This document shows, one piece after another, positions 1-64,000 of a stretch of 64,000 bases of DNA (within the stretch, counting starts at the first letter, position 1; every line of letters starts with the position of its first letter). This DNA is from Mycobacterium sp. UM_CSW (lineage in GTDB: Bacteria; Actinomycetota; Actinomycetes; Mycobacteriales; Mycobacteriaceae): positions 1 to 64,000 of the forward strand of contig NZ_AUWQ01000007.1 in the NCBI RefSeq assembly GCF_000455205.1. Direction: 5' to 3'. Both the position numbers and the translations under genes were made by a program. The notes below the pieces were generated by a model. It searched no databases. It worked only from the letters and a program-made list of their open reading frames with translations, and was not told the origin of the DNA.

Positions 1-276
<276 letters not shown>

Positions 277-296
277 CCTGCGCTGTCAATAGAGGT

Positions 297-334
297 ACAA
301 GTAGTGCCGGGCCATCGGGCCCGGCACTACTTGT
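297..334 (+). terminator. Perfect 17-bp hairpin after rpfE
   Basis: Bases 297-313 and 318-334 are exact reverse complements around a 4-nt loop (ATCG). The right arm runs into TTGTTT. It lies 20 bases after the rpfE stop and before the next start at 369. The stem is symmetrical but only the + side is followed by a T-rich run, so it probably stops rpfE transcription. Confidence 0.75.
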
Positions 335-368
335 TTAGGGCTTTGTTTGCGGGCGTAGCGTCGGGTCG

Positions 369-1628
369 GTGACCGCAACGCCGCGCGAATTCGACGTCGT
401 CGTGTACGGGGCGACCGGGTTTGTCGGGAAGCTGACCGCCGAGTACCTGTCCCGCGCCGGAGCCGGCACCCGGATCGCGCTGGCGGGCCGGTCACCGGAC
501 CGGCTGCGCGCCGTCCGCGACACCCTGGGCGACGCGGCGCGGGACTGGCCCGTCCTGACCGCCGACGCCGCGTCCCCGTCGACGCTGGACGAGATGGCGG
601 CCCGAACCCGGGTTGTCGTGACCACGGTGGGCCCGTATGCCCGGTACGGGCTGCCGCTGGTGGCCGCCTGTGCGGCGGCGGGCACCGATTACGCCGACCT
701 GACCGGTGAGGCGTTGTTCGTCCGCGAAAGCATCGATCTACACCACAAGCAGGCCGCCGACACCGGTGCCCGCATCGTGCACGCCTGCGGATTCGACTCG
801 ATCCCGTCGGATTTGAGCGTGTACGCGCTGTACCGCGCGGCGCAGCGGGACGGCGCCGGGGAGCTTGGCGACACCCACTTCGTGGTGCGTTCCCTGCGCG
901 GCGGATTTTCCGGCGGCACCTACGCCACATTGCTCGAGGTGCTGCAGACGTCCTCGAGCGATCCCGACGCGCGCCGCCAGCTCGCCGACCCCTACACGTT
1001 GAGCACCGACCGCGCCGCCGAACCCGAACTCGGCCGCCAGCCCGACCTGCCGTGGCGCCGCGGCGACCGCCTGGCGCCGGAACTGGCCGGGGTGTGGACC
1101 GCCGGATTCCTGATGGCGCCCTACAACACCCGGATCGTTCGGCGCAGCAACGCCCTGCTGGACTGGGCATACGGCCGGGGATTCCGCTACGACGAGAACA
1201 TGAGCGTCGGGTCGTCGGCCCTCGCACCGGTGGCGTCGGCGGTCCTCGGCGGCGTCGGTAACGCGATGTTCGAGCTGAGCAGCCGTTACTTCCGGCTGCT
1301 GCCGCGCCGCCTGGTGGACCGGGTCGTTCCCAAACCGGGGACCGGTCCCAGCGCGAAGACGCGCGAGCGTGGCTACTACCGGACCGAGACCTACACCACC
1401 ACGACCGCGGGCGCCCGTTACGTGGCGCGCATGGAGCAGCGCGGAGACCCGGGCTACAAGGCCACCTCGGTGCTGCTGGGGGAGTGCGGCCTGGCCCTCG
1501 CGCTGGATCGCGACAAGCTCTCCGATCTGCTCGGCGTGCTGACGCCCGCGGCCGCGATGGGCGACGCACTGCTGGCGCGATTTCCAGCCGCCGGTGTGTC
1601 GCTGCGGGTCGACCGGCTGGCCGGGTGA
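369..1628 (+). CDS. Saccharopine dehydrogenase-like NAD(P)-binding protein (Rv2449c-type)
   Basis: A 419-residue protein with an N-terminal Rossmann fold: the segment VVVYGATGFVGKLTAEYL carries the GxxGxxG nucleotide-binding loop at residues ~9-27. It resembles the mycobacterial saccharopine dehydrogenase-like family, which includes the trans-acting enoyl reductase of phthiocerol and phenolic lipid synthesis. Its own substrate is unknown. The GTG at 369 gives the N-terminus MTATPREFDVVVYG, typical of the family. It lies between rpfE and valS as Rv2449c does in M. tuberculosis. A lipid-related reductase role is inference; the Rossmann domain is clear. Confidence 0.8.
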   Translation: MTATPREFDVVVYGATGFVGKLTAEYLSRAGAGTRIALAGRSPDRLRAVRDTLGDAARDWPVLTADAASPSTLDEMAARTRVVVTTVGPYARYGLPLVAACAAAGTDYADLTGEALFVRESIDLHHKQAADTGARIVHACGFDSIPSDLSVYALYRAAQRDGAGELGDTHFVVRSLRGGFSGGTYATLLEVLQTSSSDPDARRQLADPYTLSTDRAAEPELGRQPDLPWRRGDRLAPELAGVWTAGFLMAPYNTRIVRRSNALLDWAYGRGFRYDENMSVGSSALAPVASAVLGGVGNAMFELSSRYFRLLPRRLVDRVVPKPGTGPSAKTRERGYYRTETYTTTTAGARYVARMEQRGDPGYKATSVLLGECGLALALDRDKLSDLLGVLTPAAAMGDALLARFPAAGVSLRVDRLAG

Positions 1629-1738
1629 CCCCCGGGGCTCCGACCGCTCGACTCGCGACAGGGCGACCACGTCCATGGGCGCAGCTGCGGATTCGACCGC
1701 TGAAGCGCGGGCAATTCGAGTCTCCCTAGAATTGACCG

Positions 1739-4390
1739 GTGACCGCCACCCCCCACCCCGCCGCCGACCAGCTCCCCAAGTCGTGGGATCCGGCCGCGAT
1801 GGAGGACGCGATCTACCAGAAGTGGCTGGACGCGGGCTACTTCAAGGCCGACGCGAGCAGCTCCAAGCCCGCCTACTCGATCGTGCTGCCGCCGCCCAAC
1901 GTCACCGGCAGCCTGCACATGGGCCACGCGCTGGAGCACACCATGATGGACGCGCTGACCCGGCGAAAGCGCATGCAGGGCTATGAGGTGCTGTGGCAGC
2001 CGGGCATGGACCACGCGGGCATCGCGACCCAGAGCGTGGTGGAAAAGCAGCTGGCGGTCGACGGCAAGACCAAGGAGGACTTCGGCCGGGAGCTGTTCGT
2101 CGACAAGGTGTGGGACTGGAAGCGGGAGTCCGGCGGTGCCATCGGCGGCCAGATGCGCCGGCTCGGCGACGGCGTGGACTGGAGCCGCGACCGCTTCACC
2201 ATGGACGAGGGCCTCTCGCGCGCGGTGCGCACCATCTTCAAGCGGCTCTACGACGCGGGTCTGATCTATCGGGCCGAGCGGCTGGTGAACTGGTCACCAG
2301 TCCTCGAGACGGCGATCTCGGACCTCGAGGTGAACTACCTCGACGTCGAGGGCGAGTTGGTGTCGTTCCGGTACGGCTCGCTGGACGACGCCGAGCCGCA
2401 CATCGTGGTCGCCACCACCCGGGTGGAGACGATGCTCGGCGACACCGCGATCGCGGTGCATCCCGACGACGAGCGGTACCGCCACCTGGTCGGAACCAGC
2501 CTGCCGCACCCCTTCGTAGACCGTCCGCTCCTCATCGTGGCGGACGAGCACGTCGACCCCGAATTCGGCACGGGCGCGGTCAAAGTGACGCCCGCGCACG
2601 ACCCCAACGACTTCGAGATCGGGCTCCGGCACGAGCTGCCGATGATCTCGATCATGGACACCAAGGGCCGGATCGCCGACACCGGAACGCAATTCGACGG
2701 AATGGATCGTTTCGTGGCGCGGGTCGCCGTGCGCGAAGCGCTGGCAGCGCAGGGCAGGATCGTCGAGGAGAAACGGCCCTACCTGCACAGCGTCGGGCAT
2801 TCGGAGCGCAGCGGCGAGCCGATCGAACCGCGGCTGTCGCTGCAGTGGTGGGTCCGGGTGGAATCGCTGGCCAAGGCCGCCGGTGACGCGGTTCGCAACG
2901 GGGACACCGTGATTCACCCCGCCAGCCTGGAGCCGCGCTGGTTCGCCTGGGTCGACGACATGCACGACTGGTGCATCTCGCGGCAGCTGTGGTGGGGCCA
3001 CCGCATCCCGATCTGGTACGGGCCCGACGGCGAGCAGGTCTGCGTCGGTCCCGACGAGGCGCCGCCGGAGGGCTGGGAGCAGGACCCCGACGTGCTGGAT
3101 ACCTGGTTCTCCTCCGCGCTGTGGCCGTTCTCCACGCTGGGTTGGCCGGCGGAGACCCCCGAGCTGGAAAAGTTCTACCCCACAAGCGTTTTGGTCACCG
3201 GCTACGACATCCTGTTCTTCTGGGTCGCGCGGATGATGATGTTCGGCACCTTCGTCGGCGGCGACGACGCCATCACGCTCGGCGGCCGCCGGGGCCCGCA
3301 GGTGCCGTTCACCGATATTTTCCTGCACGGGCTGATCCGCGACGAGTTCGGCCGCAAGATGAGCAAGTCCAAGGGCAACGTCATCGACCCACTGGACTGG
3401 ATGGAGGCGTTCGGGGCCGACGCCCTGCGGTTCACGCTGGCCCGCGGCGCCAACCCCGGCGGCGACCTGTCCGTCAGCGAGGATGCCGTCCGCGCGTCGC
3501 GCAACTTCGGCACGAAGCTGTTCAACGCCACCCGCTACGCGCTGCTGAACGGGGCCGCGCTCGCGGAGCTACCGGCCCATGACGACCTGACCGACGCCGA
3601 TCGGTGGATCCTCGGGCGTCTGGAAGAGGTTCGCGCAGAAGTGGATTCGGCCTTCGACGGCTACGAGTTCAGCCGCGCCTGCGAATCGCTGTATCACTTC
3701 GCGTGGGACGAATTCTGCGACTGGTATGTCGAACTGGCCAAGACGCAGCTCGCCGAGGGCCTCGCCCACACCACCGCCGTGCTGGCCGCGGTGCTCGACA
3801 CGTTGCTGCGGTTACTGCATCCGGTCATCCCGTTCCTCACCGAGGCGCTCTGGCAGGCCCTCACCGACCAGGAGTCGCTGGTGATCGCCGAGTGGCCCAA
3901 GGCCTCGGGCATCGCCCTGGATCCCGTTGCCGCGCAACGGATCGCCGACATGCAGCGGCTCGTCACCGAGGTCCGCCGGTTCCGCAGCGACCAGGGGCTG
4001 GCCGATCGGCAGAAGGTGCCCGCCCGGCTGGCCGGCGTGGAAGCCTCCGACCTGAGCGGCCAGGTGGCGGCGGTGACGTCGCTGGCGTGGCTCACCGCGC
4101 CGGAGCCGAATTTTCAGCCGTCCGCGTCGGTGGAGGTGCGCCTGTCCGGCGGCACCGTCGTCGTCGAACTCGACACGTCGGGCACCATCGACGTCGCCGC
4201 CGAGCGCCGGCGCCTGGAAAAGGATCTGGCCGCGGCGCAAAAGGAGCTGGCGTCCACGGCCGCCAAACTGGGCAACGCCGACTTCCTGGCCAAGGCGCCC
4301 GACCAGGTCGTCGCCAAGATCCGCGACCGCCAGCGCGTCGCGCAGGAGGAAACCGACCGGATCAACGCCAGGCTGGCCGCGCTGCAATGA
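1739..4390 (+). CDS. valS: Valyl-tRNA synthetase
   Basis: An 883-residue class I aminoacyl-tRNA synthetase that charges tRNA-Val and edits misactivated threonine. The HIGH signature is H60MGH63 within [14 protein letters not shown], and the KMSKS signature is K540MSKS544. The order is Rossmann halves split by the CP1 editing domain, an anticodon-binding helical domain, and a C-terminal coiled coil rich in Lys/Ala/Glu (about residues 820-880), typical of ValS. The GTG start at 1739 places the N-terminal [17 protein letters not shown] segment correctly. The stop overlaps the folC start (ATGA, 4387-4390), so the two are probably translationally coupled. Confidence 0.98.
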
Positions 4391-5823
4391 CTTTGGAGCC
4401 GCCCGAGCGGGCCAACAGCGCGGCTCCCACACCGGATGAGATCGCGTCCCTGTTGCAGGTCGAGCACCTGCTGGACCAACGCTGGCCGGAGACCCGCATC
4501 GAGCCCAGCCTGACCCGGATCAGCGCCCTGATGGACCTGCTGGGGTCGCCGCAGCTCGGGTATCCGTCCATCCATGTCGCGGGCACCAACGGCAAGACCT
4601 CGGTGGCGCGCATGGTCGACGCCCTGGTGACCGCGCTGGGCCGGCGCACCGGCCGGACCACCAGCCCCCACCTGCAATCGGCGGTCGAGCGCACCGCCAT
4701 CGACGGGCAGCCGATCAGCCCGGCCCAATACGTGGCGACCTACCGCGAGATCGAGCCGTTCGTGCAGATGGTCGACGCACAGTCACAAGCTGACGGTGGC
4801 CCGGCGATGAGCAAGTTCGAGGTCCTCACCGCGATGGCGTTCGCCGCGTTCGCCGACGCGCCCGTCGACGTGGCGGTGGTCGAGGTGGGCATGGGCGGCC
4901 GCTGGGACGCCACCAACGTGATCAACGCGCCGGTCGCGGTCATCACCCCCGTCGGCATCGACCACGTGGAATACCTCGGCGGCGACCTCGCCGGGATCGC
5001 CGGCGAGAAGGCCGGCATCATCCATCAGGCGCCCGAGGGCGCCCCGGACACCGTCGCCGTCATCGCGCGGCAGGCGCCGGAGGCCATGGAGGTGCTTCTG
5101 GCCCAGGCGGTGCGCGCCGACGCCGCGGTCGCCCGGGAGGACTCGGAGTTCGCGGTGTTGGGCCGCCAGGTCGCGATCGGCGGGCAGGTGCTGCAGCTGC
5201 AGGGCCTGGGCGGCGTCTACTCGGACGTCTACCTGCCGCTGCACGGCGAACACCAGGCCCACAACGCGGTGGTGGCGCTCGCGGCGGTCGAGGCCTTTTT
5301 CGGGGCGGGCGCGCAGCGACAGCTCGACGTCGAGGCGGTCCGGGCCGGTTTCGCCGCGGTCACCAGCCCCGGCCGGCTGGAACGCCTGCGCAGCGCGCCG
5401 ACGGTGTTCATCGACGCCGCCCACAACCCGGCCGGGGCGACGGCGCTGGCGCAGACGCTGGCCGGCGAGTTCGACTTCCGGTTCCTGGTCGGCGTGCTGA
5501 GCATCATGGCCGACAAGGACGTGGACGGCATCCTCGCCGCGCTGGAGCCCGCGTTCGATTCGGTTGTCGTGACCCATAACGGCTCGCCGCGCGCGCTGGA
5601 TGTCGAGTCGCTGGCGCTGGCCGCCCGTGAGCGGTTCGGGCCCGATCGCGTGGCGACGGCGGAAAACCTGCGCGACGCTGTCGAGGTCGCGACGGCCCTG
5701 GTCGACGAGGCGGCCACGGAAATCGGTGAGGCGGAATCGCTTTCGGGCACGGGGATCGTCGTCACCGGCTCGGTGGTCACCGCCGGAGCCGCGCGGACCC
5801 TGTTCGGTCGAGACCCGCAATGA
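4387..5823 (+). CDS. folC: Folylpolyglutamate synthase / dihydrofolate synthase
   Basis: A 478-residue Mur-ligase-family enzyme that adds glutamate to dihydropteroate and tetrahydrofolates in the cytosol. The P-loop is in [15 protein letters not shown], followed by the Mur-family central domain ([26 protein letters not shown]) and the C-terminal domain with [11 protein letters not shown]. The open frame extends far upstream inside valS, but the ATG at 4387 overlapping the valS stop is the sensible start and gives the family length. The last four bases overlap the next gene (ATGA at 5820-5823), continuing a tightly coupled operon. Confidence 0.95.
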
Positions 5824-6176
5824 CAGACCAGAGACCCGACCCCTGGAAGAGCTTCGGCGGCGTGATGGCCGCGACGCTGGTCCTGGAGGCGATCGTGGTG
5901 CTGCTGGCGATTCCGGTGGTGGGCGCCGTCGGCGGCGGCCTGAACGCCGCGTCGCTGGTCTATCTGATCGGCCTGGCCGTCGTCTTGATCCTGCTGGCCG
6001 GGCTGCAGCGCAGGCCGTGGGCGATCTGGGTGAACCTGGCCGTGCAGGTGGTGCTGCTCGCCGGTTTCGCCATCTACCCGGGGGTGGGATTCATCGGCGT
6101 GCTGTTCACCGGGTTATGGGCGCTGATCGCGTACTTCCGGGCCGAGGTCCGGCGGCGTCAGTCGCCGCCAAGCTAG
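5820..6176 (+). CDS. Small integral membrane protein, DUF4233 type (Rv2446c-like)
   Basis: A 118-residue protein with about four hydrophobic segments (starting near residues 14, 40, 66 and 85) and a basic C-terminal tail (FRAEVRRRQ). It matches the small mycobacterial membrane protein always found between folC and ndk (Rv2446c), a DUF4233-type family of unknown function. The start overlaps the folC stop by four bases, so it is co-translated. No catalytic motif is visible. Its fixed place beside folate and nucleotide genes suggests a housekeeping role but does not define one. Confidence 0.8.
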
Positions 6177-6205
6177 ACGCGAATCGGTTCTGTACGCTGT
6201 CCGCC

Positions 6206-6616
6206 GTGACCGAACGGACCCTGGTACTGATCAAGCCGGACGCCGTCGAGCGGCATCTGATCGGCGAGATCATCGGCCGCATCGAGCGGAAAGGCCTCAC
6301 CATCGCGGCGCTGGAGCTCCGGCACGTCAGCGAAGAGCTGGCCGGCCAGCACTACGCGGAACACGAGGGCAAGCCCTTCTTCGGATCGTTGCTGGAATTC
6401 ATCACCTCGGGGCCGGTGGTGGCGGCGATCGTGGAGGGGCCGCGCGCGATCGCAGCGTTTCGGCAGGTCGCGGGCGGTACCGACCCGGTGGACAAGGCCA
6501 CGCCCGGCACCATCCGGGGCGATTTCGGGCTGGAGACGCAGTTCAACCTGGTGCACGGGTCCGATTCGGAAGATTCCGCCAAGCGCGAGATCGCGCTCTG
6601 GTTTCCCGGAATTTAG
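6206..6616 (+). CDS. ndk: Nucleoside diphosphate kinase
   Basis: A 136-residue cytosolic enzyme that balances NTP and dNTP pools by phosphate transfer through a histidine intermediate. The N-terminus [19 protein letters not shown] and the active-site block [16 protein letters not shown], whose His is phosphorylated, are both intact, and the length is exactly the family norm. The frame is open upstream, but the GTG at 6206 gives the canonical N-terminus [14 protein letters not shown]. It lies 30 bases after the DUF4233 gene and is probably the last gene of the valS-folC operon before the rne leader. Confidence 0.97.
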
Positions 6617-6956
6617 CGCCGGGGCAATCCGGGCCACACCGGGGCCTCGGCGGCGTTTGCTGACGCGCGCGGATCGGGCGCGGGTGGGCACTGGAAGTGA
6701 TGTGGGATACTGACAGCGGGTGAACGTCGCCGGACCGGCTTCGGACACCCGAATGAAGACTTAGACAAGCGCGACCATCGCGCCCCCGCGATGTTGCGCC
6801 GCATGTCAGGCCTACATTCAGTACGGCGCCGAGTGAGTTCTACCTGAGCCGCTCGGGGCGAGACCATCACAAGCCTGGGAGAAGCGACCCGGGCCTATAG
6901 CGAAGCCCTCGCGTGGCCGCGTCGAAACGACGCGCCCGGGGGCTAAAGGAGAATAC
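6617..6956 (+). promoter_or_regulatory. rne upstream region and probable long 5' leader
   Basis: These 340 bases between ndk and rne hold no convincing gene. An extended -10-like element, TGG followed by GATACT, lies at 6703-6711; initiation just downstream would leave an untranslated leader of roughly 240 bases. A ribosome-binding site AAAGGAG (6945-6951) lies 5 bases before the GTG start. Long rne leaders are known in mycobacteria, and in E. coli the leader mediates autoregulation. The promoter position here is my reading only. Confidence 0.45.
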
Positions 6957-9689
6957 GTGGTAGACAGTGCACCGCCCACAGACTCGTCACGAGAGCCGGC
7001 CCACAACGAGGACCTGCCCGACCGCCTGAGGGTCCACCAGCTGGCACGGGCGCTGGGAAGCACCAACAAAGAGGTGCTGGCGGCGCTCACCGCGATCGAC
7101 GGGCGGGACCGCAACGTGCACTCCGGCGTGGACCGCGAGGACGCGATCAAGGTGCGCGAATTGCTCTTCGCCCAACCCCTGCCCAACATCCCGGGGTTCA
7201 GCAGCGCCGCCGCCGCACAACAACCCCTGCTGCTCGACGCCTCAAGTGCGGGAAGGGATTACATGCCGCTGTTCGTCGCGCCGCAGCCGGTCGAGATCGG
7301 CGGCGAGCGCGACACCGACGACGATTCGGCCGACTCCGACGATTCCGACAGCGACGACGACGAACAGGCCGACCGGCCCGCCAACCGGCGGCGGCGGCGC
7401 GGCCGCCGGGGCCGGGGCCGCGGCCGCGGCGAACAGGGCGGCGCCGACGGCCAAGACATAGACGAGGACGCCGACTCCGAGGACACCGACGAGGACGACT
7501 CCGACGCCGGCGACGACGAGAACGGATCCTCCGAGGCCGCCAGTCGGCGCCGCCGCCGGCGCCGACGGCGCAAGTCGGGGGCCGGCGACGACGGCGACGA
7601 GGGTCCGTCGCCGGACGATCCGCCCAACACCGTGGTGCACGAGCGCCCGCCGCGCAGCGGCAAGAACGGCGACGAGGGCGGCAGCTCAAACGCCGAGATC
7701 AAGGGCATCGACGGCTCCACCCGGCTGGAGGCCAAGCGGCAACGCCGCCGCGACGGGCGCGACGCCGGGCGGCGCCGCCCGCCGGTGCTGACCGAGGCCG
7801 AGTTCTTGGCGCGCCGCGAGGCCGTCGAGCGGATGATGGTCGTGCGCGACCGGGTCCGCACCGAGCCACCGCATCCGGGCGCGCGCTACACGCAGATCGC
7901 GGTGCTGGAAGACGGCATCGTCGTCGAGCACTTCGTGACCTCCGCCGCCTCCGCCTCGCTGGTGGGCAACATCTACCTCGGGATCGTGCAGAACGTGCTG
8001 CCCTCGATGGAGGCGGCCTTCGTCGACATCGGCCGCGGCCGCAACGGCGTGCTCTACGCCGGGGAGGTCAACTGGGAGGCCGCCGGACTGGGCGGGTCGG
8101 ACCGCAAGATCGAACAGGCCCTCAAGCCCGGCGACTACGTCGTCGTGCAGGTCAGCAAGGACCCGGTCGGCCACAAGGGCGCCCGGCTGACCACGCAGGT
8201 CTCACTGGCCGGCCGCTACCTCGTTTACGTGCCTGGCGCGTCGTCGACCGGGATCAGCCGCAAGCTGCCCGACACCGAACGCCAGCGGCTCAAGGAGATC
8301 CTGCGCGAGGTGGTGCCGTCCGACGCCGGGGTGATCATCCGCACCGCGTCCGAGGGAGTCAAAGAGGAGGACATCCGCAAGGACGTCACCCGCCTGCAGG
8401 AACGCTGGGAGCAGATCGAGGCCAAGGCCGCCGAAACCAAACAAAAGGCCGCCGGCGCCGCGGTGTCGCTCTACGAAGAGCCCGACGTGTTGGTCAAGGT
8501 CATCCGCGACCTGTTCAACGAGGACTTCGCCGGCCTGATCGTCTCCGGCGACGAGGCCTGGAACACGATCAACGAGTACGTGAACGCCGTTGCGCCAGAA
8601 CTGGTTTCGAAACTCACCAAGTACGAGCCCGCCACCGGACCCGACGACTCGACCGGGCCCGACGTGTTCGCGGTGCACCGCATCGACGAACAGCTCGCCA
8701 AGGCGATGGACCGCAAGGTGTGGCTGCCGTCGGGCGGCACGCTGGTGATCGATCGCACCGAGGCGATGACGGTGATCGATGTCAACACCGGCAAGTTCAC
8801 CGGATCCGGGGGCAACCTCGAGCAGACCGTCACCAAGAACAACCTGGAAGCGGCCGAGGAGATCGTGCGCCAACTGCGGCTGCGCGACATCGGCGGCATC
8901 GTGGTCATCGACTTCATCGACATGGTGCTGGAGTCCAACCGCGACCTGGTGTTGCGCCGGCTGACCGAGTCGCTGGCCCGTGACCGCACCCGCCATCAGG
9001 TCTCCGAGGTGACATCGCTGGGCCTGGTCCAACTGACCCGCAAGCGGCTGGGCACCGGGCTGATCGAGGCGTTCTCGTCGACGTGCCCGAACTGCGGCGG
9101 CCGCGGCCTGCTGCTGCACAGCGATCCGGTGGATTCGGCCCCGTCCAACGGCCGGAAATCCGAATCCGGTGGCCGCCGGGGCAGGCGGTCGAAGAAGAAG
9201 GGCGCCGAGGAGCCCACCGTGGCCAAGGTGCTGCCGGCCCACACGCCCGGGGAACACCCGATGTTCAAGGCGATGGCGGCCGGCACGTCCGGGACGTCGG
9301 AGGCGGTGTCCCAGGATGGCGGGGAGCCCGAGGAGACGGCCGAGGAAGTCATCGCCCAGGTCGACGGCGAGGCCGAAGTGCCGCCCGACGCGGCCGTGGC
9401 GGACGCCGACCGGGACGACTTCGAGGACAACGGCCAGGACTTTGGCGAGAGCGACAGCGATGAGGATGAGGACGAAGACGACCTCGACGACGACGATGAC
9501 GACCTCGATGACGAGGACCTCGACGTGGACGACGATGACGACGAGGACGACGAGGACGATGACGAGGACGACGACGACCTCGACGACGAGGACACCAGCG
9601 CGGCCGGTGACGCGGGAGCGGGCTTCGGCCGCCCGCGCCGCCGCCGCGCGGCGGGCAGGCCGGCCGGCCCGCCGATCCACGTCGACTGA
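6957..9689 (+). CDS. rne: Ribonuclease E/G
   Basis: A 910-residue endoribonuclease that starts decay and processing of mRNA and rRNA. Residues ~1-290 are disordered, with alternating acidic (Asp/Ser) and Arg-rich blocks. The catalytic core spans about 300-720: an S1 domain from RYTQIAVLEDGIVVEHF, the DNase I-like subdomain with metal-binding Asp608 (VIDVNTG) and Asp652 (VIDFIDM), and the Zn-link C710PNC713. A C-terminal tail from ~800 is almost pure Asp/Glu and ends in an Arg-rich RPRRRRAAGRP patch. Both flanks fit the mycobacterial RNase E layout, in which the core sits between two disordered arms that serve as scaffolds. GTG start with a good Shine-Dalgarno. Confidence 0.96.
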   Translation: MVDSAPPTDSSREPAHNEDLPDRLRVHQLARALGSTNKEVLAALTAIDGRDRNVHSGVDREDAIKVRELLFAQPLPNIPGFSSAAAAQQPLLLDASSAGRDYMPLFVAPQPVEIGGERDTDDDSADSDDSDSDDDEQADRPANRRRRRGRRGRGRGRGEQGGADGQDIDEDADSEDTDEDDSDAGDDENGSSEAASRRRRRRRRRKSGAGDDGDEGPSPDDPPNTVVHERPPRSGKNGDEGGSSNAEIKGIDGSTRLEAKRQRRRDGRDAGRRRPPVLTEAEFLARREAVERMMVVRDRVRTEPPHPGARYTQIAVLEDGIVVEHFVTSAASASLVGNIYLGIVQNVLPSMEAAFVDIGRGRNGVLYAGEVNWEAAGLGGSDRKIEQALKPGDYVVVQVSKDPVGHKGARLTTQVSLAGRYLVYVPGASSTGISRKLPDTERQRLKEILREVVPSDAGVIIRTASEGVKEEDIRKDVTRLQERWEQIEAKAAETKQKAAGAAVSLYEEPDVLVKVIRDLFNEDFAGLIVSGDEAWNTINEYVNAVAPELVSKLTKYEPATGPDDSTGPDVFAVHRIDEQLAKAMDRKVWLPSGGTLVIDRTEAMTVIDVNTGKFTGSGGNLEQTVTKNNLEAAEEIVRQLRLRDIGGIVVIDFIDMVLESNRDLVLRRLTESLARDRTRHQVSEVTSLGLVQLTRKRLGTGLIEAFSSTCPNCGGRGLLLHSDPVDSAPSNGRKSESGGRRGRRSKKKGAEEPTVAKVLPAHTPGEHPMFKAMAAGTSGTSEAVSQDGGEPEETAEEVIAQVDGEAEVPPDAAVADADRDDFEDNGQDFGESDSDEDEDEDDLDDDDDDLDDEDLDVDDDDDEDDEDDDEDDDDLDDEDTSAAGDAGAGFGRPRRRRAAGRPAGPPIHVD

Positions 9690-9721
9690 CCTGCGTCACC
9701 CGAGCGGTCAGGCGAGCCGGT

Positions 9722-9751
9722 TTGACCCTGTAGCCGCTGGTCACGTACCCT
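9722..9751 (+). promoter_or_regulatory. SigA-like promoter for rplU-rpmA
   Basis: A -35 hexamer TTGACC (9722-9727) and a -10 hexamer TACCCT (9746-9751) are separated by 18 bases, about 140 bases before rplU. Nothing else in 9690-9893 looks coding. In M. tuberculosis I recall a divergent dctA gene in this interval; it is absent here. Confidence 0.5.
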
Positions 9752-9893
9752 TGGACAGTTGTCGTCAGGGCAGGTCAACCAGACTATGGCCGGCGACGGG
9801 CGGGACTCCCGGGTGACCGGCGCGGACCCGCACCCCAGACCCACCACGAACGAGCCGGTGGCACGCGCGCGAAGGAAAGAGGCAGGAGCAACG

Positions 9894-10205
9894 ATGGCGA
9901 CGTACGCAATCGTCAAGACCGGCGGCAAGCAGTACAAAGTCGCCGTCGGAGACGTCGTCAAGGTCGAGAAGCTGGACTCCGAGCCGGGCGCCAACGTGAC
10001 GCTGCCGGTCGCCTTGGTCGTCGACGGCGCCAAGGTCACCAGCGACGCCGCGGCGCTGGCCAAGGTCGCGGTGACCGGCGAGGTGCTCGAGCACACCAAG
10101 GGCCCCAAGATCCGCATCCACAAGTTCAAGAACAAGACCGGCTACCACAAGCGTCAGGGTCACCGTCAGCAGCTGACGGTCCTGAAGGTCACCGGGATCA
10201 AGTAG
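9894..10205 (+). CDS. rplU: 50S ribosomal protein L21
   Basis: A 103-residue protein of the large ribosomal subunit, beginning [22 protein letters not shown] and ending with the conserved [15 protein letters not shown], as expected for L21. The frame is open upstream but the ATG at 9894, preceded by GAAAGAGGCAGGAG, gives the canonical start. It lies 10 bases from rpmA in the standard rplU-rpmA-obg order. Confidence 0.98.
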
Positions 10206-10215
10206 CGAGGACCAC

Positions 10216-10482
10216 ATGGCACACAAGAAGGGCGCTTCCAGCTCGCGCAACGGCCGCGACTCCGCCGCGCAGCGGCTGGGCGTGAAGCGGTTCGGCGGCC
10301 AGGTCGTGAAGGCCGGCGAGATCATCGTCCGCCAGCGCGGCACCAAGTTCCACCCCGGCGTCAACGTCGGGCGGGGCGGCGACGACACCCTGTTCGCCAA
10401 GGAATCCGGTGCGGTCGAGTTCGGGACCAAGCGCGGCCGCAAGACCGTCAGCATCGTCGCGGCCGGGCAAACCACCGACTAG
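10216..10482 (+). CDS. rpmA: 50S ribosomal protein L27
   Basis: An 88-residue ribosomal protein near the peptidyl transferase centre. The N-terminus [16 protein letters not shown] and the conserved [20 protein letters not shown] block are diagnostic. It begins 10 bases after rplU with GCGAGG as a modest ribosome-binding site. A GC-rich dyad follows its stop (about 10492-10511), but the T-run lies on its upstream side, so I do not call it a terminator for this strand. Confidence 0.98.
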
Positions 10483-10570
10483 GCGTTTTTGCCCGGGCCC
10501 GGCCCGGGCGCTGCGTCCGGCCGCGGGCACCGGCCCGCATCGGCGCCCGCGGTAGTTGAGAGGACCCTCG

Positions 10571-12013
10571 ATGCCCCGGTTTGTCGATCGCGTCGTCATC
10601 CACGCGCGCGCGGGTTCGGGCGGCAACGGCTGCGCGTCGGTCCACCGCGAGAAATTCAAGCCGCTCGGCGGCCCCGACGGCGGTAACGGCGGCCGCGGCG
10701 GCAGCATCGTGTTGGTCGTCGACCCCCAGGTGCACACCCTGCTGGACTTCCACTTTCACCCGCACGTCACCGCGCCCTCGGGCAAGCAGGGGATGGGCAA
10801 CAACCGCGACGGCGCCGCCGGCGCGGACCTGGAGGTCAAAGTCCCCGACGGCACCGTCGTCCTGGACGAACGCGGCCGCCTGCTCGCCGACCTGGTGGGG
10901 GCCGGCACCCGCTTCGAGGCGGCCGCCGGTGGCCGCGGCGGCCTCGGCAACGCCGCGCTCGCGTCGCGCGCCCGCAAGGCCCCGGGCTTCGCGCTGCTCG
11001 GCGAGCCGGGCCAGGCCCGCGACCTGACGCTGGAGCTCAAGACCGTCGCCGACGTCGGCCTGATCGGGTTTCCCTCGGCCGGGAAATCCTCGCTGGTGTC
11101 CGCGATTTCGGCGGCCAAGCCGAAGATCGCGGACTACCCGTTCACCACGCTGGTGCCCAACCTCGGCGTCGTGTCGGCGGGTGAGCACACCTTCACGGTC
11201 GCCGACGTGCCGGGGCTGATCCCGGGGGCGTCTGAGGGGCGTGGCCTGGGCCTGGAATTCCTGCGCCACATCGAGCGATGCGCCGTGCTGGTGCATGTCG
11301 TCGACTGCGCCACCGCGGACCCCGGCCGCGACCCGATCTCCGACATCGACGCGCTCGAAGCAGAACTCGCCGCGTACACCCCGACCCTGCAGGGGGACGC
11401 GGTGCTGGGCGACCTGGCCGAACGGCCGCGGGCGGTGGTGCTCAACAAGATCGACGTGCCCGAGGCCCGTGAGCTTGCCGAATTCGTCCGCGACGAGATC
11501 GCCGCGCGCGGCTGGCCGGTGTTCCTGGTGTCCACGATCACCCGTGATGGGCTGCAGCCCTTGGTCTTCGGGCTCTGGCAGATGATTTCGGAGTACAACG
11601 CCGCGCGGCCCCAGATCGTGCCGCGCCGCCCGGTGATCCGACCGCTGCCCGTCGACGACAGCGGTTTCACCGTCGAGCCGGACGGGGAGGGCGGGTTCGT
11701 CGTCACCGGCGCACGGCCCGAGCGGTGGGTCGGCCAGACCAACTTCGACAACGACGAAGCGGTGGGTTACCTCGCGGATCGCCTGGCGCGCCTCGGTGTC
11801 GAGGAGGAACTGCTGAAGCTCGGCGCGAAACCGGGCTGCGCCGTGACCATCGGCGAAATGACGTTCGACTGGGAGCCGCAAACGCCTGCGGGAGAACACG
11901 TTGCGCTGTCCGGCCGCGGCACCGACGCGCGGCTGGATCGCAGCGAACGAATCGGGGCCGCCGAGCGCAAGGAAGCCCGTCGTCAGCGCCGCCAACACGG
12001 TGACGACGAATGA
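10571..12013 (+). CDS. obg: GTPase Obg (ribosome assembly / stress)
   Basis: A 480-residue essential GTPase bound to the 50S subunit. An Obg fold with Gly-rich loops ([20 protein letters not shown]) spans residues 1-158. The G domain has G1 [10 protein letters not shown], the G2 region [14 protein letters not shown]3 [16 protein letters not shown] and G4 NKID. The C-terminal OCT domain (about 345-430) is typical of actinobacterial Obg, and a basic tail follows. The ATG at 10571, with GAGAGGA at 10558-10564, is preferred over an in-frame upstream start. It overlaps proB by four bases. Confidence 0.97.
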
Positions 12014-13113
12014 GCGCCCACCGCGAAACCATCCGAACCGCGCGCAGTCTGGTCGTCAAGGTCGGCACCAACGCGCTGACCACACCGTCCGGGGTGTTCG
12101 ACGCCGGCCGGTTGGCCGGACTGGCCGACGCCATCGAGGCGCGGATGAAGGCCGGCACCGACGTCGTCATCGTGTCGTCCGGTGCCATCGCCGCGGGTAT
12201 CGAACCACTCGGATTATCCCGTCGCCCAAAGGATTTGGCGACCAAGCAGGCCGCCGCCAGCGTCGGCCAGGTGGCGTTGGTCAACTCCTGGAGCGCGGCG
12301 TTCGCCCGCTACGGCCGCACGGTCGGGCAGGTGCTGCTGACTGCGCACGACATTTCGGTGCGGGCCTCACACACCAACGCCCAGCGCACCCTGGACCGGC
12401 TGCGCGCACTGCACGCGGTGGCAATCGTGAACGAAAACGACACGGTGGCCACCAACGAGATCCGGTTCGGCGACAACGACCGGCTCTCGGCGCTGGTGGC
12501 CCACCTGGTGGGCGCCGAGGCGCTGGTGCTGCTCTCCGACATCGACGGCCTCTACGACTCCGATCCGCGAAAAACCAAGGGCGCCAGGTTTATCCCCGAA
12601 GTGTCCGGCGCCGTGGACCTGGACGGCGTGGTCGCCGGCCCGGGCAGCGACCTGGGCACCGGCGGCATGGCGTCGAAGATGTCGTCGGCGCTGCTGGCCG
12701 CCGACGCCGGCGTCCCGGTGCTGCTGGCCGCGGCGACCGACGCCGCGACCGCGCTCAGCGACGCCTCGAGCGGAACGGTGTTCGCGCCGCGCCCGGTCCG
12801 GATGTCGGCCCGCCGGTTCTGGGTGCGTTACGCCGCCGAGGCCGCCGGTTCGCTGATGCTGGACGACGGCGCGGTGCGCGCGGTGGTGCGGCAACGCCGC
12901 TCCCTGCTGGCTGCCGGCATCACCACCATCTCCGGCCGGTTCTATGCCGGGGACGTCGTCGAACTGCGCGGGCCGGACGCGACCATGGTGGCCCGGGGCG
13001 TGGTCGCCTACGACGCGACCGAGCTGGCCACCATGATGGGCCGATCGACCACCGATCTGCCCGGGGAGCTGCGCCGGCCGGCGGTGCACGCCGACGACCT
13101 CGTCGCGGTGTAG
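12010..13113 (+). CDS. proB: Glutamate 5-kinase
   Basis: A 367-residue enzyme that phosphorylates glutamate in the first step of proline synthesis. The amino-acid kinase domain is recognised by [36 protein letters not shown] and GTGGMASKM; a C-terminal PUA domain (about 275-355) follows, ending in VHADDLVAV. It starts by ATGA overlap with obg and ends the + strand run; the next gene converges from the other strand 4 bases on. Its pathway partner proA lies 29 kb away in this window, as in M. tuberculosis. Confidence 0.96.
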
Positions 13114-13117
13114 TCGG

Positions 13118-13537
13118 CTAATTGAACGGGTTGCTGTTGTCCTGCCACCTGGCCGACTCGGGACGCGGCCCGTAACGCCGGGCGTAGTCCTCGTGCATCT
13201 TCGACTCTTTCTCGCGCTTGATCACGTCGACCAAGTTTGGGTCGAGGCCATGCTGCGCCAGCCGGTGCCGGCGCCAAACCTTGTTCAGCGCAAGCGATAT
13301 CAGCAGCGCCCAGATGTAGAGCGGCACCGTCATCTCCGTGTGCACGTACAGCGAAGCGGGCAGCAGCCAGAACGGTGCGAGCACGAACAGCGGCGGGATG
13401 GCCCACCGGATCATGTGCCGGCGCACGGCTCCCCAGCCCGCCAGGTCGTTCGCGACCCAGGTGCGCATCGAATCCGGTAGGCGTCGACCGTACGAATAGC
13501 CGATGTACTGCCAAAGGTTGGGCTTGGTGGTGGTCAT
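13118..13537 (-). CDS. Small two-helix membrane protein (DUF5313-like)
   Basis: A 139-residue protein starting MTTTKPNLWQYIGYSYGRRLPDS. It has one broad hydrophobic region, probably two transmembrane helices (about residues 52-95), then a charged tail RREKESKMHEDYARRYGPRPESARW. It resembles the actinobacterial DUF5313 family; that name is from memory. The ATG at 13535-13537 is chosen over upstream in-frame starts because it follows GGAGCAACC and starts the conserved-looking part. It lies 17 bases downstream of the OhrR/MarR gene on the same strand and is probably under its control. Confidence 0.7.
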   Translation of the reverse strand: MTTTKPNLWQYIGYSYGRRLPDSMRTWVANDLAGWGAVRRHMIRWAIPPLFVLAPFWLLPASLYVHTEMTVPLYIWALLISLALNKVWRRHRLAQHGLDPNLVDVIKREKESKMHEDYARRYGPRPESARWQDNSNPFN

Positions 13538-13554
13538 GGTTGCTCCTGCGTTGT

Positions 13555-14046
13555 TTAGGTCTGTAGTGCGCCGGCCGCCAAGGCGGCCGAGTTGATGCGC
13601 GTCAGCACCTGATGCAGATGCCGAAGTTCGTCCATTCCGACGCCCAGCCGCGCGACGACGGCGGGCGGGATCTTGCATGCTCGCCGGCGCAAGGCGGTAC
13701 CGCTGTCGGTGAGTTTGACGTCGGTGGTGCGCTCATCGACGGCGTTTCGGGTGCGGGTGATCAGGCCGAGCGCCTCCAGGCGCTTGAGCATCGGCGACAG
13801 CGTCGCCGAATCCAACTGCAACGTGGCGGCAATCTCCTTGACCGACAGCGGTTTCTGTTGACCGGCCTTCTGGCGATCCCAGAGCGTCAGCATCACCAGA
13901 TACTGCGGATGCGTCAGCCCCAACGGCTCCAACAGCGGCCGGTAGACCGCTAGGACGGCGCGGTTGGTGATGCTCAGCGCGAAACAGACCTGCTGCTCGA
14001 GGGCGAGGGGGTCGATCTCCGGAGCGGTCGGCGCGGCCATATTCAC
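13555..14046 (-). CDS. MarR-family regulator, OhrR-like redox sensor
   Basis: A 163-residue DNA-binding protein. The N-terminal stretch ALEQQVCFALSITNRA places a cysteine (Cys21) exactly where OhrR proteins carry the peroxide-sensing Cys. The winged helix follows (LSVKEIAATLQLDSATLSPMLKRLEALGLITR, then the wing with DERTTDVKLT). OhrR represses organic peroxide resistance genes and releases DNA when its Cys is oxidised; no ohr gene is adjacent here. A perfect 7-4-7 palindrome just upstream of its start (14059-14076) is a likely autoregulatory operator. The downstream small membrane protein is the probable co-regulated gene. Confidence 0.85.
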   Translation of the reverse strand: MNMAAPTAPEIDPLALEQQVCFALSITNRAVLAVYRPLLEPLGLTHPQYLVMLTLWDRQKAGQQKPLSVKEIAATLQLDSATLSPMLKRLEALGLITRTRNAVDERTTDVKLTDSGTALRRRACKIPPAVVARLGVGMDELRHLHQVLTRINSAALAAGALQT

Positions 14047-14058
14047 ATCGTACGCTAA

Positions 14059-14076
14059 TAGTTAGGACGCTAACTA
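14059..14076. promoter_or_regulatory. Operator-like palindrome upstream of the OhrR/MarR gene
   Basis: TAGTTAG and CTAACTA form a perfect inverted repeat with a 4-base spacer, 12 bases upstream of the start codon of the MarR gene. The heptamer ACGCTAA also occurs as a direct repeat at 14052-14058 and 14067-14073. The position and symmetry suit binding by a MarR dimer. Confidence 0.6.
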
Positions 14077-14144
14077 TGTTGTTCTGGTCACAGAACTGCC
14101 CAGCAGACGCGCAGGCTACTGGCGGGATTGCTATGCGGTCGTCC

Positions 14145-15788
14145 CTAACCCGCCAGCAGTCGAGCGAGGCTGAAGAGACCTCCGAACTGGGTGCCCGTAT
14201 TGAAGAATCCGGATAGTGAGCCGCTGAAGGTCGGGTTGAGAGTGGGGACCCCGGTGTTGCCGATTCCCGACATCGCGCCCCCGTTGATGACGGTGTTGAA
14301 GAAGCCCGAGGCGAACCCGAGGGTGGCCGTGTTGTCGAAGCCCGAGACATTTGTGCCGGAGTTGTTGAAGCCAGACTGGCTGGCCCCGGTGTCGGTGGTG
14401 AAGCCGAAACCGGTGTTGGCCAGACCGGAATTCCACGCGCCCGTGTTGACGCCGCCCGAATTCCCCCAGCCTGTGTTCGTGGCACCCGAATTCCACCACC
14501 CGGTATCAAAACCGCCGCCGTTCCCGAAGCCGGTGTCAAGTCCGCCCGAGTTCCCGAAGCCCGTGTTGACGTTGCTCGAGTTCCCGAAGCCGAAGTTCCA
14601 GTCGCCTGCGTTTCCGAAGCCGATGTTGCCGGCGCCCGCGTTCCCGAAGCCAAAGCTGTTGAGGTGACCGGGCAAATGGGTGTTGGTGCCCGTGGAGAGG
14701 AAGCCGACGTTGCCGTTGCCGGAGTTGAAGAAGCCGATGTTGCCGGACCCGGAGTTCCCGATGCCGATGTTTCCGGCACCCGAGTTCAGCCCGCCGAAGC
14801 TGAACTGGTTGGTCGCGGTGTTGAAATAGGTGTTCCCGATGCCGATTTCGTTGCTGCCGGTGAGCCCGAAGCCGATGTTGTTGTTGCCGCTGTTCCCGCC
14901 GCCGATGTTGTTGTTGCCGGCGTTGCCGCCCCCGATGTTGTTGTTCCCGGCGTTGCCAAGGCCCCGGTTGCCGTCCCCGGCGTTGCCGAAGCCCCAGTTG
15001 TTGCTGCCGGCGTTGCCGAAGCCGACATTGTGGCCGGCGTCGGTGCCCAGGGCCGGGTTGGAGCTGTTGCCGGAACCGATGTTTCCGTCGCCGTGGTTTC
15101 CGAAGCCGATATTCCCGTTGGCCGGGACACCGGCAAAGCCGTTGCCGCCGCCGAGGTTGTTGTTGCCCGTGTTTCCACTGCCGAGGTTGCCGATGCCGGT
15201 GTTGCCGGGGCCCACGTTGGCGTTGCCCTTGTTGCCGATGCCCAGGTTCGGCAGGTTGGCGAGAATGTCCTGCAGCGTCTGCGCGGGCACCAACTGCGCG
15301 GCCGCGGCCGAAACGCCGCCGTGATAGCCGACCATCGCCGCCACGTCTTGGGCCCACATCGCCTCGTAGTCGCCCTCCAGTTCAGCGATCGCCGGCGCGT
15401 TGAGCCCAAACCAGTTCGACATCACCATCTGCACAAGGGAATTGCGGTTGAGCTCAACCATGAGCGGCTGCACCGTCGCGGCCCGGGCCGCCTCGAACGC
15501 GCTAACCACCGCCCGGGCTTGCCCGGCCGCACCGGAAGCCTGCGCCGCCGCGGCGCTCAACCATCCGCTATAGGGTGCCGCCGCGGCCGCCATCGCCGCA
15601 GACGCCGGGCCCTGCCAGGCCTGGCCGGCGAGCCCCGAGGTAACGGCGGAAAATGACGACCCCGCCGATCCCAACTCCGAAGCCAGGCCGTCCCAGGCCG
15701 CCGCCGCCTCAAGCATCGGCGCGGAACCGGCACCACTGAACATCAGCAGAGAATTGATTTCCGGCGGCAACACCGCAAAATTCGCCAT
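14145..15788 (-). CDS. PPE family protein, MPTR subfamily
   Basis: A 547-residue protein beginning [17 protein letters not shown] with Pro-Pro-Glu at residues 8-10 and the WxG motif (AWQG, near residue 58) of the ~180-residue PPE helical domain. The rest is made of NxGxGNxG-type major polymorphic tandem repeats (GNTGIGNLG and variants). The PPE domain normally pairs with a PE or Esx partner for type VII export to the surface; no partner PE gene is adjacent. A GGAGACC site precedes the ATG. The repeats make an open frame on the other strand, which is not a gene. Confidence 0.93.
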
Positions 15789-15938
15789 CCTGGTCTCCTA
15801 CGTTTCCGCCGACCGCCGGTGAGGTGACCCGTCGTCGATCCGGAATCGAGTAACCCTCCCCAAATGCGACGGCCGCCGCGGGGTTGACAATGTCTTCGTT
15901 CCCCCATGCTGGTTGTGCGCCATCGGATCGACGCCCGC

Positions 15939-16022
15939 GTTCGCAGTATGGACGGGCGATGCGCCGCGGCGCATGGGCAAATTTGCCTATTTTGATCGAC
16001 GACCGCCCGCTGCGGTCTCTAC
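15939..16022. repeat. Left arm of ~84-bp inverted repeat around the LuxR-type gene
   Basis: This segment matches the reverse complement of 18655-18738 with about 12 mismatches and no gap, including a 32-bp exact core. It contains a 16-bp perfect palindrome (15959-15974) and the 12-bp palindrome GGCAAATTTGCC. On the + strand it reads as an 18-codon copy of the LuxR gene's N-terminus (MGKFAYFDRRPPAAVSTL, then stop). The 3' end of the LuxR-type gene lies inside it. Confidence 0.85.
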
Positions 16023-18704
16023 CTTGTAGACGGCGGCTGCTTGCGTCCGATTGTTGACGCCGAGTTTGGTCAGGATGGCTTCCACGTGGTGGGCGGCGGT
16101 TCTAGGACTGATGCACAGCTTGGTCGCGATGTTGGCGTCGCTATGGCCGGCGACGAGCAGTGCCAGCACATCACGTTGGCGCCGGGTCAGCTGGTAGGGA
16201 TCGGCCAGGGTGTCGGCGCGCCGCCCGCTGTGAGTGCGCCCACGCAGCTGGGCCAACCGTTGTTGGGCGCGCCGCGTGGCGGCGCGGGCACCGAGCCCGC
16301 GGAAGGTGGTCAGCGCGATCTCCACGGCTTCGATGTCGCCGCTCAGTTGGGCGATGGCAGCGTCGTAGGGACTACCCAGCCGGGTCCACTCCGCGGCGGC
16401 GGCCAGCCAATCGCCACTGACTTCAAAACGGAACGGTGTGACGCTGTCGACCGCCCCGGGCAAGTCTGGCGTGCCGCCGGTTAGGTGGGCCCAGCGGCGC
16501 AGCGAGCCCGCCAGCCATGGATCGGCCATCACACCGGTGGCGCACACCAGCCCCTTGTGCGCCTCGGCGCGCGCGGTGTCGTCATCGCCGGCCAGCCACG
16601 CCGCCTCGGCGCGCGCGGCCCACACCGGCCCAAGACGGAAGAAGTCATCAGGCTCCGTACAGCCGAGCGCCTCGTCGAGCAGCGGCCCGACGGGTCGCTG
16701 CCCGCGGCGCGCCATGATCAACGCAGCAGTGATGACCGCCAGAATTCGATGCACCGGGACGAGCCCGGGCCGGGTCAGCACGTGCTCGGCGAGCGCTGCA
16801 GCACGGTCCCAGTCGCCGCGGTGCAGCTGCACAAGCCCGTCGGCGGCGACGGCCAGGAGCTGGAACATGCCCAAGTCGTGGTCGGCGCAGAACGTAACCG
16901 TGTCGGCGATGTAGCCCTCGGCGCGGCCCAGCTGGTAGTGCAGGGCCGCGAAAACGGACAGGGACGCTCCGATCATCCCAGCGTGCTCGGCAAGTCCTGG
17001 CATTGCGATCGCGTCGCGCCATACTGCCTCCAACTCGTCCCACCCAGTGTCGCTGCGACACACGGTGGCCACCGCCGCCGCCCCGCGGGCCCTGATCACG
17101 ACCGCGCGCTCGCCCAGCTCGCTACCGAGCGCTACGGCTCGGGCCGCATAGTCTGCGCACGCCGGGTCGTAGGTGTGCGCGGCCAACACCGCCGCATTGA
17201 CCAGCGCCCAGGCCAGTTCTTCAGACGGGCCGAGCCCTTCGAGCAGCCGCAGCGCCGCCCGCCCAGCCTCGGCGGCCTCAGTCACGTGGCCCAGCGGCCA
17301 CAGCATGAGTGACAGCCAGCGCAGGTCGTCGCCCTCTTCGAGCCGGTCGCCCATCTCACGGCGTAGCCTGATCGCCGCTCGCCAGGACACCGCCGCCTCC
17401 TCGACCGACCCGCTGAGGTAGCTGGCGAATGCGTGGCCTTCCAGCCACTCGACCGTCTGCTCGCGTGATGCGGTTTCGGCATGGCGCAGCACCAGCGCGT
17501 ACAAATCGGCGGCCTGTCGATTGGCGCCGAGCGCTGAGGCCCGCTCGGCGCCTGCCACGCCATGCCGCACAACTTCCTCGTCATCGCCGGCCTGATCGGC
17601 ATGAAACGCCAACGCCCCCAACGCCTCCGGCGTAATCGGATCTTCGGCCAGCACAGCCAACGCGCGGGCATGCAACAGGCGGCGCTGGTGGTCGGGGATG
17701 TGGTTCAACGTGGCGCGGCGGGCCAACTCATGCCGAAACCCCACCGCTGCGCCGTCAAAGACAAGAACTCCCGCGGCCAAGCATTCGTCCAGCGCCGCGC
17801 CCGGACACACCATGGTAACCACATCCGCATCGATCCACGGACCGCACACCGCGACGGCGTACGCGGTGTCGCGCGCGGCCGGCGTCAACCGCCCCAACCG
17901 GCCCCACACCGCCTCGGACACACTGCGCGGCAACGCATTCCCGTCCAAAGCATCGCGGCCGGCAGCCAAGACTTCGGTGACAAAAAATGCATTCCCACCA
18001 GTGAGCTGGTGCAGCAGCTCGGCGTTCACACCGCTGCCGGCGGCCAGCACCTCAACGGCGCGTCGGCTCAGCGGCCGCACCTCGACGCGGGTGACCGCGA
18101 CACACGTCGCCACATCGCCCAGCGCCACCGCCAACGGGTGGGCGGGCCCGACCTCGTCGTCGCGATACGACACGATCAGCAGCACCGGCAGGCTACCGAT
18201 ACGACGGGCCAAGAACCGCAGCAGATCCAGCGTGGCTCCGTCGGCCCAATGCAAATCCTCGATCACACACACCCAGGGTGGACCCACCCCAAGCAGCCGC
18301 AACAGGGCCGCGTAAATCGCCTCGGGCTCACCGCGATTGATCACCGCTACCAACTCGGCCGCCTGGTCGGCCGGCAGCTGGGCCGCCATGTCGATCAGCG
18401 GCCCCAACGGCCGCGGCACCGACAGCGGATCACACCCGCCCCGCAACACCTGCACCTTCCGGCCCCACTGTTCGACAAACCGGTCGACGACCGCGGTCTT
18501 GCCCACCCCGGCCGGCCCCCGCAACAACACCACCTGACCGGCGCCGCCGGCCACGCGCCGACCCAACCCAGCCAACTCGGCCAGCACCACGTCACGCTCG
18601 AGCAGCGTCCTCACCGGGCTGTTAGCCTTCCGCCTCTTGAGACTGTTCGGTTGAGTCGAGGCCGCGGCGGGCGGCCGTCGACCAAAATAGGCAAATTTGC
18701 CCAT
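15987..18704 (-). CDS. Large LuxR-family regulator with AAA/NACHT-type ATPase
   Basis: A 905-residue protein. An N-terminal ATPase has Walker A GPAGVGKT (residues ~63-70) and Walker B VCVIEDLHWADG; a long helical, TPR-like middle follows (about 370-800); the last ~70 residues are a LuxR helix-turn-helix (LTRRQRDVLALLVAGHSDAN, SPRTAAHHVEAILTKLGV). Such LAL/MalT-like regulators couple ligand and nucleotide binding to transcription activation; ligand and targets are unknown. The ATG at 18702-18704 (MGKFAYFGRRPP) is preferred to an upstream TTG at 18773. No Shine-Dalgarno is visible, so a leaderless transcript is possible. Start and stop codons both lie inside arms of an inverted repeat. Confidence 0.88.
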   Translation of the reverse strand: MGKFAYFGRRPPAAASTQPNSLKRRKANSPVRTLLERDVVLAELAGLGRRVAGGAGQVVLLRGPAGVGKTAVVDRFVEQWGRKVQVLRGGCDPLSVPRPLGPLIDMAAQLPADQAAELVAVINRGEPEAIYAALLRLLGVGPPWVCVIEDLHWADGATLDLLRFLARRIGSLPVLLIVSYRDDEVGPAHPLAVALGDVATCVAVTRVEVRPLSRRAVEVLAAGSGVNAELLHQLTGGNAFFVTEVLAAGRDALDGNALPRSVSEAVWGRLGRLTPAARDTAYAVAVCGPWIDADVVTMVCPGAALDECLAAGVLVFDGAAVGFRHELARRATLNHIPDHQRRLLHARALAVLAEDPITPEALGALAFHADQAGDDEEVVRHGVAGAERASALGANRQAADLYALVLRHAETASREQTVEWLEGHAFASYLSGSVEEAAVSWRAAIRLRREMGDRLEEGDDLRWLSLMLWPLGHVTEAAEAGRAALRLLEGLGPSEELAWALVNAAVLAAHTYDPACADYAARAVALGSELGERAVVIRARGAAAVATVCRSDTGWDELEAVWRDAIAMPGLAEHAGMIGASLSVFAALHYQLGRAEGYIADTVTFCADHDLGMFQLLAVAADGLVQLHRGDWDRAAALAEHVLTRPGLVPVHRILAVITAALIMARRGQRPVGPLLDEALGCTEPDDFFRLGPVWAARAEAAWLAGDDDTARAEAHKGLVCATGVMADPWLAGSLRRWAHLTGGTPDLPGAVDSVTPFRFEVSGDWLAAAAEWTRLGSPYDAAIAQLSGDIEAVEIALTTFRGLGARAATRRAQQRLAQLRGRTHSGRRADTLADPYQLTRRQRDVLALLVAGHSDANIATKLCISPRTAAHHVEAILTKLGVNNRTQAAAVYKVETAAGGRRSK

Positions 18705-18738
18705 GCGCCGCGGCCAGCCGCCCGCCCACACTACGAAC
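18655..18738. repeat. Right arm of ~84-bp inverted repeat (LuxR-type gene start)
   Basis: This is the reverse-complement partner of 15939-16022. It covers about 34 bases upstream of the LuxR-type start codon, the start itself, and the first ~16 codons. The GGCAAATTTGCC palindrome falls just inside the coding region, where a bound protein could block expression. Confidence 0.85.
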
Positions 18739-18936
18739 TGAGCGTGCGCGGGCAACTGCTGCGACACCAGCAAAATCCCACATCGGTCCAGATGCGGCTA
18801 AAAGTCTATCGCCGCGGCGGCCCGTGCACGCCCCTGTTCACCGGAATAACGCACACCAGATACCCGCCGCGACCCATCTGTCGAATCGCACGAGGAAGCG
18901 TGATGGAACTAGATGTGAGAACCGAAAGGCGCCGCC

Positions 18937-19248
18937 ATGAACACCTTTCGCACCCTGAGCCGAATCATCACCGGGACGCTGCTGTCGGGCGGTGTCGCGG
19001 TGGCCGGGATAGCTCTGGCCGCGGGCGCCGCCGAGGCCTACCCACCCGGTTGCACACAACCCAGCTGTTGGTGTCCAGGGCAGCCCCTACCCGGACATGT
19101 TGTGGGGGATTGGGATATGACTGCGTGCCACGACTGGCACAATCCCCGGCTAATGGACCCGAGTTTGCCGATCGGCGAGGTGGCACAGGGTCCTATGGAG
19201 TGCAATTACGGGCCTGGCTGGCCCCCGAAACCTCCGTGCAAGGCTTAA
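18937..19248 (+). CDS. Small Cys-rich secreted protein
   Basis: A 103-residue protein with a clear signal peptide (MNTFRTLSRIITGTLLSGG through ALAAGAAEA, cleavage near residue 34). The mature part of about 70 residues is rich in Pro, Trp and Cys (six Cys; motif PSCWCPGQPLPG, then WDMTACHDWHNP). It resembles short exported proteins common in slow-growing mycobacteria, with the WCPGQ and WDMxxCH motifs, whose function is unknown; that resemblance is from memory. The start is supported by GAAAGGCGCC just upstream. It is divergent from the LuxR-type gene, which could regulate it. Confidence 0.72.
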   Translation: MNTFRTLSRIITGTLLSGGVAVAGIALAAGAAEAYPPGCTQPSCWCPGQPLPGHVVGDWDMTACHDWHNPRLMDPSLPIGEVAQGPMECNYGPGWPPKPPCKA

Positions 19249-19308
19249 CGGCTTGACCGGTCCTCGGCTCATCCATCCGAGCGCCGAGCCCACACCATCT
19301 TCAGGACA

Positions 19309-20085
19309 GTGGAAATGGGCTCGACCCCGAATTCGCCGTGGGTGGCGCCGATGAGGACACCTATGGCCGTGGCATCGAACGTGCCGGTTTGGTTGCCAGG
19401 CGTGTCGGCGTGTGTGGTCTTCGCTGTCGTAGTTGTGCTGATAAGCCTGCACCCCCGCTTCCGGAATCGCTACACACCGAGACCTGCAGCGCCCGGCCAG
19501 ACAACTCTTTTCCAGAGGCGGCCAAGGGGTCCCGCTGTGATGACCACGGAAGTCGTAAGCGTCCTGCACTTCAAATCCGCGGCCGCGTGGCTGGGGGTGA
19601 TCCCCGGCGTTGTCGTGGCTATCCCCATGATGATCGGACTGCCGCTGCCGATAGCAGTGCCAGCGGCGGCTGCCCCGCTATTGTTGGCAGCCCTGGCGTA
19701 CCTGCGCCCGAAACGGGCGGTCCAGGGCTGCGAGGTCGACATATACGGCGCTATCACCCTGATACGCGGTGACGTCAGAATTCCCTTCGCCCCCAGCCGT
19801 TATCGCTACATCCGGATGCACACGACCCAAAGTGGTGCGTTGAACTATCCGAGCATGATGGTGCTCTATCGCGACACGCGGCCAACGATTTGGACATGGC
19901 TGGGCAGTGTCCTCTTTCCGCGGGTCGACGAGGAGCGCGTCGTCTTGTTCTTCAACCGCTGGCACACTGCGGAAGGCTATTTTGTCGGACCACGCGACAT
20001 GGGTGCCCTGTTTTATCAAGCCTGCGTCCGGGCCGGAAGCACGCCTATTGAAACGAACGGGAGCTGGGAGGCTCGCCCGCGATGA
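19309..20085 (+). CDS. Predicted membrane protein with PH-like soluble part
   Basis: A 258-residue frame. It has a hydrophobic segment near residues 30-46 (CVVFAVVVVLISL), a second membrane region near 88-130 (WLGVIPGVVVAIPMMIG, then an Ala/Leu-rich helix), and a soluble C-terminal half with beta-rich features (CEVDIYGAITLIRGDVRIPF, ERVVLFFNRWHTAEGYFVG). I do not recognise the family. The start is uncertain: an internal ATG (MTTEVVSVLHF) near 19540 would remove the first segment. It lies 60 bases after the secreted protein and could be co-transcribed with it and with the small protein at 20158. Confidence 0.5.
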   Translation: MEMGSTPNSPWVAPMRTPMAVASNVPVWLPGVSACVVFAVVVVLISLHPRFRNRYTPRPAAPGQTTLFQRRPRGPAVMTTEVVSVLHFKSAAAWLGVIPGVVVAIPMMIGLPLPIAVPAAAAPLLLAALAYLRPKRAVQGCEVDIYGAITLIRGDVRIPFAPSRYRYIRMHTTQSGALNYPSMMVLYRDTRPTIWTWLGSVLFPRVDEERVVLFFNRWHTAEGYFVGPRDMGALFYQACVRAGSTPIETNGSWEARPR

Positions 20086-20157
20086 ACGCGACATCCCGCG
20101 CACAGACCCGGCGCTGACGAAAGGTTCCGAGGCCACTACCACGCTGGCGGTGCCCCC

Positions 20158-20361
20158 GTGACGGACTCGAATCCGCTACCGCTTCTCCTGCTCGCCGCCG
20201 GTGGCGTATCGGGCGTTGGCGCAGTGTTTTTCGTCGTAGGCCGCCGCACCTACCCGAGGGCAAAGGCAGAAGCCCTTCGTCAGGCCAAGGCAGCGGCCAA
20301 GGTTGTCGTCACTCAGACTGACGTCAACTCGCCACGGGCCAGCAGTGGTGAGTCGGAGTAG
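20158..20361 (+). CDS. Small single-pass membrane protein
   Basis: A 67-residue protein beginning MTDSNPLPLLLLAAGGVSG, with one transmembrane helix at residues 6-27 and a basic, Ala/Lys-rich cytoplasmic stretch (RRTYPRAKAEALRQAKAAAK). It starts at a GTG 72 bases after the preceding membrane protein gene. No motif is recognised. Coding status rests on the clean TM-plus-amphipathic pattern and co-orientation, so it is plausible but unproven. Confidence 0.45.
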   Translation: MTDSNPLPLLLLAAGGVSGVGAVFFVVGRRTYPRAKAEALRQAKAAAKVVVTQTDVNSPRASSGESE

Positions 20362-20739
20362 CTAACCTCTCAGGTCAGTACAGCCAGCCGTCGATGGCGG
20401 GAGTAGCGGATCCGGAATCGGATGGGGGCTATGAACCGCGCCCTGGCGGGGAAGTGATGCCGGAGTGCCCCCGGATGCACCGGCTGAACACATGACACGA
20501 GGTTGCGACAAAACGGACATGACATGACGTGAGACAAACCCGCACCGCCGAAGGTCAGGGGACCGCAAAATGACATCGGAAATGAGAACGTGCACAAGCT
20601 CGGCGCCGGCGCCGAAAAATCGGGGCCAGATCGGAGGCCCTCGGCGGTGACGCCCATTGGCCCTTTTGTCCCTCGGGCTCCGGCCATATCATCTGGCAAT
20701 CATCTGGCATCGGTCACTTTCGTCCGGCAGAGGAAACAC
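20362..20739. other. Intergenic region upstream of the propionyl-CoA synthetase gene
   Basis: No gene is visible in these 378 bases, although a frame from 20590 runs into the synthetase gene. The region holds an 11-bp tandem direct repeat (20688-20709) close to the start codon and a cluster of ACATGAC-like words near 20490-20530. Promoter elements for the synthetase should lie here but I cannot place them with confidence. Confidence 0.5.
20688..20709. repeat. Tandem 11-mer direct repeat upstream of prpE-like gene
   Basis: ATCATCTGGCA occurs twice head to tail (20688-20698 and 20699-20709), 30 bases before the ATG at 20740. One helical-turn spacing puts both copies on the same DNA face, as for a regulator site. 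Confidence 0.6.
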
Positions 20740-22623
20740 ATGAACGGTTATCGCGAGCTTTACCAGTCCAGCCTCGATGACTCGACGGCATTCTGGGCCG
20801 GGGCCGCGTCGGCAGTGACCTGGATCCGGTCGCCAGGGCGGATCCTCGACGACGAGCGCCCGCCGTTCTACCGCTGGTTTCCCGACGCCCAACTCAACAC
20901 CTGCGCCAACGCGCTCGACCGGCACGTCGATGCCGGCCGCGGCGGTGCGCCCGCGCTGATCTACGACTCACCCGTGACGTCGACGAAGCGCACCTTCTCG
21001 TATGCCGAATTGCTGGATCTCACAGCGCGTTTCGCCGGCGTCCTGCGTGACTTGGGGGTGGGTAAGGGCGACCGCGTGGTCATCTACATGCCGATGATTC
21101 CCGAAGCTGTCGTCGCCATGCTGGCGTGTGCCCGAATCGGCGCCGTGCATGCCGTCGTCTTCGGCGGATTTTCCGCACACGAACTCGCCGCTCGGATCGA
21201 CAACGCCCGTCCCAGCGTGATCATTTCGGCGTCGTGCGGCATCGAACCGACCAGGCTGGTCGAATACAAACCGATGCTCGACGCGGCGATCGACGCCAGC
21301 GCGCACCCGCCGCGGCACTGCGTCATCGTCCACCGCGAGCAATTGCGGTGCGGCCTGGTCGACGGGCGCGACCAGGACTGGGACACCCTGATCGGCCGGG
21401 CCGAACCGGCGCCGGCCGTCGCCGTCGCCGCGACGGACCCGCTCTACGTCCTGCACACCTCGGGCACCACGGGACGACCCAAGGGCGTGATGCGGGACAA
21501 CGGCGGGCATGCGGTCGCGCTGCTGTGGAGCATGCGCCACATCTACGACATCGGCCCCGGCGACGTCTACTGGGCGGCCTCGGACATCGGCTGGGTGGTC
21601 GGGCACTCCTACATCGTTTACGGCCCACTCCTCGCTGGAGCCACCACCGTGCTCTACGAGGGCAAACCGGTGGGGACCCCGGACCCCGGCGCCTTCTGGC
21701 GGGTGATCACCGAGCACAACGTGAAGGCCCTCTTCACCGCGCCGACCGCGATACGCGCGATCCGCCGGGACGACCCCGATGGCACCTGGCTGCGCGAATA
21801 CGACCGCGCCGGCTTGCAGTCGCTGTTCCTGGCCGGCGAGCGGCTCGACCCCGACACGTACCTGTGGGCGTCGCGGAAACTCGGCGTTCGCGTCATCGAC
21901 CACTGGTGGCAGACCGAGACGGGTTGGGCCATCGCGGCCAATCCGGTTGGCGTGGAGGAACTTCCGATCAAGATTGGTTCGCCGGGCGTGCCGATGCCGG
22001 GCTACCGGGTCGCGATCCTGCAGCCGGACGGCACCGGCTGCACGCCCGGTGAGGAGGGCGCGATCTGCCTGAGCCTGCCGCTGCCGCCCGGGACGTTCCC
22101 GACGCTGTGGGAGGACGACGCACGCTACGAATCGTCATACCTGTGCGAGCATCCCGGCTACTACCTGACCGGCGACGGCGGATACGTCGACGAGGACGGC
22201 TACCTGTTCGTCATGGGCCGCATCGACGACGTCATCAACGTGGCCGGCCACCGGCTGTCCACCGGCGCCTTGGAAGCCGTGCTGGCGTCCCATCCCGCCG
22301 TGGCCGAAGCCGCGGTCATCGGCGTCGCCGACGACATCAAGGGTCAGGTGCCGCGCGGATTCGTCGTCCTGCAGGCCGGGTCGGCGCGGGACGGACTCGA
22401 AGACGAGTTGGTTGCGCTGGTCCGTGACGAGATCGGCGCGGTGGCGTGCCTGAAGCGGGTCGACATCGTCTCGGCGTTGCCGAAGACGCGTTCCGGCAAA
22501 ATCCTGCGCAAGGCCATGCACCGCATTGCGCACGGTCACGACGACGAGATGCCCGCCACCATCGAGGATCCGGACGTGCTGCACGCCCTGCGCCCGGTCT
22601 TAAAGCCGGTGGGGAGCCGCTGA
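20740..22623 (+). CDS. prpE: Propionyl-CoA synthetase (AMP-forming, PrpE-type)
   Basis: A 627-residue member of the acetyl/propionyl-CoA synthetase branch of the adenylate-forming superfamily. It has an N-terminal ACS-type domain (SLDDSTAFWAGAAS), A3 motif YVLHTSGTTGRPKGVMRDNGG, A5 WWQTETGWAI, A8 YLTGDGGYVDEDGYLFVMGRIDDVIN, and the C-terminal catalytic Lys in TRSGKILRKAMHRI. The acyl-pocket segment SDIGWVVGHSYIVYGPLLAG is typical of PrpE rather than medium- or long-chain ligases. Length and the ATG at 20740 (AGAGGAAACAC upstream) agree with PrpE. It makes propionyl-CoA in the cytosol. No prpC/prpB/prpD operon is adjacent, but a PrpD/PrpB-like module lies 11 kb on. Confidence 0.85.
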   Translation: MNGYRELYQSSLDDSTAFWAGAASAVTWIRSPGRILDDERPPFYRWFPDAQLNTCANALDRHVDAGRGGAPALIYDSPVTSTKRTFSYAELLDLTARFAGVLRDLGVGKGDRVVIYMPMIPEAVVAMLACARIGAVHAVVFGGFSAHELAARIDNARPSVIISASCGIEPTRLVEYKPMLDAAIDASAHPPRHCVIVHREQLRCGLVDGRDQDWDTLIGRAEPAPAVAVAATDPLYVLHTSGTTGRPKGVMRDNGGHAVALLWSMRHIYDIGPGDVYWAASDIGWVVGHSYIVYGPLLAGATTVLYEGKPVGTPDPGAFWRVITEHNVKALFTAPTAIRAIRRDDPDGTWLREYDRAGLQSLFLAGERLDPDTYLWASRKLGVRVIDHWWQTETGWAIAANPVGVEELPIKIGSPGVPMPGYRVAILQPDGTGCTPGEEGAICLSLPLPPGTFPTLWEDDARYESSYLCEHPGYYLTGDGGYVDEDGYLFVMGRIDDVINVAGHRLSTGALEAVLASHPAVAEAAVIGVADDIKGQVPRGFVVLQAGSARDGLEDELVALVRDEIGAVACLKRVDIVSALPKTRSGKILRKAMHRIAHGHDDEMPATIEDPDVLHALRPVLKPVGSR

Positions 22624-22627
22624 CCGA

Positions 22628-23278
22628 TCAGCTCGGCGGTATGGGCTCGAGATACAGTGCGCCCCAGATGATTTGAGCCAGGGACTCGGCCAGTTCGGCA
22701 TCGTAGGTGCCCGGGGCGGTCGGCAGGTTCTGCTGGCAGGCGCGCTCGACCATCCAGGTCAGCGCGCTGGCCGTCGCGGTCGGGGACAGCTCGGGGCGGA
22801 TGGAGCCGTCAGCCTGCCCGTCCTCGATGACGCGGGTCACGCGCCCGGTGATGGCGGTCAGCAGGTTTCGGTAGGTCGCCCCGACCACCGCGTCGTAGCC
22901 GGCCATTTCGTTCAGCGCGACGAGCACCGGTTGGTGGCGCCGGTAGTTTCCGATGATTCCGGCCATGGCGGCGCGGACGTCGTCGGGGTCGTGTCGCCAC
23001 GCCATGCTCCACCAGCGGTCCGCGCTGTGGGCGAGGTCGGCGAAAACCTGGCCGGCCAGCCGGCGCAACAGGTGGCCCTTGTCCTCGAAGTAGATGTAGA
23101 AGCTGGCGCGCGAGATGCCGGCCTCGCTCGACAGCCGGTCCACGCTGAGCTCGGTGAAACTGGCGCCGTCGCGCATCAGCCGCTCGGTGGCGTCCAGCAA
23201 CCGGCGCTCCATTTGCTCGCGGCGCTGCTGACGACCCTGTTCGCGATTGGCCTGCGCCTTTCGGGTGACCGACGGCAT
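22628..23278 (-). CDS. TetR-family repressor (EthR-like)
   Basis: A 216-residue regulator. The N-terminal helix-turn-helix (TELSVDRLSSEAGISRASFYIYFEDKG) has the SxASFYxYF sequence seen in EthR and related mycobacterial TetR proteins. The C-terminal ligand domain contains GNYRRHQPVLVALNEMAGYD and a tail resembling EthR (TWMVERACQQNLP). It is divergent from a cytochrome P450, with a perfect palindrome between them (23312-23328), and it ends 4 bases from the prpE-like stop. The natural inference is ligand-relieved repression of the P450 and of itself. Confidence 0.85.
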   Translation of the reverse strand: MPSVTRKAQANREQGRQQRREQMERRLLDATERLMRDGASFTELSVDRLSSEAGISRASFYIYFEDKGHLLRRLAGQVFADLAHSADRWWSMAWRHDPDDVRAAMAGIIGNYRRHQPVLVALNEMAGYDAVVGATYRNLLTAITGRVTRVIEDGQADGSIRPELSPTATASALTWMVERACQQNLPTAPGTYDAELAESLAQIIWGALYLEPIPPS

Positions 23279-23311
23279 TCGCCCAGCATAACCCCCGTCT
23301 CAACATATTGA

Positions 23312-23328
23312 CTAGACATAGTGTCTAG
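23312..23328. promoter_or_regulatory. TetR operator-like palindrome between regulator and P450
   Basis: CTAGACA and TGTCTAG are an exact inverted repeat around a 3-base spacer. The heptamer CATATTG flanks it on both sides (23304-23310 and 23330-23336). It lies 33 bases before the TetR start and 50 before the P450 ATG, a position able to control both genes. Confidence 0.65.
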
Positions 23329-23378
23329 GCATATTGTCGGGCGAAGTGTGTGATTGGGGTCATAAGGGAGGGCCGACG

Positions 23379-24644
23379 ATGACAGTGGCGACCGGGGTGT
23401 CCAGCAGCCGTGCCTACGACCCGATCGATCTGTCGTCGCGCGCGTTCTGGTCGACGACCGCGGCGGAGCGGGAGCGCTCCTTCGCGGTGCTGCGGGCCGA
23501 GCGCCCGGTGAGCTGGCATCCTCCCGTCGAGGATGCGCTTATGCCCGATCCGGCGGACCCGGGCTACTGGGCGGTCACCCGTCGCGCGGACATCGTCACG
23601 GTGAGCCGCAACAACGAGGTGTTCCTGTCCGGCCGCGGCGTGATGTTCGAGAACATCCCCGTGGAGTTGCTCGAGGCGTCGCAGTCCTTCCTGGCGATGG
23701 ACCCGCCGCGGCACACCAAGCTGCGCAAGCTCGCGCACGCCGCGTTCACGCCCAGGCAGGTCCGCCGCATCGAGGAGTCGATCCAGGCGAACGCCAAGAC
23801 CATCGTCGAAGAGCTGCGGGCCGCCGGCAGCGGTGCGGATTTCGTCGACCTGTGCGCCAAGGAGCTGCCCATCCGCACGCTGTCGGACATGGTCGGGATC
23901 CCGGAATCCGAGCGGCAGCGGATGGCGCACGCGACCGACGCCATGGTGTCGTGGGCCGACCCCGCCTACCTCGGCGGTCGGCACCCGATGGAGGTGTTGT
24001 TCGAGAACCAGACGTATGTGCACCAGGTCGCCGGCGCGCTCGCCGCCGAGCGTCGCGAGCATCCCGGCGACGACTTGTTCAGCAGCCTGGTGAACGCCGA
24101 GGTGGACGGGGACCGGCTGACGGACGCGGACGTGGCGGCGTTTTTCGTGTTGCTTTCGGTGGCCGGCAACGACACCACCCGGCAGACCATCAGTCACGCG
24201 ATGAAGGCGCTCACCGACTTTCCCGACCAGCGGGCATGGCTGTTGGAGGATTTCGACAACCGCATCGGCGCGGCCGTCGAGGAGTTCGTCCGATGGGCGA
24301 CGCCCGTCATGACCTTCCGCCGCACGGCGGCAACGGATGTCGAGCTGGGCGGTCAGAGCATCCGCGCGGGCGAGAAGGTGGTGATGTTCTATTCGTCCGG
24401 CAACTGGGACACCGACGCGTTCGATCATCCGGAGCGCTTCGATCTGAGCCGCAGTCCCAACCCCCACGTCGGCTTCGGCGGCGGCGGGTTGCACTTCTGC
24501 CTGGGCGCCCACGTGGCCCGGGCACAGTTGCGGGCCATCTTCGGTGAGTTGCTGCGCCAGTTGCCGGACATTCAGGCGGGCGAGCCGACCTACGTGGCGG
24601 GCAACTTCGTCCACGCCGTCCGCAGCATGCCGTGCACGTTCTAA
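23379..24644 (+). CDS. Cytochrome P450
   Basis: A 421-residue soluble bacterial P450. The I-helix oxygen-binding motif is LSVAGNDTT, the K-helix ExxR is in EEFVRWATPVMTFRR, and the heme loop is FGGGGLHFCLGAHVAR with proximal Cys374. The loop resembles the CYP124/CYP125/CYP142-like branch that hydroxylates sterols or branched lipids, but the subfamily cannot be set by eye and the substrate is unknown. The ATG at 23379, preceded by AAGGGAGG, is preferred to an upstream TTG. No ferredoxin gene is adjacent. Its last four bases overlap the convergent sirtuin gene. Confidence 0.92.
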   Translation: MTVATGVSSSRAYDPIDLSSRAFWSTTAAERERSFAVLRAERPVSWHPPVEDALMPDPADPGYWAVTRRADIVTVSRNNEVFLSGRGVMFENIPVELLEASQSFLAMDPPRHTKLRKLAHAAFTPRQVRRIEESIQANAKTIVEELRAAGSGADFVDLCAKELPIRTLSDMVGIPESERQRMAHATDAMVSWADPAYLGGRHPMEVLFENQTYVHQVAGALAAERREHPGDDLFSSLVNAEVDGDRLTDADVAAFFVLLSVAGNDTTRQTISHAMKALTDFPDQRAWLLEDFDNRIGAAVEEFVRWATPVMTFRRTAATDVELGGQSIRAGEKVVMFYSSGNWDTDAFDHPERFDLSRSPNPHVGFGGGGLHFCLGAHVARAQLRAIFGELLRQLPDIQAGEPTYVAGNFVHAVRSMPCTF

Positions 24645-25489
24645 CGCGCTGCGGTCGGGGACAACTCGTCAACTAGCAACGTCAGCAGCTCCGAGCAGCC
24701 GCCGTCGACCTTCACGGTGGCCAGGTCGTCACCGCGGGTGCGTCCCCGATTGACGATCGCGATCGGGAGGCCGAGCGCCGCGGCGTGCCGCACGAACCGG
24801 TAGCCGGAGAACACCGTCAGCGACGAGCCCGCGACCAGCAGCGCGTCCGCCTCGTCGATCAGCGAATATGACGTTGCCACAACGTCTTTGGGGACGCTCT
24901 CGCCGAAGTAGACGATGTCGGGCTTGAGCATGCCGCCGCAGCGCGGGCAGTCGAGGTAGCGGAACGACGCGGTGTCGGCGACGACGGCGTCGGCGTCGGG
25001 AGCCACCGCCAGCCCGCCGACGGCCTCCGCGCGCTCGATAAATCCCGGGTTGAGCGCCTCGAGCTCTTCGGCGAGCGCGGCCCGGCTCATGCCGTACCGG
25101 CAGCTCAGGCATACCACCCGCGCGTAGGTGCCGTGCAGGTTGATGACGCTTCGGCTGCCGGCCTTGGTGTGCAAAAGGTCGACGTTCTGGGTGATCACGC
25201 CGGTCACCACGGAGGCGCGCTCCAGCGCGGCCAGCGCCCGGTGCCCGGCGTTGGGCGCGGTGTCGTCCATGTGCCGCCACCCGACGTGGTTGCGCGCCCA
25301 GTACCGCTGCCGGAACACCGGATCCGAGGTGAACTGGCGGATGGTCATCGGGTTGCTCGGCGGCGAATCGGGGCCGCGATAGTCGGGAATGCCCGAGTCG
25401 GTGGAGATGCCGGCGCCGGTCAGGACCGCGACCCGCCGGCCCGCGAGCAGCGCGACGAGTTCGGGCGATTCCGCGCGGCTAAAGGTCAC
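24641..25489 (-). CDS. NAD-dependent protein deacylase, sirtuin (Sir2) family
   Basis: A 282-residue sirtuin. It has the NAD-binding G25AGIS29 followed by SGIPDYRGP, the catalytic block Q101NVD104 with general-base His119 in NLHGTY, two zinc Cys pairs (C127/C130 and C181/C184), and the C-terminal VAGSSLTVFSGYR and IVNRG loops. The sequence pattern is that of the SIRT4-like class II group, which in bacteria removes acyl or other groups from protein Lys using NAD+. The substrate is unknown. It starts 21 bases... upstream of the isochorismatase-fold gene stop on the same strand and lies near nadE, suggesting a link to NAD metabolism. Confidence 0.92.
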   Translation of the reverse strand: MTFSRAESPELVALLAGRRVAVLTGAGISTDSGIPDYRGPDSPPSNPMTIRQFTSDPVFRQRYWARNHVGWRHMDDTAPNAGHRALAALERASVVTGVITQNVDLLHTKAGSRSVINLHGTYARVVCLSCRYGMSRAALAEELEALNPGFIERAEAVGGLAVAPDADAVVADTASFRYLDCPRCGGMLKPDIVYFGESVPKDVVATSYSLIDEADALLVAGSSLTVFSGYRFVRHAAALGLPIAIVNRGRTRGDDLATVKVDGGCSELLTLLVDELSPTAAR

Positions 25490-25510
25490 CCGTTCGAGGG
25501 TACGGGCAAT

Positions 25511-26056
25511 TCAGGAGGTCTCGAGGCAGTCGGCGGCCGTAGTGAGCTCGGCGGACATGTTCTGCTGCATCATCTTCAGCGCCGCCTTGCCCAGATCGGC
25601 GTCGATGTGGGCAACGGCATCGGTCGGGATCACGACGGGGAAGTGGCGCACGTAGGCGTCGAGCGCGGTGTACAGGATGCATTGCTCGGTGACCTGACCG
25701 GTGAGGATCAACCGCTTGGTCTCCAGGCGCCCGAGCAGATAGGCCAGCGCCGTCGCATAGAAGGCGCTGTGGCGGACCTTCGTCATCACCCGGCAATCGT
25801 CGCCCGGCACGATCGGCTTGACCAGATCGGGCCGCGCGCCATCGAGCGCGGAGCCGACGATGTCGGAGAACTGGGCGGCGAAATTGCCGTAGTTGTCGTT
25901 GACGTAGATCAAGTCGACGCCGTCGGCGTTCCGCGCGCGGCGAATCAGGTCGGCAAGCGGGTCGATGATTTTTTCGACATTGGGTATCAGATCCTCAGCG
26001 TCGGGATGCTGATACGTGTTCATCATGTCGACGATTACGACAGCGGTATCGCTCAT
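25511..26056 (-). CDS. Isochorismatase-fold cysteine hydrolase
   Basis: A 181-residue hydrolase with the family triad Asp10 (VVIVDMMN), Lys93 (TKVRHSAF) and Cys126 (GQVTEQC, with the usual cis-peptide context). The DxH...H metal-ligand pattern of nicotinamidase PncA is absent: the equivalent region reads YVNDNYGNF. So, despite sitting between a sirtuin, which releases nicotinamide, and nadE, it should not be called a nicotinamidase. Members of this fold hydrolyse various amides and carbamoyl compounds; the substrate here is unknown. It is divergent from nadE by 59 bases and probably leads an operon with the sirtuin. Confidence 0.85.
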   Translation of the reverse strand: MSDTAVVIVDMMNTYQHPDAEDLIPNVEKIIDPLADLIRRARNADGVDLIYVNDNYGNFAAQFSDIVGSALDGARPDLVKPIVPGDDCRVMTKVRHSAFYATALAYLLGRLETKRLILTGQVTEQCILYTALDAYVRHFPVVIPTDAVAHIDADLGKAALKMMQQNMSAELTTAADCLETS

Positions 26057-26115
26057 GCCGTTGGGGATACCCGGCGGCGACGAGTTGACGCCCGTCGGGC
26101 GACAATGGGAGGGTC

Positions 26116-28158
26116 ATGGACTTTTACAACGCCTACCACCAGGGTTTTGTCCGCGTCGCCGCCTGCACACACCACACCGCGATCGGCGATCCGGCGGCCA
26201 ACGCCGAGTCGGTGCTGCGGTTGGCGGCCCAATGCCACGACGACGCCGTCGCGGTGGCCGTCTTCCCGGAGCTGACGCTGTCCGGGTACTCCATCGAGGA
26301 CATCGTCCTGCAAGACCTGCTGCTCGACGACGTCGAAGGCGCCGTCGCCGACGTCGTCGCGGCTTCGGCCGACCTGTTGCCGGTGTTGGTCGTGGGCGCC
26401 CCGCTGCGCTACCGGCATCGCATCTACAACACCGCGGTGGTGATCCACCGGGGCGTGGTGCTGGGCGTCGTGCCGAAGTCCTACCTGCCCACGTATCGAG
26501 AGTTCTACGAGCGCCGCCAGCTCGCGCCCGGCGACGACGAGCGCGGCAACATCCGCATCGGCGATATCGAGGCCCCGTTCGGTCCGGATCTGCTGTTCGC
26601 CGCGTCCGACCTGCCGGGCTTCGTGCTGCACGTCGAGATCTGTGAGGACATGTTCGTGCCGATCCCGCCCAGCGCGGAGGCGGCGCTGGCGGGGGCGACG
26701 GTGCTGGCCAACCTGTCCGGCAGCCCGATCACCATCGGGCGCGCCGAGGACCGTTGCCTGCTGGCGCGCTCGGCGTCGTCTCGCTGCCTGGCCGCCTACG
26801 TCTACGCCGCCGCGGGGGAGGGCGAGTCGACGACCGACCTGGCCTGGGACGGCCAGACCATGGTCTGGGAGAACGGCGTGCTGCTCGCCACGTCCGAGCG
26901 CTTCCCGAAGGGGGAGCGGCGCAGCGTCGCCGACGTCGACCTCGAGCTGCTTCGCGCGGAACGGCTGCGGATGGGCACCTTCGACGACAACCGGCGCCAC
27001 CACCGGACGACGGCAGAGTCGTTCCGGCGCATCGAGTTCCGGCTCGACCCGCCCGCCGGCGACATCGGGCTGCGCCGCGAGATCGAGCGCTTCCCGTTCG
27101 TGCCCGCCGATCCGCAAAGGCTGGAACAGGATTGCTACGAGGCCTACAACATTCAGGTCTCCGGTCTCGAGCAGCGGCTGCGGGCGCTGGACTACCCCAA
27201 GGTGGTCATCGGGATTTCCGGCGGGCTGGATTCGACGCACGCGCTGATCGTCGCCGCCCGTGCGATGGACCGCGAGGAACGGCCGCGCAGCGACATCCTG
27301 GCGTTCACGCTGCCCGGCTTCGCGACGGGAGATCGCACCAAGCGCAACGCGATCGAGCTGTGCCGCGCGCTGGGCGTCACCTTTTCGGAGATCGACATCA
27401 CCGAGAGCGCGCGGCTCATGCTCAAGGAGATGGACCATCCGTTCGCTCGCGGCGAGAAGGTCTACGACGTCACGTTCGAGAACGTCCAGGCCGGCCTGCG
27501 CACCGATTACCTGTTCCGGCTGGCCAACCAGCGCGGCGGGATCGTGCTGGGCACCGGTGACCTCTCGGAGCTGGGGCTCGGCTGGTCGACATACGGCGTC
27601 GGCGACCAGATGTCGCACTACAACGTCAACGGCGGTGTCCCCAAGACGCTGATCCAGCACCTGATCCGCTGGGTCATTTCGTCGGGCCAGTTCGAATCGG
27701 ACGTGTGCGAGGTGCTGCAGTCGGTGCTGGACACCGAGATCACGCCGGAGCTCGTCCCGAGCGGCGAGGAGGAAGAGCTGCAGAGCAGCGAGGCCAAGGT
27801 CGGACCTTTTGCCCTGCAGGACTTTTCACTCTTCCATGTGCTGCGCTTCGGGTTCCGGCCGTCGAAGATCGCCTTCCTGGCGTGGCACGCCTGGAGCGAC
27901 CCGGAGCAGGGCAACTGGCCACCGGGTTTCCCCGAGGACAAGCGACCGTCGTACTCGCTCAAGGAGATCCGGCACTGGCTGGGAGTGTTCGTGCAACGCT
28001 TCTACTCGTTCAGCCAGTTCAAACGCTCCGCGCTGCCCAACGGCCCCAAGGTGTCGCACGGCGGAGCGCTTTCGCCGCGCGGCGATTGGCGCGCCCCGTC
28101 GGACATGTCGGCGCGCATCTGGCTCGACGAGATCGAGCGCGAGGTCCCCGAAGACTAG
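26116..28158 (+). CDS. nadE: Glutamine-dependent NAD+ synthetase
   Basis: A 680-residue two-domain enzyme for the last step of NAD synthesis (deamido-NAD to NAD+). The N-terminal nitrilase-type glutaminase has the triad Glu52 ([10 protein letters not shown]), Lys121 ([12 protein letters not shown]) and Cys176 (EICEDMF), at the same positions as in M. tuberculosis NadE. Ammonia passes to the C-terminal ATP-pyrophosphatase domain with P-loop [12 protein letters not shown] and [21 protein letters not shown]. The ATG has GGGAGG upstream. It is backbone: in M. tuberculosis it follows proB closely, whereas 13 kb of other genes intervene here. Confidence 0.98.
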
Positions 28159-28164
28159 GCGGGG

Positions 28165-28257
28165 TTACGCCTTCGCGCGGCTCCAGTCCTGGTATTGAAG
28201 TTCCGCCAACAGCAGTGGGTCGGCGCCGGGATTCTTGACGTGCCAATCGTCTGGCAT
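28165..28257 (-). CDS. Possible short protein or gene remnant
   Basis: A 30-residue frame, MPDDWHVKNPGADPLLLAEL then QYQDWSRAKA, lies between nadE and the PE-PPE gene. Its composition (paired Trp-Asp motifs, no Arg/Ala shadow bias) looks protein-like, and the frame is open for about 13 codons upstream without a better start. No clear Shine-Dalgarno is present. It may be a tiny gene or the 3' remnant of a longer one. Confidence 0.3.
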   Translation of the reverse strand: MPDDWHVKNPGADPLLLAELQYQDWSRAKA

Positions 28258-28333
28258 CGGGCCAAGTCGCCTGTCTGTGACTGTTCGCTGGGGCCGTCAT
28301 CGTGGTAGCTCAAGCCCTGACGTTGGGCTCCGG

Positions 28334-30106
28334 CTATGGGTTGAGTGGGTCTGTCGTGCCGGTGAAGTCGGCGACGATGGAGGTGGCGGCGTGCTCGATA
28401 ACTCGGAATTCGAACCCGGTCGCCAGCGTCACCAGCGCCGTATCGGCGGCGACGGGAGCGCCCAGCGCGTAGACGAGCCCGCCGACAGGATCACCATCGA
28501 ACGCTTGCTTGACGCCGCTTAAGAAGAGGTTGATGTCGTAGGACGGCATGGAGATCGTAAGCGCATTCGCGATATCGGCCGTCGGAAGCAGAGTCGCGTA
28601 GGCGTCGGAGGCTGCGCCCGAGACCGCGGTGGCCAAATAGCTGTTCGTGCCCTGAAGGGCACCGATAACGCTGTCCGGTGAGGCGAGGACGGACATGACC
28701 CCGGCGAGCGCTCCGGGTCCGCCGGTTACGCCAGCTCCCACTGTGGACGCGAGGCTGGGCAGTGACAAGGTTGAGAACGACGCACCTGCCGAGGCGGCCT
28801 CTGCGCCGATGTCGCTGATGAACGAGTTCAATCCTTGCTGGGTTCCGGTGCCAAGGGCCTGGAGCACGGTGACGGGGCTGACTGGTGGAATGACCCCGAA
28901 TCCGGTTGGGACGTTGGGCGCGTCGGGCGACCAGCCCTGGGTAGTGCTGCCGTAGCCCAAGTCGACGATGACTCTCAAGTCGGGTTGGATTAGGTCGGCG
29001 ACAGGATGTCCTATCACCGGAATTGCCCGCACGGGGTCCAACAGCGGCAGGTTCGCCGTGGGATAGATGTAATAGTCGGTCAGCGTGGGTCCCGCCGTGT
29101 TCGTCAGCTGGACTGCGGTGGTGGGGTCCATGTAGGGATATTGGCCGTGCAACTCGATGATGCCGAAGAAAGCGTTGACATCTGACACGATGTCGAGGGG
29201 GTATCGCGGGAAGTCGGCGAAACCGTCGTACTCGATCGTGAAGATCTTGGTAGGGAACGAATTGTCCGGAGTCGCCAGGCCGAACGTCAAACCCAGACTA
29301 GGCAGGCTCAATCCCGGGAAACGAGTGAGCAAGCCGCCGTTGGGATTGCTCACATCACCGACGAGTGTGAAGTTCAGCGTCACCCCCGGCGGCAGATTGC
29401 TCCCGCCCGGGGTGTTCGTGGGGTTGAGCGCCATCATTTCCTGGGACACGATGTTCGCGCTCTGCGAGTAGCCGAAGACGTTGATCTGGGTGGCCCCGGA
29501 GGCGATTGTCGACTGGATTGCGTTGTTGAGGATTGAGACGCCGCGCGCAGCCGACACGTCGAAGGTCAAATCCTTGATGCCGGTGAGCGGATACAGCCCC
29601 TCGGGCGTGGCGATGCCGACATTGGTGCCGCTCATGCCCGGGTTCCACAATTGGTCGAGATATATCTGCGGAAGCAACGTTACGTATTCCGGGATCTGCC
29701 ACGGTATCGGGTAGCCGCTGGCACCCAAGATCAAGTTGGTGATGCCGGCGGCGGGGGTCGCCGTACCCCCGCCAAGAAGCGACGGGAACGCCGAGGTGAT
29801 CTCGTTCAGCGCGGCCGACACGGCGTTCGCCACCTCTGTCTCGGCGTAGGCAAGTCCGGAACCGCGCAGCAGCTGGACGAATTGACCTTGGAATGACGAC
29901 GCCTGCGCGACTGCTGCGTGATACTGCGCGGCGTACGTGTTGAACACTGTCGCAGTGGCCGCTGACACTTCGTCGCCAGCCGCTGCGATCAGCGAGCTCG
30001 TTGGACGAGCCGCCGCCGAACTGGCCTCTCCGATCACCGAGCGAATCCGCGAAACCTCTGTCGCCGCCGCGGCCATTGCATCCGGTTGTGTGACCAAATA
30101 CGTCAT
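28334..30106 (-). CDS. PE protein with PE-PPE serine hydrolase domain
   Basis: A 590-residue protein. Residues 1-95 are a PE domain (MTYLVTQPDAMAAAATEVSR, then YAAQYHAAVAQASSF), used for type VII export. Residues ~130-370 are a PE-PPE alpha/beta-hydrolase domain with nucleophile Ser214 in FGYSQSANI and the conserved YDGFADFPRYP segment. The C-terminal ~200 residues are Ala/Gly/Ser-rich. Such proteins are surface esterases, lipases or acyltransferases; the substrate is unknown. The start agrees with the PE family, and GATCGATGACG precedes it. About 1 kb of apparently non-coding DNA lies upstream. Confidence 0.92.
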   Translation of the reverse strand: MTYLVTQPDAMAAAATEVSRIRSVIGEASSAAARPTSSLIAAAGDEVSAATATVFNTYAAQYHAAVAQASSFQGQFVQLLRGSGLAYAETEVANAVSAALNEITSAFPSLLGGGTATPAAGITNLILGASGYPIPWQIPEYVTLLPQIYLDQLWNPGMSGTNVGIATPEGLYPLTGIKDLTFDVSAARGVSILNNAIQSTIASGATQINVFGYSQSANIVSQEMMALNPTNTPGGSNLPPGVTLNFTLVGDVSNPNGGLLTRFPGLSLPSLGLTFGLATPDNSFPTKIFTIEYDGFADFPRYPLDIVSDVNAFFGIIELHGQYPYMDPTTAVQLTNTAGPTLTDYYIYPTANLPLLDPVRAIPVIGHPVADLIQPDLRVIVDLGYGSTTQGWSPDAPNVPTGFGVIPPVSPVTVLQALGTGTQQGLNSFISDIGAEAASAGASFSTLSLPSLASTVGAGVTGGPGALAGVMSVLASPDSVIGALQGTNSYLATAVSGAASDAYATLLPTADIANALTISMPSYDINLFLSGVKQAFDGDPVGGLVYALGAPVAADTALVTLATGFEFRVIEHAATSIVADFTGTTDPLNP

Positions 30107-31139
30107 CGATCGATCCTTGCCTCGGTATGGTTGTGATTTTCACTGAAGATCTTCCGGCCCATTCCCGCGCTTGCGGTCGCGGCTTTTGTCCCCGAACGCG
30201 TCACAACATCGGCGCGATTGTTGAACAGCGAACGCCCCGCCGCATCCTTCATAGGCGGTTATGCCGCCGCGCGACGGAGATCCCGTTCCGTGGGCTGCGA
30301 TGGCGAGACTGAGCAGCCCTACTACTGGCGTGCTGACGCCTGCCAGCGTTCATCAGCTATTCGAGCTGCTGGCGGAGAGGTACACGATCTCAGCCCTTTC
30401 CTAACATTCGATAAGTGGGGATAGTCAACGGCCGGGAAGTCATACCCTATCGCGCTAGTGACGTCGCCGAAAGCCATTCTCGCAACATCGCTTCTGTTTT
30501 CGGGCTGCAGTCTGCCACCAATTCTGCAGTCATGTGCCCGTCCCAATAAATCTACGGCCCACTGCGATCGTTTGCCGAAATATCGGCCCGAGGGTGGTTG
30601 GCAAATGGGTTTCGCCTCAACAGGATCGGTTCTCATGGTGTCGGCGGTTCCGCTCTGCCGCATGTCAAAAGCGGCGCGACCGTCGGCGGGTTCAATGGTT
30701 CACCAGCCGGACTATGTGGTAATTGCTAATCGTCAGTCAACTCCGATGAATTAGCCGCAAATAGCAACCAGATCGGTTCCCCATCTTCTGGTCCGATCCC
30801 CGCACATATGCAATGGGTCCTTCTACCTTGTCTTTAAGGCTTTTGGGTCGAGCTGTTTGTGATGCAACCGTGGCGGAAGGCCAACCAGCGGGATCAGTCC
30901 CGCCCCATCGCAACGGGCACACCTTTGAGGGCGTGCGGTTTGGCGGTGAACACCTTCGCTAGCCGAGCTTCAGGAGCACTCGGGAGCGATGCGGCCAAGG
31001 ATGGCGGCTGATTGGCCAACCTCCCGTTCGGTGAGCACGCCGAATACGTGCATGCGCATCGTACGTGGCCAGGTGCCGCGCCGCTCACTTTTGCAAATCC
31101 CTTGTGCGTCAGCACTGCACGCCGGGTGTCTGGACCGCG
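30107..31139. other. About 1 kb with no recognisable gene, lower GC
   Basis: Between the PE-PPE start and the PEBP stop I see only short frames with shadow-like composition. By eye the stretch 30330-30900 is clearly less GC-rich than its neighbours, with runs such as GGTAATTGCTAAT and CGCAAATAGCAA. No transposase motif, inverted termini, tRNA or repeat array is evident. It could be degraded mobile DNA or a long regulatory region for the PE-PPE gene. Confidence 0.5.
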
Positions 31140-31685
31140 TTACCGTTCGTACGTGCCAGTCAGCGTCCCGCGGGCCAGCACGTGTCCAGCCATCGAGACC
31201 AGGAGAGCCTTGGCCGTGGTGACGGTGTCGGGGATGCACTCGTCGGTCGCGAACACATGGAACCGGTAGCGGTGGGGTCCGTGACCGGGAATCGGGCGAG
31301 GCCCCGCGTAGCCCCGGTGACCCAGATCGGCCCGGACAAACCGTATTCCGTCGGTCCCCGGAAGCAATTCGCCGGCGGCGACGCCGCCCAGCGTTGGCTC
31401 GAGCACTGCAACTGTGTGCAGTGGGGGCCGCGGCAGCGGAACGTCGATGTCGTCCATGACGAACACCAGCTGCCGGGCGTCTGGCGGCACCCCCTCCCAG
31501 CGCAGCGGCGGCGAGGCGTTGTCGCCGACGCCGTTGCCCGCACTGGCCGGCGGCATCGGTCCGCCGTCGTCGAACGCCGGGCTGGTGACGGTGATCGACG
31601 CAGGCGCGTCAAAAGCTTTGCCGGCCAACGGACTTCGGTGTGCGCCCGCACGCGCCCCGCGGAGCAGCCGTCCCAGCAGCGCCAT
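31140..31685 (-). CDS. PEBP / YbhB-YbcL family protein
   Basis: A 181-residue phosphatidylethanolamine-binding-like protein. The family signature is visible: ITVTSPAFDDGGPMP, NASPPLRWEGVPPDARQLVFVMDDIDVP, the YAGPRPIPGHGPHRYRFHVFA block that builds the ligand pocket, and a C-terminal GTLTGTYER. Bacterial members (YbhB, YbcL) bind small anions or lipids; biochemical roles are unsettled. Its ATG overlaps the LeuD-like stop by one base (TGATG), making it the last gene of the five-gene operon. Its role there is unknown, perhaps as a small-molecule binding or isomerase-type accessory. Confidence 0.85.
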   Translation of the reverse strand: MALLGRLLRGARAGAHRSPLAGKAFDAPASITVTSPAFDDGGPMPPASAGNGVGDNASPPLRWEGVPPDARQLVFVMDDIDVPLPRPPLHTVAVLEPTLGGVAAGELLPGTDGIRFVRADLGHRGYAGPRPIPGHGPHRYRFHVFATDECIPDTVTTAKALLVSMAGHVLARGTLTGTYER

Positions 31686-32245
31686 CAGGCGCCGCTGCCG
31701 GCGCCGCGCATGGCGACAGTGCTCGACCGCAGGACGTCGCCCAGCTCGGCCGGCAGATAGCCCTGCTCCGCCAACCGTGGTAGCACGCCGCCACTTTCGA
31801 TGATCTCGAGGATCAGCTCGGGCAGCTGGGGGACGGTGCCTGAGTCTCCGGTGGTGTCGTTTCGCCAGGTGCCGGCTGTCAGGTCGAAGGATCCCGTGTC
31901 GCCCTCGCGAAACACTTCGGTGGCGTTGGGCACGGTCATCGCCGGCAGCCCGGCGTTAACGGCGTTGCGGAAGAACAACGAGTTGAATTCTTCGGCGACG
32001 AGACCTGCCACCCCGAGCTCGGTAAACAGGGCCGCGACCGGCCGCGACGACCCGAGCCCGAAGTTCTTGCCCGCCACCACGACGTCGCCCGGCGAAACCT
32101 GGTCGGTCCAGCAGGGGCGCACCTCATGGAAGACGTGCTTGGCCGCCTCGTGCGGATCCATCTTCATGGCGAAGGCCGGATACATGGCGTCGGTGTTGAG
32201 GTTGTCGCCGAACACCCAAAGCTTGCCGCTAAAGGCGATCGTCAT
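31685..32245 (-). CDS. Aconitase-superfamily small subunit (LeuD-like)
   Basis: A 186-residue swivel-domain subunit of a two-subunit hydro-lyase. It begins [25 protein letters not shown], where leucine enzymes have DxIxTDxIIP. The substrate-binding Gly-Ser-Ser-Arg loop is [16 protein letters not shown], with Leu in place of the usual Cys before GSSR, and [21 protein letters not shown] follows. The altered TD loop argues for a substrate other than isopropylmalate. The start overlaps the LeuC-like stop by four bases and the end touches the PEBP gene. An upstream in-frame extension is ignored because it runs inside the LeuC-like gene. Confidence 0.88.
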
Positions 32246-33489
32246 GCGGTCACGCTCCTCGGGTCGGTGATGTATCCGGTGACGGCAGAGGCGGCGACGG
32301 TCGCGGGTGCCGCCATGAAGATCTCCGCCTCGGTGCTGCCCATGCGGCCGGTGAAATTGCGAGTGCTCGACGTGATGCACACCTCGCCGGGGCCCACCAC
32401 GCCCATGTGGTAGCCGAAACACGCGCCGCACGTCGAGTTGGTGATCACCGCGCCGGCGTCCGCCAGGTCCTGCAAGTAACCCAATCGCATCGCTTCGCGG
32501 TACACCGACTGCGAGGCGGGCGTCACCAGCAGGCGCACCCCCGGAGCGACGGTCTTGCCGCGCAACACTTCCGCCGCGATCTCGAGGTCCTCGAGTTGGC
32601 CATTCGCGCACGACCCGATGAACGCCTGGTCAACCTTCTGCCTGTCCAGCTGTGACACGGGCACACCGTTGCGGCTGACGGTGCCCGGGCGCGCGACATA
32701 GGGCTCCAGCACCGAAAGGTCGATACGCCGGACGTCGTGGTAGTTCGCGTCGGGATCCGGTGCCGCAGTGTCGTATCCGGTGACACCGGCCTCGTCGAGG
32801 AAGCGCGCCAGCACCGCGTCGAGTTCGAACGTGCTGAAGTCAGCCGACACCTCGGCGCCCTGGGTGGCGATGGTGCGCCGATCGTGCATCGGGATGCCGG
32901 CCAAACCAGGGCCGCCGAATTCCAGGTTCAGGTTGGGCACATCGCCGTATTCGTTGGCGATGTGAAGGAAGATGTCCTTGCCGCTCACCGTGTTCGGTTT
33001 CATGCCGTCGAGCTCGTAGCGGATCGTCGGCGCAACCTGGAACCACGTCGTACCGGTACACATGATCGAATACACCTCGGCCGGCCCCAGGCCGCGCGCC
33101 GCGGTGTTATAGGCGCCGGCGGCGCACGTGTGAGAGTCGGTGCAGGCCAGGATCTCTCCCGGGCGCGCCAGCCCGTTCTCGGCGATCACCTGATGGCAAA
33201 TGCCGTGCCGACCCACGTCATAAAAGCGCTCGATGCCGAAGTCGGCAACGAACTTTCGGGCGTGCCCGCCGCCGGTGGCGTCCTTGATCGTCGGCGCCGG
33301 CACGGCGTGGTCCATGACGACCGCGAGCTTGTCGGGGTCGTGGATCCGGTTGGGCGGTATCCACAGAGTGGCGAACTGCAGATCGATCAGGACGGTCATG
33401 TCGACGTCGACCACGACGGTGTCACCCGGCGACACCGAGGCCAGGCCGGCCTTGCGGGCGAAGATCTTTTCGATGATGGTCATGCCCAT
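32242..33489 (-). CDS. Aconitase-superfamily large subunit (LeuC/homoaconitase-like)
   Basis: A 415-residue [4Fe-4S] hydro-lyase subunit. The three cluster ligands are Cys294 ([12 protein letters not shown]), Cys354 and Cys357 ([11 protein letters not shown]); the substrate loop [14 protein letters not shown] is intact. The short form (about 415 residues) matches the homoaconitase / dimethylmaleate-hydratase group rather than bacterial LeuC, which is longer. With the LeuD-like subunit it should catalyse reversible hydration of an unsaturated di- or tricarboxylate. Its start overlaps the lyase stop by 10 bases. Genuine leucine synthesis is unlikely in this company. Confidence 0.9.
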
Positions 33490-34367
33490 GAGCGGTCCTC
33501 AGTTTGTGCGTACTTGTCGTCGAGAGCCAGCCACTCCGCCATGCCGATCAGGTTGAAGAAGTCCCCGGGGGTGCTGCCGAGGTGGTTTGCGACGTCGGTG
33601 CCGTTGAGCTCGCAAAGACTCTGCAGCATGCCGAATGTCGCCCGCATCAGGAGATTCCCCGGATGAATGGCGATCGCGTAACCCAACTCCTGCAGCCGAG
33701 ACGCGGACTGCAGCGGCGTCATGCCGCCGAGGACGAGATTGATCAGGAGGGGAGCGTCGACTTCGGCTGCGATGCGAGCGATTTCGCCGGAATCCTGTGG
33801 CGCCTCGACAAAGATGATGTCGGCGCCCGCGTCCGCGTACCGGTTGGCGCGCTCGATCGCGGCGTCCAGGCCGAGCGGGGCACGGGCATCGGTGCGAGCG
33901 ACCACCAGCAGGCCGTCATCGGTGCGGGCGTCGAGCGCGGCTGCAAGCGTCCGCTCGAATACGGCGGCATCGACGACCTGCTTGTCCGGCAGGTGACCGC
34001 ATCGCTTTGGAAACACCTGGTCCTCCAACTGGATCGCTGCCACGCCCGCCGCGTCGTAGGACCGGACTGTGCGCACCACATTCATGGGTCCGCCGTACCC
34101 CGTGTCGGCGTCGGCGATCAGCGGAACGTCGCCCAGCGCATCGGTGATCATCCGTGCCCGGTCGGCCATTTCGGTGGCGGTTACCAGTCCGATGTCCGGG
34201 AGCCCGAATCCCGACGCCGCCACGCCGGCGCCGCTCATGTATGCGGCGACGTGCCCCGTTCGTTTGGTCAGCTGCGCCGAGATGCCGTCGAAAACGCCTG
34301 GCGCAATAATGAGTTCGCGCTTTGCCAGCAGCTCTCTCAGCCGCCGGCGGGCCGGTGTGGTGGCCAT
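33480..34367 (-). CDS. ICL/PEP-mutase superfamily lyase (methylisocitrate / dimethylmalate lyase-like)
   Basis: A 295-residue TIM-barrel enzyme. Metal ligands lie in LIADADTGYGGP (Asp86, Asp88), and the loop P120KRCGH125 carries the catalytic Cys123 that marks C-C lyases and is missing from PEP mutase itself. SGAGVAASGFGLPDIGLVT near residue 45 is also typical of 2-methylisocitrate and 2,3-dimethylmalate lyases. The expected reaction is retro-aldol-like cleavage of a 2-alkyl-hydroxyacid, releasing pyruvate or a homologue. It lies 10 bases after the MmgE/PrpD gene and overlaps the LeuC-like gene. Exact substrate unknown. Confidence 0.88.
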   Translation of the reverse strand: MATTPARRRLRELLAKRELIIAPGVFDGISAQLTKRTGHVAAYMSGAGVAASGFGLPDIGLVTATEMADRARMITDALGDVPLIADADTGYGGPMNVVRTVRSYDAAGVAAIQLEDQVFPKRCGHLPDKQVVDAAVFERTLAAALDARTDDGLLVVARTDARAPLGLDAAIERANRYADAGADIIFVEAPQDSGEIARIAAEVDAPLLINLVLGGMTPLQSASRLQELGYAIAIHPGNLLMRATFGMLQSLCELNGTDVANHLGSTPGDFFNLIGMAEWLALDDKYAQTEDRSWA

Positions 34368-34377
34368 ATCCGCCCTT

Positions 34378-35808
34378 TCAGTCCAGTGCCCCCGCTACGG
34401 GAGCGGCGAGAAGATCGATCAGGTCGCCGATGTCGTCGAGATCGTCGAGATTCAGCACGGCCCGCTCGATCGCGTCCGCCCGTGCGCGGTTCGTGACGCG
34501 GTCGGCGAGCGCATCGAACTTCGTCACGATCTCGTCGTTGGTGACGGAATCATTGGGCGCGCCGTGCGGCAGGGCGACCCGTGCGCGGTGCTCCGCGCCG
34601 TCGCGGGTGGTCACCGCGACGTCGGTGCGGAACTTCTCGGTGATGTCCGCGCGGGCCAACGACTCGTCGAGGTGAACTGTGGTCGCCGCGATCAGCGACC
34701 AGACGTCGTCGGAATCGAGGCGGCCGGGGGTGAATTGCTCGGGCAACACGTTGCCGTCGAGCAGGGCCGCGGCGGTCGCGTACCCGATGTTCATCTGGGC
34801 GCCGATCGGGGTGAGCGGCCGCTCGGGCGTCCACCAACCGTGCTTGTAGATAGTCTCGCCGACCGTGATGTCCACCTTCGAAATATCCTGGGGTGCAACC
34901 GAATTGCGCAGTCGCCTGGCCGCGTCGATCGCTCCGTGCAGGCCGCCCATCGCGGCATACGACTTGACCATGATGTTGGTGGTCTCCCAGCGCTGGCCGA
35001 GTTGTCCGGTCAGCAGCGAGGCATCGGGATCGTGGCCCTCGCCGAAAACGCTGAGGAAGCCGCCGTATTCGCGCTCGAACACCCGCTTGATTCCGGTATA
35101 GCCAGCCGCCGCGAGGCCCGCGGCATAGAAGCCGTTGCGCGCCGCCAGGCCGTGGTGCATGCGCTTGCTCATGGCCTCGTACTGCGCGGCCATCAGCCCC
35201 GCCGATTGGGTGCCGGCCAGGCCGAGGGCGTCCTCGAGTTGCGCGGGCGACAGCCCGCGCAGCTTGCCGGAGGCCATGGCCGCCGGGTGGGTGCCGAAGA
35301 CCGAGCCGGAGTGCCAGCCGCGATCGAGCATCTGGGTGCCGTGCAGCGTGTAGCCGACGCGGGGGCCGACTTCGAAGCCGGCGATCGCCGCCAGCAGCAC
35401 GTCGGCGCCTCTCGTGCCGACCCCGCGCGTCGCCGCCGTCGACAGCAGCGCGGGAATGAGCAGCGAGCAGCTGTGCAGCGGGGCCAGGGGATGGAAGTCA
35501 TCGAGCTCGAAGCCCTGGATGAAGGTGCCGTTGAGGACCGCGGCCGCCGGCGCGCCAGCGGTGCGCCCAGTGCCGATGATGACCGCATCGCCGGCGCCCT
35601 CGAGGCCGAGCACGGCGTCGGTGGCGACGCGAGACCAGGGCAACTGGGCCCCCACCAGCGCGCAACCGAGGCCGTCGAGCAGTAGATGTTTGGCCCGCTC
35701 GACGACGGTCGGGGGAACATCGTCGACGGTGAGGCCGGCGACCCAGGTGGCCAGTCGGCCCGTCGGCCCCGCCGGATCGGTGGCGGGTTGCCGGTGCACC
35801 GCGGTCAT
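34378..35808 (-). CDS. MmgE/PrpD-family dehydratase
   Basis: A 476-residue member of the family that includes 2-methylcitrate dehydratase, itaconate-pathway and cis-aconitate decarboxylase enzymes. Family features are LLLDGLGCALVGAQLPWSR, LNGTFIQGFELDDFHPLAPLHSCSL (the conserved Asp-Asp-x-His metal-free active site), HGLAARNGFYAAGLAAAGYTG, and KSYAAMGGLHGAIDAA. The ATG at 35808 with AAGGAAGG just upstream is chosen over an open upstream extension. It is the first gene of the minus-strand operon and is divergent from a GntR regulator, with a 22-bp palindrome in the 70-base gap. It probably performs the first dehydration of an alkylcitrate- or alkylmalate-type substrate. Confidence 0.88.
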   Translation of the reverse strand: MTAVHRQPATDPAGPTGRLATWVAGLTVDDVPPTVVERAKHLLLDGLGCALVGAQLPWSRVATDAVLGLEGAGDAVIIGTGRTAGAPAAAVLNGTFIQGFELDDFHPLAPLHSCSLLIPALLSTAATRGVGTRGADVLLAAIAGFEVGPRVGYTLHGTQMLDRGWHSGSVFGTHPAAMASGKLRGLSPAQLEDALGLAGTQSAGLMAAQYEAMSKRMHHGLAARNGFYAAGLAAAGYTGIKRVFEREYGGFLSVFGEGHDPDASLLTGQLGQRWETTNIMVKSYAAMGGLHGAIDAARRLRNSVAPQDISKVDITVGETIYKHGWWTPERPLTPIGAQMNIGYATAAALLDGNVLPEQFTPGRLDSDDVWSLIAATTVHLDESLARADITEKFRTDVAVTTRDGAEHRARVALPHGAPNDSVTNDEIVTKFDALADRVTNRARADAIERAVLNLDDLDDIGDLIDLLAAPVAGALD

Positions 35809-35830
35809 CGAGCCTTCCTTCGAGTGAGCA

Positions 35831-35852
35831 GTTGTTATATACATATAACAAC
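35831..35852. promoter_or_regulatory. 22-bp perfect palindrome, likely GntR operator
   Basis: The half-site GTTGTTATAT (35831-35840) and its exact complement (35843-35852) flank a 2-base spacer. The site is AT-rich in a GC-rich genome and lies 22 bases upstream of the MmgE/PrpD start and 26 bases before the GntR start, so one bound dimer could control both directions. Confidence 0.75.
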
Positions 35853-35878
35853 CTACGAGCCGGCGCAAGGGAGGCGGT

Positions 35879-36703
35879 GTGGAAGCATTGACGCCCGTGC
35901 AGCGGAGCGGCGGCAGGACGGGACCGGTGTCCAGTGACGCCGGGGTGCCGTTGCATCGGCAGCTGTTCCTGGTGTTGCACGACGAGATCGATCGCGGCGC
36001 CATCGTCCCGGGCGAGGCGTTGCCCACCGAGCAGACACTGTGCGAGCAGTTCGGGGTTTCCCGGATCACGGTGCGCCGCGCGCTGGCGGATCTGGCCGAG
36101 CAGGGATATATCGAGCGCAGGCACGGCGTCGGTTCGTTCGTCAGGGAGCACAGTCCGTCGGACCTGCCGGCGGGTGGCTCGTACATGGAGGGGTTGCGCC
36201 AGACCCAATTCGAAACCGAGGTCGACGTGGTCGAACTCGAAACCCGGCGCCCGCCCCGCGCCATAGCCGATGCGCTATCGGCGTCCGGCGAGCTGCTGCA
36301 GATCGTGCGAGTGCGCAGGCAACGCCGGACCGGCGAGCCGTTGATGGTCAGCGATGCGTGGCTGCCGTCGGAACTGGCCGGCGCGTTGTCCGAGTCCGCG
36401 CTGCGACGAGCGCCGCTGTATCAGCTGCTGGCGGACGCCGGCATCGTCGTGGACCGCATCCGGCACGAAATCACCGCCGAGATCGCGGGCCCGCGCAACG
36501 CGCATCTACTGGACACGCCGATCGGCGCCGCGCTGCTGCGCGTCAACCGCCTGGCGTTCGTAGGCGATGCGCCGCATCACCATCTGTCGGTTCTGCTGTC
36601 GCCCAGCCGCAGCCGACTGCTGCTCACCCAGACGGCTGACGAATTGGAAACGGGCGACGGCTTGACCATTGCCCACGACGTGCCGCGCCACGCTAACGAA
36701 TGA
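35879..36703 (+). CDS. GntR-family regulator, HutC/FarR subfamily (UTRA domain)
   Basis: A 274-residue regulator. The N-terminal winged helix contains PLHRQLFLVLHDEIDRGAI, the recognition region FGVSRITVRRALADLAEQG, and the wing RRHGVGSFV; a UTRA ligand domain follows (about 105-255, with LLQIVRVRRQRRTGEPLMV and HHHLSVLLSPSRSRLL). HutC-type proteins sense a substrate or intermediate of the pathway they control. It starts at a GTG with AAGGGAGG (35867-35874). It is divergent from the five-gene catabolic operon with an ideal palindrome between them. Its end overlaps the convergent methyltransferase gene by 11 bases. Confidence 0.9.
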   Translation: MEALTPVQRSGGRTGPVSSDAGVPLHRQLFLVLHDEIDRGAIVPGEALPTEQTLCEQFGVSRITVRRALADLAEQGYIERRHGVGSFVREHSPSDLPAGGSYMEGLRQTQFETEVDVVELETRRPPRAIADALSASGELLQIVRVRRQRRTGEPLMVSDAWLPSELAGALSESALRRAPLYQLLADAGIVVDRIRHEITAEIAGPRNAHLLDTPIGAALLRVNRLAFVGDAPHHHLSVLLSPSRSRLLLTQTADELETGDGLTIAHDVPRHANE

Positions 36704-37367
36704 GGCCGACCCCGGGGACGAACCGCCCGACACTGGCCGCGTAGGCGCGGTAGGCGTCGCCGTGCGTCCGCAGCAGGTATGGTTCCTCGACGCGCCGGAC
36801 CTGCAGCTCGATCGTGGCGACGAGCAGGATGAAGCCCGCGACTGCAACGACGTTCGGCGTCACCAGGACGATGCCGATCCCGAAGAGGAACATCGCGCCG
36901 TAGATGGGATTGCGGATCCGGGCGAACGTGCCGGTGTGCACCAGCGTGGTGGTCTCCGTGGTGTCAACCCCGATCCGCCACGAATCGCCCATCTCGAGCT
37001 GCGCGTACACCGTCGCGGCGATGCCCGCTGTGGCCAGCACGATGCCGACGGTTTGAATGCAGACCTCGTTGAGCACCCGCAGCGGGCCAACCACCTTGGC
37101 CTCCTGCAAGATTGGGGCGCTCACCGCCACCGCCAGCGCCGCCACGAAGCCGACGCCGGCGACGCGTTCCACCGGGCCGCCGGTTCTGATGCCGCGGAAA
37201 CCGGTGGAGCCGGTGCGCCGATACTGCAGCCAGCTGCGCCAGCCGAATCCCAGCACCCCGAAGATCGCGAAGAGCACCAGGGCCATGTCGGCAGCGGCTG
37301 TCGCCGGCATGCGAATTCCCATGACCGCCGTCATCGCCAGCGAGGGTACATCACGGCTCTCGGTCAC
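36693..37367 (-). CDS. Isoprenylcysteine carboxyl methyltransferase-like membrane protein (Rv2437-type)
   Basis: A 224-residue integral membrane protein with about five transmembrane segments. The C-terminal third has the ICMT/PEMT signature: LVHTGTFARIRNPIYGAMFLFG (SAM-binding RNPxY) and EEPYLLRTHGDAYRAYAASVGRFVP. It probably methylates a small lipid or a prenyl/carboxyl group; the substrate is unknown. It corresponds to Rv2437, next to rbsK in M. tuberculosis, and appears complete here. The start overlaps the rbsK stop by four bases. Confidence 0.82.
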   Translation of the reverse strand: MTESRDVPSLAMTAVMGIRMPATAAADMALVLFAIFGVLGFGWRSWLQYRRTGSTGFRGIRTGGPVERVAGVGFVAALAVAVSAPILQEAKVVGPLRVLNEVCIQTVGIVLATAGIAATVYAQLEMGDSWRIGVDTTETTTLVHTGTFARIRNPIYGAMFLFGIGIVLVTPNVVAVAGFILLVATIELQVRRVEEPYLLRTHGDAYRAYAASVGRFVPGVGLIR

Positions 37368-38293
37368 CGAAACACTTCCCGCAGAGCCGCGTCGATCGCG
37401 TCGGCGCGCGGGGCGCAGTCACCGGCGCCGGGCACCAGGGTGGCCAGCGCACCCGCGGCGCAGGCGCGGCGTAGCGCGGTCAGCCGCTCGGCCCGAGAGG
37501 CGTGGTTGGCGCAGGGGTCGCGCGGCCAGTTGGCGGCCATCACGCCGGCGAACACGTCGCCGGCGCCGGCGGTATCCAATGGCTTGACCGCAGGTGCGGG
37601 CACGTCGAATTCACCGTCGGCTCCGCTGTAGCGTGCGCCGCGCGCGCCGAGGGTGACCACCAAATGGGTTGACCGCCAGGGCCATCTTTCGGCTTCGGCT
37701 TCGTTGGCGATGACCACGTCGGCGGCGGCCGCCAGCTCGGCCAAGCCGTCGTCGAGTCGGCCGACGGGCGAGGCGTTGACGATGACGGCCGCCCCCGCCG
37801 AGCGGGCTTGGTGCGCCGCCGCCACCGCCGTCGGCACCGGAATCTCCAACTGCGTCAACAGCACATCGCAGCCGGCGATCACGTCGCGCGCTTGGGCGCC
37901 TGCCAGCGTCAGCCGCCCGTTGGCGCCGGGCGCCACCACGATGGTGTTTTCGGCGTTGGCATCGACCACGATGGCCGCCGTACCGCTTGGCCCCGGCACG
38001 GTGACCATCCCGTCGAGCCCAACGCCGTTGGCCCGCAGATGGGCCCGCAACCGTGCCGCGGCGGCGTCGTCGCCGAGCGCGCCGACGAACTGCACGTGCG
38101 CGCCCGCGCGCGCCGCCGCCACGGCCTGGTTGGCGCCCTTGCCGCCGGGGGCCGAGGTCAGCGACGACGCCAACACCGTCTCGCCCGGCCGCGGCAGGGC
38201 GTCGACGTCGAACGTCAGGTCCATGTTCACGCTGCCGACCACGCAGACCCGCGCCATCATGCCGACGTTAGTCGGGCCGAATTGGGCACACAC
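37364..38293 (-). CDS. rbsK: Ribokinase / PfkB-family sugar kinase
   Basis: A 309-residue PfkB-fold kinase. The N-terminal signature is SVNMDLTFDVDALPRPGETV with SAPGGKGANQAVAAARAGA (substrate lid and Gly-Gly motif), and the C-terminal motif is PLDTAGAGDVFAGVMAANWP with the anion hole and catalytic Asp. It phosphorylates ribose or a similar sugar in the cytosol. I keep the start at 38293 because the preceding residues (TNVG) resemble the M. tuberculosis RbsK N-terminus, but a start at 38260 or 38257 (MMARVCVVG) is equally possible. It is coupled by overlap to the methyltransferase gene. Confidence 0.9.
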   Translation of the reverse strand: MCAQFGPTNVGMMARVCVVGSVNMDLTFDVDALPRPGETVLASSLTSAPGGKGANQAVAAARAGAHVQFVGALGDDAAAARLRAHLRANGVGLDGMVTVPGPSGTAAIVVDANAENTIVVAPGANGRLTLAGAQARDVIAGCDVLLTQLEIPVPTAVAAAHQARSAGAAVIVNASPVGRLDDGLAELAAAADVVIANEAEAERWPWRSTHLVVTLGARGARYSGADGEFDVPAPAVKPLDTAGAGDVFAGVMAANWPRDPCANHASRAERLTALRRACAAGALATLVPGAGDCAPRADAIDAALREVFR

Positions 38294-38415
38294 AATGGCG
38301 GTGGCCGGCCCATTGACGCTGATCCTTTTTCGGCAATCCCCAATATCGTGATGTCCGCGCGCTAGTCTGCTGCGTGATCGGTGCTCAATCCGGTTGGAAG
38401 GAGGGGGAAAGGCAA

Positions 38416-40635
38416 ATGACGTTGACCGAGCCGAAAATGGCCGAACCGGCGTCTGAAAACCCGCCGGAATCCGCTCCCGAATCCGTATCGCCCGAAAAGC
38501 CGCGGCACGGTCCGCGTCCGCCCTTGGTGTGGCACCGCTTCCGCTTCGGCATCCAGTCCAAGATCCTCATCGCGATGCTCCTCTCGGGCATCCTCGGCGT
38601 GTCGGTGATCGGCCTCATCGGCGCGATATCCGGCCGCAACGCGCTGCGGCAGGTCGAGTCAGAGCGGCTGATCGAGTTGCGGGAGTCGCAGAAGAGGCAG
38701 GTGCAGGCGCTGTTCCGGGAGGTGACGAACTCCCTGATCGTCTACAGCGGCGGATTCAGCATCAACGAGGCCACGCTGTCGCTCACCGCGGGCTTCGAGC
38801 AGTTGGCCAACGCGCCGATCAGCCCGGCCCAGCAGCAGGCGCTGGTCAACTACTACGAGAACCAGATGATTGCGCCGATCAAAAAGGTGACCGGCGACTC
38901 GATCGATCTCAATGCGGTCCTGCCGACTTCCCCGGCGCAGAAGTACGTGCAGGCGTACTACACCGCGCCGCCGAGACCGACCGCCGACTCGCTGCCGGTC
39001 GAGGACGCCGGCGACGGGAGCGCGTGGACGGCGGCCAATGCGCGCTTCGATTTCTACATGCGCGGCATCGTCACCCGCTTCGATTATCGCGACGCCCTGC
39101 TGCTGGACATGCAGGGCAACGTCATCTATTCCGTCCGCAAGGGCCCCGACCTCGGGACGAATATCCTGACCGGTCCCTATCGGGAATCGAATTTGAAGGA
39201 CGCCTACCAGAAGGCGCTGCGTTCCAATGACGTGGATTTCGTCTGGATCACCGACTTTCAGCCGTACCAGCCGGCGCTCGATGCACCCAACGCGTGGGTG
39301 GTCTCACCGGTCGGAATGAACGGCAAGATGGTTGGTGTCATGGCCTTCCCGGTGCCGATCGCGAAGATCAACAACATCATGACCGCGGGCAGACACTGGG
39401 AAGCCGCCGGCATGGGCGCGGCGACCGAGACCTATCTGGCCGGCCCCGACGGTCTGATGCGTTCGGATTCGCGCGAATTCCTGCAGGACCCCGAGCAATA
39501 CAAGCGGGACGCGATCGCCGCCGGTACCGCACCCGAAGTCGTGGAAAAGGCGATCCGGTTGGGCGGCACGACGTTGGTGCAACCGGTCACTACCGCGGGT
39601 TTTCGCGCTGCGCAGCGCGGGGAGTCGGGCACCATGAGCGCCACCGATTACTTGGGCAATAAGGAATTGGAAGCGTATGCGCCACTGGATATTCCCGATT
39701 CCAACCTGCACTGGTCGATCCTGGCCACTCGCGACGACTCGGACGCTTTCGCGCGGCTGGGCAGGTTCAGCAAGACGCTCGTTATCGCGGTGACCACGCT
39801 GGTGTTCGTCATAAGCGTGGCCTCGATGCTCATCGCCGGGGCGGCGATGCGGCCGGTTCGGCGCCTGGAGGAGGGCACCCGAAAGATCAGCTCCGGCGAC
39901 TACGACGTCAACATTCCGGTGATGACCCGCGACGAAATCGGCGACCTCACGGCGGCTTTCAACGAGATGAGCCGGAACCTTGCAATCAAGGAGGAGCTGC
40001 TCAACGAGCAGCGCAACGAAAACAATCGCCTGCTGCTGGCGCTGATGCCGGAGTCGCTCGTCCAGCGGTATCGCGAGGGTGAGGCGACCATCGCGCAGAA
40101 GCACCAGGACGTCGCGATCATCTTCGCGGACATCGCCGGGCTGGACGAGCTTTCCAACGATCTTTCCGGCGACGAACTGGTGGGGATCGTCGACGAGCTG
40201 TTCCGGCAGTTCGATTCGGCCGCGGAAACCCTTGGCGTCGAACGGATCCGCACCTTCCACAACGGGTACCTCGCCACCTGCGGGGTGATTACGCCACGAT
40301 TGGACAGCATTCACCGAACCGTTGACTTCGCCGTCGAGATGCGCCGCATCATCGAACGGTTCAACAGCCAGACCGGCCACGACTTGGGCCTTCGGGTCGG
40401 CATCAACACTGGAAACGTCATCAGCGGGCTGGTCGGCCGATCGAGCCTCGTCTACGACATGTGGGGCGCCGCGGTGAGCCTGGCCTCCCAGATGCACAGG
40501 GGCGCACCGCAGCCCGGCATCTACGTCAGCACCCCGGTGTACGAGGCCATGCGCGACGTGCGGCACTTCACGCCCGCGGGCACGATCTCGGTGGGCGGCA
40601 CCGAGCAGGCGATGTACCGGTTGTCGGAACGATGA
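38416..40635 (+). CDS. Membrane class III nucleotidyl cyclase homologue with degenerate catalytic site (Rv2435c-type)
   Basis: A 739-residue protein. A cytoplasmic N-tail is followed by a TM helix (about 48-72), a large extracytoplasmic sensor domain (about 75-450), a second TM, HAMP (MRPVRRLEEGTRKISSGDYDVNIPVMTRDEIGD region), and a C-terminal cyclase domain from about 555. Asp572 (IIFADIAG, first metal) and Asp681 (YDMWG) remain. The second metal Asp is Asn616 (TFHNGYLA), and the transition-state Asn and Arg are Ser688 and Gln692 (AVSLASQMH). Normal cAMP synthesis is therefore unlikely. Start chosen at 38416 after GGGGGAAAGG. It overlaps the following channel gene by four bases. Confidence 0.9.
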   Translation: MTLTEPKMAEPASENPPESAPESVSPEKPRHGPRPPLVWHRFRFGIQSKILIAMLLSGILGVSVIGLIGAISGRNALRQVESERLIELRESQKRQVQALFREVTNSLIVYSGGFSINEATLSLTAGFEQLANAPISPAQQQALVNYYENQMIAPIKKVTGDSIDLNAVLPTSPAQKYVQAYYTAPPRPTADSLPVEDAGDGSAWTAANARFDFYMRGIVTRFDYRDALLLDMQGNVIYSVRKGPDLGTNILTGPYRESNLKDAYQKALRSNDVDFVWITDFQPYQPALDAPNAWVVSPVGMNGKMVGVMAFPVPIAKINNIMTAGRHWEAAGMGAATETYLAGPDGLMRSDSREFLQDPEQYKRDAIAAGTAPEVVEKAIRLGGTTLVQPVTTAGFRAAQRGESGTMSATDYLGNKELEAYAPLDIPDSNLHWSILATRDDSDAFARLGRFSKTLVIAVTTLVFVISVASMLIAGAAMRPVRRLEEGTRKISSGDYDVNIPVMTRDEIGDLTAAFNEMSRNLAIKEELLNEQRNENNRLLLALMPESLVQRYREGEATIAQKHQDVAIIFADIAGLDELSNDLSGDELVGIVDELFRQFDSAAETLGVERIRTFHNGYLATCGVITPRLDSIHRTVDFAVEMRRIIERFNSQTGHDLGLRVGINTGNVISGLVGRSSLVYDMWGAAVSLASQMHRGAPQPGIYVSTPVYEAMRDVRHFTPAGTISVGGTEQAMYRLSER

Positions 40636-42038
40636 TGAACGCCTGGAACTCCTCGTGGTTCTACTGGGCGATCGGCATCGCGATCGGGTTCCCGGTCGGG
40701 CTGATTTTCCTTACCGAGCTGCACCACGCGCTGGTCCGCCGGAACAGCCGCGTTGCGAGGCAGGTTGGCCTGCTGCGCAATTACCTGTTCCCCCTCGTTG
40801 CGCTCTTGCTGCTGCTCGTCAAGGCGTCGCAGATTCCCGCCGGGGAGGTGCCGGTGCGGCTCCTCACCACGGTTTTCGGCTTCCTGGTGCTGGTGCTGAT
40901 GCTGTCCGGGCTCAACGCCACCGTTTTCGAAGGCGCGCCCGAAGACAGCTGGCGGGCGCGGATGCCCGCCATCTTCCTCGACGTCGCGCGTTTCGCGATG
41001 ATCGGCGTCGGGCTGGTTCTGATCCTGTCGTATATCTGGGGCGTCCGGGTCGGCGGCCTGTTCACCGCGCTGGGTGTCACATCGGTCGTCATCGGCCTGA
41101 TGCTGCAGAACTCCGTCGGCCAGATCGTGTCGGGCTTGTTCATGCTCTTCGAGCAGCCGTTCCGGATCAACGATTGGCTGGACACCGGCACCGCGAAGGG
41201 ACGTGTCGTCGAGGTGAACTGGCGGGCCGTCCACATCGACACCGGCAGCGGAATGCGCGTCACGCCCAACTCGGTGCTGGCCACCACGGCGTTCACCAAC
41301 CTCAGCCGGCCGGCGGGCACCCACAAGCTGGCCATGACGACCACGTTTTCCCCCGCCGACCCGCCCGACCGGGTGTGCGCCATGCTGACGCGCGTGGCCC
41401 TTGGGCTGCCACAGCTGAAGGCCGACACGGTGCCCCGCTCGGTACCCGTCGGCGGCGGCGAATACCGCACCTCCATCGGGCTGACCTCGCCCGCGGACGA
41501 CGGCGCCGCGAAAGCGACCTTCCTGCGCTGGGTCTGGTACGCCGCACGGCGCGAAGACCTGCACCTGGACAACAGCGACGACGACTACTCGACCCCCGAA
41601 CGCGTGGAGAAGGCGCTGCGCACGGTGGTGGCGCCGGCGTTGCGGCTGAACGCCGACGAACAACGCTCGCTGCATTCGTGCGCGAAACTCGTCCGCTACG
41701 GTGCGGACGAAACCGTGGAATACGCCGGTCAGATTCCGGGCGGGATGACGTTTTTGGTCGAGGGCCGCGTGCAGCTGACCGCGATGGCCGACGACGGGTC
41801 GATCGTCCCGATCAGCACCCTGCTCGAGGGCTCGTTCCTCGGGCTGACCGCGCTGACCCGGCAGCCGAACATGGCGAGCGCGTATGCGCTCGACGAGGTG
41901 ACCGCGCTGGAGATCGACCGCGAACACATCGAGCACCTGGTGATGCGTGAACCGTTGCTGCTACAGAACTTCGGCCACATCCTCGAAGAGCGGCAAAGCA
42001 AAGTGCGGCAGGCGCGGCGCGGCGAGCGGGTCGCGTGA
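40632..42038 (+). CDS. MscS-type channel with C-terminal cyclic-nucleotide-binding-like domain (Rv2434c-type)
   Basis: A 468-residue protein. It has about four to five TM helices, an MscS pore and beta-domain (GVTSVVIGLMLQNSVGQIVSGLFMLFEQPFRINDWL, then VVEVNWRAVHIDTGSGMRVTPNSVL), and from about 335 a CRP-type beta-roll (CAKLVRYGADETVEYAGQIPGGMTFLVEGRVQL). In the phosphate-binding cassette (about 402-416) the usual Glu is Leu405, and no Arg sits at the phosphate-binding position (Asn413-Met414), so cNMP binding is doubtful. It starts by ATGA overlap with the degenerate cyclase, implying one functional unit in the inner membrane. The long upstream open frame is ignored as it lies in the cyclase gene. 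Confidence 0.9.
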   Translation: MMNAWNSSWFYWAIGIAIGFPVGLIFLTELHHALVRRNSRVARQVGLLRNYLFPLVALLLLLVKASQIPAGEVPVRLLTTVFGFLVLVLMLSGLNATVFEGAPEDSWRARMPAIFLDVARFAMIGVGLVLILSYIWGVRVGGLFTALGVTSVVIGLMLQNSVGQIVSGLFMLFEQPFRINDWLDTGTAKGRVVEVNWRAVHIDTGSGMRVTPNSVLATTAFTNLSRPAGTHKLAMTTTFSPADPPDRVCAMLTRVALGLPQLKADTVPRSVPVGGGEYRTSIGLTSPADDGAAKATFLRWVWYAARREDLHLDNSDDDYSTPERVEKALRTVVAPALRLNADEQRSLHSCAKLVRYGADETVEYAGQIPGGMTFLVEGRVQLTAMADDGSIVPISTLLEGSFLGLTALTRQPNMASAYALDEVTALEIDREHIEHLVMREPLLLQNFGHILEERQSKVRQARRGERVA

Positions 42039-42084
42039 GCCGCCCGCTCTGACCTGGCCCGCTAAGGACCGTTACCCTGGATAA

Positions 42085-43332
42085 ATGAGTCTGCAAGCTC
42101 CGACGCGCCCCGACTTGCGCCGGGAGGTCCACGACGCCGCGCGCCGCGCCCGGGTCGCCGCCCGCGCGCTGGCGTTGTTGCCGACCGTCGCCAAGGACGC
42201 GGCGCTGCAGTCGGCCGCCGACGCGATAGGCGCCCACACCGAGCGGATCCTGGCGGCCAACGCCGAAGACCTCGACGCCGCCCGGGCCGCCGGCACCCCC
42301 GCCGCGATGCTCGACCGGTTGGCCCTGGACCGCAAGCGCGTCGACGGAATCGCCGCCGGCCTGCGCCAGGTCGCCGGGCTGCCCGACCCCGTCGGCGAGG
42401 TGCTGCGCGGCTACACCCTGCCCAACGGGCTGCACCTGCGCCAGCAGCGGGTCCCGCTCGGCGTGGTCGGCATGATCTACGAGGGCCGGCCGAACGTCAC
42501 GGTCGACGCGTTCGGGCTGGCGCTCAAGTCGGGCAACGCGGTGCTGCTGCGCGGCAGCTCGTCGGCGGCGAAGTCCAACCAGGCCCTCGTCGACGTGCTG
42601 CGCGGATCGCTGGTCAGCGAGGACCTGCCCGCCGACGCGGTTCAGCTGCTGTCGGCCGCCGATCGATCCACGGTGACCCACCTGATCCAGGCGCGCGGAC
42701 TGGTCGACGTGGTGATCCCGCGCGGCGGAGCGAGCCTGATCGACGCGGTGGTGCGCGACGCCCGGGTGCCCACCATCGAGACCGGTGTCGGCAACTGCCA
42801 CGTGTACGTGCACGAGTCCGCCGACCTCGACGTGGCGGAACGGATCCTGCTGAACTCCAAGACCCGTCGGCCCAGCGTCTGCAACGCCGCCGAGACGCTG
42901 CTGGTCGACACCGCGATCGCGGGGACGGCCATGCCCAGGCTGGTCGGCGCCCTGCAGGACGCGGGGGTGACGGTTCACCTGGACGCGGGTGAGGACGACC
43001 TGCGTCGCGAATACCTGTCTTTGGACATCGCGGTGGCCGTCGTCGACGGCGTCGACGCGGCGATCGCCCACATCAACGAGTACGGCACCGGGCACACCGA
43101 GGCCATCGTGACAACGAATATGGCTGCGGCTCAACGGTTCAGCGACGGAGTCGACGCGGCCGCGGTGATGGTCAACGCTTCGACGGCCTTCACCGACGGC
43201 GAGCAGTTCGGGTTTGGCGCCGAGATCGGCATCTCCACGCAGAAGCTGCATGCGCGCGGCCCGATGGGGTTGCCGGAACTGACCTCGACCAAGTGGATCG
43301 CGTGGGGAGACGGGCAGACCCGCCCGGCCTGA
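42085..43332 (+). CDS. proA: Gamma-glutamyl phosphate reductase
   Basis: A 415-residue NADPH-dependent enzyme that reduces glutamyl-5-phosphate to the semialdehyde in proline synthesis. Features are [28 protein letters not shown], the Gly-rich VLLRGSSSA, the active-site Cys in [13 protein letters not shown], and [24 protein letters not shown] at the end. Length is exactly the M. tuberculosis value. It stands 46 bases after the channel gene with GATAAATG at the start. Confidence 0.98.
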
Positions 43333-43360
43333 CGTCCAAAGCCTTAGGAGACCTGACATC

Positions 43361-44236
43361 GTGAGTGTGCCCGCCCGGCCGGCGCCGCTGTTCGCCGACA
43401 TCGACGACGTCTCGCGGCGGTTGGCCGAGACCGGCTACCTACCCGACACCGCCACCGCGACGGCCGTATTCCTGGCCGACCGGCTCGGCAAGCCGCTGCT
43501 GGTGGAGGGTCCGGCCGGCGTCGGCAAGACCGAGCTGGCCCGCGCCGTCGCACAGGCCACCGGCTCGGGCCTGGTGCGCCTGCAGTGCTACGAGGGCGTC
43601 GACGAGGCCCGCGCGCTCTACGAGTGGAATCACGCCAAGCAGATCCTGCGGATCCAGGCCGGCTCCGGGGACTGGGACCAGACCAAGGACGACGTGTTCA
43701 GCGAGGAGTTCTTGCTTTCGCGGCCGCTGCTGACCGCCATCCGGCGGAGCGAGCCGACGGTGCTGCTGATCGACGAGACGGACAAGGCCGACATCGAGAT
43801 CGAGGGATTGCTGCTCGAGGTGCTGTCCGACTTCGCCGTGACCGTGCCCGAACTGGGCACGATCGTCGCGGAGCGGGCGCCGTTCGTGGTGCTGACTTCC
43901 AACGCCACCCGTGAACTGTCCGAGGCGCTCAAGCGGCGCTGCCTGTTCCTGCACATCGACTTCCCGAGCCCCGACCTGGAGCGGCGCATCCTGTTGTCCC
44001 GGGTTCCCGACCTGCCGGCGCACCTGGCCGAGGAATTGGTGCGCATCATCGGGGTGCTGCGCGGAATGCAGCTGAAGAAGGTGCCGTCCATCGCCGAGAC
44101 CATCGACTGGGGCCGCACGCTGCTCGCGTTGGGCCTGGACACCATCGACGACGCGGTTGTCGCCGCCACGCTCGGCGTGGTGCTCAAGCATCAATCCGAC
44201 CAGCAACGCGCCGCGGGAGAACTGAGGCTCAACTGA
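43361..44236 (+). CDS. MoxR-family AAA+ ATPase (Rv2426c-type)
   Basis: A 291-residue AAA+ chaperone-like ATPase with Walker A EGPAGVGKTELA, Walker B VLLIDETDKADIE, sensor 1 FVVLTSNATREL, and the arginine-finger region LKRRCLFLHIDFPSP. MoxR ATPases work with a VWA partner to load metal cofactors or remodel protein complexes, as with CO dehydrogenase or methanol dehydrogenase. The VWA partner is the next gene, overlapping by one base. The client here is unknown. GTG start after TTAGGAGACC. Confidence 0.92.
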   Translation: MSVPARPAPLFADIDDVSRRLAETGYLPDTATATAVFLADRLGKPLLVEGPAGVGKTELARAVAQATGSGLVRLQCYEGVDEARALYEWNHAKQILRIQAGSGDWDQTKDDVFSEEFLLSRPLLTAIRRSEPTVLLIDETDKADIEIEGLLLEVLSDFAVTVPELGTIVAERAPFVVLTSNATRELSEALKRRCLFLHIDFPSPDLERRILLSRVPDLPAHLAEELVRIIGVLRGMQLKKVPSIAETIDWGRTLLALGLDTIDDAVVAATLGVVLKHQSDQQRAAGELRLN

Positions 44237-45681
44237 TGGCCGCCCGCCGCATCCGCCCCAGCCGCCCGCTCGCCCCGCACGGGTTGCCGGGCCACCTGGT
44301 CGGCTTCGTGGAAGCGCTTCGCGCGCAAGGCATTTCGGTGGGCCCGTCGGAGACGGTGGACGCCGGGCGGGTGATGGCCACCCTCGGCCTGGCCGATCGT
44401 GAGGTGTTGCGGGAGGGGATCGCCTGCGCCGTGCTGCGCCGCCCCGACCACCGCGAAACCTACGACGCCATGTTCGACCTGTGGTTCCCCGCCGCGCTGG
44501 GCGCCCGCGCGGTGGTCACCGAGGAGGAGGCCGGCGAGGCCAAGGACGGCGCCCTGCCGCCCGACGACGTCGAGGCGATGCGCCAGATGCTGCTGGAGCT
44601 GCTCACCGAAAACCCCGAACTGGCCGACATGGACGAGCGTCTCGTCGCGATGATCGCCCGGATCGTGGAGGCCTACGGCAAATACAGTTCCAGCCGCGGC
44701 CCGTCGTTCTCGTCGTATCAGGCGCTCAAGGCGATGGCGCTGGACGAATTGGAGGGCAAGCTGCTGGCGGGACTGCTCGCGCCGTACGGCGACGAGCCCA
44801 CGCCCACCCAGGAGCAGATCGCCAAAGCGCTGGCGGCCCAGCGAATCACGCAGCTGCGCAAGATGGTCGACGCCGAGACCAAGCGGCGCACCGCCGAGCA
44901 GTTGGGTCGCGACCACGTCCAGATGTACGGCATCCCACAGCTTTCGGAGAACGTCGAGTTCCTGCGCGCATCCGGCGAGCAGCTGCGCCAGATGCAACGG
45001 GTGGTGGCGCCGCTGGCCCGCACCCTGGCGACCCGGTTGGCCGCGCGCCGGCGGCGCTCTCGCGCCGGGACCATCGACCTGCGCAAGACGCTGCGCAAGT
45101 CCATGTCCACCGGCGGGGTGCCGATCGACGTGGTGCTGGCCAAGCCCCGCCCGGCCCGGCCGGAACTGGTTGTGCTGTGCGATGTCTCGGGCTCGGTCGC
45201 CGGGTTCAGCCACTTCACCCTGCTGCTGGTGCACGCCCTGCGGCAGCAGTTTTCCCGGGTTCGGGTCTTCGCGTTCATCGACACGACCGACGAGGTGACC
45301 CACATGTTCGGCCCGGAAGCCGACCTGGCCGTGGCGATTCAGCGGATCACCCGTGAGGCCGGCGTGTACAGCCGCGACGGGCACTCCGACTACGGCAACG
45401 CGTTCGTCTCGTTCCTGCAGGCGCACCCGAACGCGCTGTCGCCGCGCAGCTCGCTGCTGGTGCTCGGCGACGGGCGCACCAACTACCGCGACCCGGCCAT
45501 CGATGTGCTCGTCGACATGGTGACCGCCAGCCGCCACGCGCACTGGCTCAACCCCGAACCCAAGCACCTGTGGGGCAGCGGCGACTCAGCGGTGCCGCGC
45601 TACCAAGAGGTCATCACGATGCACGAATGCCGCTCCGCCAAGCAGTTGGCGGCGGTGATCGACCAACTGCTGCCGGTGTAG
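44236..45681 (+). CDS. VWA-domain protein, CoxE-like (Rv2425c-type)
   Basis: A 481-residue protein. The C-terminal half is a von Willebrand A domain with the metal-ion-dependent adhesion site DVSGSVAGFSHF (DxSxS), continuing with VRVFAFIDTTDEV and SDYGNAFVSFL. The N-terminal half is helical and resembles CoxE. Its start overlaps the MoxR stop (TGATG), so the two are made together and presumably form a MoxR-VWA metallochaperone-type pair. No obvious metalloenzyme client is nearby. Confidence 0.9.
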   Translation: MAARRIRPSRPLAPHGLPGHLVGFVEALRAQGISVGPSETVDAGRVMATLGLADREVLREGIACAVLRRPDHRETYDAMFDLWFPAALGARAVVTEEEAGEAKDGALPPDDVEAMRQMLLELLTENPELADMDERLVAMIARIVEAYGKYSSSRGPSFSSYQALKAMALDELEGKLLAGLLAPYGDEPTPTQEQIAKALAAQRITQLRKMVDAETKRRTAEQLGRDHVQMYGIPQLSENVEFLRASGEQLRQMQRVVAPLARTLATRLAARRRRSRAGTIDLRKTLRKSMSTGGVPIDVVLAKPRPARPELVVLCDVSGSVAGFSHFTLLLVHALRQQFSRVRVFAFIDTTDEVTHMFGPEADLAVAIQRITREAGVYSRDGHSDYGNAFVSFLQAHPNALSPRSSLLVLGDGRTNYRDPAIDVLVDMVTASRHAHWLNPEPKHLWGSGDSAVPRYQEVITMHECRSAKQLAAVIDQLLPV

Positions 45682-45701
45682 ACGGCGCGGCTTTATCCGC
45701 C

Positions 45702-45761
45702 GAGCGTCACGCTGGCGTGGCCGTCGGCGCCCAGCGCCACGCTGGCGTGACTCTCGGCGCG
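45702..45761. repeat. Two-copy ~30-bp tandem repeat before nadD
   Basis: Units 45702-45731 and 45732-45761 share AGCG-CACGCTGGCGTG and end in CTCGGCGC or GTCGGCGC. Each contains the dyad CACGC-TG-GCGTG. Similar GTCACGCTGGCGTGAC-type elements are, from memory, scattered in mycobacterial intergenic regions. Confidence 0.65.
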
Positions 45762-45819
45762 GTGGGGCCGCTAGCTGGGGAATCGGTGCCGCTGTTGAGC
45801 TCAAGTAAGCTGGCAAATC

Positions 45820-46479
45820 GTGCAAAAGCAGCTTCGCCGGCTCGGGGTGATGGGTGGGACGTTCGACCCCATCCATTACGGCCACCTGGTGGCCGCCAGC
45901 GAGGTCGCCGACCTGTTCGACCTGGACCAGGTGGTCTTCGTGCCCAGCGGCCAGCCCTGGCAGAAGAGCCGGCAGGTTTCCGCCGCCGAGGACCGTTATC
46001 TGATGACGGTGATCGCGACGGCGTCCAACCCGCGGTTCTCGGTGAGCCGCGTCGACATCGACCGCGCCGGGCCCACCTACACCCGCGACACGCTGGCCGA
46101 CCTGCACGCGCTGAACCCCGAATCGCAGCTGTACTTCATCACCGGTGCGGACGCGCTCGAGTCGATCCTGTCGTGGCAGGGCTGGGAGGAGCTGTTCGGG
46201 TTGGCGCGCTTCATCGGCGTCAGCCGTCCCGGATATGAGCTGCGCCGCGAACACGTCACCGGCGTCCTCGGCGAGCTCACCGAGGACGCGCTGACCCTCG
46301 TGGAGGTTCCGGCGCTGGCGATCTCGTCGACCGACTGCCGCCGGCGCGCCGAGGAGGGCCGCCCGCTGTGGTACCTGATGCCCGACGGTGTGGTGCAGTA
46401 CGTGTCGAAGCGTCGCCTGTACCGAACGGCCGAACCCAATACGCGCCCAACGACATTCGCGGCGGGAAACAACACGTGA
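45820..46479 (+). CDS. nadD: Nicotinate-nucleotide adenylyltransferase
   Basis: A 219-residue nucleotidyltransferase that makes deamido-NAD, the substrate of NadE. Motifs are [16 protein letters not shown] (the GxFxPxHxGH phosphate-binding signature), [26 protein letters not shown], and ISSTDCRRR near the C-terminus. The GTG start gives [13 protein letters not shown]. The tail ([14 protein letters not shown]) resembles M. tuberculosis NadD. Its stop overlaps rsfS by a GTGA. Confidence 0.96.
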
Positions 46480-46871
46480 CCGCCACCCAGGAAGCCATCG
46501 ACATGGCCACGGTGGCGGCCGGCGCGGCCGCCTCGAAACTCGCCAACGACGTACTCGTCATCGACGTCTCGAGCCAGCTGGTGATCACGGACTGCTTCGT
46601 CATCGCCTCGGCGTCCAACGAGCGGCAGGTCAACGCCATCGTCGACGAGGTCGAGGAGAAGATGCGCAAGGCCGGCTACCGCCCGGCGCGGCGCGAGGGC
46701 GCCCGGGAAGGCCGCTGGACCCTGCTCGACTACCGCGACATCGTCGTGCACATCCAGCACCAGGACGACCGGAACTTCTACGCGCTGGACCGGCTGTGGG
46801 GCGACTGCCCAGTGATCTCGGTGGACCTCGACGACCCGGAAGGTCCTGCAGACTCGGCGAGCGCGCGATGA
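46476..46871 (+). CDS. rsfS: Ribosomal silencing factor RsfS
   Basis: A 131-residue protein that binds L14 and blocks 50S-30S joining when nutrients are short. Recognised by [25 protein letters not shown] and [23 protein letters not shown], ending [11 protein letters not shown]. The GTG start overlaps the nadD stop (46476-46479). A longer upstream extension lies inside nadD and is ignored. The nadD-rsfS pairing is standard in actinobacteria. Confidence 0.95.
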
Positions 46872-47542
46872 GGATCCGCCGCCTGGTGATGCTCCGGCAC
46901 GGCCAAACCGACTTCAACGCCGGCAGCCGGATGCAGGGACAGCTGGACTCCGCGCTCACCGAACTCGGTCGCGCCCAGGCGGTCGCCGCCGCCGAAGTGC
47001 TGGGCAAGCTGCCGCCGCTGCTGATCGTTTCGTCGGACCTGCATCGCGCCTACGACACCGCGGTCACGCTTGGGGAGCGGACCGGGTTGACGGTCCGGGT
47101 GGACCCGCGGTTGCGCGAGACCCATTTGGGCGACTGGCAGGGGCTGACGCACACCGAGGTCGACGCGCAGGCCCCCGGCGCGCGGCTGGCCTGGCGCGAC
47201 GACGCCAGGTGGGCGCCGCACGGCGGGGAAAGCAGGGTCGACGTGGCCGCGCGAAGCGTGCCGGTGGTCGCCGAGCTGGTGGCCGGCGAGCCGGAATGGG
47301 GTGACCCCGACGGCCCGGACCGACCCGTGGTGCTGGTGGCGCACGGGGGTCTGATCGCGGCCCTGTCCGCCGCGTTGCTCAAGCTGCCGGTCGACAACTG
47401 GCCGATGCTGGGCGGCATGGGCAACGCCAGTTGGGCTCAACTGAGTGGGCATGCCGGTGACTCGGATGTCGATTTCGGCAGCATCCGGTGGCGCCTGGAC
47501 GTGTGGAACGCTTCTGCTCAGGTCGCCAACGATGTCCTCTGA
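46868..47542 (+). CDS. gpgP: Glucosyl-3-phosphoglycerate phosphatase
   Basis: A 224-residue histidine phosphatase. The phospho-acceptor is His11 in the motif [10 protein letters not shown], and the second catalytic region is [16 protein letters not shown]. The orthologue Rv2419c removes phosphate from glucosyl-3-phosphoglycerate in the first steps of methylglucose lipopolysaccharide synthesis. That assignment rests on similarity and on the next gene, octT, which acts in the same pathway. ATGA overlap with rsfS; its last 11 bases overlap octT. Confidence 0.9.
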
Positions 47543-48275
47543 CGCGCCCGCGAGGCCCACCCTGCTGGTGTTCGCCGATTCCCTGTCCTATTACGGGCCC
47601 ACCGGCGGCTTGCCCGCCGACGACCCGCGCATCTGGCCCAATATCGTTGCCACCCAACTGGGTTGGGACGTGGAACTGATCGGGCGCATCGGCTGGACTT
47701 GCCGCGATGTCTGGTGGGCGGCGACGCAGGACCCGCGGGCCTGGGCGGCGCTGCCCCGGGCGGGTGCGGTGATCTTCGCGACCGGCGGGATGGATTCGCT
47801 TCCCTCGGTGCTGCCGACCGCGGTGCGCGAGCTGATCCGCTACGTGCGGCCGCCGTGGCTGCGGCGCTGGGTCCGCGACGGCTACGCGTGGCTGCAGCCC
47901 CGGCTCTCGCCGGTGGCCCGGTCGGCGCTGCCGCCGCACCTGAGCGCCGAATACCTCGAACAGACCCGCGGCGCAATCGATTTCAATCGCCCGGGCATTC
48001 CGATCGTGGCGTCGCTGCCGTCGGTGCACATCGCCGAGACGTACGGCAAGGCTCACCACGGCCGCGCGGGGACGGTGGCCGCGATCACGGAATGGGCGCA
48101 GCAACACGACATTCCCCTGGTGGATCTCAAAGCCGCTGTGGCCGAACAGGTTATGAGTGGGCGCGGCAATCCCGACGGCATCCATTGGAATTTCGAAGCC
48201 CATCAGGCGGTCGCGGAGCTGATGCTCAAGGCACTGGCAGAAGCCGGCATTGCCAACGAGAAGCCGCGCGGGTAG
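47532..48275 (+). CDS. octT: SGNH-type octanoyltransferase of MGLP synthesis (OctT, Rv2418c-type)
   Basis: A 247-residue SGNH-fold protein. The nucleophile region is [17 protein letters not shown]-like [11 protein letters not shown] supplies the Gly/Asn-type block, and the His box is [15 protein letters not shown]. The orthologue Rv2418c was characterised as the octanoyltransferase acting on diglucosylglycerate in methylglucose lipopolysaccharide synthesis. Pairing with gpgP supports the same role. The ATG at 47532, inside the end of gpgP, is chosen over an upstream frame that lies wholly in gpgP. Confidence 0.85.
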
Positions 48276-48286
48276 CGGCCATGGCA

Positions 48287-48332
48287 CGCGCCGGCGACGA
48301 TGCAGAGCGAAGCGATGAGGAGGAGCGGCGCC
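48287..48332. repeat. MIRU-like intergenic repeat before degV
   Basis: The 58-base gap between octT and the DegV gene is largely filled by a sequence containing GCAGAGCGAAGCGATGAGGA, a core I recognise from mycobacterial interspersed repetitive units. Such units often lie between co-transcribed genes and, as here, supply the downstream gene's AGGAGGAG ribosome-binding site. Confidence 0.65.
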
Positions 48333-48333
48333 C

Positions 48334-49170
48334 ATGGCCGTCGTGGTGGTGACCGATGCGTCGTCGCGCCTGCCCGCCGATCTGCTCGAAAAGTGGGCCA
48401 TCCGCGTGGTTCCGTTGCACATCCTGCTCGATGGCCGCGACCTCCGCGACGGCGTGGACGACATCCCCGACGACATCTACAAGCAGCACGCGACCACCGC
48501 GGCGGCCACCCCGGCCGAACTGGCCAACGCCTATCAGCAGGCGCTGGCCGACAGCGACGGTGACGGCGTCGTGGCGGTGCACCTTTCCTCGGCGCTGTCC
48601 GGAACCTACGGGGCCGCCCAACGGACCGCGGCCGACCTCGACGCGAACGTGCGCGTCGTCGACTCGCGCTCGGCCGCAATGGGAACCGGGTTCGTGGCGC
48701 TGGCCGCCGCCCGCGCCGCGGCCGACGGCGGCGACCTGGGCGCCGTCGCGGGCGCAGCCACTTCGGCGGTGTCGCGCGGCCACGCGTTCGTGGTGGTGCA
48801 CCGGCTGGACAACCTGCGTCGCAGCGGACGCATCGGCGGGGCCACGGCGTGGCTGGGGACCGCGCTGGCGCTCAAGCCGCTGTTGCGCATCGATGACGGC
48901 AAACTCGTTCTCGCCCAACGGGTGCGGACCGTGACGGCCGCGACCGCGGCGATGATCGACCGGGTGTGCGAAGTCGTCGGCGAGAACTCCGCGGCCCTGG
49001 CGGTGCAACATGTGGCCAACCCGGAGGGCGCGAGCGAGGTGGCGGCGGAGCTGGCGCGGCGGCTGCCCGCCTGCGAGCCGGCGATCGTCGGTCCGTTGGG
49101 CCCGGTGCTCGGGCTGCACGTCGGCCCCGGGGCCGTCGCGGTGTGCCTGGACTTAGCTCCTGGCGCCTGA
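48334..49170 (+). CDS. DegV-family fatty-acid-binding protein
   Basis: A 278-residue DegV protein. The N-terminal VVVTDASSRLPADLLEKWAIRVVPLHILLDG and AVHLSSALSGTYGAAQ blocks bind the fatty-acid carboxylate; VDSRSAAMGTGF and the C-terminal domain VGPLGPVLGLHVGPGAVAV complete the fold. In Gram-positives, FakB-type DegV proteins present fatty acids to a FakA kinase; no FakA is nearby here. Equivalent to Rv2417c. Its last 18 bases overlap the convergent MmpL gene; this marks the end of the recognised backbone block. Confidence 0.93.
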   Translation: MAVVVVTDASSRLPADLLEKWAIRVVPLHILLDGRDLRDGVDDIPDDIYKQHATTAAATPAELANAYQQALADSDGDGVVAVHLSSALSGTYGAAQRTAADLDANVRVVDSRSAAMGTGFVALAAARAAADGGDLGAVAGAATSAVSRGHAFVVVHRLDNLRRSGRIGGATAWLGTALALKPLLRIDDGKLVLAQRVRTVTAATAAMIDRVCEVVGENSAALAVQHVANPEGASEVAAELARRLPACEPAIVGPLGPVLGLHVGPGAVAVCLDLAPGA

Positions 49171-52074
49171 CGCCACCGGTGCCGCCACGGCCGGGGGACG
49201 GCCGTAGTCACCGCGCGGGTGCACGACGAGCGGCCACCAGAACCAGCGACCGAGCAGGGTGGCGATCGACGGCATCAGCAGCGTGCGCACGATCAGGGTG
49301 TCGAGCAGCAGGCCGATGCATACCGTGGACCCGAACTGCCCCAGCACGCGCAGTTCGCTGCCGAGCATCGCCGCCATGGTGAAGGCGAACACCAGGCCCG
49401 CTGCCGTCACCACCCCACCGGTGCCGGCCATCGAGCGGATGATCCCCGTCTTGAGCCCGTGGTGGATCTCCTCTTTGAACCGCGACACCAGTAGCAGGTT
49501 GTAGTCAGATCCGACCGCCAGCAGGATGATGACCGACAGCGCCATCACGATCCAGTGGATTCTGATGCCGAACAGGTCCTGCCAAATCAGCACCGACAGC
49601 CCGAATGACGCGGCGATCGAACTGGCCGCGGTGCCGACGATCACCAGCGCAGCAACCACGCTCCGGGTGAGCAGCAGCATGATCATGAAGATCAGCGTCA
49701 GGGCCGACACCACCGCGATCATCAGGTCATATTTTTCGCCGTCGGCCATGTCCCGGAACGTCGCGGCGGTTCCGCCGAGATACACCCGGGCATCCGACAG
49801 CGAGGACTGTTTCAACGCCTCCTGCGCGGCGGTGCGTTCGGCGTCGACCCGTGCGATGCCCTCCGGCGTCATCGGATCACCCTGATGGGTGATGAAGAAC
49901 CGGGCCGACTTACCGTCCGGCGACAGGAACATGCGAAGGCCCGTCTGGAAATCGGGGTTGTCGAAGGCCTCCGGCGGCAGGTAGAAGAAGTCGTCGTTCT
50001 TGGACTGATCGAAGCTTTGCCCCATCACGATGGCGGTGTTGCTCATCGCCTCCATCTGATCGATCATCGCCTTGAACGTCTGGTAGAGCGTCAGCGTGAT
50101 GCCCCTGGTGTTCTTCAGCGTCGAGATCAGCACGGGGAACAGCGCATTCAGGTCGTGGGTGGCCTTGGCGGTGTGCGCGATATCGGCGGTGAGGTAGTGG
50201 AACTGCTCGGCGAGCTGATCGAAGCCGTCGAACGTGTCGAAGAGGGACCGGATGCCGATGCACAACGGGATGTCGTAGCAGTGCCTCTCCCAGTAGAAGT
50301 AGCTACGTACCGGCCGGAAGGTGTCGTCGAAATCCGCGATGTGGTCGCGCAACTTGTCGGTGATCTGCGATGTCACCTCGGTGGTCTTCGCGCTGTCGTC
50401 GGCGGCGTTGGCCAAATCCAGCGACACCTCGTACTGGCGTTGCGTGGTGTCGATCTGGGTCTGCAGATCATCGGCCATCCGCAGGATGTCGGCAATGCGG
50501 TCCTTGAGGAAGCTCATGTTCTGCATCGTCGTCTGGCTCTGGATGCTGTTCTGGAACGGAATCGAGCTGTGCTGGATGGGGATTCCCAGCGGCCGGGTGA
50601 TGTCCTGGACCATGGCGATGCCCTGCGTGCGCATCTCGTTCTTTGCCACCCGGTCCAACACCAGCATGTCGGCCGGGTTTCGCATGTCGTGGTCGGACTC
50701 GACCATCAACAGGTCGGGATTCATTCGCGCCTCGGAGAAATGCCGGTTCGCCGCCTCTTGCCCTTGATTGGACGGGGCTGACAACGGCAGGTAATGGCGG
50801 TCGTTGTAGCTCGTGTGGTAGCTCGGCAGGGCGATCATGCCGACCAGCACGACCGCGCCACTGACGGCCAAAATCGGTGCGGGCCAACGCACTACCGCGG
50901 TGCCCACCCGCCGCCACAGCCGACCGCGCTTGGCCTGCCGTTCGAAGAAGTGGAAGCGGCTGCCGACGAAGACCACGGCGGGCCCCAGGCTCAGTCCGGC
51001 CGCGACCACGACCAGCATGCCGATCGCGACGGGTGCGCCCATGGTGTTGAACCAGGGCAACCGCGAAAAGCTCAGGCAATAGGTCGCACCGGCGATCGTC
51101 AGGCCCGAACCCAGGACGACCGGAGCGACGCCCTTGAACGTGGTGTAGTACGCGCTTTCTCGATCCTCGCCGGCGGCGAGCGCTTCCTGGTAGCGGCCGA
51201 CGAGGAAGATGCCGTAGTCGGTCCCGGCGGCGATCGCCAGCATGGTGAGGATGTTCGCGGCGAAGGTGGTGAGCCCGAATGCGTTGTGATACGCGAGAAC
51301 CGCGACGACCCCGCGCGCACACGCCAGGGCGACAAAGGTCATGAACAGCTGGAGCAGCGTGGTGACGATGGACCGGTAGACCAGCAGCAACATGATCGCG
51401 ATGGCGCCCAGCGTGAACAGGGTGATCTTGGCCAGGCTGGCGTTGCCGATGATGTGCATGTCGTCGGACAGCGCGGCGGGACCGGTGACGTAGGCCTTCA
51501 CACCGGGCGGCGCCTTGTTCTCCTCGATCACCTTGCGGACCGCGTCCACGGACTCGTTGGCCTGTGTGGTGCCCTGGTTACCGGCGAGGTTTATCTGCAC
51601 ATAGGCGGCCTTGGCGTCGGCGCTCTGTGCCCCGGCCGCGGTCAGCCGGTCTCCCCAGAAGTCCTGGATGTGCTGGATGTGCTTGGAATCCTGCCGCAGT
51701 TGGCGAATGACGTTGTCGTAGTAGTGGTGCGCGTCGGGGCCGAGGGGTTGTTGGCCCTCCAGCACGATCATGACGGTGCTGTTGGAGTCGAATTCGCGGA
51801 AGTTGTGGCCCATCCGCATCATGGCCTTCATCGACGGCGCGTCCAGCGGAGCCATCGGCGCCGAATGCGCCTCGCCGACTTTTTCCAGCGTGGGGACGAT
51901 GACATTCACCAACACGGTGACCGCCACCCAGCCCAAAATGATCGGTATCGCGAAGATTCGGATCGCGTGGGGCAGATACGGGCGGTGGCCGCGATCCGCC
52001 ATGCTGGGCTTGGTTCTGATCGGACCGGTGTCCGCCGTGCTCGCGTCGCGCTCCGCCTTGTCGATGTCGGTCAT
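49153..52074 (-). CDS. MmpL-family RND transporter (MmpL4/5-like)
   Basis: A 973-residue inner-membrane RND transporter with 12 predicted TM helices in two halves and two periplasmic loops. Features include the N-terminal HAIRIFAIPIILGWVAVTVLVN, the central TM block AGTDYGIFLVGRYQEAL (GTDY motif for proton relay), and its second-half counterpart VGSDYNLLLVSRFKEE. MmpL4/5-type proteins work with an MmpS partner to export lipids, siderophores or drugs. mmpS is immediately upstream with a four-base overlap. Start taken at 52074; a longer frame runs back through mmpS and is not real. Confidence 0.94.
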   Translation of the reverse strand: MTDIDKAERDASTADTGPIRTKPSMADRGHRPYLPHAIRIFAIPIILGWVAVTVLVNVIVPTLEKVGEAHSAPMAPLDAPSMKAMMRMGHNFREFDSNSTVMIVLEGQQPLGPDAHHYYDNVIRQLRQDSKHIQHIQDFWGDRLTAAGAQSADAKAAYVQINLAGNQGTTQANESVDAVRKVIEENKAPPGVKAYVTGPAALSDDMHIIGNASLAKITLFTLGAIAIMLLLVYRSIVTTLLQLFMTFVALACARGVVAVLAYHNAFGLTTFAANILTMLAIAAGTDYGIFLVGRYQEALAAGEDRESAYYTTFKGVAPVVLGSGLTIAGATYCLSFSRLPWFNTMGAPVAIGMLVVVAAGLSLGPAVVFVGSRFHFFERQAKRGRLWRRVGTAVVRWPAPILAVSGAVVLVGMIALPSYHTSYNDRHYLPLSAPSNQGQEAANRHFSEARMNPDLLMVESDHDMRNPADMLVLDRVAKNEMRTQGIAMVQDITRPLGIPIQHSSIPFQNSIQSQTTMQNMSFLKDRIADILRMADDLQTQIDTTQRQYEVSLDLANAADDSAKTTEVTSQITDKLRDHIADFDDTFRPVRSYFYWERHCYDIPLCIGIRSLFDTFDGFDQLAEQFHYLTADIAHTAKATHDLNALFPVLISTLKNTRGITLTLYQTFKAMIDQMEAMSNTAIVMGQSFDQSKNDDFFYLPPEAFDNPDFQTGLRMFLSPDGKSARFFITHQGDPMTPEGIARVDAERTAAQEALKQSSLSDARVYLGGTAATFRDMADGEKYDLMIAVVSALTLIFMIMLLLTRSVVAALVIVGTAASSIAASFGLSVLIWQDLFGIRIHWIVMALSVIILLAVGSDYNLLLVSRFKEEIHHGLKTGIIRSMAGTGGVVTAAGLVFAFTMAAMLGSELRVLGQFGSTVCIGLLLDTLIVRTLLMPSIATLLGRWFWWPLVVHPRGDYGRPPAVAAPVASGARS

Positions 52075-52508
52075 GCGGACTTCACCAGGCAGAAGGTCTG
52101 GGCGTTGTGGCCGTCGGAATTCTGGCTGTCGCGGACGACGCCGTCCACGCTGATCTTGCAGCTGATTCGGCTGCCGTCGCTTTGCGCCATGATGTTGGCG
52201 CTCACCGAGGGAAGCGTGGTGGAGATGGTGGTCGACCAGGGCAGCGGCGCGTTGTTGATCTGGTGGGTGTTGGCGTTCTCGTCCCAGTAGTTGATGTTCG
52301 CGGTGGATCCGGGCGGCCCGGAGATGTCGTAGACGACGACCTTCGGATTGAACTGCACGATCTCGATCCCCTTGCCCGCATTCGCGTTGAGGTCCTGGGA
52401 CCCGAAAATTTTGTGTAGCCGCGAGACCACCAAGGCCGAGACGGCGAGCACGACCACCAACACCAGAGGAATCCACGCTCGCCTGAGCGCCCGGGTTAGG
52501 GCCTTCAT
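52071..52508 (-). CDS. MmpS-family membrane accessory protein
   Basis: A 145-residue protein with an N-terminal basic patch and one TM helix (WIPLVLVVVLAVSALVV) and a periplasmic beta-sandwich domain (IVQFNPKVVVYDISGPPGST, INYWDENANTHQI, SRISCKISVDGVVRDSQNS). MmpS proteins act as periplasmic adaptors for the paired MmpL. It is translationally coupled to the MmpL gene. The 144-base gap upstream separates it from the reductase-like gene and probably holds its promoter. Confidence 0.94.
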   Translation of the reverse strand: MKALTRALRRAWIPLVLVVVLAVSALVVSRLHKIFGSQDLNANAGKGIEIVQFNPKVVVYDISGPPGSTANINYWDENANTHQINNAPLPWSTTISTTLPSVSANIMAQSDGSRISCKISVDGVVRDSQNSDGHNAQTFCLVKSA

Positions 52509-52652
52509 CTTGACCGCCTTCCGCTCGCCCCGTGCGGATCACCGCCGTCGCCGACAACACCCGTTGCCGATACATTGCTCAGCTAAGCATCGTAGACCTA
52601 GTGCACGGAACCGTTCCTCTGGGTCCGCGCTAACGGGGCGGCCGACGCTGGG

Positions 52653-53711
52653 TTAGCGCGTCACCCGGCCGGTGACCGGCGGCAGATCGGCAAGCGTGAC
52701 AATCCCGGGCCTGGCTGCGACGACAGCCGGAACGGCGTTGGTAACCGGCATCGCGGTGTAGATCATTCCCAGTCCCATGAAGCCGGGTTCCGTCCAATCC
52801 TTCGGCGGCAGGCAATGCAGGACGGTGCGCATGTTGGGCAGGCCGAACACCTGGATGACGTGGCCGTGCTCCAGCGGTTTGGGCGGGACCACATGGCTGC
52901 CCATGGTCCAGTTGAATCCGACGCTGACCACGTTGCGGTCGCCCTCCCAGCCGCGGTGGTAGCCGTAGACGCTGCCGACCGTTCCCTCGGGGATCTTCAT
53001 GAAGCCCAGATCGGAGTCGGCGGTGGCCGCGGTGAACGTGACGTCGAACGTCATCTTGTCCAGTTTGGCGCCGACCGCGTCGGCCATCATCGCGGCCGAT
53101 TCCGCGAAGACCTCGCTTTCCCGGCGGACGCTTTCCGCCAGTCCCGGCGTGTCGGGGTCTTGCGAGAACCCCATCGCCGTTTGCGTTTCCGCCGACTCAT
53201 ACGTCGAGCAGTCCACCGACTCGGTGATGCGGATCTCGTCGACGCGCTCGCACGATGCGGACAGCACCATCCCGACCATGTTCGTCATCCCGGGGTGCGC
53301 TCCGCTGCCGAAGATCGTCGCACCGCCCCGTTCGCAGGCGTCCTGGATGCGCTTGCGGTCCTGGGGTGTTTGCTTGCCGCCGGTGATCCAGGCGGCGCTG
53401 GTGCACACGTTGACGCCCGACTCCAGCAGCCGCACCAGTTCGTCGACGTTCGGCCACAAGGGGTTGTAGCAGCACGCGTCGGGTCGCAGCGCCAGCAGCG
53501 CATCGATGTCGTTGGTGGCCTTGATCCCCGTCGGCTCCGGCCAGCCGGACAGCTCGGCGGCGTCCACGCCGACCTTTTCGGCGCCGTGGGCATACACCCC
53601 GACCAGTTCCATGTCCGGTCGGCCGATGATGGCGTGCAGCGACCGCCGCCCGATGTTGCCGGTCGTCCACTGGATCACGCGATAGGGACGGTCTGCGCTG
53701 GTCGGGCTCAT
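52653..53711 (-). CDS. NAD(P)-binding dihydrodipicolinate reductase-like protein
   Basis: A 352-residue protein with an N-terminal Rossmann domain (YRVIQWTTGNIGRRSLHAIIG, GxxGxx loop) and a C-terminal domain like those of dihydrodipicolinate reductase / amine dehydrogenase-type proteins common in actinobacteria. Several Cys and a YNPLWPNVDELVRLLE region are present. Substrate unknown. The ATG at 53711 with AAAGGAG 8 bases upstream is preferred over an earlier in-frame ATG. It stands between the MmpS/MmpL pair and the lipid-synthesis operon, so it may act on a lipid precursor, but that is inference only. Confidence 0.8.
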   Translation of the reverse strand: MSPTSADRPYRVIQWTTGNIGRRSLHAIIGRPDMELVGVYAHGAEKVGVDAAELSGWPEPTGIKATNDIDALLALRPDACCYNPLWPNVDELVRLLESGVNVCTSAAWITGGKQTPQDRKRIQDACERGGATIFGSGAHPGMTNMVGMVLSASCERVDEIRITESVDCSTYESAETQTAMGFSQDPDTPGLAESVRRESEVFAESAAMMADAVGAKLDKMTFDVTFTAATADSDLGFMKIPEGTVGSVYGYHRGWEGDRNVVSVGFNWTMGSHVVPPKPLEHGHVIQVFGLPNMRTVLHCLPPKDWTEPGFMGLGMIYTAMPVTNAVPAVVAARPGIVTLADLPPVTGRVTR

Positions 53712-53825
53712 TGGGGGCTCCTTTGCCGGTGCGATTGGACCCATTATGTTCAACCCGGCCCGCGAGAATGCGGGCCGGTCGTCCCGATCGACGGGAGGCC
53801 GGCCGAGTTCCTACGCGGGTTCGGC

Positions 53826-55574
53826 TTAGCCGTCCAACCGGGTGAATTGGTCGCGGCGGTATTGCTCGACGCACGCCGCGCGCCGGATCTTGCCGCTCGT
53901 CGTGGTGGGAATCGACCCCGGCGGCACCAGAACGAGGTCGCCGACATTCACGCCGTGCGCGTTGGATATCGCGGAGGTGACGTCGCGCTTGATGCAGGTG
54001 AGCCAGTGCCCGATGTCCTGGGCGTCGTCGTGGGAATGGCCTCGCTTCTTGAGCTCGACGACGGCGACCAGCTCCTCGGTGCTTCTGACCGGAACCGAGA
54101 TCGCCGCGACCCGGCCGCCCGTGATCTGCTGAACGGTCGCCTCGATGTCCTCGGGATAGTGATTGCGCCCACGGATGATCAGCAGGTCCTTGATGCGGCC
54201 GACGATGAACAGGTCACCCTCGAAGATGAAACCCAGGTCCCCGGTCTTCAGCCAGGGGCCTTCGGGGGTGCCCGGCGACGGGTCGGCGAGCGTTGCGCCG
54301 AAGCAGCGTTGCTCCTGAAGCGGTTTGCCCCAGTAGCCGTCGGCGACATTGGGCCCGTGCACCCAGATCTCGCCCACCAAGCCCTGCGCGCACTCGCGGT
54401 TGGTGTCCGAGTCGACGATCCGCAGCGTGGGTGATTGCGGCACTTGGTATTTGACCAGCGCGGTGCCGGTCCCTTCTGCACATCGCCGCGCGCGGCCCGC
54501 GGACAGCTCGTCGATGTCGAAGGCGACCGCGCTCGACGACTCATGCCAGGTGCCCGCCGTGACGAAGACGGTCGCCTCCGCCAATCCATACGAGGGACGC
54601 ATCATGTGGTCGCGAAAGTTGAAGTGGGCGAACCGGTCAACGAAACGGTGCAGCGTTGCCGGCTCGACGCGCTCGGCACCGCTGATGATGCCCAGCACCT
54701 CGCCGAGGTCGAGCCCGGCCAGGTCGGCGTCGGTTGTCTTGCGGGCGGCCAGGTCGAAGGCGAAGTTGGGCGCCGCCGACCAGGCATGAGGATTCTCGGC
54801 CAATGACCGCATCCATCTGGCCGGCCTCTCCAGGAAGGAAACCGGACTGGTCAGCTCGCCGCGATAGCCACCCAGGATCGGCGCGCAGATTCCCAGCACC
54901 AAGCCCATGTCGTGGTAGAAGGGCAACCACGACACGATCGTGGTATCCGCGGGGGCTTTGACGTGGGAGTCCGCGAAGAAGCTGCGCATCAGCTGCTCGA
55001 AATTCACCTGGAGATTGCGGTGCGAGACGATTACTCCCGTCGGCGCCCGCGTCGAACCCGAGCTGTACTGCAGATAGGCGATGCTGGGCATGTCGGCCGC
55101 CCGAACGCTCGTTCCGCCCTCCGCGTCGAGATTGAGCGAATCCATTTCGATGATCTTGGGAACGGTGGCCAGGCGGGCCTCGTCGACGTATTTGACGATG
55201 TCTTCGGCGACCGCCGACGTCGTGAGCACCACCGAGGGCGCCGTATCGGAAAGGACCGCACTCACCCGCTCATGGCTCGAGCCCTTGTGCGGCAACAGCA
55301 GCGGAACCGCGATCAGCCCGGCCTGCATGGCTCCGAGAAACGCCTCGACGTAGTCGAGGGATTGGGGGGCCAGGATCACCGCACGGTCTCCGACCGACCC
55401 GTGCTGGCTGAGCTCGCGTGCCGCGTTCATGGTTCGGCGGGACACCTGTGACCACGTGAGGCTGTGCGGAACTCCGGCCCAATCGTCGGTGTAATCGGTG
55501 AACGTGTACGCCACGTCGTCGGGCCGCAGGCTGGCACGTCCGTGCAGCATGGACAGGATTGTTGACTGAGCCAT
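53826..55574 (-). CDS. Long-chain fatty acyl-AMP ligase (FadD23/FAAL-like)
   Basis: A 582-residue adenylate-forming enzyme of the FAAL type. The P-loop is [22 protein letters not shown], with [53 protein letters not shown], and a C-terminal [18 protein letters not shown]. The YHDMGL segment and length are typical of mycobacterial FAALs, which activate fatty acids as acyl-adenylates and load them onto a partner PKS. The PKS in this locus (from 61765) is the obvious acceptor. It is the last gene of the minus-strand lipid operon, 44 bases after the Chp-like gene. Confidence 0.92.
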
Positions 55575-55618
55575 CGGGGTTACATCACGTCCGTAGTAGT
55601 TCGTCGACTCCGATGGAG

Positions 55619-56749
55619 TCAGTGGTCGGTTTGCAGCGCGCTGTGCGACAACACGGACATGGCACCGGCGAGAATCTGGGAGAACGGGTCCGCGCCGCCG
55701 CCGAAGGTCGCCTGGTTGGCCGGCGCGGTGACCTCCGCTGGATCGAAGCCATGCACCGGGTCCACCTGAACCGGGGCGGTCGACGGGTCGTCGTTTCGCG
55801 AGTAGCCCGCGTTCACCCTGGGGATCAAGATGGCGTCGAGTTTGTTCAGCGTGTCCTCCGGGATCCCGATGTATTTCAGCGGCATCACCAGCGGAAGGTG
55901 CTTCTCCGGCACCATGATCGTCGTGTCTTTCGCGCCCCGGGAGTTGATCGTGGTTCGGATGTTCTGCGGCGGCACCATGCTCCGGTTGGTGAAGGCCACC
56001 GCGGTGTGACCGGTGGCCAGACCCATCAGCGTGTTGGCGAAGGCGAACAAGTTGTCGGGCCGGTCGGGGAAGTCCGCGATGGAGTCGTACGCGGCCACGA
56101 ACCTGTCAGTGTCGTACTGGCTCTCGTAGGTCGGCGGCATGGTGTAGTCGAGCGCGGGAACGGTGCTGCCGACCGGGAACACGGCGGTCAGAAAACTCTG
56201 ACCGAAGGCGTGATGCCCGATCGGGTCGCCGAATGTGGCGAAGTTCAGCGTGTTTGGCGGCGGGGCGGTCGGGTCAGTTGCCAGCCGCGCCTGCGCGCCG
56301 TCGACCACGAACCCGCCCTCGGACAGGCCGATCGCCGTACCCGGGCGACCGTTTTTGATCGCGGCAACAAGGTTGTCCACTCCCGTGTCGACCGACTCGC
56401 CGACGCTGGGGCCGTCCAGACCCAGACCCGGGATGATCTCGTCGCCGGCCTTGCCGATTCCCGGGAAGAGCCGCCCCAGCACGTGGCCTTGAACCTGCCC
56501 CGCCGGGTAGTCGATGATTTTGCGCTGCTGGCCGGGAAACCACTGGGCGCCCTCCTGGCGGATGTACTCGTCGTAGGGGATGCCAAGAACGTGAGCGCCG
56601 CCGAGGGCGTACGCCGTCTGGTCGCCCGGGGCCCCCGGCGTCGGCGGTCCGCCGATGGGCGTGTCGTCGGCCGATGCCGCCCCCACGCCGAAATACACTG
56701 TGGCGCCGACAGTTACCAGCGCGGTAGCCCTTGCGAGTGTTTTGTTCAT
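55619..56749 (-). CDS. Exported PE-PPE-domain acyltransferase (Chp/TPP 'PE'-like)
   Basis: A 376-residue protein with a signal peptide ([20 protein letters not shown], cleavage after ASA near 27) and a PE-PPE-type serine hydrolase/acyltransferase domain: [17 protein letters not shown], nucleophile Ser143 in [10 protein letters not shown], and [22 protein letters not shown]. In sulfolipid, polyacyltrehalose and trehalose-polyphleate pathways, such enzymes move acyl chains between glycolipid molecules outside the membrane. The ATG at 56749 is preferred; a longer frame runs into the MmpL gene. It lies 53 bases from that MmpL gene and 44 from the FadD gene in one operon. Confidence 0.87.
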
Positions 56750-56802
56750 CCCTGCCCCCGACCGCTGTGCTTGTCTAGTTTCACATACATGAGGTGTGCC
56801 TG

Positions 56803-59800
56803 CTAACCGGTTTGCGGCTCGGCGCGTCCGAGTTGCGAGCGCCGCGGGTTCGGCCGCGACGGCCACCAGTTCGCCCGCCCGAACAGCGCCGCGACGGCCG
56901 GCACCGTGATGGTGCGTACCAGGAAGGTGTCCAGCAAAATTCCGACACCGATCACGAAACCGCCCTGAACCACGGTGCCGATGCTGGAGAACAGCAGGCC
57001 GGCCATCGAGGCCGCGAAGATCAGGCCCGCGGCGGTGATCACACCGCCCGTCGAGCTCAGCGTGCGAATGATGCCGTAGCGCACGCTGTTCGGGGACTCG
57101 TCGCGCATTCGCGAGACGAGCAGCATGTTGTAGTCGGCGCCGACCGCGACCAGGACCACGAATGCCAGCGGGGGCACGCTCCAATGCAAGTGCTGGCCCA
57201 GCATGAACTGGAAGAACACCACACCGATGCCCACCGCCGACAAGTACGAAACGACCACGGACGCAACCAGATAGAGCGGCGCGACAATCGCACGCAGCAA
57301 CGCGATCAGGGTCAGGAGCACGACGATGAGGGTCACCGCGATGATGAACCGGATGTCGTGCTGGTAGTAGTCGCGCGTGTCCTTTAGGCCGACGGTGTAT
57401 CCCGCCATCGAAATCTTGGCGTCCGCCAAGCTGGTGTTCGGTTGGGCTCCCCGAGCGGTCGCGGTGATCGCGTTGACCTGATCCATGGCTTCGGTGCTGA
57501 ACGGGTTGAGCTTGGTCTGAACCAAATACCGCACCGAGTGGCCGTCCGGCGAGATGAAGACCTTGGCGGCCTCCTGGAACTCTTTGAGATGTAAAAGCTG
57601 CGCCGGGATATTGAACCCGGCCATCGCCGGTTGCGCCGCATCGTGTTTGAGCGACAGCAAAAACGTCGCCGACTCACTCAGCCCGGCACCCAGCTTCTTG
57701 ACCTGCTCGACGAGTTGGGCCACCGCGTCGGCCACCTGCCGGCTCCCACCCGCGAACCGGTCCGCGCCGTTTTGCAGGCTGTTCAGGTTGGACTGCAGGC
57801 CACCAGGCTGATCCATCCCCATGGTGCGCAGCACGTTGGTGAGCTTGCCGACCGCGGTGCGCAGGCGATCGGTCGACGCCTTCAGGGTCTGTCTGTCCGG
57901 ATAGGCCTGCAGCTGGTGGGACAGGTCGTTGATGGCGTCGAGGTCCGCTTGGTCGCGGGAGCCGACCAACTGCTCGAACGTCCCGCGGGTTGCGCTGCAC
58001 GACGCATCGGCGTCGCAGACGGGGTTGCCCTGCAGCGCCGCCAGCACCGGGCCGATCCAGGCGAACATGTTCTTGGCGGCCGAGAAGTTCCACCCCATGG
58101 TGTTGGTCAGCGAGTTGACGTGGTCGACGAGCTGGGCCGCGATGTCGACCTCTTTGACCAGCGTGTCGCCGCTGTACTGGTTCTTCGTGGAGGAAAGGGC
58201 GTTTTCCAGTTCCTGCACGCTGGCGGCGAGCTGGCTGACCTGGCCGCGCACGTCGCCGAGGCTGTCGGCCAGCGTGCCGGCGCCTTCGACCAGCCGGTTG
58301 AGGTCGTTTGTGTGCTCGTTGATCAGGGTCGACCCGCCGGCCAGAAAGGAGCCGATGGCGCCCGCCTGATAGGTGGCTCGGAATTGTTCCGGCACATTTC
58401 CGGTGGGACGAGTGATGCCGCTGATCGCGGCGATGTTCGGCAGCTGGCTGACGCGGTCGGCCATCTGTTCCAAGTCCGCGAGGGCCTGCGGCGTGCGGAG
58501 GTCATGCGGCGATTGGATGAGGATGTACTCCGGAATCGACTGGTTCACGGGGAAGTGGCGATCCAGTGCGGCGTACCCGATGGAGCTCGGGGCCGAAGCC
58601 CGCAGGGCTTTGCGGTCGTCGTAGTTGTAGCGCACCAGGCCGGCGCAACTGGCCAAAATGATCAACACCAACACGCTGGCAACCAGGTGCGCCTTCGGCC
58701 GGCGCACGATGCGGATGCCCGAACGCCGCCAGAACCGGGCGGTCAGCTCGCGCCGCGGCTTGACCCAGCCGCGGGGGCCGGCGAGCACCAGGATCGCGGG
58801 CAGCAAGGTCATCGCGGCGAGGAATGCCACGGCGATCCCGATGGCCGAGGACACCCCGACCGTTTCGAACACTCCCATCCGGGCGAAGCTGATGAGGAGG
58901 AAGGTGAGGCCCACGGTGGTGGCGGACGCGGTGATCACTTTCCCGATCGAGATCATCGCCCTCTTGACCGCCTGGTCGTAATCCGCGCCGGACCGCAGGT
59001 AGTCGTGATATCGGCTGGTCAGAAACACGGCGTAATCCGTTCCGGCGCCGGCCATGATCGCGCTCAGGAACACGATGGACTGGTTCGAGACGCCCGAGCC
59101 GGTCAGCTGGGAGTAGCCCGCCACCAGCGCCTGGGCGATCACCAGCGACAGCCCGATCGTGATCAGCGGCAGCAGCATGGTGACCGCGCTGCGGTACACC
59201 ACCAGCAGGACGATCAGCACCAGCACGGAGATAGCCAGCTCGATCGGTAGCCGGTCCCGATTACCCGCGACCGTGAGGTCGGCGACGGTCGCCGCGGGTC
59301 CGGTGACGTTTACGGTGAGATGCGTCCCGGGTGGGGCCTGTTCCATCGTGCGTTTGACGATGTCGGCAATGCGGTTGAAGGCGGTGTAGGACTGGGGAGT
59401 GCCCAACTCGCCCGCCACGCCGACCGGCAGTACCCAAGCCTTGTGGTCCTGGCTGGTCACGACCGAGCGCAGCGGTGGGGTGCTGATGAAATCCTGCAGC
59501 ATCACGACGTCTCGGGTGTCCGCGCGCAGGGCGTCCACCAGTTTTCGGTACCCGGCCTCGTCGGCGGGGCCGAGCCCCTTGTCGTCAGTCAGGACCACCA
59601 ACAGGAGATCTTCCGACGCCGATTCGTGAAACGCCTCGGTCATCTTTCGCGCGGTGACGTTCGACGGTGCGTCGCTGGGCAGGATCGCGAGCGGATGCTT
59701 CTGGGCCATCTCGTTCAGGGAGGGGAGGGTCAGCGGCATGGCGACCGCAATAGCCACCCAGAGCCCGATCACCGCCCAGGGCCACCGCACCACAAAATCG

Positions 59801-59814
59801 GCTAGCCGTCGCAT
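56803..59814 (-). CDS. mmpL10: MmpL10-like lipid transporter
   Basis: A 1003-residue RND transporter. N-terminal [24 protein letters not shown] is followed by a first periplasmic loop, a TM block with [19 protein letters not shown], a long second periplasmic domain (about 410-740, with coiled-coil heptads ANAVQ/QELENAL-like), and a second TM block with [16 protein letters not shown]. It is longer than the MmpL at 49153 and has no MmpS partner, matching MmpL8/MmpL10-type transporters that move trehalose-based lipids across the membrane. Operon position between PapA and the Chp-like gene supports the MmpL10 call. Confidence 0.9.
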
Positions 59815-59889
59815 ATTGGCCTCACCTCAAACCACACGATTTCGCATTCCGAGAATATTTCCCATTCCGAGCCATTGAACTACTTCACG

Positions 59890-61311
59890 CTAGGCAACGC
59901 GTCCCCAATGGCCGCTGTCGGCGACCCGCGCGCACACGGACTTCATTGCTTCCATGTAGCGGGTGGCCGATTTCAGGGCGACGGGATTGTCGGGATACAT
60001 GATCGCCATTGCCGTGCCCTCGCCGTACCGAAACACGTAAATGGTCAATTGATACGAATAGCGACCGTCGGAATAAATTCCCAAATTATTCGCATAACCC
60101 AGGTCAGCCGCGGCAAGGACGGCGTTGAGCGGCGCGGCTCCGCCGTGCAGGAAGTTCGATACCGGAAAATTCGGCTCCGGCCACTTCAACCACGGCGCCA
60201 ATTCCAACACGCGGTAATACGGCACCTTCGCCAAGTCCAGACCCGAATCGAAGGAAGCCTGCGCCGCCCACGCGGCCTCGGCGAACGAGGCCGCGGCTAT
60301 TGGCACCGTGATCGGAACCAAGCCGGTAAACCAACCCTGCGTCATGAAATTGTCCGTGGTCCTGCGGGTGTCCCTGGGGGTGAGGCCGTAATACGTAAGG
60401 GCCCCGGTGAATTCGTGCTCTACCAGGGCAAAGCAGGCGAACAGGCCGCCGATGAAGCGCGCACCGACGGCGGTGCAGGCCGACTCGAACCGCTCCGTCT
60501 GTTCCGGGTCCATCAGGAATTCGGATAGCAACTCACTGCCGCTCGGCTCCGACGGATCACCCAGCGGGAGCGGAAATTCGGGAAAGCCTCCGTTGTTGTT
60601 CTCGGCGAAGTCGACCCAGGCGCGCACCTGCGGCGACTCCAGGGTCAACGCCGACACGTACTGGCGCTCGCGCGCACAGAAATCGTTGAAGCTGCCTGCC
60701 TCGGGAAGCGCGAGGGGTTCACCGCCGCCGCTCAGCGCCGCATACATCCCGCTGGCCTCCAGCATCGTCGTGCCGACCAGCGTCGCGTCCCCGTGAACAT
60801 GATCCATGGCGACAAAGAAAGTGAAATGACCCTCGTTTCGGACGATTCCGAAGGTGAAACAGCCCCACTCCAGCGGATTCGGAATGGCCACCAGATGCGC
60901 CCGAATCTCCTCAACCGTCATCGTGCCGTGGTCGATCGGCGTGAATTCAATATCGGCGGGATCGCTGAGGGTGTGCCTGATGAACTCCCCATTTTCAGTA
61001 GGTTCGAACCAGCTGCGGAAGGTGTCATGCCGGCGCAGATACGCATTGACGGCGTGATCCATGGCGGCGATGTCGCACTGGCCGGGTACATCGCAAGTGG
61101 CGATGATCTGCCGAGAGAAGTCAAGCCCGGCGGCCGTCCGCTCGTGGTAGTTGCGAAGGTGCTGGCCTTGCATGTAGCTGACGGGCACCGAACTCACCGG
61201 CGCTTGGCGGGCCTTCTCCAGGGACGCGGCCGTCGGATGCCACGAGATGACCGATCCCACGGTGGGCGTCCAGTCACCGAGTGAGCCGATCCTGATTTTC
61301 CCGATGCGCAA
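59890..61311 (-). CDS. papA3: Polyketide-associated acyltransferase (PapA3-like)
   Basis: A 473-residue condensation-fold acyltransferase. The active-site HxxxD motif is AMDHVHGDATLVG, and the C-terminal DFGWG-like region (ILAPVNPV-type) is replaced by GYANNLGIYSDGRYSYQLTIYVF and IMYPDNPVA. The N-terminal IGKIRIGSLGDWTPTVGSVISWHPT and VSYMQGQHLRNYHE are typical of PapA1/A2/A3. It esterifies trehalose with fatty acyl groups. The start is uncertain: I use the TTG at 61311 with GGGGAG upstream; GTG at 61332 is an alternative and longer frames look spurious. First gene of the minus-strand lipid operon. Confidence 0.88.
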   Translation of the reverse strand: MRIGKIRIGSLGDWTPTVGSVISWHPTAASLEKARQAPVSSVPVSYMQGQHLRNYHERTAAGLDFSRQIIATCDVPGQCDIAAMDHAVNAYLRRHDTFRSWFEPTENGEFIRHTLSDPADIEFTPIDHGTMTVEEIRAHLVAIPNPLEWGCFTFGIVRNEGHFTFFVAMDHVHGDATLVGTTMLEASGMYAALSGGGEPLALPEAGSFNDFCARERQYVSALTLESPQVRAWVDFAENNNGGFPEFPLPLGDPSEPSGSELLSEFLMDPEQTERFESACTAVGARFIGGLFACFALVEHEFTGALTYYGLTPRDTRRTTDNFMTQGWFTGLVPITVPIAAASFAEAAWAAQASFDSGLDLAKVPYYRVLELAPWLKWPEPNFPVSNFLHGGAAPLNAVLAAADLGYANNLGIYSDGRYSYQLTIYVFRYGEGTAMAIMYPDNPVALKSATRYMEAMKSVCARVADSGHWGRVA

Positions 61312-61764
61312 TATGTTCTCCCCGAGTTTCACGGCGGCACTTCGGCCCCGCCGGTAGCGAGACCCAAGATAGCCCCCTCCGGCAGCCACCGTCCCCGACA
61401 TGCACATATCCGCGCCCAACTGCTCATGGGACGGCGGGCGCCGGTCATCGAACGCACCGTGCAACGGGCCCCGCCGGGCCTTGCCGACAGCCGCAGATCA
61501 TGACATCTGCGCGTCGCGGCGCCGGGAACCGGCCGGCGCTTGTAATACTGGTCCGCGTAGGCGATTCGGCTGCGGCAACCCGGGCTGGATGTGTAGATTC
61601 GCGATGACAGTCGCTGTAAGGCAGTACCCGGGGGGGTTCTGCCAGCTCTGGTCCTGGGTGTGTGCAGTGAGCGGCCTAGGACGTGGTTCGAAGTAGCCAC
61701 GGCTCCGGTGCCGCAAGGGCCCGCGGGCATCAAATTTTCCGGTCGAAACGGGGAGGACAACCGC
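61312..61764. promoter_or_regulatory. Divergent control region between papA3-like and pks genes
   Basis: About 450 bases without a supported gene. It contains an extended -10-like TGTAATACT (61541-61549) for the + strand, an inverted repeat at 61492-61511, and the pks ribosome-binding site GGGGAGG (61750-61756). All five lipid genes of the locus could be controlled from here. Confidence 0.45.
61492..61511. promoter_or_regulatory. Inverted repeat in the papA3-pks divergent promoter
   Basis: CGCAGAT and ATCTGCG form a perfect inverted repeat around a 6-base spacer (CATGAC), 33 bases upstream of the candidate -10 element. A regulator site is possible; no regulator gene is adjacent. Confidence 0.4.
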
Positions 61765-64000
61765 ATGACATCCGTCGAGGACCCGATGGAGCGGGCGTCG
61801 GCTTCTGGGGGCTTCGCGATCGTCGGGTACGCGGCGCGTTTTCCGGGTGCGGCGGATGCGGACGAATTCTGGCGGGTGCTGGCCGAAGGCCGGGATGCGA
61901 TATCGGAGGTGCCCGAGGACCGGTGGGATGTCGACGAGTTCTTCGATCCGGATCCCGATGTGCCCGGCAAGGTTGTCACCCGTCGGGCGGGCTTCGTCGA
62001 TGACGTAACCGGGTTCGACGCGCCGTTTTTCGGCATGTCGGCGCGCGAAGTCAGGTTGATGGACCCGCAGCATCGGCTGCTGCTGGAGACGGCGTGGCGG
62101 GCGGTGGAGCATTCGGGCACCGCGCCAACGGCTTTGGCGAATTCCAACACCGGCGTGTTCGTCGGTTTGGCCACCCATGACTACCTGGGGATGGCTTCCG
62201 GCGAGCTGGCTTATCCCGAGATCGAGGCCTATATGGCGATCGGGACGTCGAACGCCGCGGCAGCGGGCCGGATCAGCTATCGGATGGGGCTGCAGGGCCC
62301 TTCGGTCGCCGTCGACACCGCATGCAGTTCGTCGTTGGTGGCGATCCATCAGGCATGCCAGGCGCTGCGGTTGGGGGAATGCGACCTCGCGCTGGCCGGC
62401 GGCGCGAACGTCATGCTCACCCCGGCCACCATGATCACCTTTTCCCACGCACACATGCTCGCGCCAGACGGCAGGTGCAAGACCTTCGATGCGGCCGCCG
62501 ACGGCTACGTGCGCGGCGAGGGTTGCGGTGTCATTGTCGTGAAGCGGCTCGAGGACGCGATCCGCGACGGTGACCGCATCAGGGCGGTGATCCGGGGCAG
62601 CGCGATCAACCAGGACGGTGCATCGGGTGGCTTGACCGTCCCGAATGGCATTGCGCAGCAAAAGGTTATCGCCGAGGCGTGCAAGCGCGCCGGCATCGCA
62701 CCCGGCGACGTCGGCTACCTGGAGGCACACGGAACCGGGACCTCGCTGGGCGATCCGATCGAGGCGCAGGCGGCAGGCGCGGTGTTCGGCGAGGGGCGCG
62801 ACCCCAGCCGTCCGCTGTTAATCGGTTCGGTTAAAACGAATATCGGCCATCTGGAGGCCGCCGCGGGGATCGCGGGCGTGATCAAGGTCATCCTGGCGCT
62901 CGAGCACGAGTTGCTGCCGCGACACCTGCACTTCCGCACTCCGTCGCCACACATTCCATGGGAGCGGCTTGCGGTGCAGGTCGTGCAGGAGGCCACCGCC
63001 TGGGAGCGCGACGGCCGGCCACGCATTGCGGGAGTCAGCTCGTTCGGCTTCGCCGGGACCAACGCGCACGTGATCATCGAGGAAGCGCCCGCAGAGGCGG
63101 GGCAGGTCGCGGTCGCGCCCGGTCCGGGCGACCAACGGTTCCGGGTGCTTCCGCTCTCGGCGCGCACGCCGGCCGCGCTGGTGCAGATCGCCGATCAATA
63201 CCGCAGCTGGTTGAGCGCGCACCCGGAAGCCTCGTTGACCGACGTCTGCTTCACCGCCGGGGTGGGGCGAGCGCACTTCGAGCACCGCGCCGCGTTGGTG
63301 GTCAACTCGAAGGAATCCGCCGCCGAGCTGCTCGGTGCGCTCGCGGACGACCGGCCGGCGCCCGGCCTGCTGCGCGGGCTGTCCGACGACACGCCGAAGA
63401 CCGCGTGGCTGTTCACCGGTCAAGGCAGCCAGTACCCGGGCATGGCCCGAGAGCTCTTCGACACCGAGCCGGTGTTCGCCGAGACGGTGAACCGCTGCGC
63501 GGCGGTGGTCGCGGACGTTCTCGAAAAACCGCTGCTGGATGTGATTTTCGACGTGGATGGCCCCGACAGCGAAGAGACGTTGCGGCAGACCTCCTACGCC
63601 CAGCCGGCCCTGTTCGCGGTGGAGATGGGCCTGGCCCGGCTGTGGCAGTCGTGGGGGTTCGAACCGGACGTCGTGCTGGGCCACAGCGTGGGTCAATTCG
63701 CGGCGGCCTGCGTGGCGGGCGTGTTCAGCCTGGAGGACGGCGCGCTGCTGATGGCCGAGCGCGGCCGGCTGTTCGGCAGTCTGCCCGAGGGTGGTCGCAT
63801 GGTCGCGGTGTTCGCGGCCGCCGAGCGGGTCGAGGCCCTCACCGACGAATTCCCGAGCCTGTCGGTGGCCGCCTACAACGGTGCCAACACCGTGCTTTCG
63901 GGGCCGGCGCAGGATCTGGACCAGGCGGTGGCCCGGCTGGCGGCCGATGGTGTGCGATGCGACTGGTTGGACACCAGCCACGCCTTCCACTCGTCGTTGC
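61765..64000 (+). CDS. Type I modular polyketide synthase, N-terminal KS and AT (cut by window edge)
   Basis: The first 745 codons of a large PKS that is still open at the right edge. Ketosynthase (about 15-430): Cys187 in VDTACSSSLVAIH, His in EAHGTGTSLGDPIEA, and His in KTNIGHLEAAAG are all intact. A KS-AT linker follows, then the acyltransferase with FTGQGSQYPGM, nucleophile Ser641 in LGHSVGQFAAACVAG, and HAFH at 739-742. HAFH indicates malonyl-CoA, whereas methyl-branched-lipid PKSs normally have YASH. The ATG has GGGGAGG 8 bases upstream. It is divergent from the PapA-MmpL-Chp-FadD operon and is the presumed chain builder for the exported trehalose lipid. Confidence 0.95.
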   Translation, partial: MTSVEDPMERASASGGFAIVGYAARFPGAADADEFWRVLAEGRDAISEVPEDRWDVDEFFDPDPDVPGKVVTRRAGFVDDVTGFDAPFFGMSAREVRLMDPQHRLLLETAWRAVEHSGTAPTALANSNTGVFVGLATHDYLGMASGELAYPEIEAYMAIGTSNAAAAGRISYRMGLQGPSVAVDTACSSSLVAIHQACQALRLGECDLALAGGANVMLTPATMITFSHAHMLAPDGRCKTFDAAADGYVRGEGCGVIVVKRLEDAIRDGDRIRAVIRGSAINQDGASGGLTVPNGIAQQKVIAEACKRAGIAPGDVGYLEAHGTGTSLGDPIEAQAAGAVFGEGRDPSRPLLIGSVKTNIGHLEAAAGIAGVIKVILALEHELLPRHLHFRTPSPHIPWERLAVQVVQEATAWERDGRPRIAGVSSFGFAGTNAHVIIEEAPAEAGQVAVAPGPGDQRFRVLPLSARTPAALVQIADQYRSWLSAHPEASLTDVCFTAGVGRAHFEHRAALVVNSKESAAELLGALADDRPAPGLLRGLSDDTPKTAWLFTGQGSQYPGMARELFDTEPVFAETVNRCAAVVADVLEKPLLDVIFDVDGPDSEETLRQTSYAQPALFAVEMGLARLWQSWGFEPDVVLGHSVGQFAAACVAGVFSLEDGALLMAERGRLFGSLPEGGRMVAVFAAAERVEALTDEFPSLSVAAYNGANTVLSGPAQDLDQAVARLAADGVRCDWLDTSHAFHSSL

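Follow-up and report, generated by a model that had tools for sequence, protein, structure and literature searches.

Organization and conservation of the operon

The window, the whole stretch of DNA that was analysed, comprises 64,000 nucleotides from Mycobacterium sp. UM_CSW. Five tightly packed genes lie on its minus strand, with a regulatory gene diverging from them, and each encoded protein scores above the Pfam cut-off of its family. Reading away from the regulator, the five encode an MmgE/PrpD-family protein (34378-35808), an ICL/PEP-mutase-superfamily C-C lyase of 295 amino acids (33480-34367), a short LeuC-like large subunit of 415 amino acids (32242-33489), a LeuD/DmdB-like small subunit of 186 amino acids (31685-32245), and a PEBP (YbhB/RKIP-superfamily) protein of 181 amino acids (31140-31685). 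The MmgE gene starts with an ATG codon after AAGGAAGG and is separated from the lyase gene by 10 bases, and the remaining neighbours overlap, by 10 bases for lyase/LeuC, 4 for LeuC/LeuD, and 1 for LeuD/PEBP. An earlier sequence-only reading had described this packing and the divergent HutC-type GntR gene, together with the PKRCGH motif of the lyase, the three LeuC cysteines, the LeuD loop and the leucine preceding GSSR, and all of these features are present in the window.

The divergent gene (35879-36703, plus strand) encodes a GntR-family regulator with a UTRA domain (PF00392, 69.4 bits; PF07702, 66.1 bits), in a gene order that is conserved. Between it and the MmgE gene lies a 22-base palindrome, GTTGTTATATACATATAACAAC (35831-35852), presumed to be the GntR operator; the earlier reading makes no mention of it. 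The palindrome is kept in 31 of 32 GntR-type loci, occurs as a single site in each of 12 genomes out of 12, and was never matched when the window was shuffled 100 times. Because the palindrome is conserved and present once per genome, GntR is probably a dedicated, local regulator, and, acting at this one operator, it would repress the gntR gene as well as the operon. A sigma-70 promoter scan over the operon region gave no match, and no transporter was identified adjoining the operon in the window.

Co-occurrence of the five genes extends far beyond the source genome, in support of the earlier reading. Of 80 loci picked by the LeuC-like protein alone, 15 were left out for short flanks; the 65 well-flanked loci hold the LeuD-like gene in all cases, the lyase in 63, MmgE/PrpD in 55 and PEBP in 33. 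The hosts are mycobacteria and scattered soil actinobacteria, with half of the 80 loci lying outside Mycobacterium, many in soil organisms. The gene set is thus more than a chance arrangement, since it recurs across many actinobacterial genera. A phylum-wide sample, with four candidates scored per genome, yielded 3 of 396 genomes, all of the genus of the window. As for mobile cargo, a viral scan gave no relative, and a plasmid search at 1e-60 gave 28 records, no more than 3 of them above 60% identity, so that neither phage nor plasmid cargo was retained as an explanation. Searches of open-licence papers turned up no account of the operon.

Two separable modules and the sister loci

The operon consists of two separable modules, one of the lyase with LeuCD and the other of MmgE with PEBP. 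In the 29 well-flanked GntR-type loci, MmgE and PEBP are both present in 24 and both missing in 5, and these 5 retain the lyase, LeuC and LeuD as well as the palindrome. Conversely, MmgE adjoins PEBP in three genomes that have no LeuC-like match at 1e-40 anywhere. A survey of the genus, in which 7 of 58 MmgE loci were left out for short flanks, found among the remaining 51 two with the core genes but no PEBP, and two with neither core nor PEBP. The association of MmgE with PEBP gives Fisher p values of 8.4e-6 (GntR-type loci) and 3.6e-4 (all 65), both of which ignore kinship; a tree-aware test with 7 independent pairs is not significant (median p 0.25), PEBP differing in 2.7 of the 7 on average and always in the same direction. 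The Fisher values are therefore not taken as statistical proof of a link.

Sister loci carry related gene sets in other combinations. On a plasmid of S. cattleyicolor (L116) the order is LeuC-LeuD-MmgE-PrpF-lyase, and PrpF-family isomerases also occur in loci L114, L118, L210 and L211. The MmgE proteins of these PrpF-bearing loci are more distant, and the LeuC proteins of L210 and L211 are of the canonical leuC type. Importers of the NMT1-type ABC, MFS and SBF kinds, and a TTT binding protein, are encoded in sister loci. The sequence-only reading contained neither the two modules nor the PrpF and transporter genes of the sister loci.

Lyase and hydratase

The lyase (PF13714, 155.6 bits) keeps the PK(R/K)CGH motif in 78 of 78 alignment rows, the window included. 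Its best NCBIfam match is the prpB model, at 258.9 bits against a cut-off of 354.4, and its identity is 42-45% to methylisocitrate lyases, 39% to dimethylmalate lyase and 37% to the petal death protein. Where three methylisocitrate lyase references read NxTEFG, the window lyase reads NLVLGG, dimethylmalate lyase NMVEHG and the petal death protein NMIEGG; the threonine is absent from all 78 rows, replaced by valine in 77 and alanine in one. In a tree, the operon lyases side with Aspergillus 2,3-dimethylmalate lyase (3fa3) and the petal death protein (1zlp) at a split of 94/90, apart from a methylisocitrate lyase clade (95/91); both key references are long branches, and the placement hence carries moderate weight. 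With moderate confidence, then, the lyase would belong to the 2,3-dimethylmalate lyase/petal death protein side, despite its slightly higher identity to methylisocitrate lyases, and the tree and the NxV motif strengthen the earlier guess that the chemistry is of the dimethylmalate type. Phosphonate chemistry was rejected on the CPEP mutase model (209.7 bits against a cut-off of 420.05). All 78 rows keep Pro236, where the petal death protein has serine; a serine at this place is the mark of hydrolases, and oxaloacetate hydrolase was likewise rejected.

In the case of the LeuCD-like pair, the large subunit scores 431.2 bits on NF001614 (cut-off 385), and its Fe-S cysteines C294, C354 and C357 are kept in 81 of 81 rows, the window included. 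The small subunit falls within the LeuD/DmdB family (TIGR02087, 134.4 bits, cut-off 108.95). Neither subunit reaches the models of the leucine pathway: the LeuC-like protein scores 162.5 against 560.25 on TIGR00170 and 358.1 against 610.65 on LEU2, and also falls short of HacA, and the LeuD-like protein scores 108.1 on the leud model, with a cut-off of 245.85. Contig C144 encodes a separate LeuC that exceeds the cut-off of the leuC model (721.9 bits against 560.25), so that the pair is not the only leucine isomerase candidate of the genome; a role as 3-isopropylmalate isomerase was rejected, and the distinction that had been drawn from the leucine pair holds. An AcnA-type aconitase is encoded on contig C23. 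Among solved proteins, isopropylmalate/citramalate isomerase supplies the best relatives of LeuC and one of the best of LeuD.

GSSR is kept in 78 of 78 LeuD rows, preceded by leucine, valine or isoleucine. The loop reads FAMK, where solved relatives show YLRT or YLVY, and AM(K/R) occurs in 75 of the 78 rows, placing a methionine at the position of the homoaconitase loop arginine. For a third carboxylate, the loop arginine of LeuD-type proteins and the threonine of the lyase motif are expected. With methionine for arginine in the one and valine for threonine in the other, both proteins therefore appear to lack the residue that a third carboxylate would call for.

The MmgE/PrpD and PEBP proteins

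The MmgE/PrpD protein (PF03972, 215.4 bits; PF19305, 124.1 bits) scores 16.1 bits on the NCBIfam PrpD equivalog, with a cut-off of 950, and 14 bits on PRK09425, with a cut-off of 575; judged by these models, it is not PrpD. Residues E102, H113, H167, K216 and K283 (P0006 numbering) are invariant in 61 of 61 rows. The active site of cis-aconitate decarboxylase consists of D93, H103, H159, K207, K272 and Y318 (PMC12259180, in excerpt), and counterparts are present in MmgE, but with the aspartate replaced by glutamate; Y322, found in 56 of 61 rows, matches Y318 in an alignment-dependent manner. The tyrosine shortly before the active-site histidine that marks epimerase/isomerase-type members (IDS, methylsuccinate) is absent from every one of the 61 rows at positions -4 to -6 and present in the IDS epimerase row, where we infer the column of this second catalytic base to lie. 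The label 'dehydratase' given earlier is thus unproven, as the protein falls far short of the PrpD model and carries residues that align with a decarboxylase active site.

The PEBP family, to which the plant flowering signal is related, has long been mysterious. The protein of the operon (PF01161, 81 bits, cut-off 24) keeps D79, D81, H90, R130 and H138 in 39 or 40 of 40 rows, as befits the superfamily, and scores 46.6 bits against a cut-off of 57.75 on the YbhB/YbcL subfamily model TIGR00481. The PEBP gene is not essential to the gene set, because it is missing in 22 of the 55 well-flanked loci that have MmgE. A class-wide search gave 45 places with PEBP, and 8 of the 9 regions examined were without other operon genes, L182 alone having MmgE. 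PEBP/YbhB proteins have been argued to be enzymes whose genes seldom lie in operons (PMC8793217, in excerpt). PEBP genes do occur in fungal maleidride clusters (PMC4982102 and PMC9890510, accessible portions) and in the tautomycin/tautomycetin dialkylmaleic anhydride module (PMC8793217, same excerpt). Both published gene-cluster contexts found for PEBP genes are maleic-anhydride pathways, which makes PEBP a less unexpected partner than had been supposed.

A proposed pathway and its alternatives

The reading preferred here, to which a probability of about 0.5 is assigned, is that the operon directs the CoA-free breakdown of an alkylated maleate-, itaconate- or aconitate-type acid, that is, a 1,4-dicarboxylate carrying one alkyl group or two, fed in by MmgE and PEBP, hydrated by LeuCD, and cut by the lyase. 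MmgE would act on the free acid in a single acid-base step, be it dehydration, decarboxylation or a double-bond shift, to give a cis maleate-type double bond; the characterised MmgE/PrpD members use free 1,4-dicarboxylates as substrates (PMC12290011, in excerpt). A maleate readily closes to its cyclic anhydride, and PEBP may take care of it by hydrolysis or by protection. The LeuCD-like iron-sulphur hydratase would then add water to yield an alkylmalate, and C2-C3 cleavage by the PKRCGH lyase would release a saturated carboxylic acid together with a 2-oxoacid, the latter being pyruvate where C2 bears a methyl group. From the earlier scheme of dehydration, rehydration and cleavage, the hydration and C-C cleavage fit the enzyme families, but the initial dehydration by MmgE is unproven, and since MmgE is missing from 5 of the 29 GntR-type loci with lyase, LeuC and LeuD, the first step is not obligatory. 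That PEBP itself catalyses the hydrolysis or ring-opening isomerisation of dialkylmaleic anhydrides, taking up what MmgE forms or supplying what it consumes, is a tentative and unlikely suggestion.

A tricarboxylate route, be it a modified second half of the methylcitrate cycle or an alkylcitrate pathway, is unlikely. Here, MmgE would dehydrate an alkylcitrate, LeuCD would rehydrate the alkyl-cis-aconitate, and the lyase would yield a 2-oxoacid and succinate. The superfamilies and the order of dehydration, rehydration and cleavage match PrpD, aconitase and PrpB, and the lyase scores best on prpB among the NCBIfam models and has its highest identity to methylisocitrate lyases; PrpF of the sister loci is compatible with aconitate chemistry (PMC5690661, abstract). 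However, MmgE and the lyase miss the PrpD and PrpB models, LeuCD stands in for aconitase, the threonine of NxTEFG and the homoaconitase arginine are absent, and the two citrate synthase genes found both sit on a separate contig, C32, with none at the operon locus. Somewhat less probable is a CoA-free itaconate/citraconate route, from citraconate through citramalate to pyruvate and acetate, with MmgE bringing in itaconate or cis-aconitate. The solved relatives of LeuC and LeuD named above agree with it, as do those of MmgE, the best of which are 'IRG1'/cis-aconitate decarboxylase and IDS epimerase, and macrophages expose mycobacteria to itaconate (PMC6689899, abstract). Nevertheless, the non-mycobacterial half of the loci, many of them from soil, speaks against this route, PEBP is left with no role, and the Bacillus 'IRG1' groups with no true decarboxylase and is of undefined function (PMC12290011, in excerpt). 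The same route is also the smallest case of the alkylmaleate chemistry proposed above.

Improbable, finally, is a role in biosynthesis or recycling of a natural product, or a relaxed set of paralogues with PEBP as a passenger. One locus (L107) does set LeuCD of the operon type among YcaO, nitroreductase, TauD and AMP-ligase genes; roughly half of the well-flanked loci are without PEBP, and distant PEBP relatives lack the link. In its common form, however, the locus shows no polyketide, peptide or ligase genes within the operon, and the dedicated regulator and the importers of sister loci also speak against this reading.

Relation to known systems

Under the preferred alkylmaleate reading, the operon would give actinobacteria CoA-free access to alkylated maleates or itaconates, compounds that fungi, among others, produce. 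It places PEBP amid four well-understood enzyme families; the range of substrates is thereby limited to alkylated C4-dicarboxylates, and the role of PEBP becomes testable. If PEBP is indeed an enzyme, a member of the PEBP/RKIP/florigen superfamily would have a catalytic function in CoA-free alkylmaleate catabolism, and the biosynthesis of maleidrides and tautomycin would run the same chemistry in reverse. The fungal maleidride/alkylcitrate clusters share PrpD-family and PEBP proteins with the operon and build on maleic anhydride monomers, but are biosynthetic, with a polyketide synthase and an alkylcitrate synthase where the operon has a hydratase and a cleaving lyase (PMC4982102 and PMC9890510, accessible portions). 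In the tautomycin/tautomycetin module (ttmL/ttnL), too, a PEBP gene, here of bacterial origin, belongs to the dialkylmaleic anhydride gene set of an actinobacterium; unlike the operon, the module is biosynthetic (PMC8793217, in excerpt). In the (S)-(R)-methylsuccinate isomerase/itaconate cluster of Pseudomonas and Cupriavidus, an MmgE/PrpD protein takes a free C5 dicarboxylate as its substrate and adjoins a cleavage pathway that forms pyruvate, but that pathway is CoA-dependent (PMC12290011, in excerpt), and MmgE of the operon lacks the tyrosine noted above.

A LeuCD-type hydratase next to a dimethylmalate-side lyase of the ICL superfamily is an arrangement shared with Eubacterium barkeri, and NCBIfam names the small subunit LeuD/DmdB. 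Nicotinate fermentation in E. barkeri presumably proceeds by way of methylitaconate isomerase (PrpF family), 2,3-dimethylmaleate hydratase DmdAB and 2,3-dimethylmalate lyase. The hosts of the operon, in contrast, are aerobic actinobacteria, no nicotinate genes were seen in the mapped loci, the operon has a GntR switch of its own, and MmgE/PrpD and PEBP take the place of PrpF. The likeness extends to the sister loci, in which PrpF is present.

Organization and distribution of the operon

The five genes lie on the minus strand at 31140-35808. The first to be transcribed codes for an MmgE/PrpD protein; after it come genes for a lyase of the ICL/PEP-mutase superfamily, a short-form LeuC-like protein, a LeuD-like protein and, last, a PEBP protein, with gaps of at most 10 bases at the junctions and overlaps at three of them. 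A GntR/UTRA gene (35879-36703) is divergent from the operon.

When the LeuC alignment was scanned against 84,980 species genomes, 131 relatives were found and the best 80 retained. Among these best 80 of 131, 40 loci are from Mycobacterium and 40 from Nocardia, Streptomyces, Streptacidiphilus, Amycolatopsis, Catenulispora, Kutzneria and others, with LeuD present in 79/80, the lyase in 78/80, MmgE in 61/80, PEBP in 40/80 and GntR in 33/80; for the 65 loci with sufficient flank, the respective counts are 65, 63, 55, 33 and 30. Spacing is at most 100 bases for MmgE-lyase in 55/61, lyase-LeuC in 74/78, LeuC-LeuD in 78/79 and LeuD-PEBP in 37/40. The distribution of the operon is sporadic. Family-wide, 18 of 301 genomes have a LeuC match at 1e-60, eight of the 18 at 70% identity or above (one covering just part of the protein), and genus-wide 57 of 396 genomes have an MmgE profile match at 1e-150. 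On a mobilizable plasmid of Ancylobacter pratisalsi (L115), the lyase-LeuC-LeuD trio, with a LeuC 53% identical, is flanked by transposase genes.

MmgE and PEBP as a separable module

In 29 loci with the divergent GntR gene, MmgE and PEBP are both present (24) or both absent (5), the latter occupying two tree positions, a clade of four and L047. Seven MmgE-less mycobacterial genomes yielded no MmgE match at 1e-30 anywhere, the positive control (G301) giving matches at this threshold. Viewed from MmgE, 51 well-flanked genus loci comprise 44 with PEBP and the core (lyase, LeuC-like and LeuD-like genes), two with the core lacking PEBP, two with neither, and three with PEBP lacking the full core (L207, L280 and L182). 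In L182, MmgE and PEBP are intact and LeuD is reduced to a remnant; no LeuC-like match at 1e-40 was found in the genomes of these three loci (G052, G1093, G1211). Across all loci, a tree-aware test of the MmgE-PEBP link was not significant (median p 0.25), and the majority of loci from families other than Mycobacteriaceae and Nocardiaceae carry MmgE but lack PEBP.

In the case of L047 (Mycobacterium sherrisii), matches to the LeuD-like gene fall in two frames that overlap (11245-11803), which suggests a frameshift or decay. In L079 and L208, the MmgE and lyase genes are separated by an additional MmgE/PrpD gene, distant in sequence (31% identical in L208). A metallo-beta-lactamase-fold gene, called by Pfam on L066 alone and present in 11 further loci, is mostly directly downstream of LeuD, the place of PEBP in mycobacteria.

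Regulation

Of 32 GntR-type loci, 31 (all but L062) have the palindrome GTTGTTAT-N6-ATAACAAC in the region separating gntR from the operon. Counting exact matches, it occurs exactly once in each of 12 operon-bearing genomes, where the pattern read backwards has zero matches. Because the palindrome is kept at the locus and is single-copy per genome, the locus-borne regulator of this lineage has a single strong putative target. In other lineages, IclR, Lrp/AsnC or FCD-type GntR genes occupy the regulator position.

Proposed pathway

According to PMC8793217, conserved operons rarely contain PEBP/YbhB genes, and the case of an operon that it cites is the dialkylmaleic anhydride module of tautomycin/tautomycetin. 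In fungal maleidride clusters, as described in PMC4982102 and PMC9890510, PEBP genes adjoin a PrpD-family alkylcitrate dehydratase, and their products increase dimer yield and are thought to protect unstable anhydride acids. The operon here, a third and unrelated MmgE/PrpD and PEBP set that comes with an alkylmalate-type lyase, suggests a molecule of that same class.

The most economical reading, with a probability of about 0.5, is putative catabolism of an alkylated maleate/itaconate-type acid, which MmgE and PEBP would make ready, LeuCD would hydrate, and the lyase would split, yielding a 2-oxoacid and an acid. The closest match to the LeuC-like protein is isopropylmalate/citramalate isomerase, the LeuD-like protein is a LeuD/DmdB family member with AM(K/R) in the substrate loop (75/78 alignment rows), and PEBP retains the family Asp/His/Arg set. 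This pathway logic is already known; in the literature searched, no description was found of a gene set that combines MmgE and PEBP with this GntR switch. A tricarboxylate version of the pathway is less likely, and an itaconate version a little less likely still.

The lyase, which carries PKRCGH, shares 42-45% identity with three methylisocitrate lyases, 39% with dimethylmalate lyase and 37% with petal death protein, its top-scoring solved relative; it falls below the prpB and CPEP-mutase cut-offs, has NxV in place of the NxTEFG of methylisocitrate lyase references, and lies in the tree on the dimethylmalate lyase and petal death protein side. The nearest relatives of MmgE are 'IRG1', IDS epimerase and cis-aconitate decarboxylase, and MmgE retains the acidic, His and Lys residues of the decarboxylase, with no epimerase Tyr found in the alignment.

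Neighbouring genes

Importers in sister loci are of the NMT1-type ABC (L111, L210; related genes in L090, L112, L114), MFS (L069, L087; related genes in L066, L094, L095) and SBF (L065) types, with a TTT binding protein in L117. PrpF-family isomerases stand beside the lyase and LeuCD in L116, L210 and L211, and are more loosely associated in L114 and L118. The E. barkeri order is isomerase, hydratase, lyase, with which PrpF, LeuCD and lyase in the sister loci agree.

LeuC/LeuD of this subfamily also occur in L107 (Streptomyces sp. AC550_RSS872, 4807-16559) among TauD, YcaO, nitroreductase, MFS-like and AMP-ligase genes, a setting resembling a ribosomal-peptide-like natural product cluster. In L110 (Rhodococcus sp. 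HM1, 7032-14166), the lyase and LeuCD accompany luciferase-type monooxygenase, SDR and isochorismatase-fold genes and a RibB-like frame called by eye, a set possibly for heterocycle degradation.

Elsewhere in the window, a PE family protein with a PE-PPE domain is encoded downstream of the operon (28334-30106). At 38374-42038, a HAMP-adenylate/guanylate cyclase gene overlaps the start of a mechanosensitive-channel gene encoding a cyclic-nucleotide-binding domain, likely a cyclase-gated channel pair.
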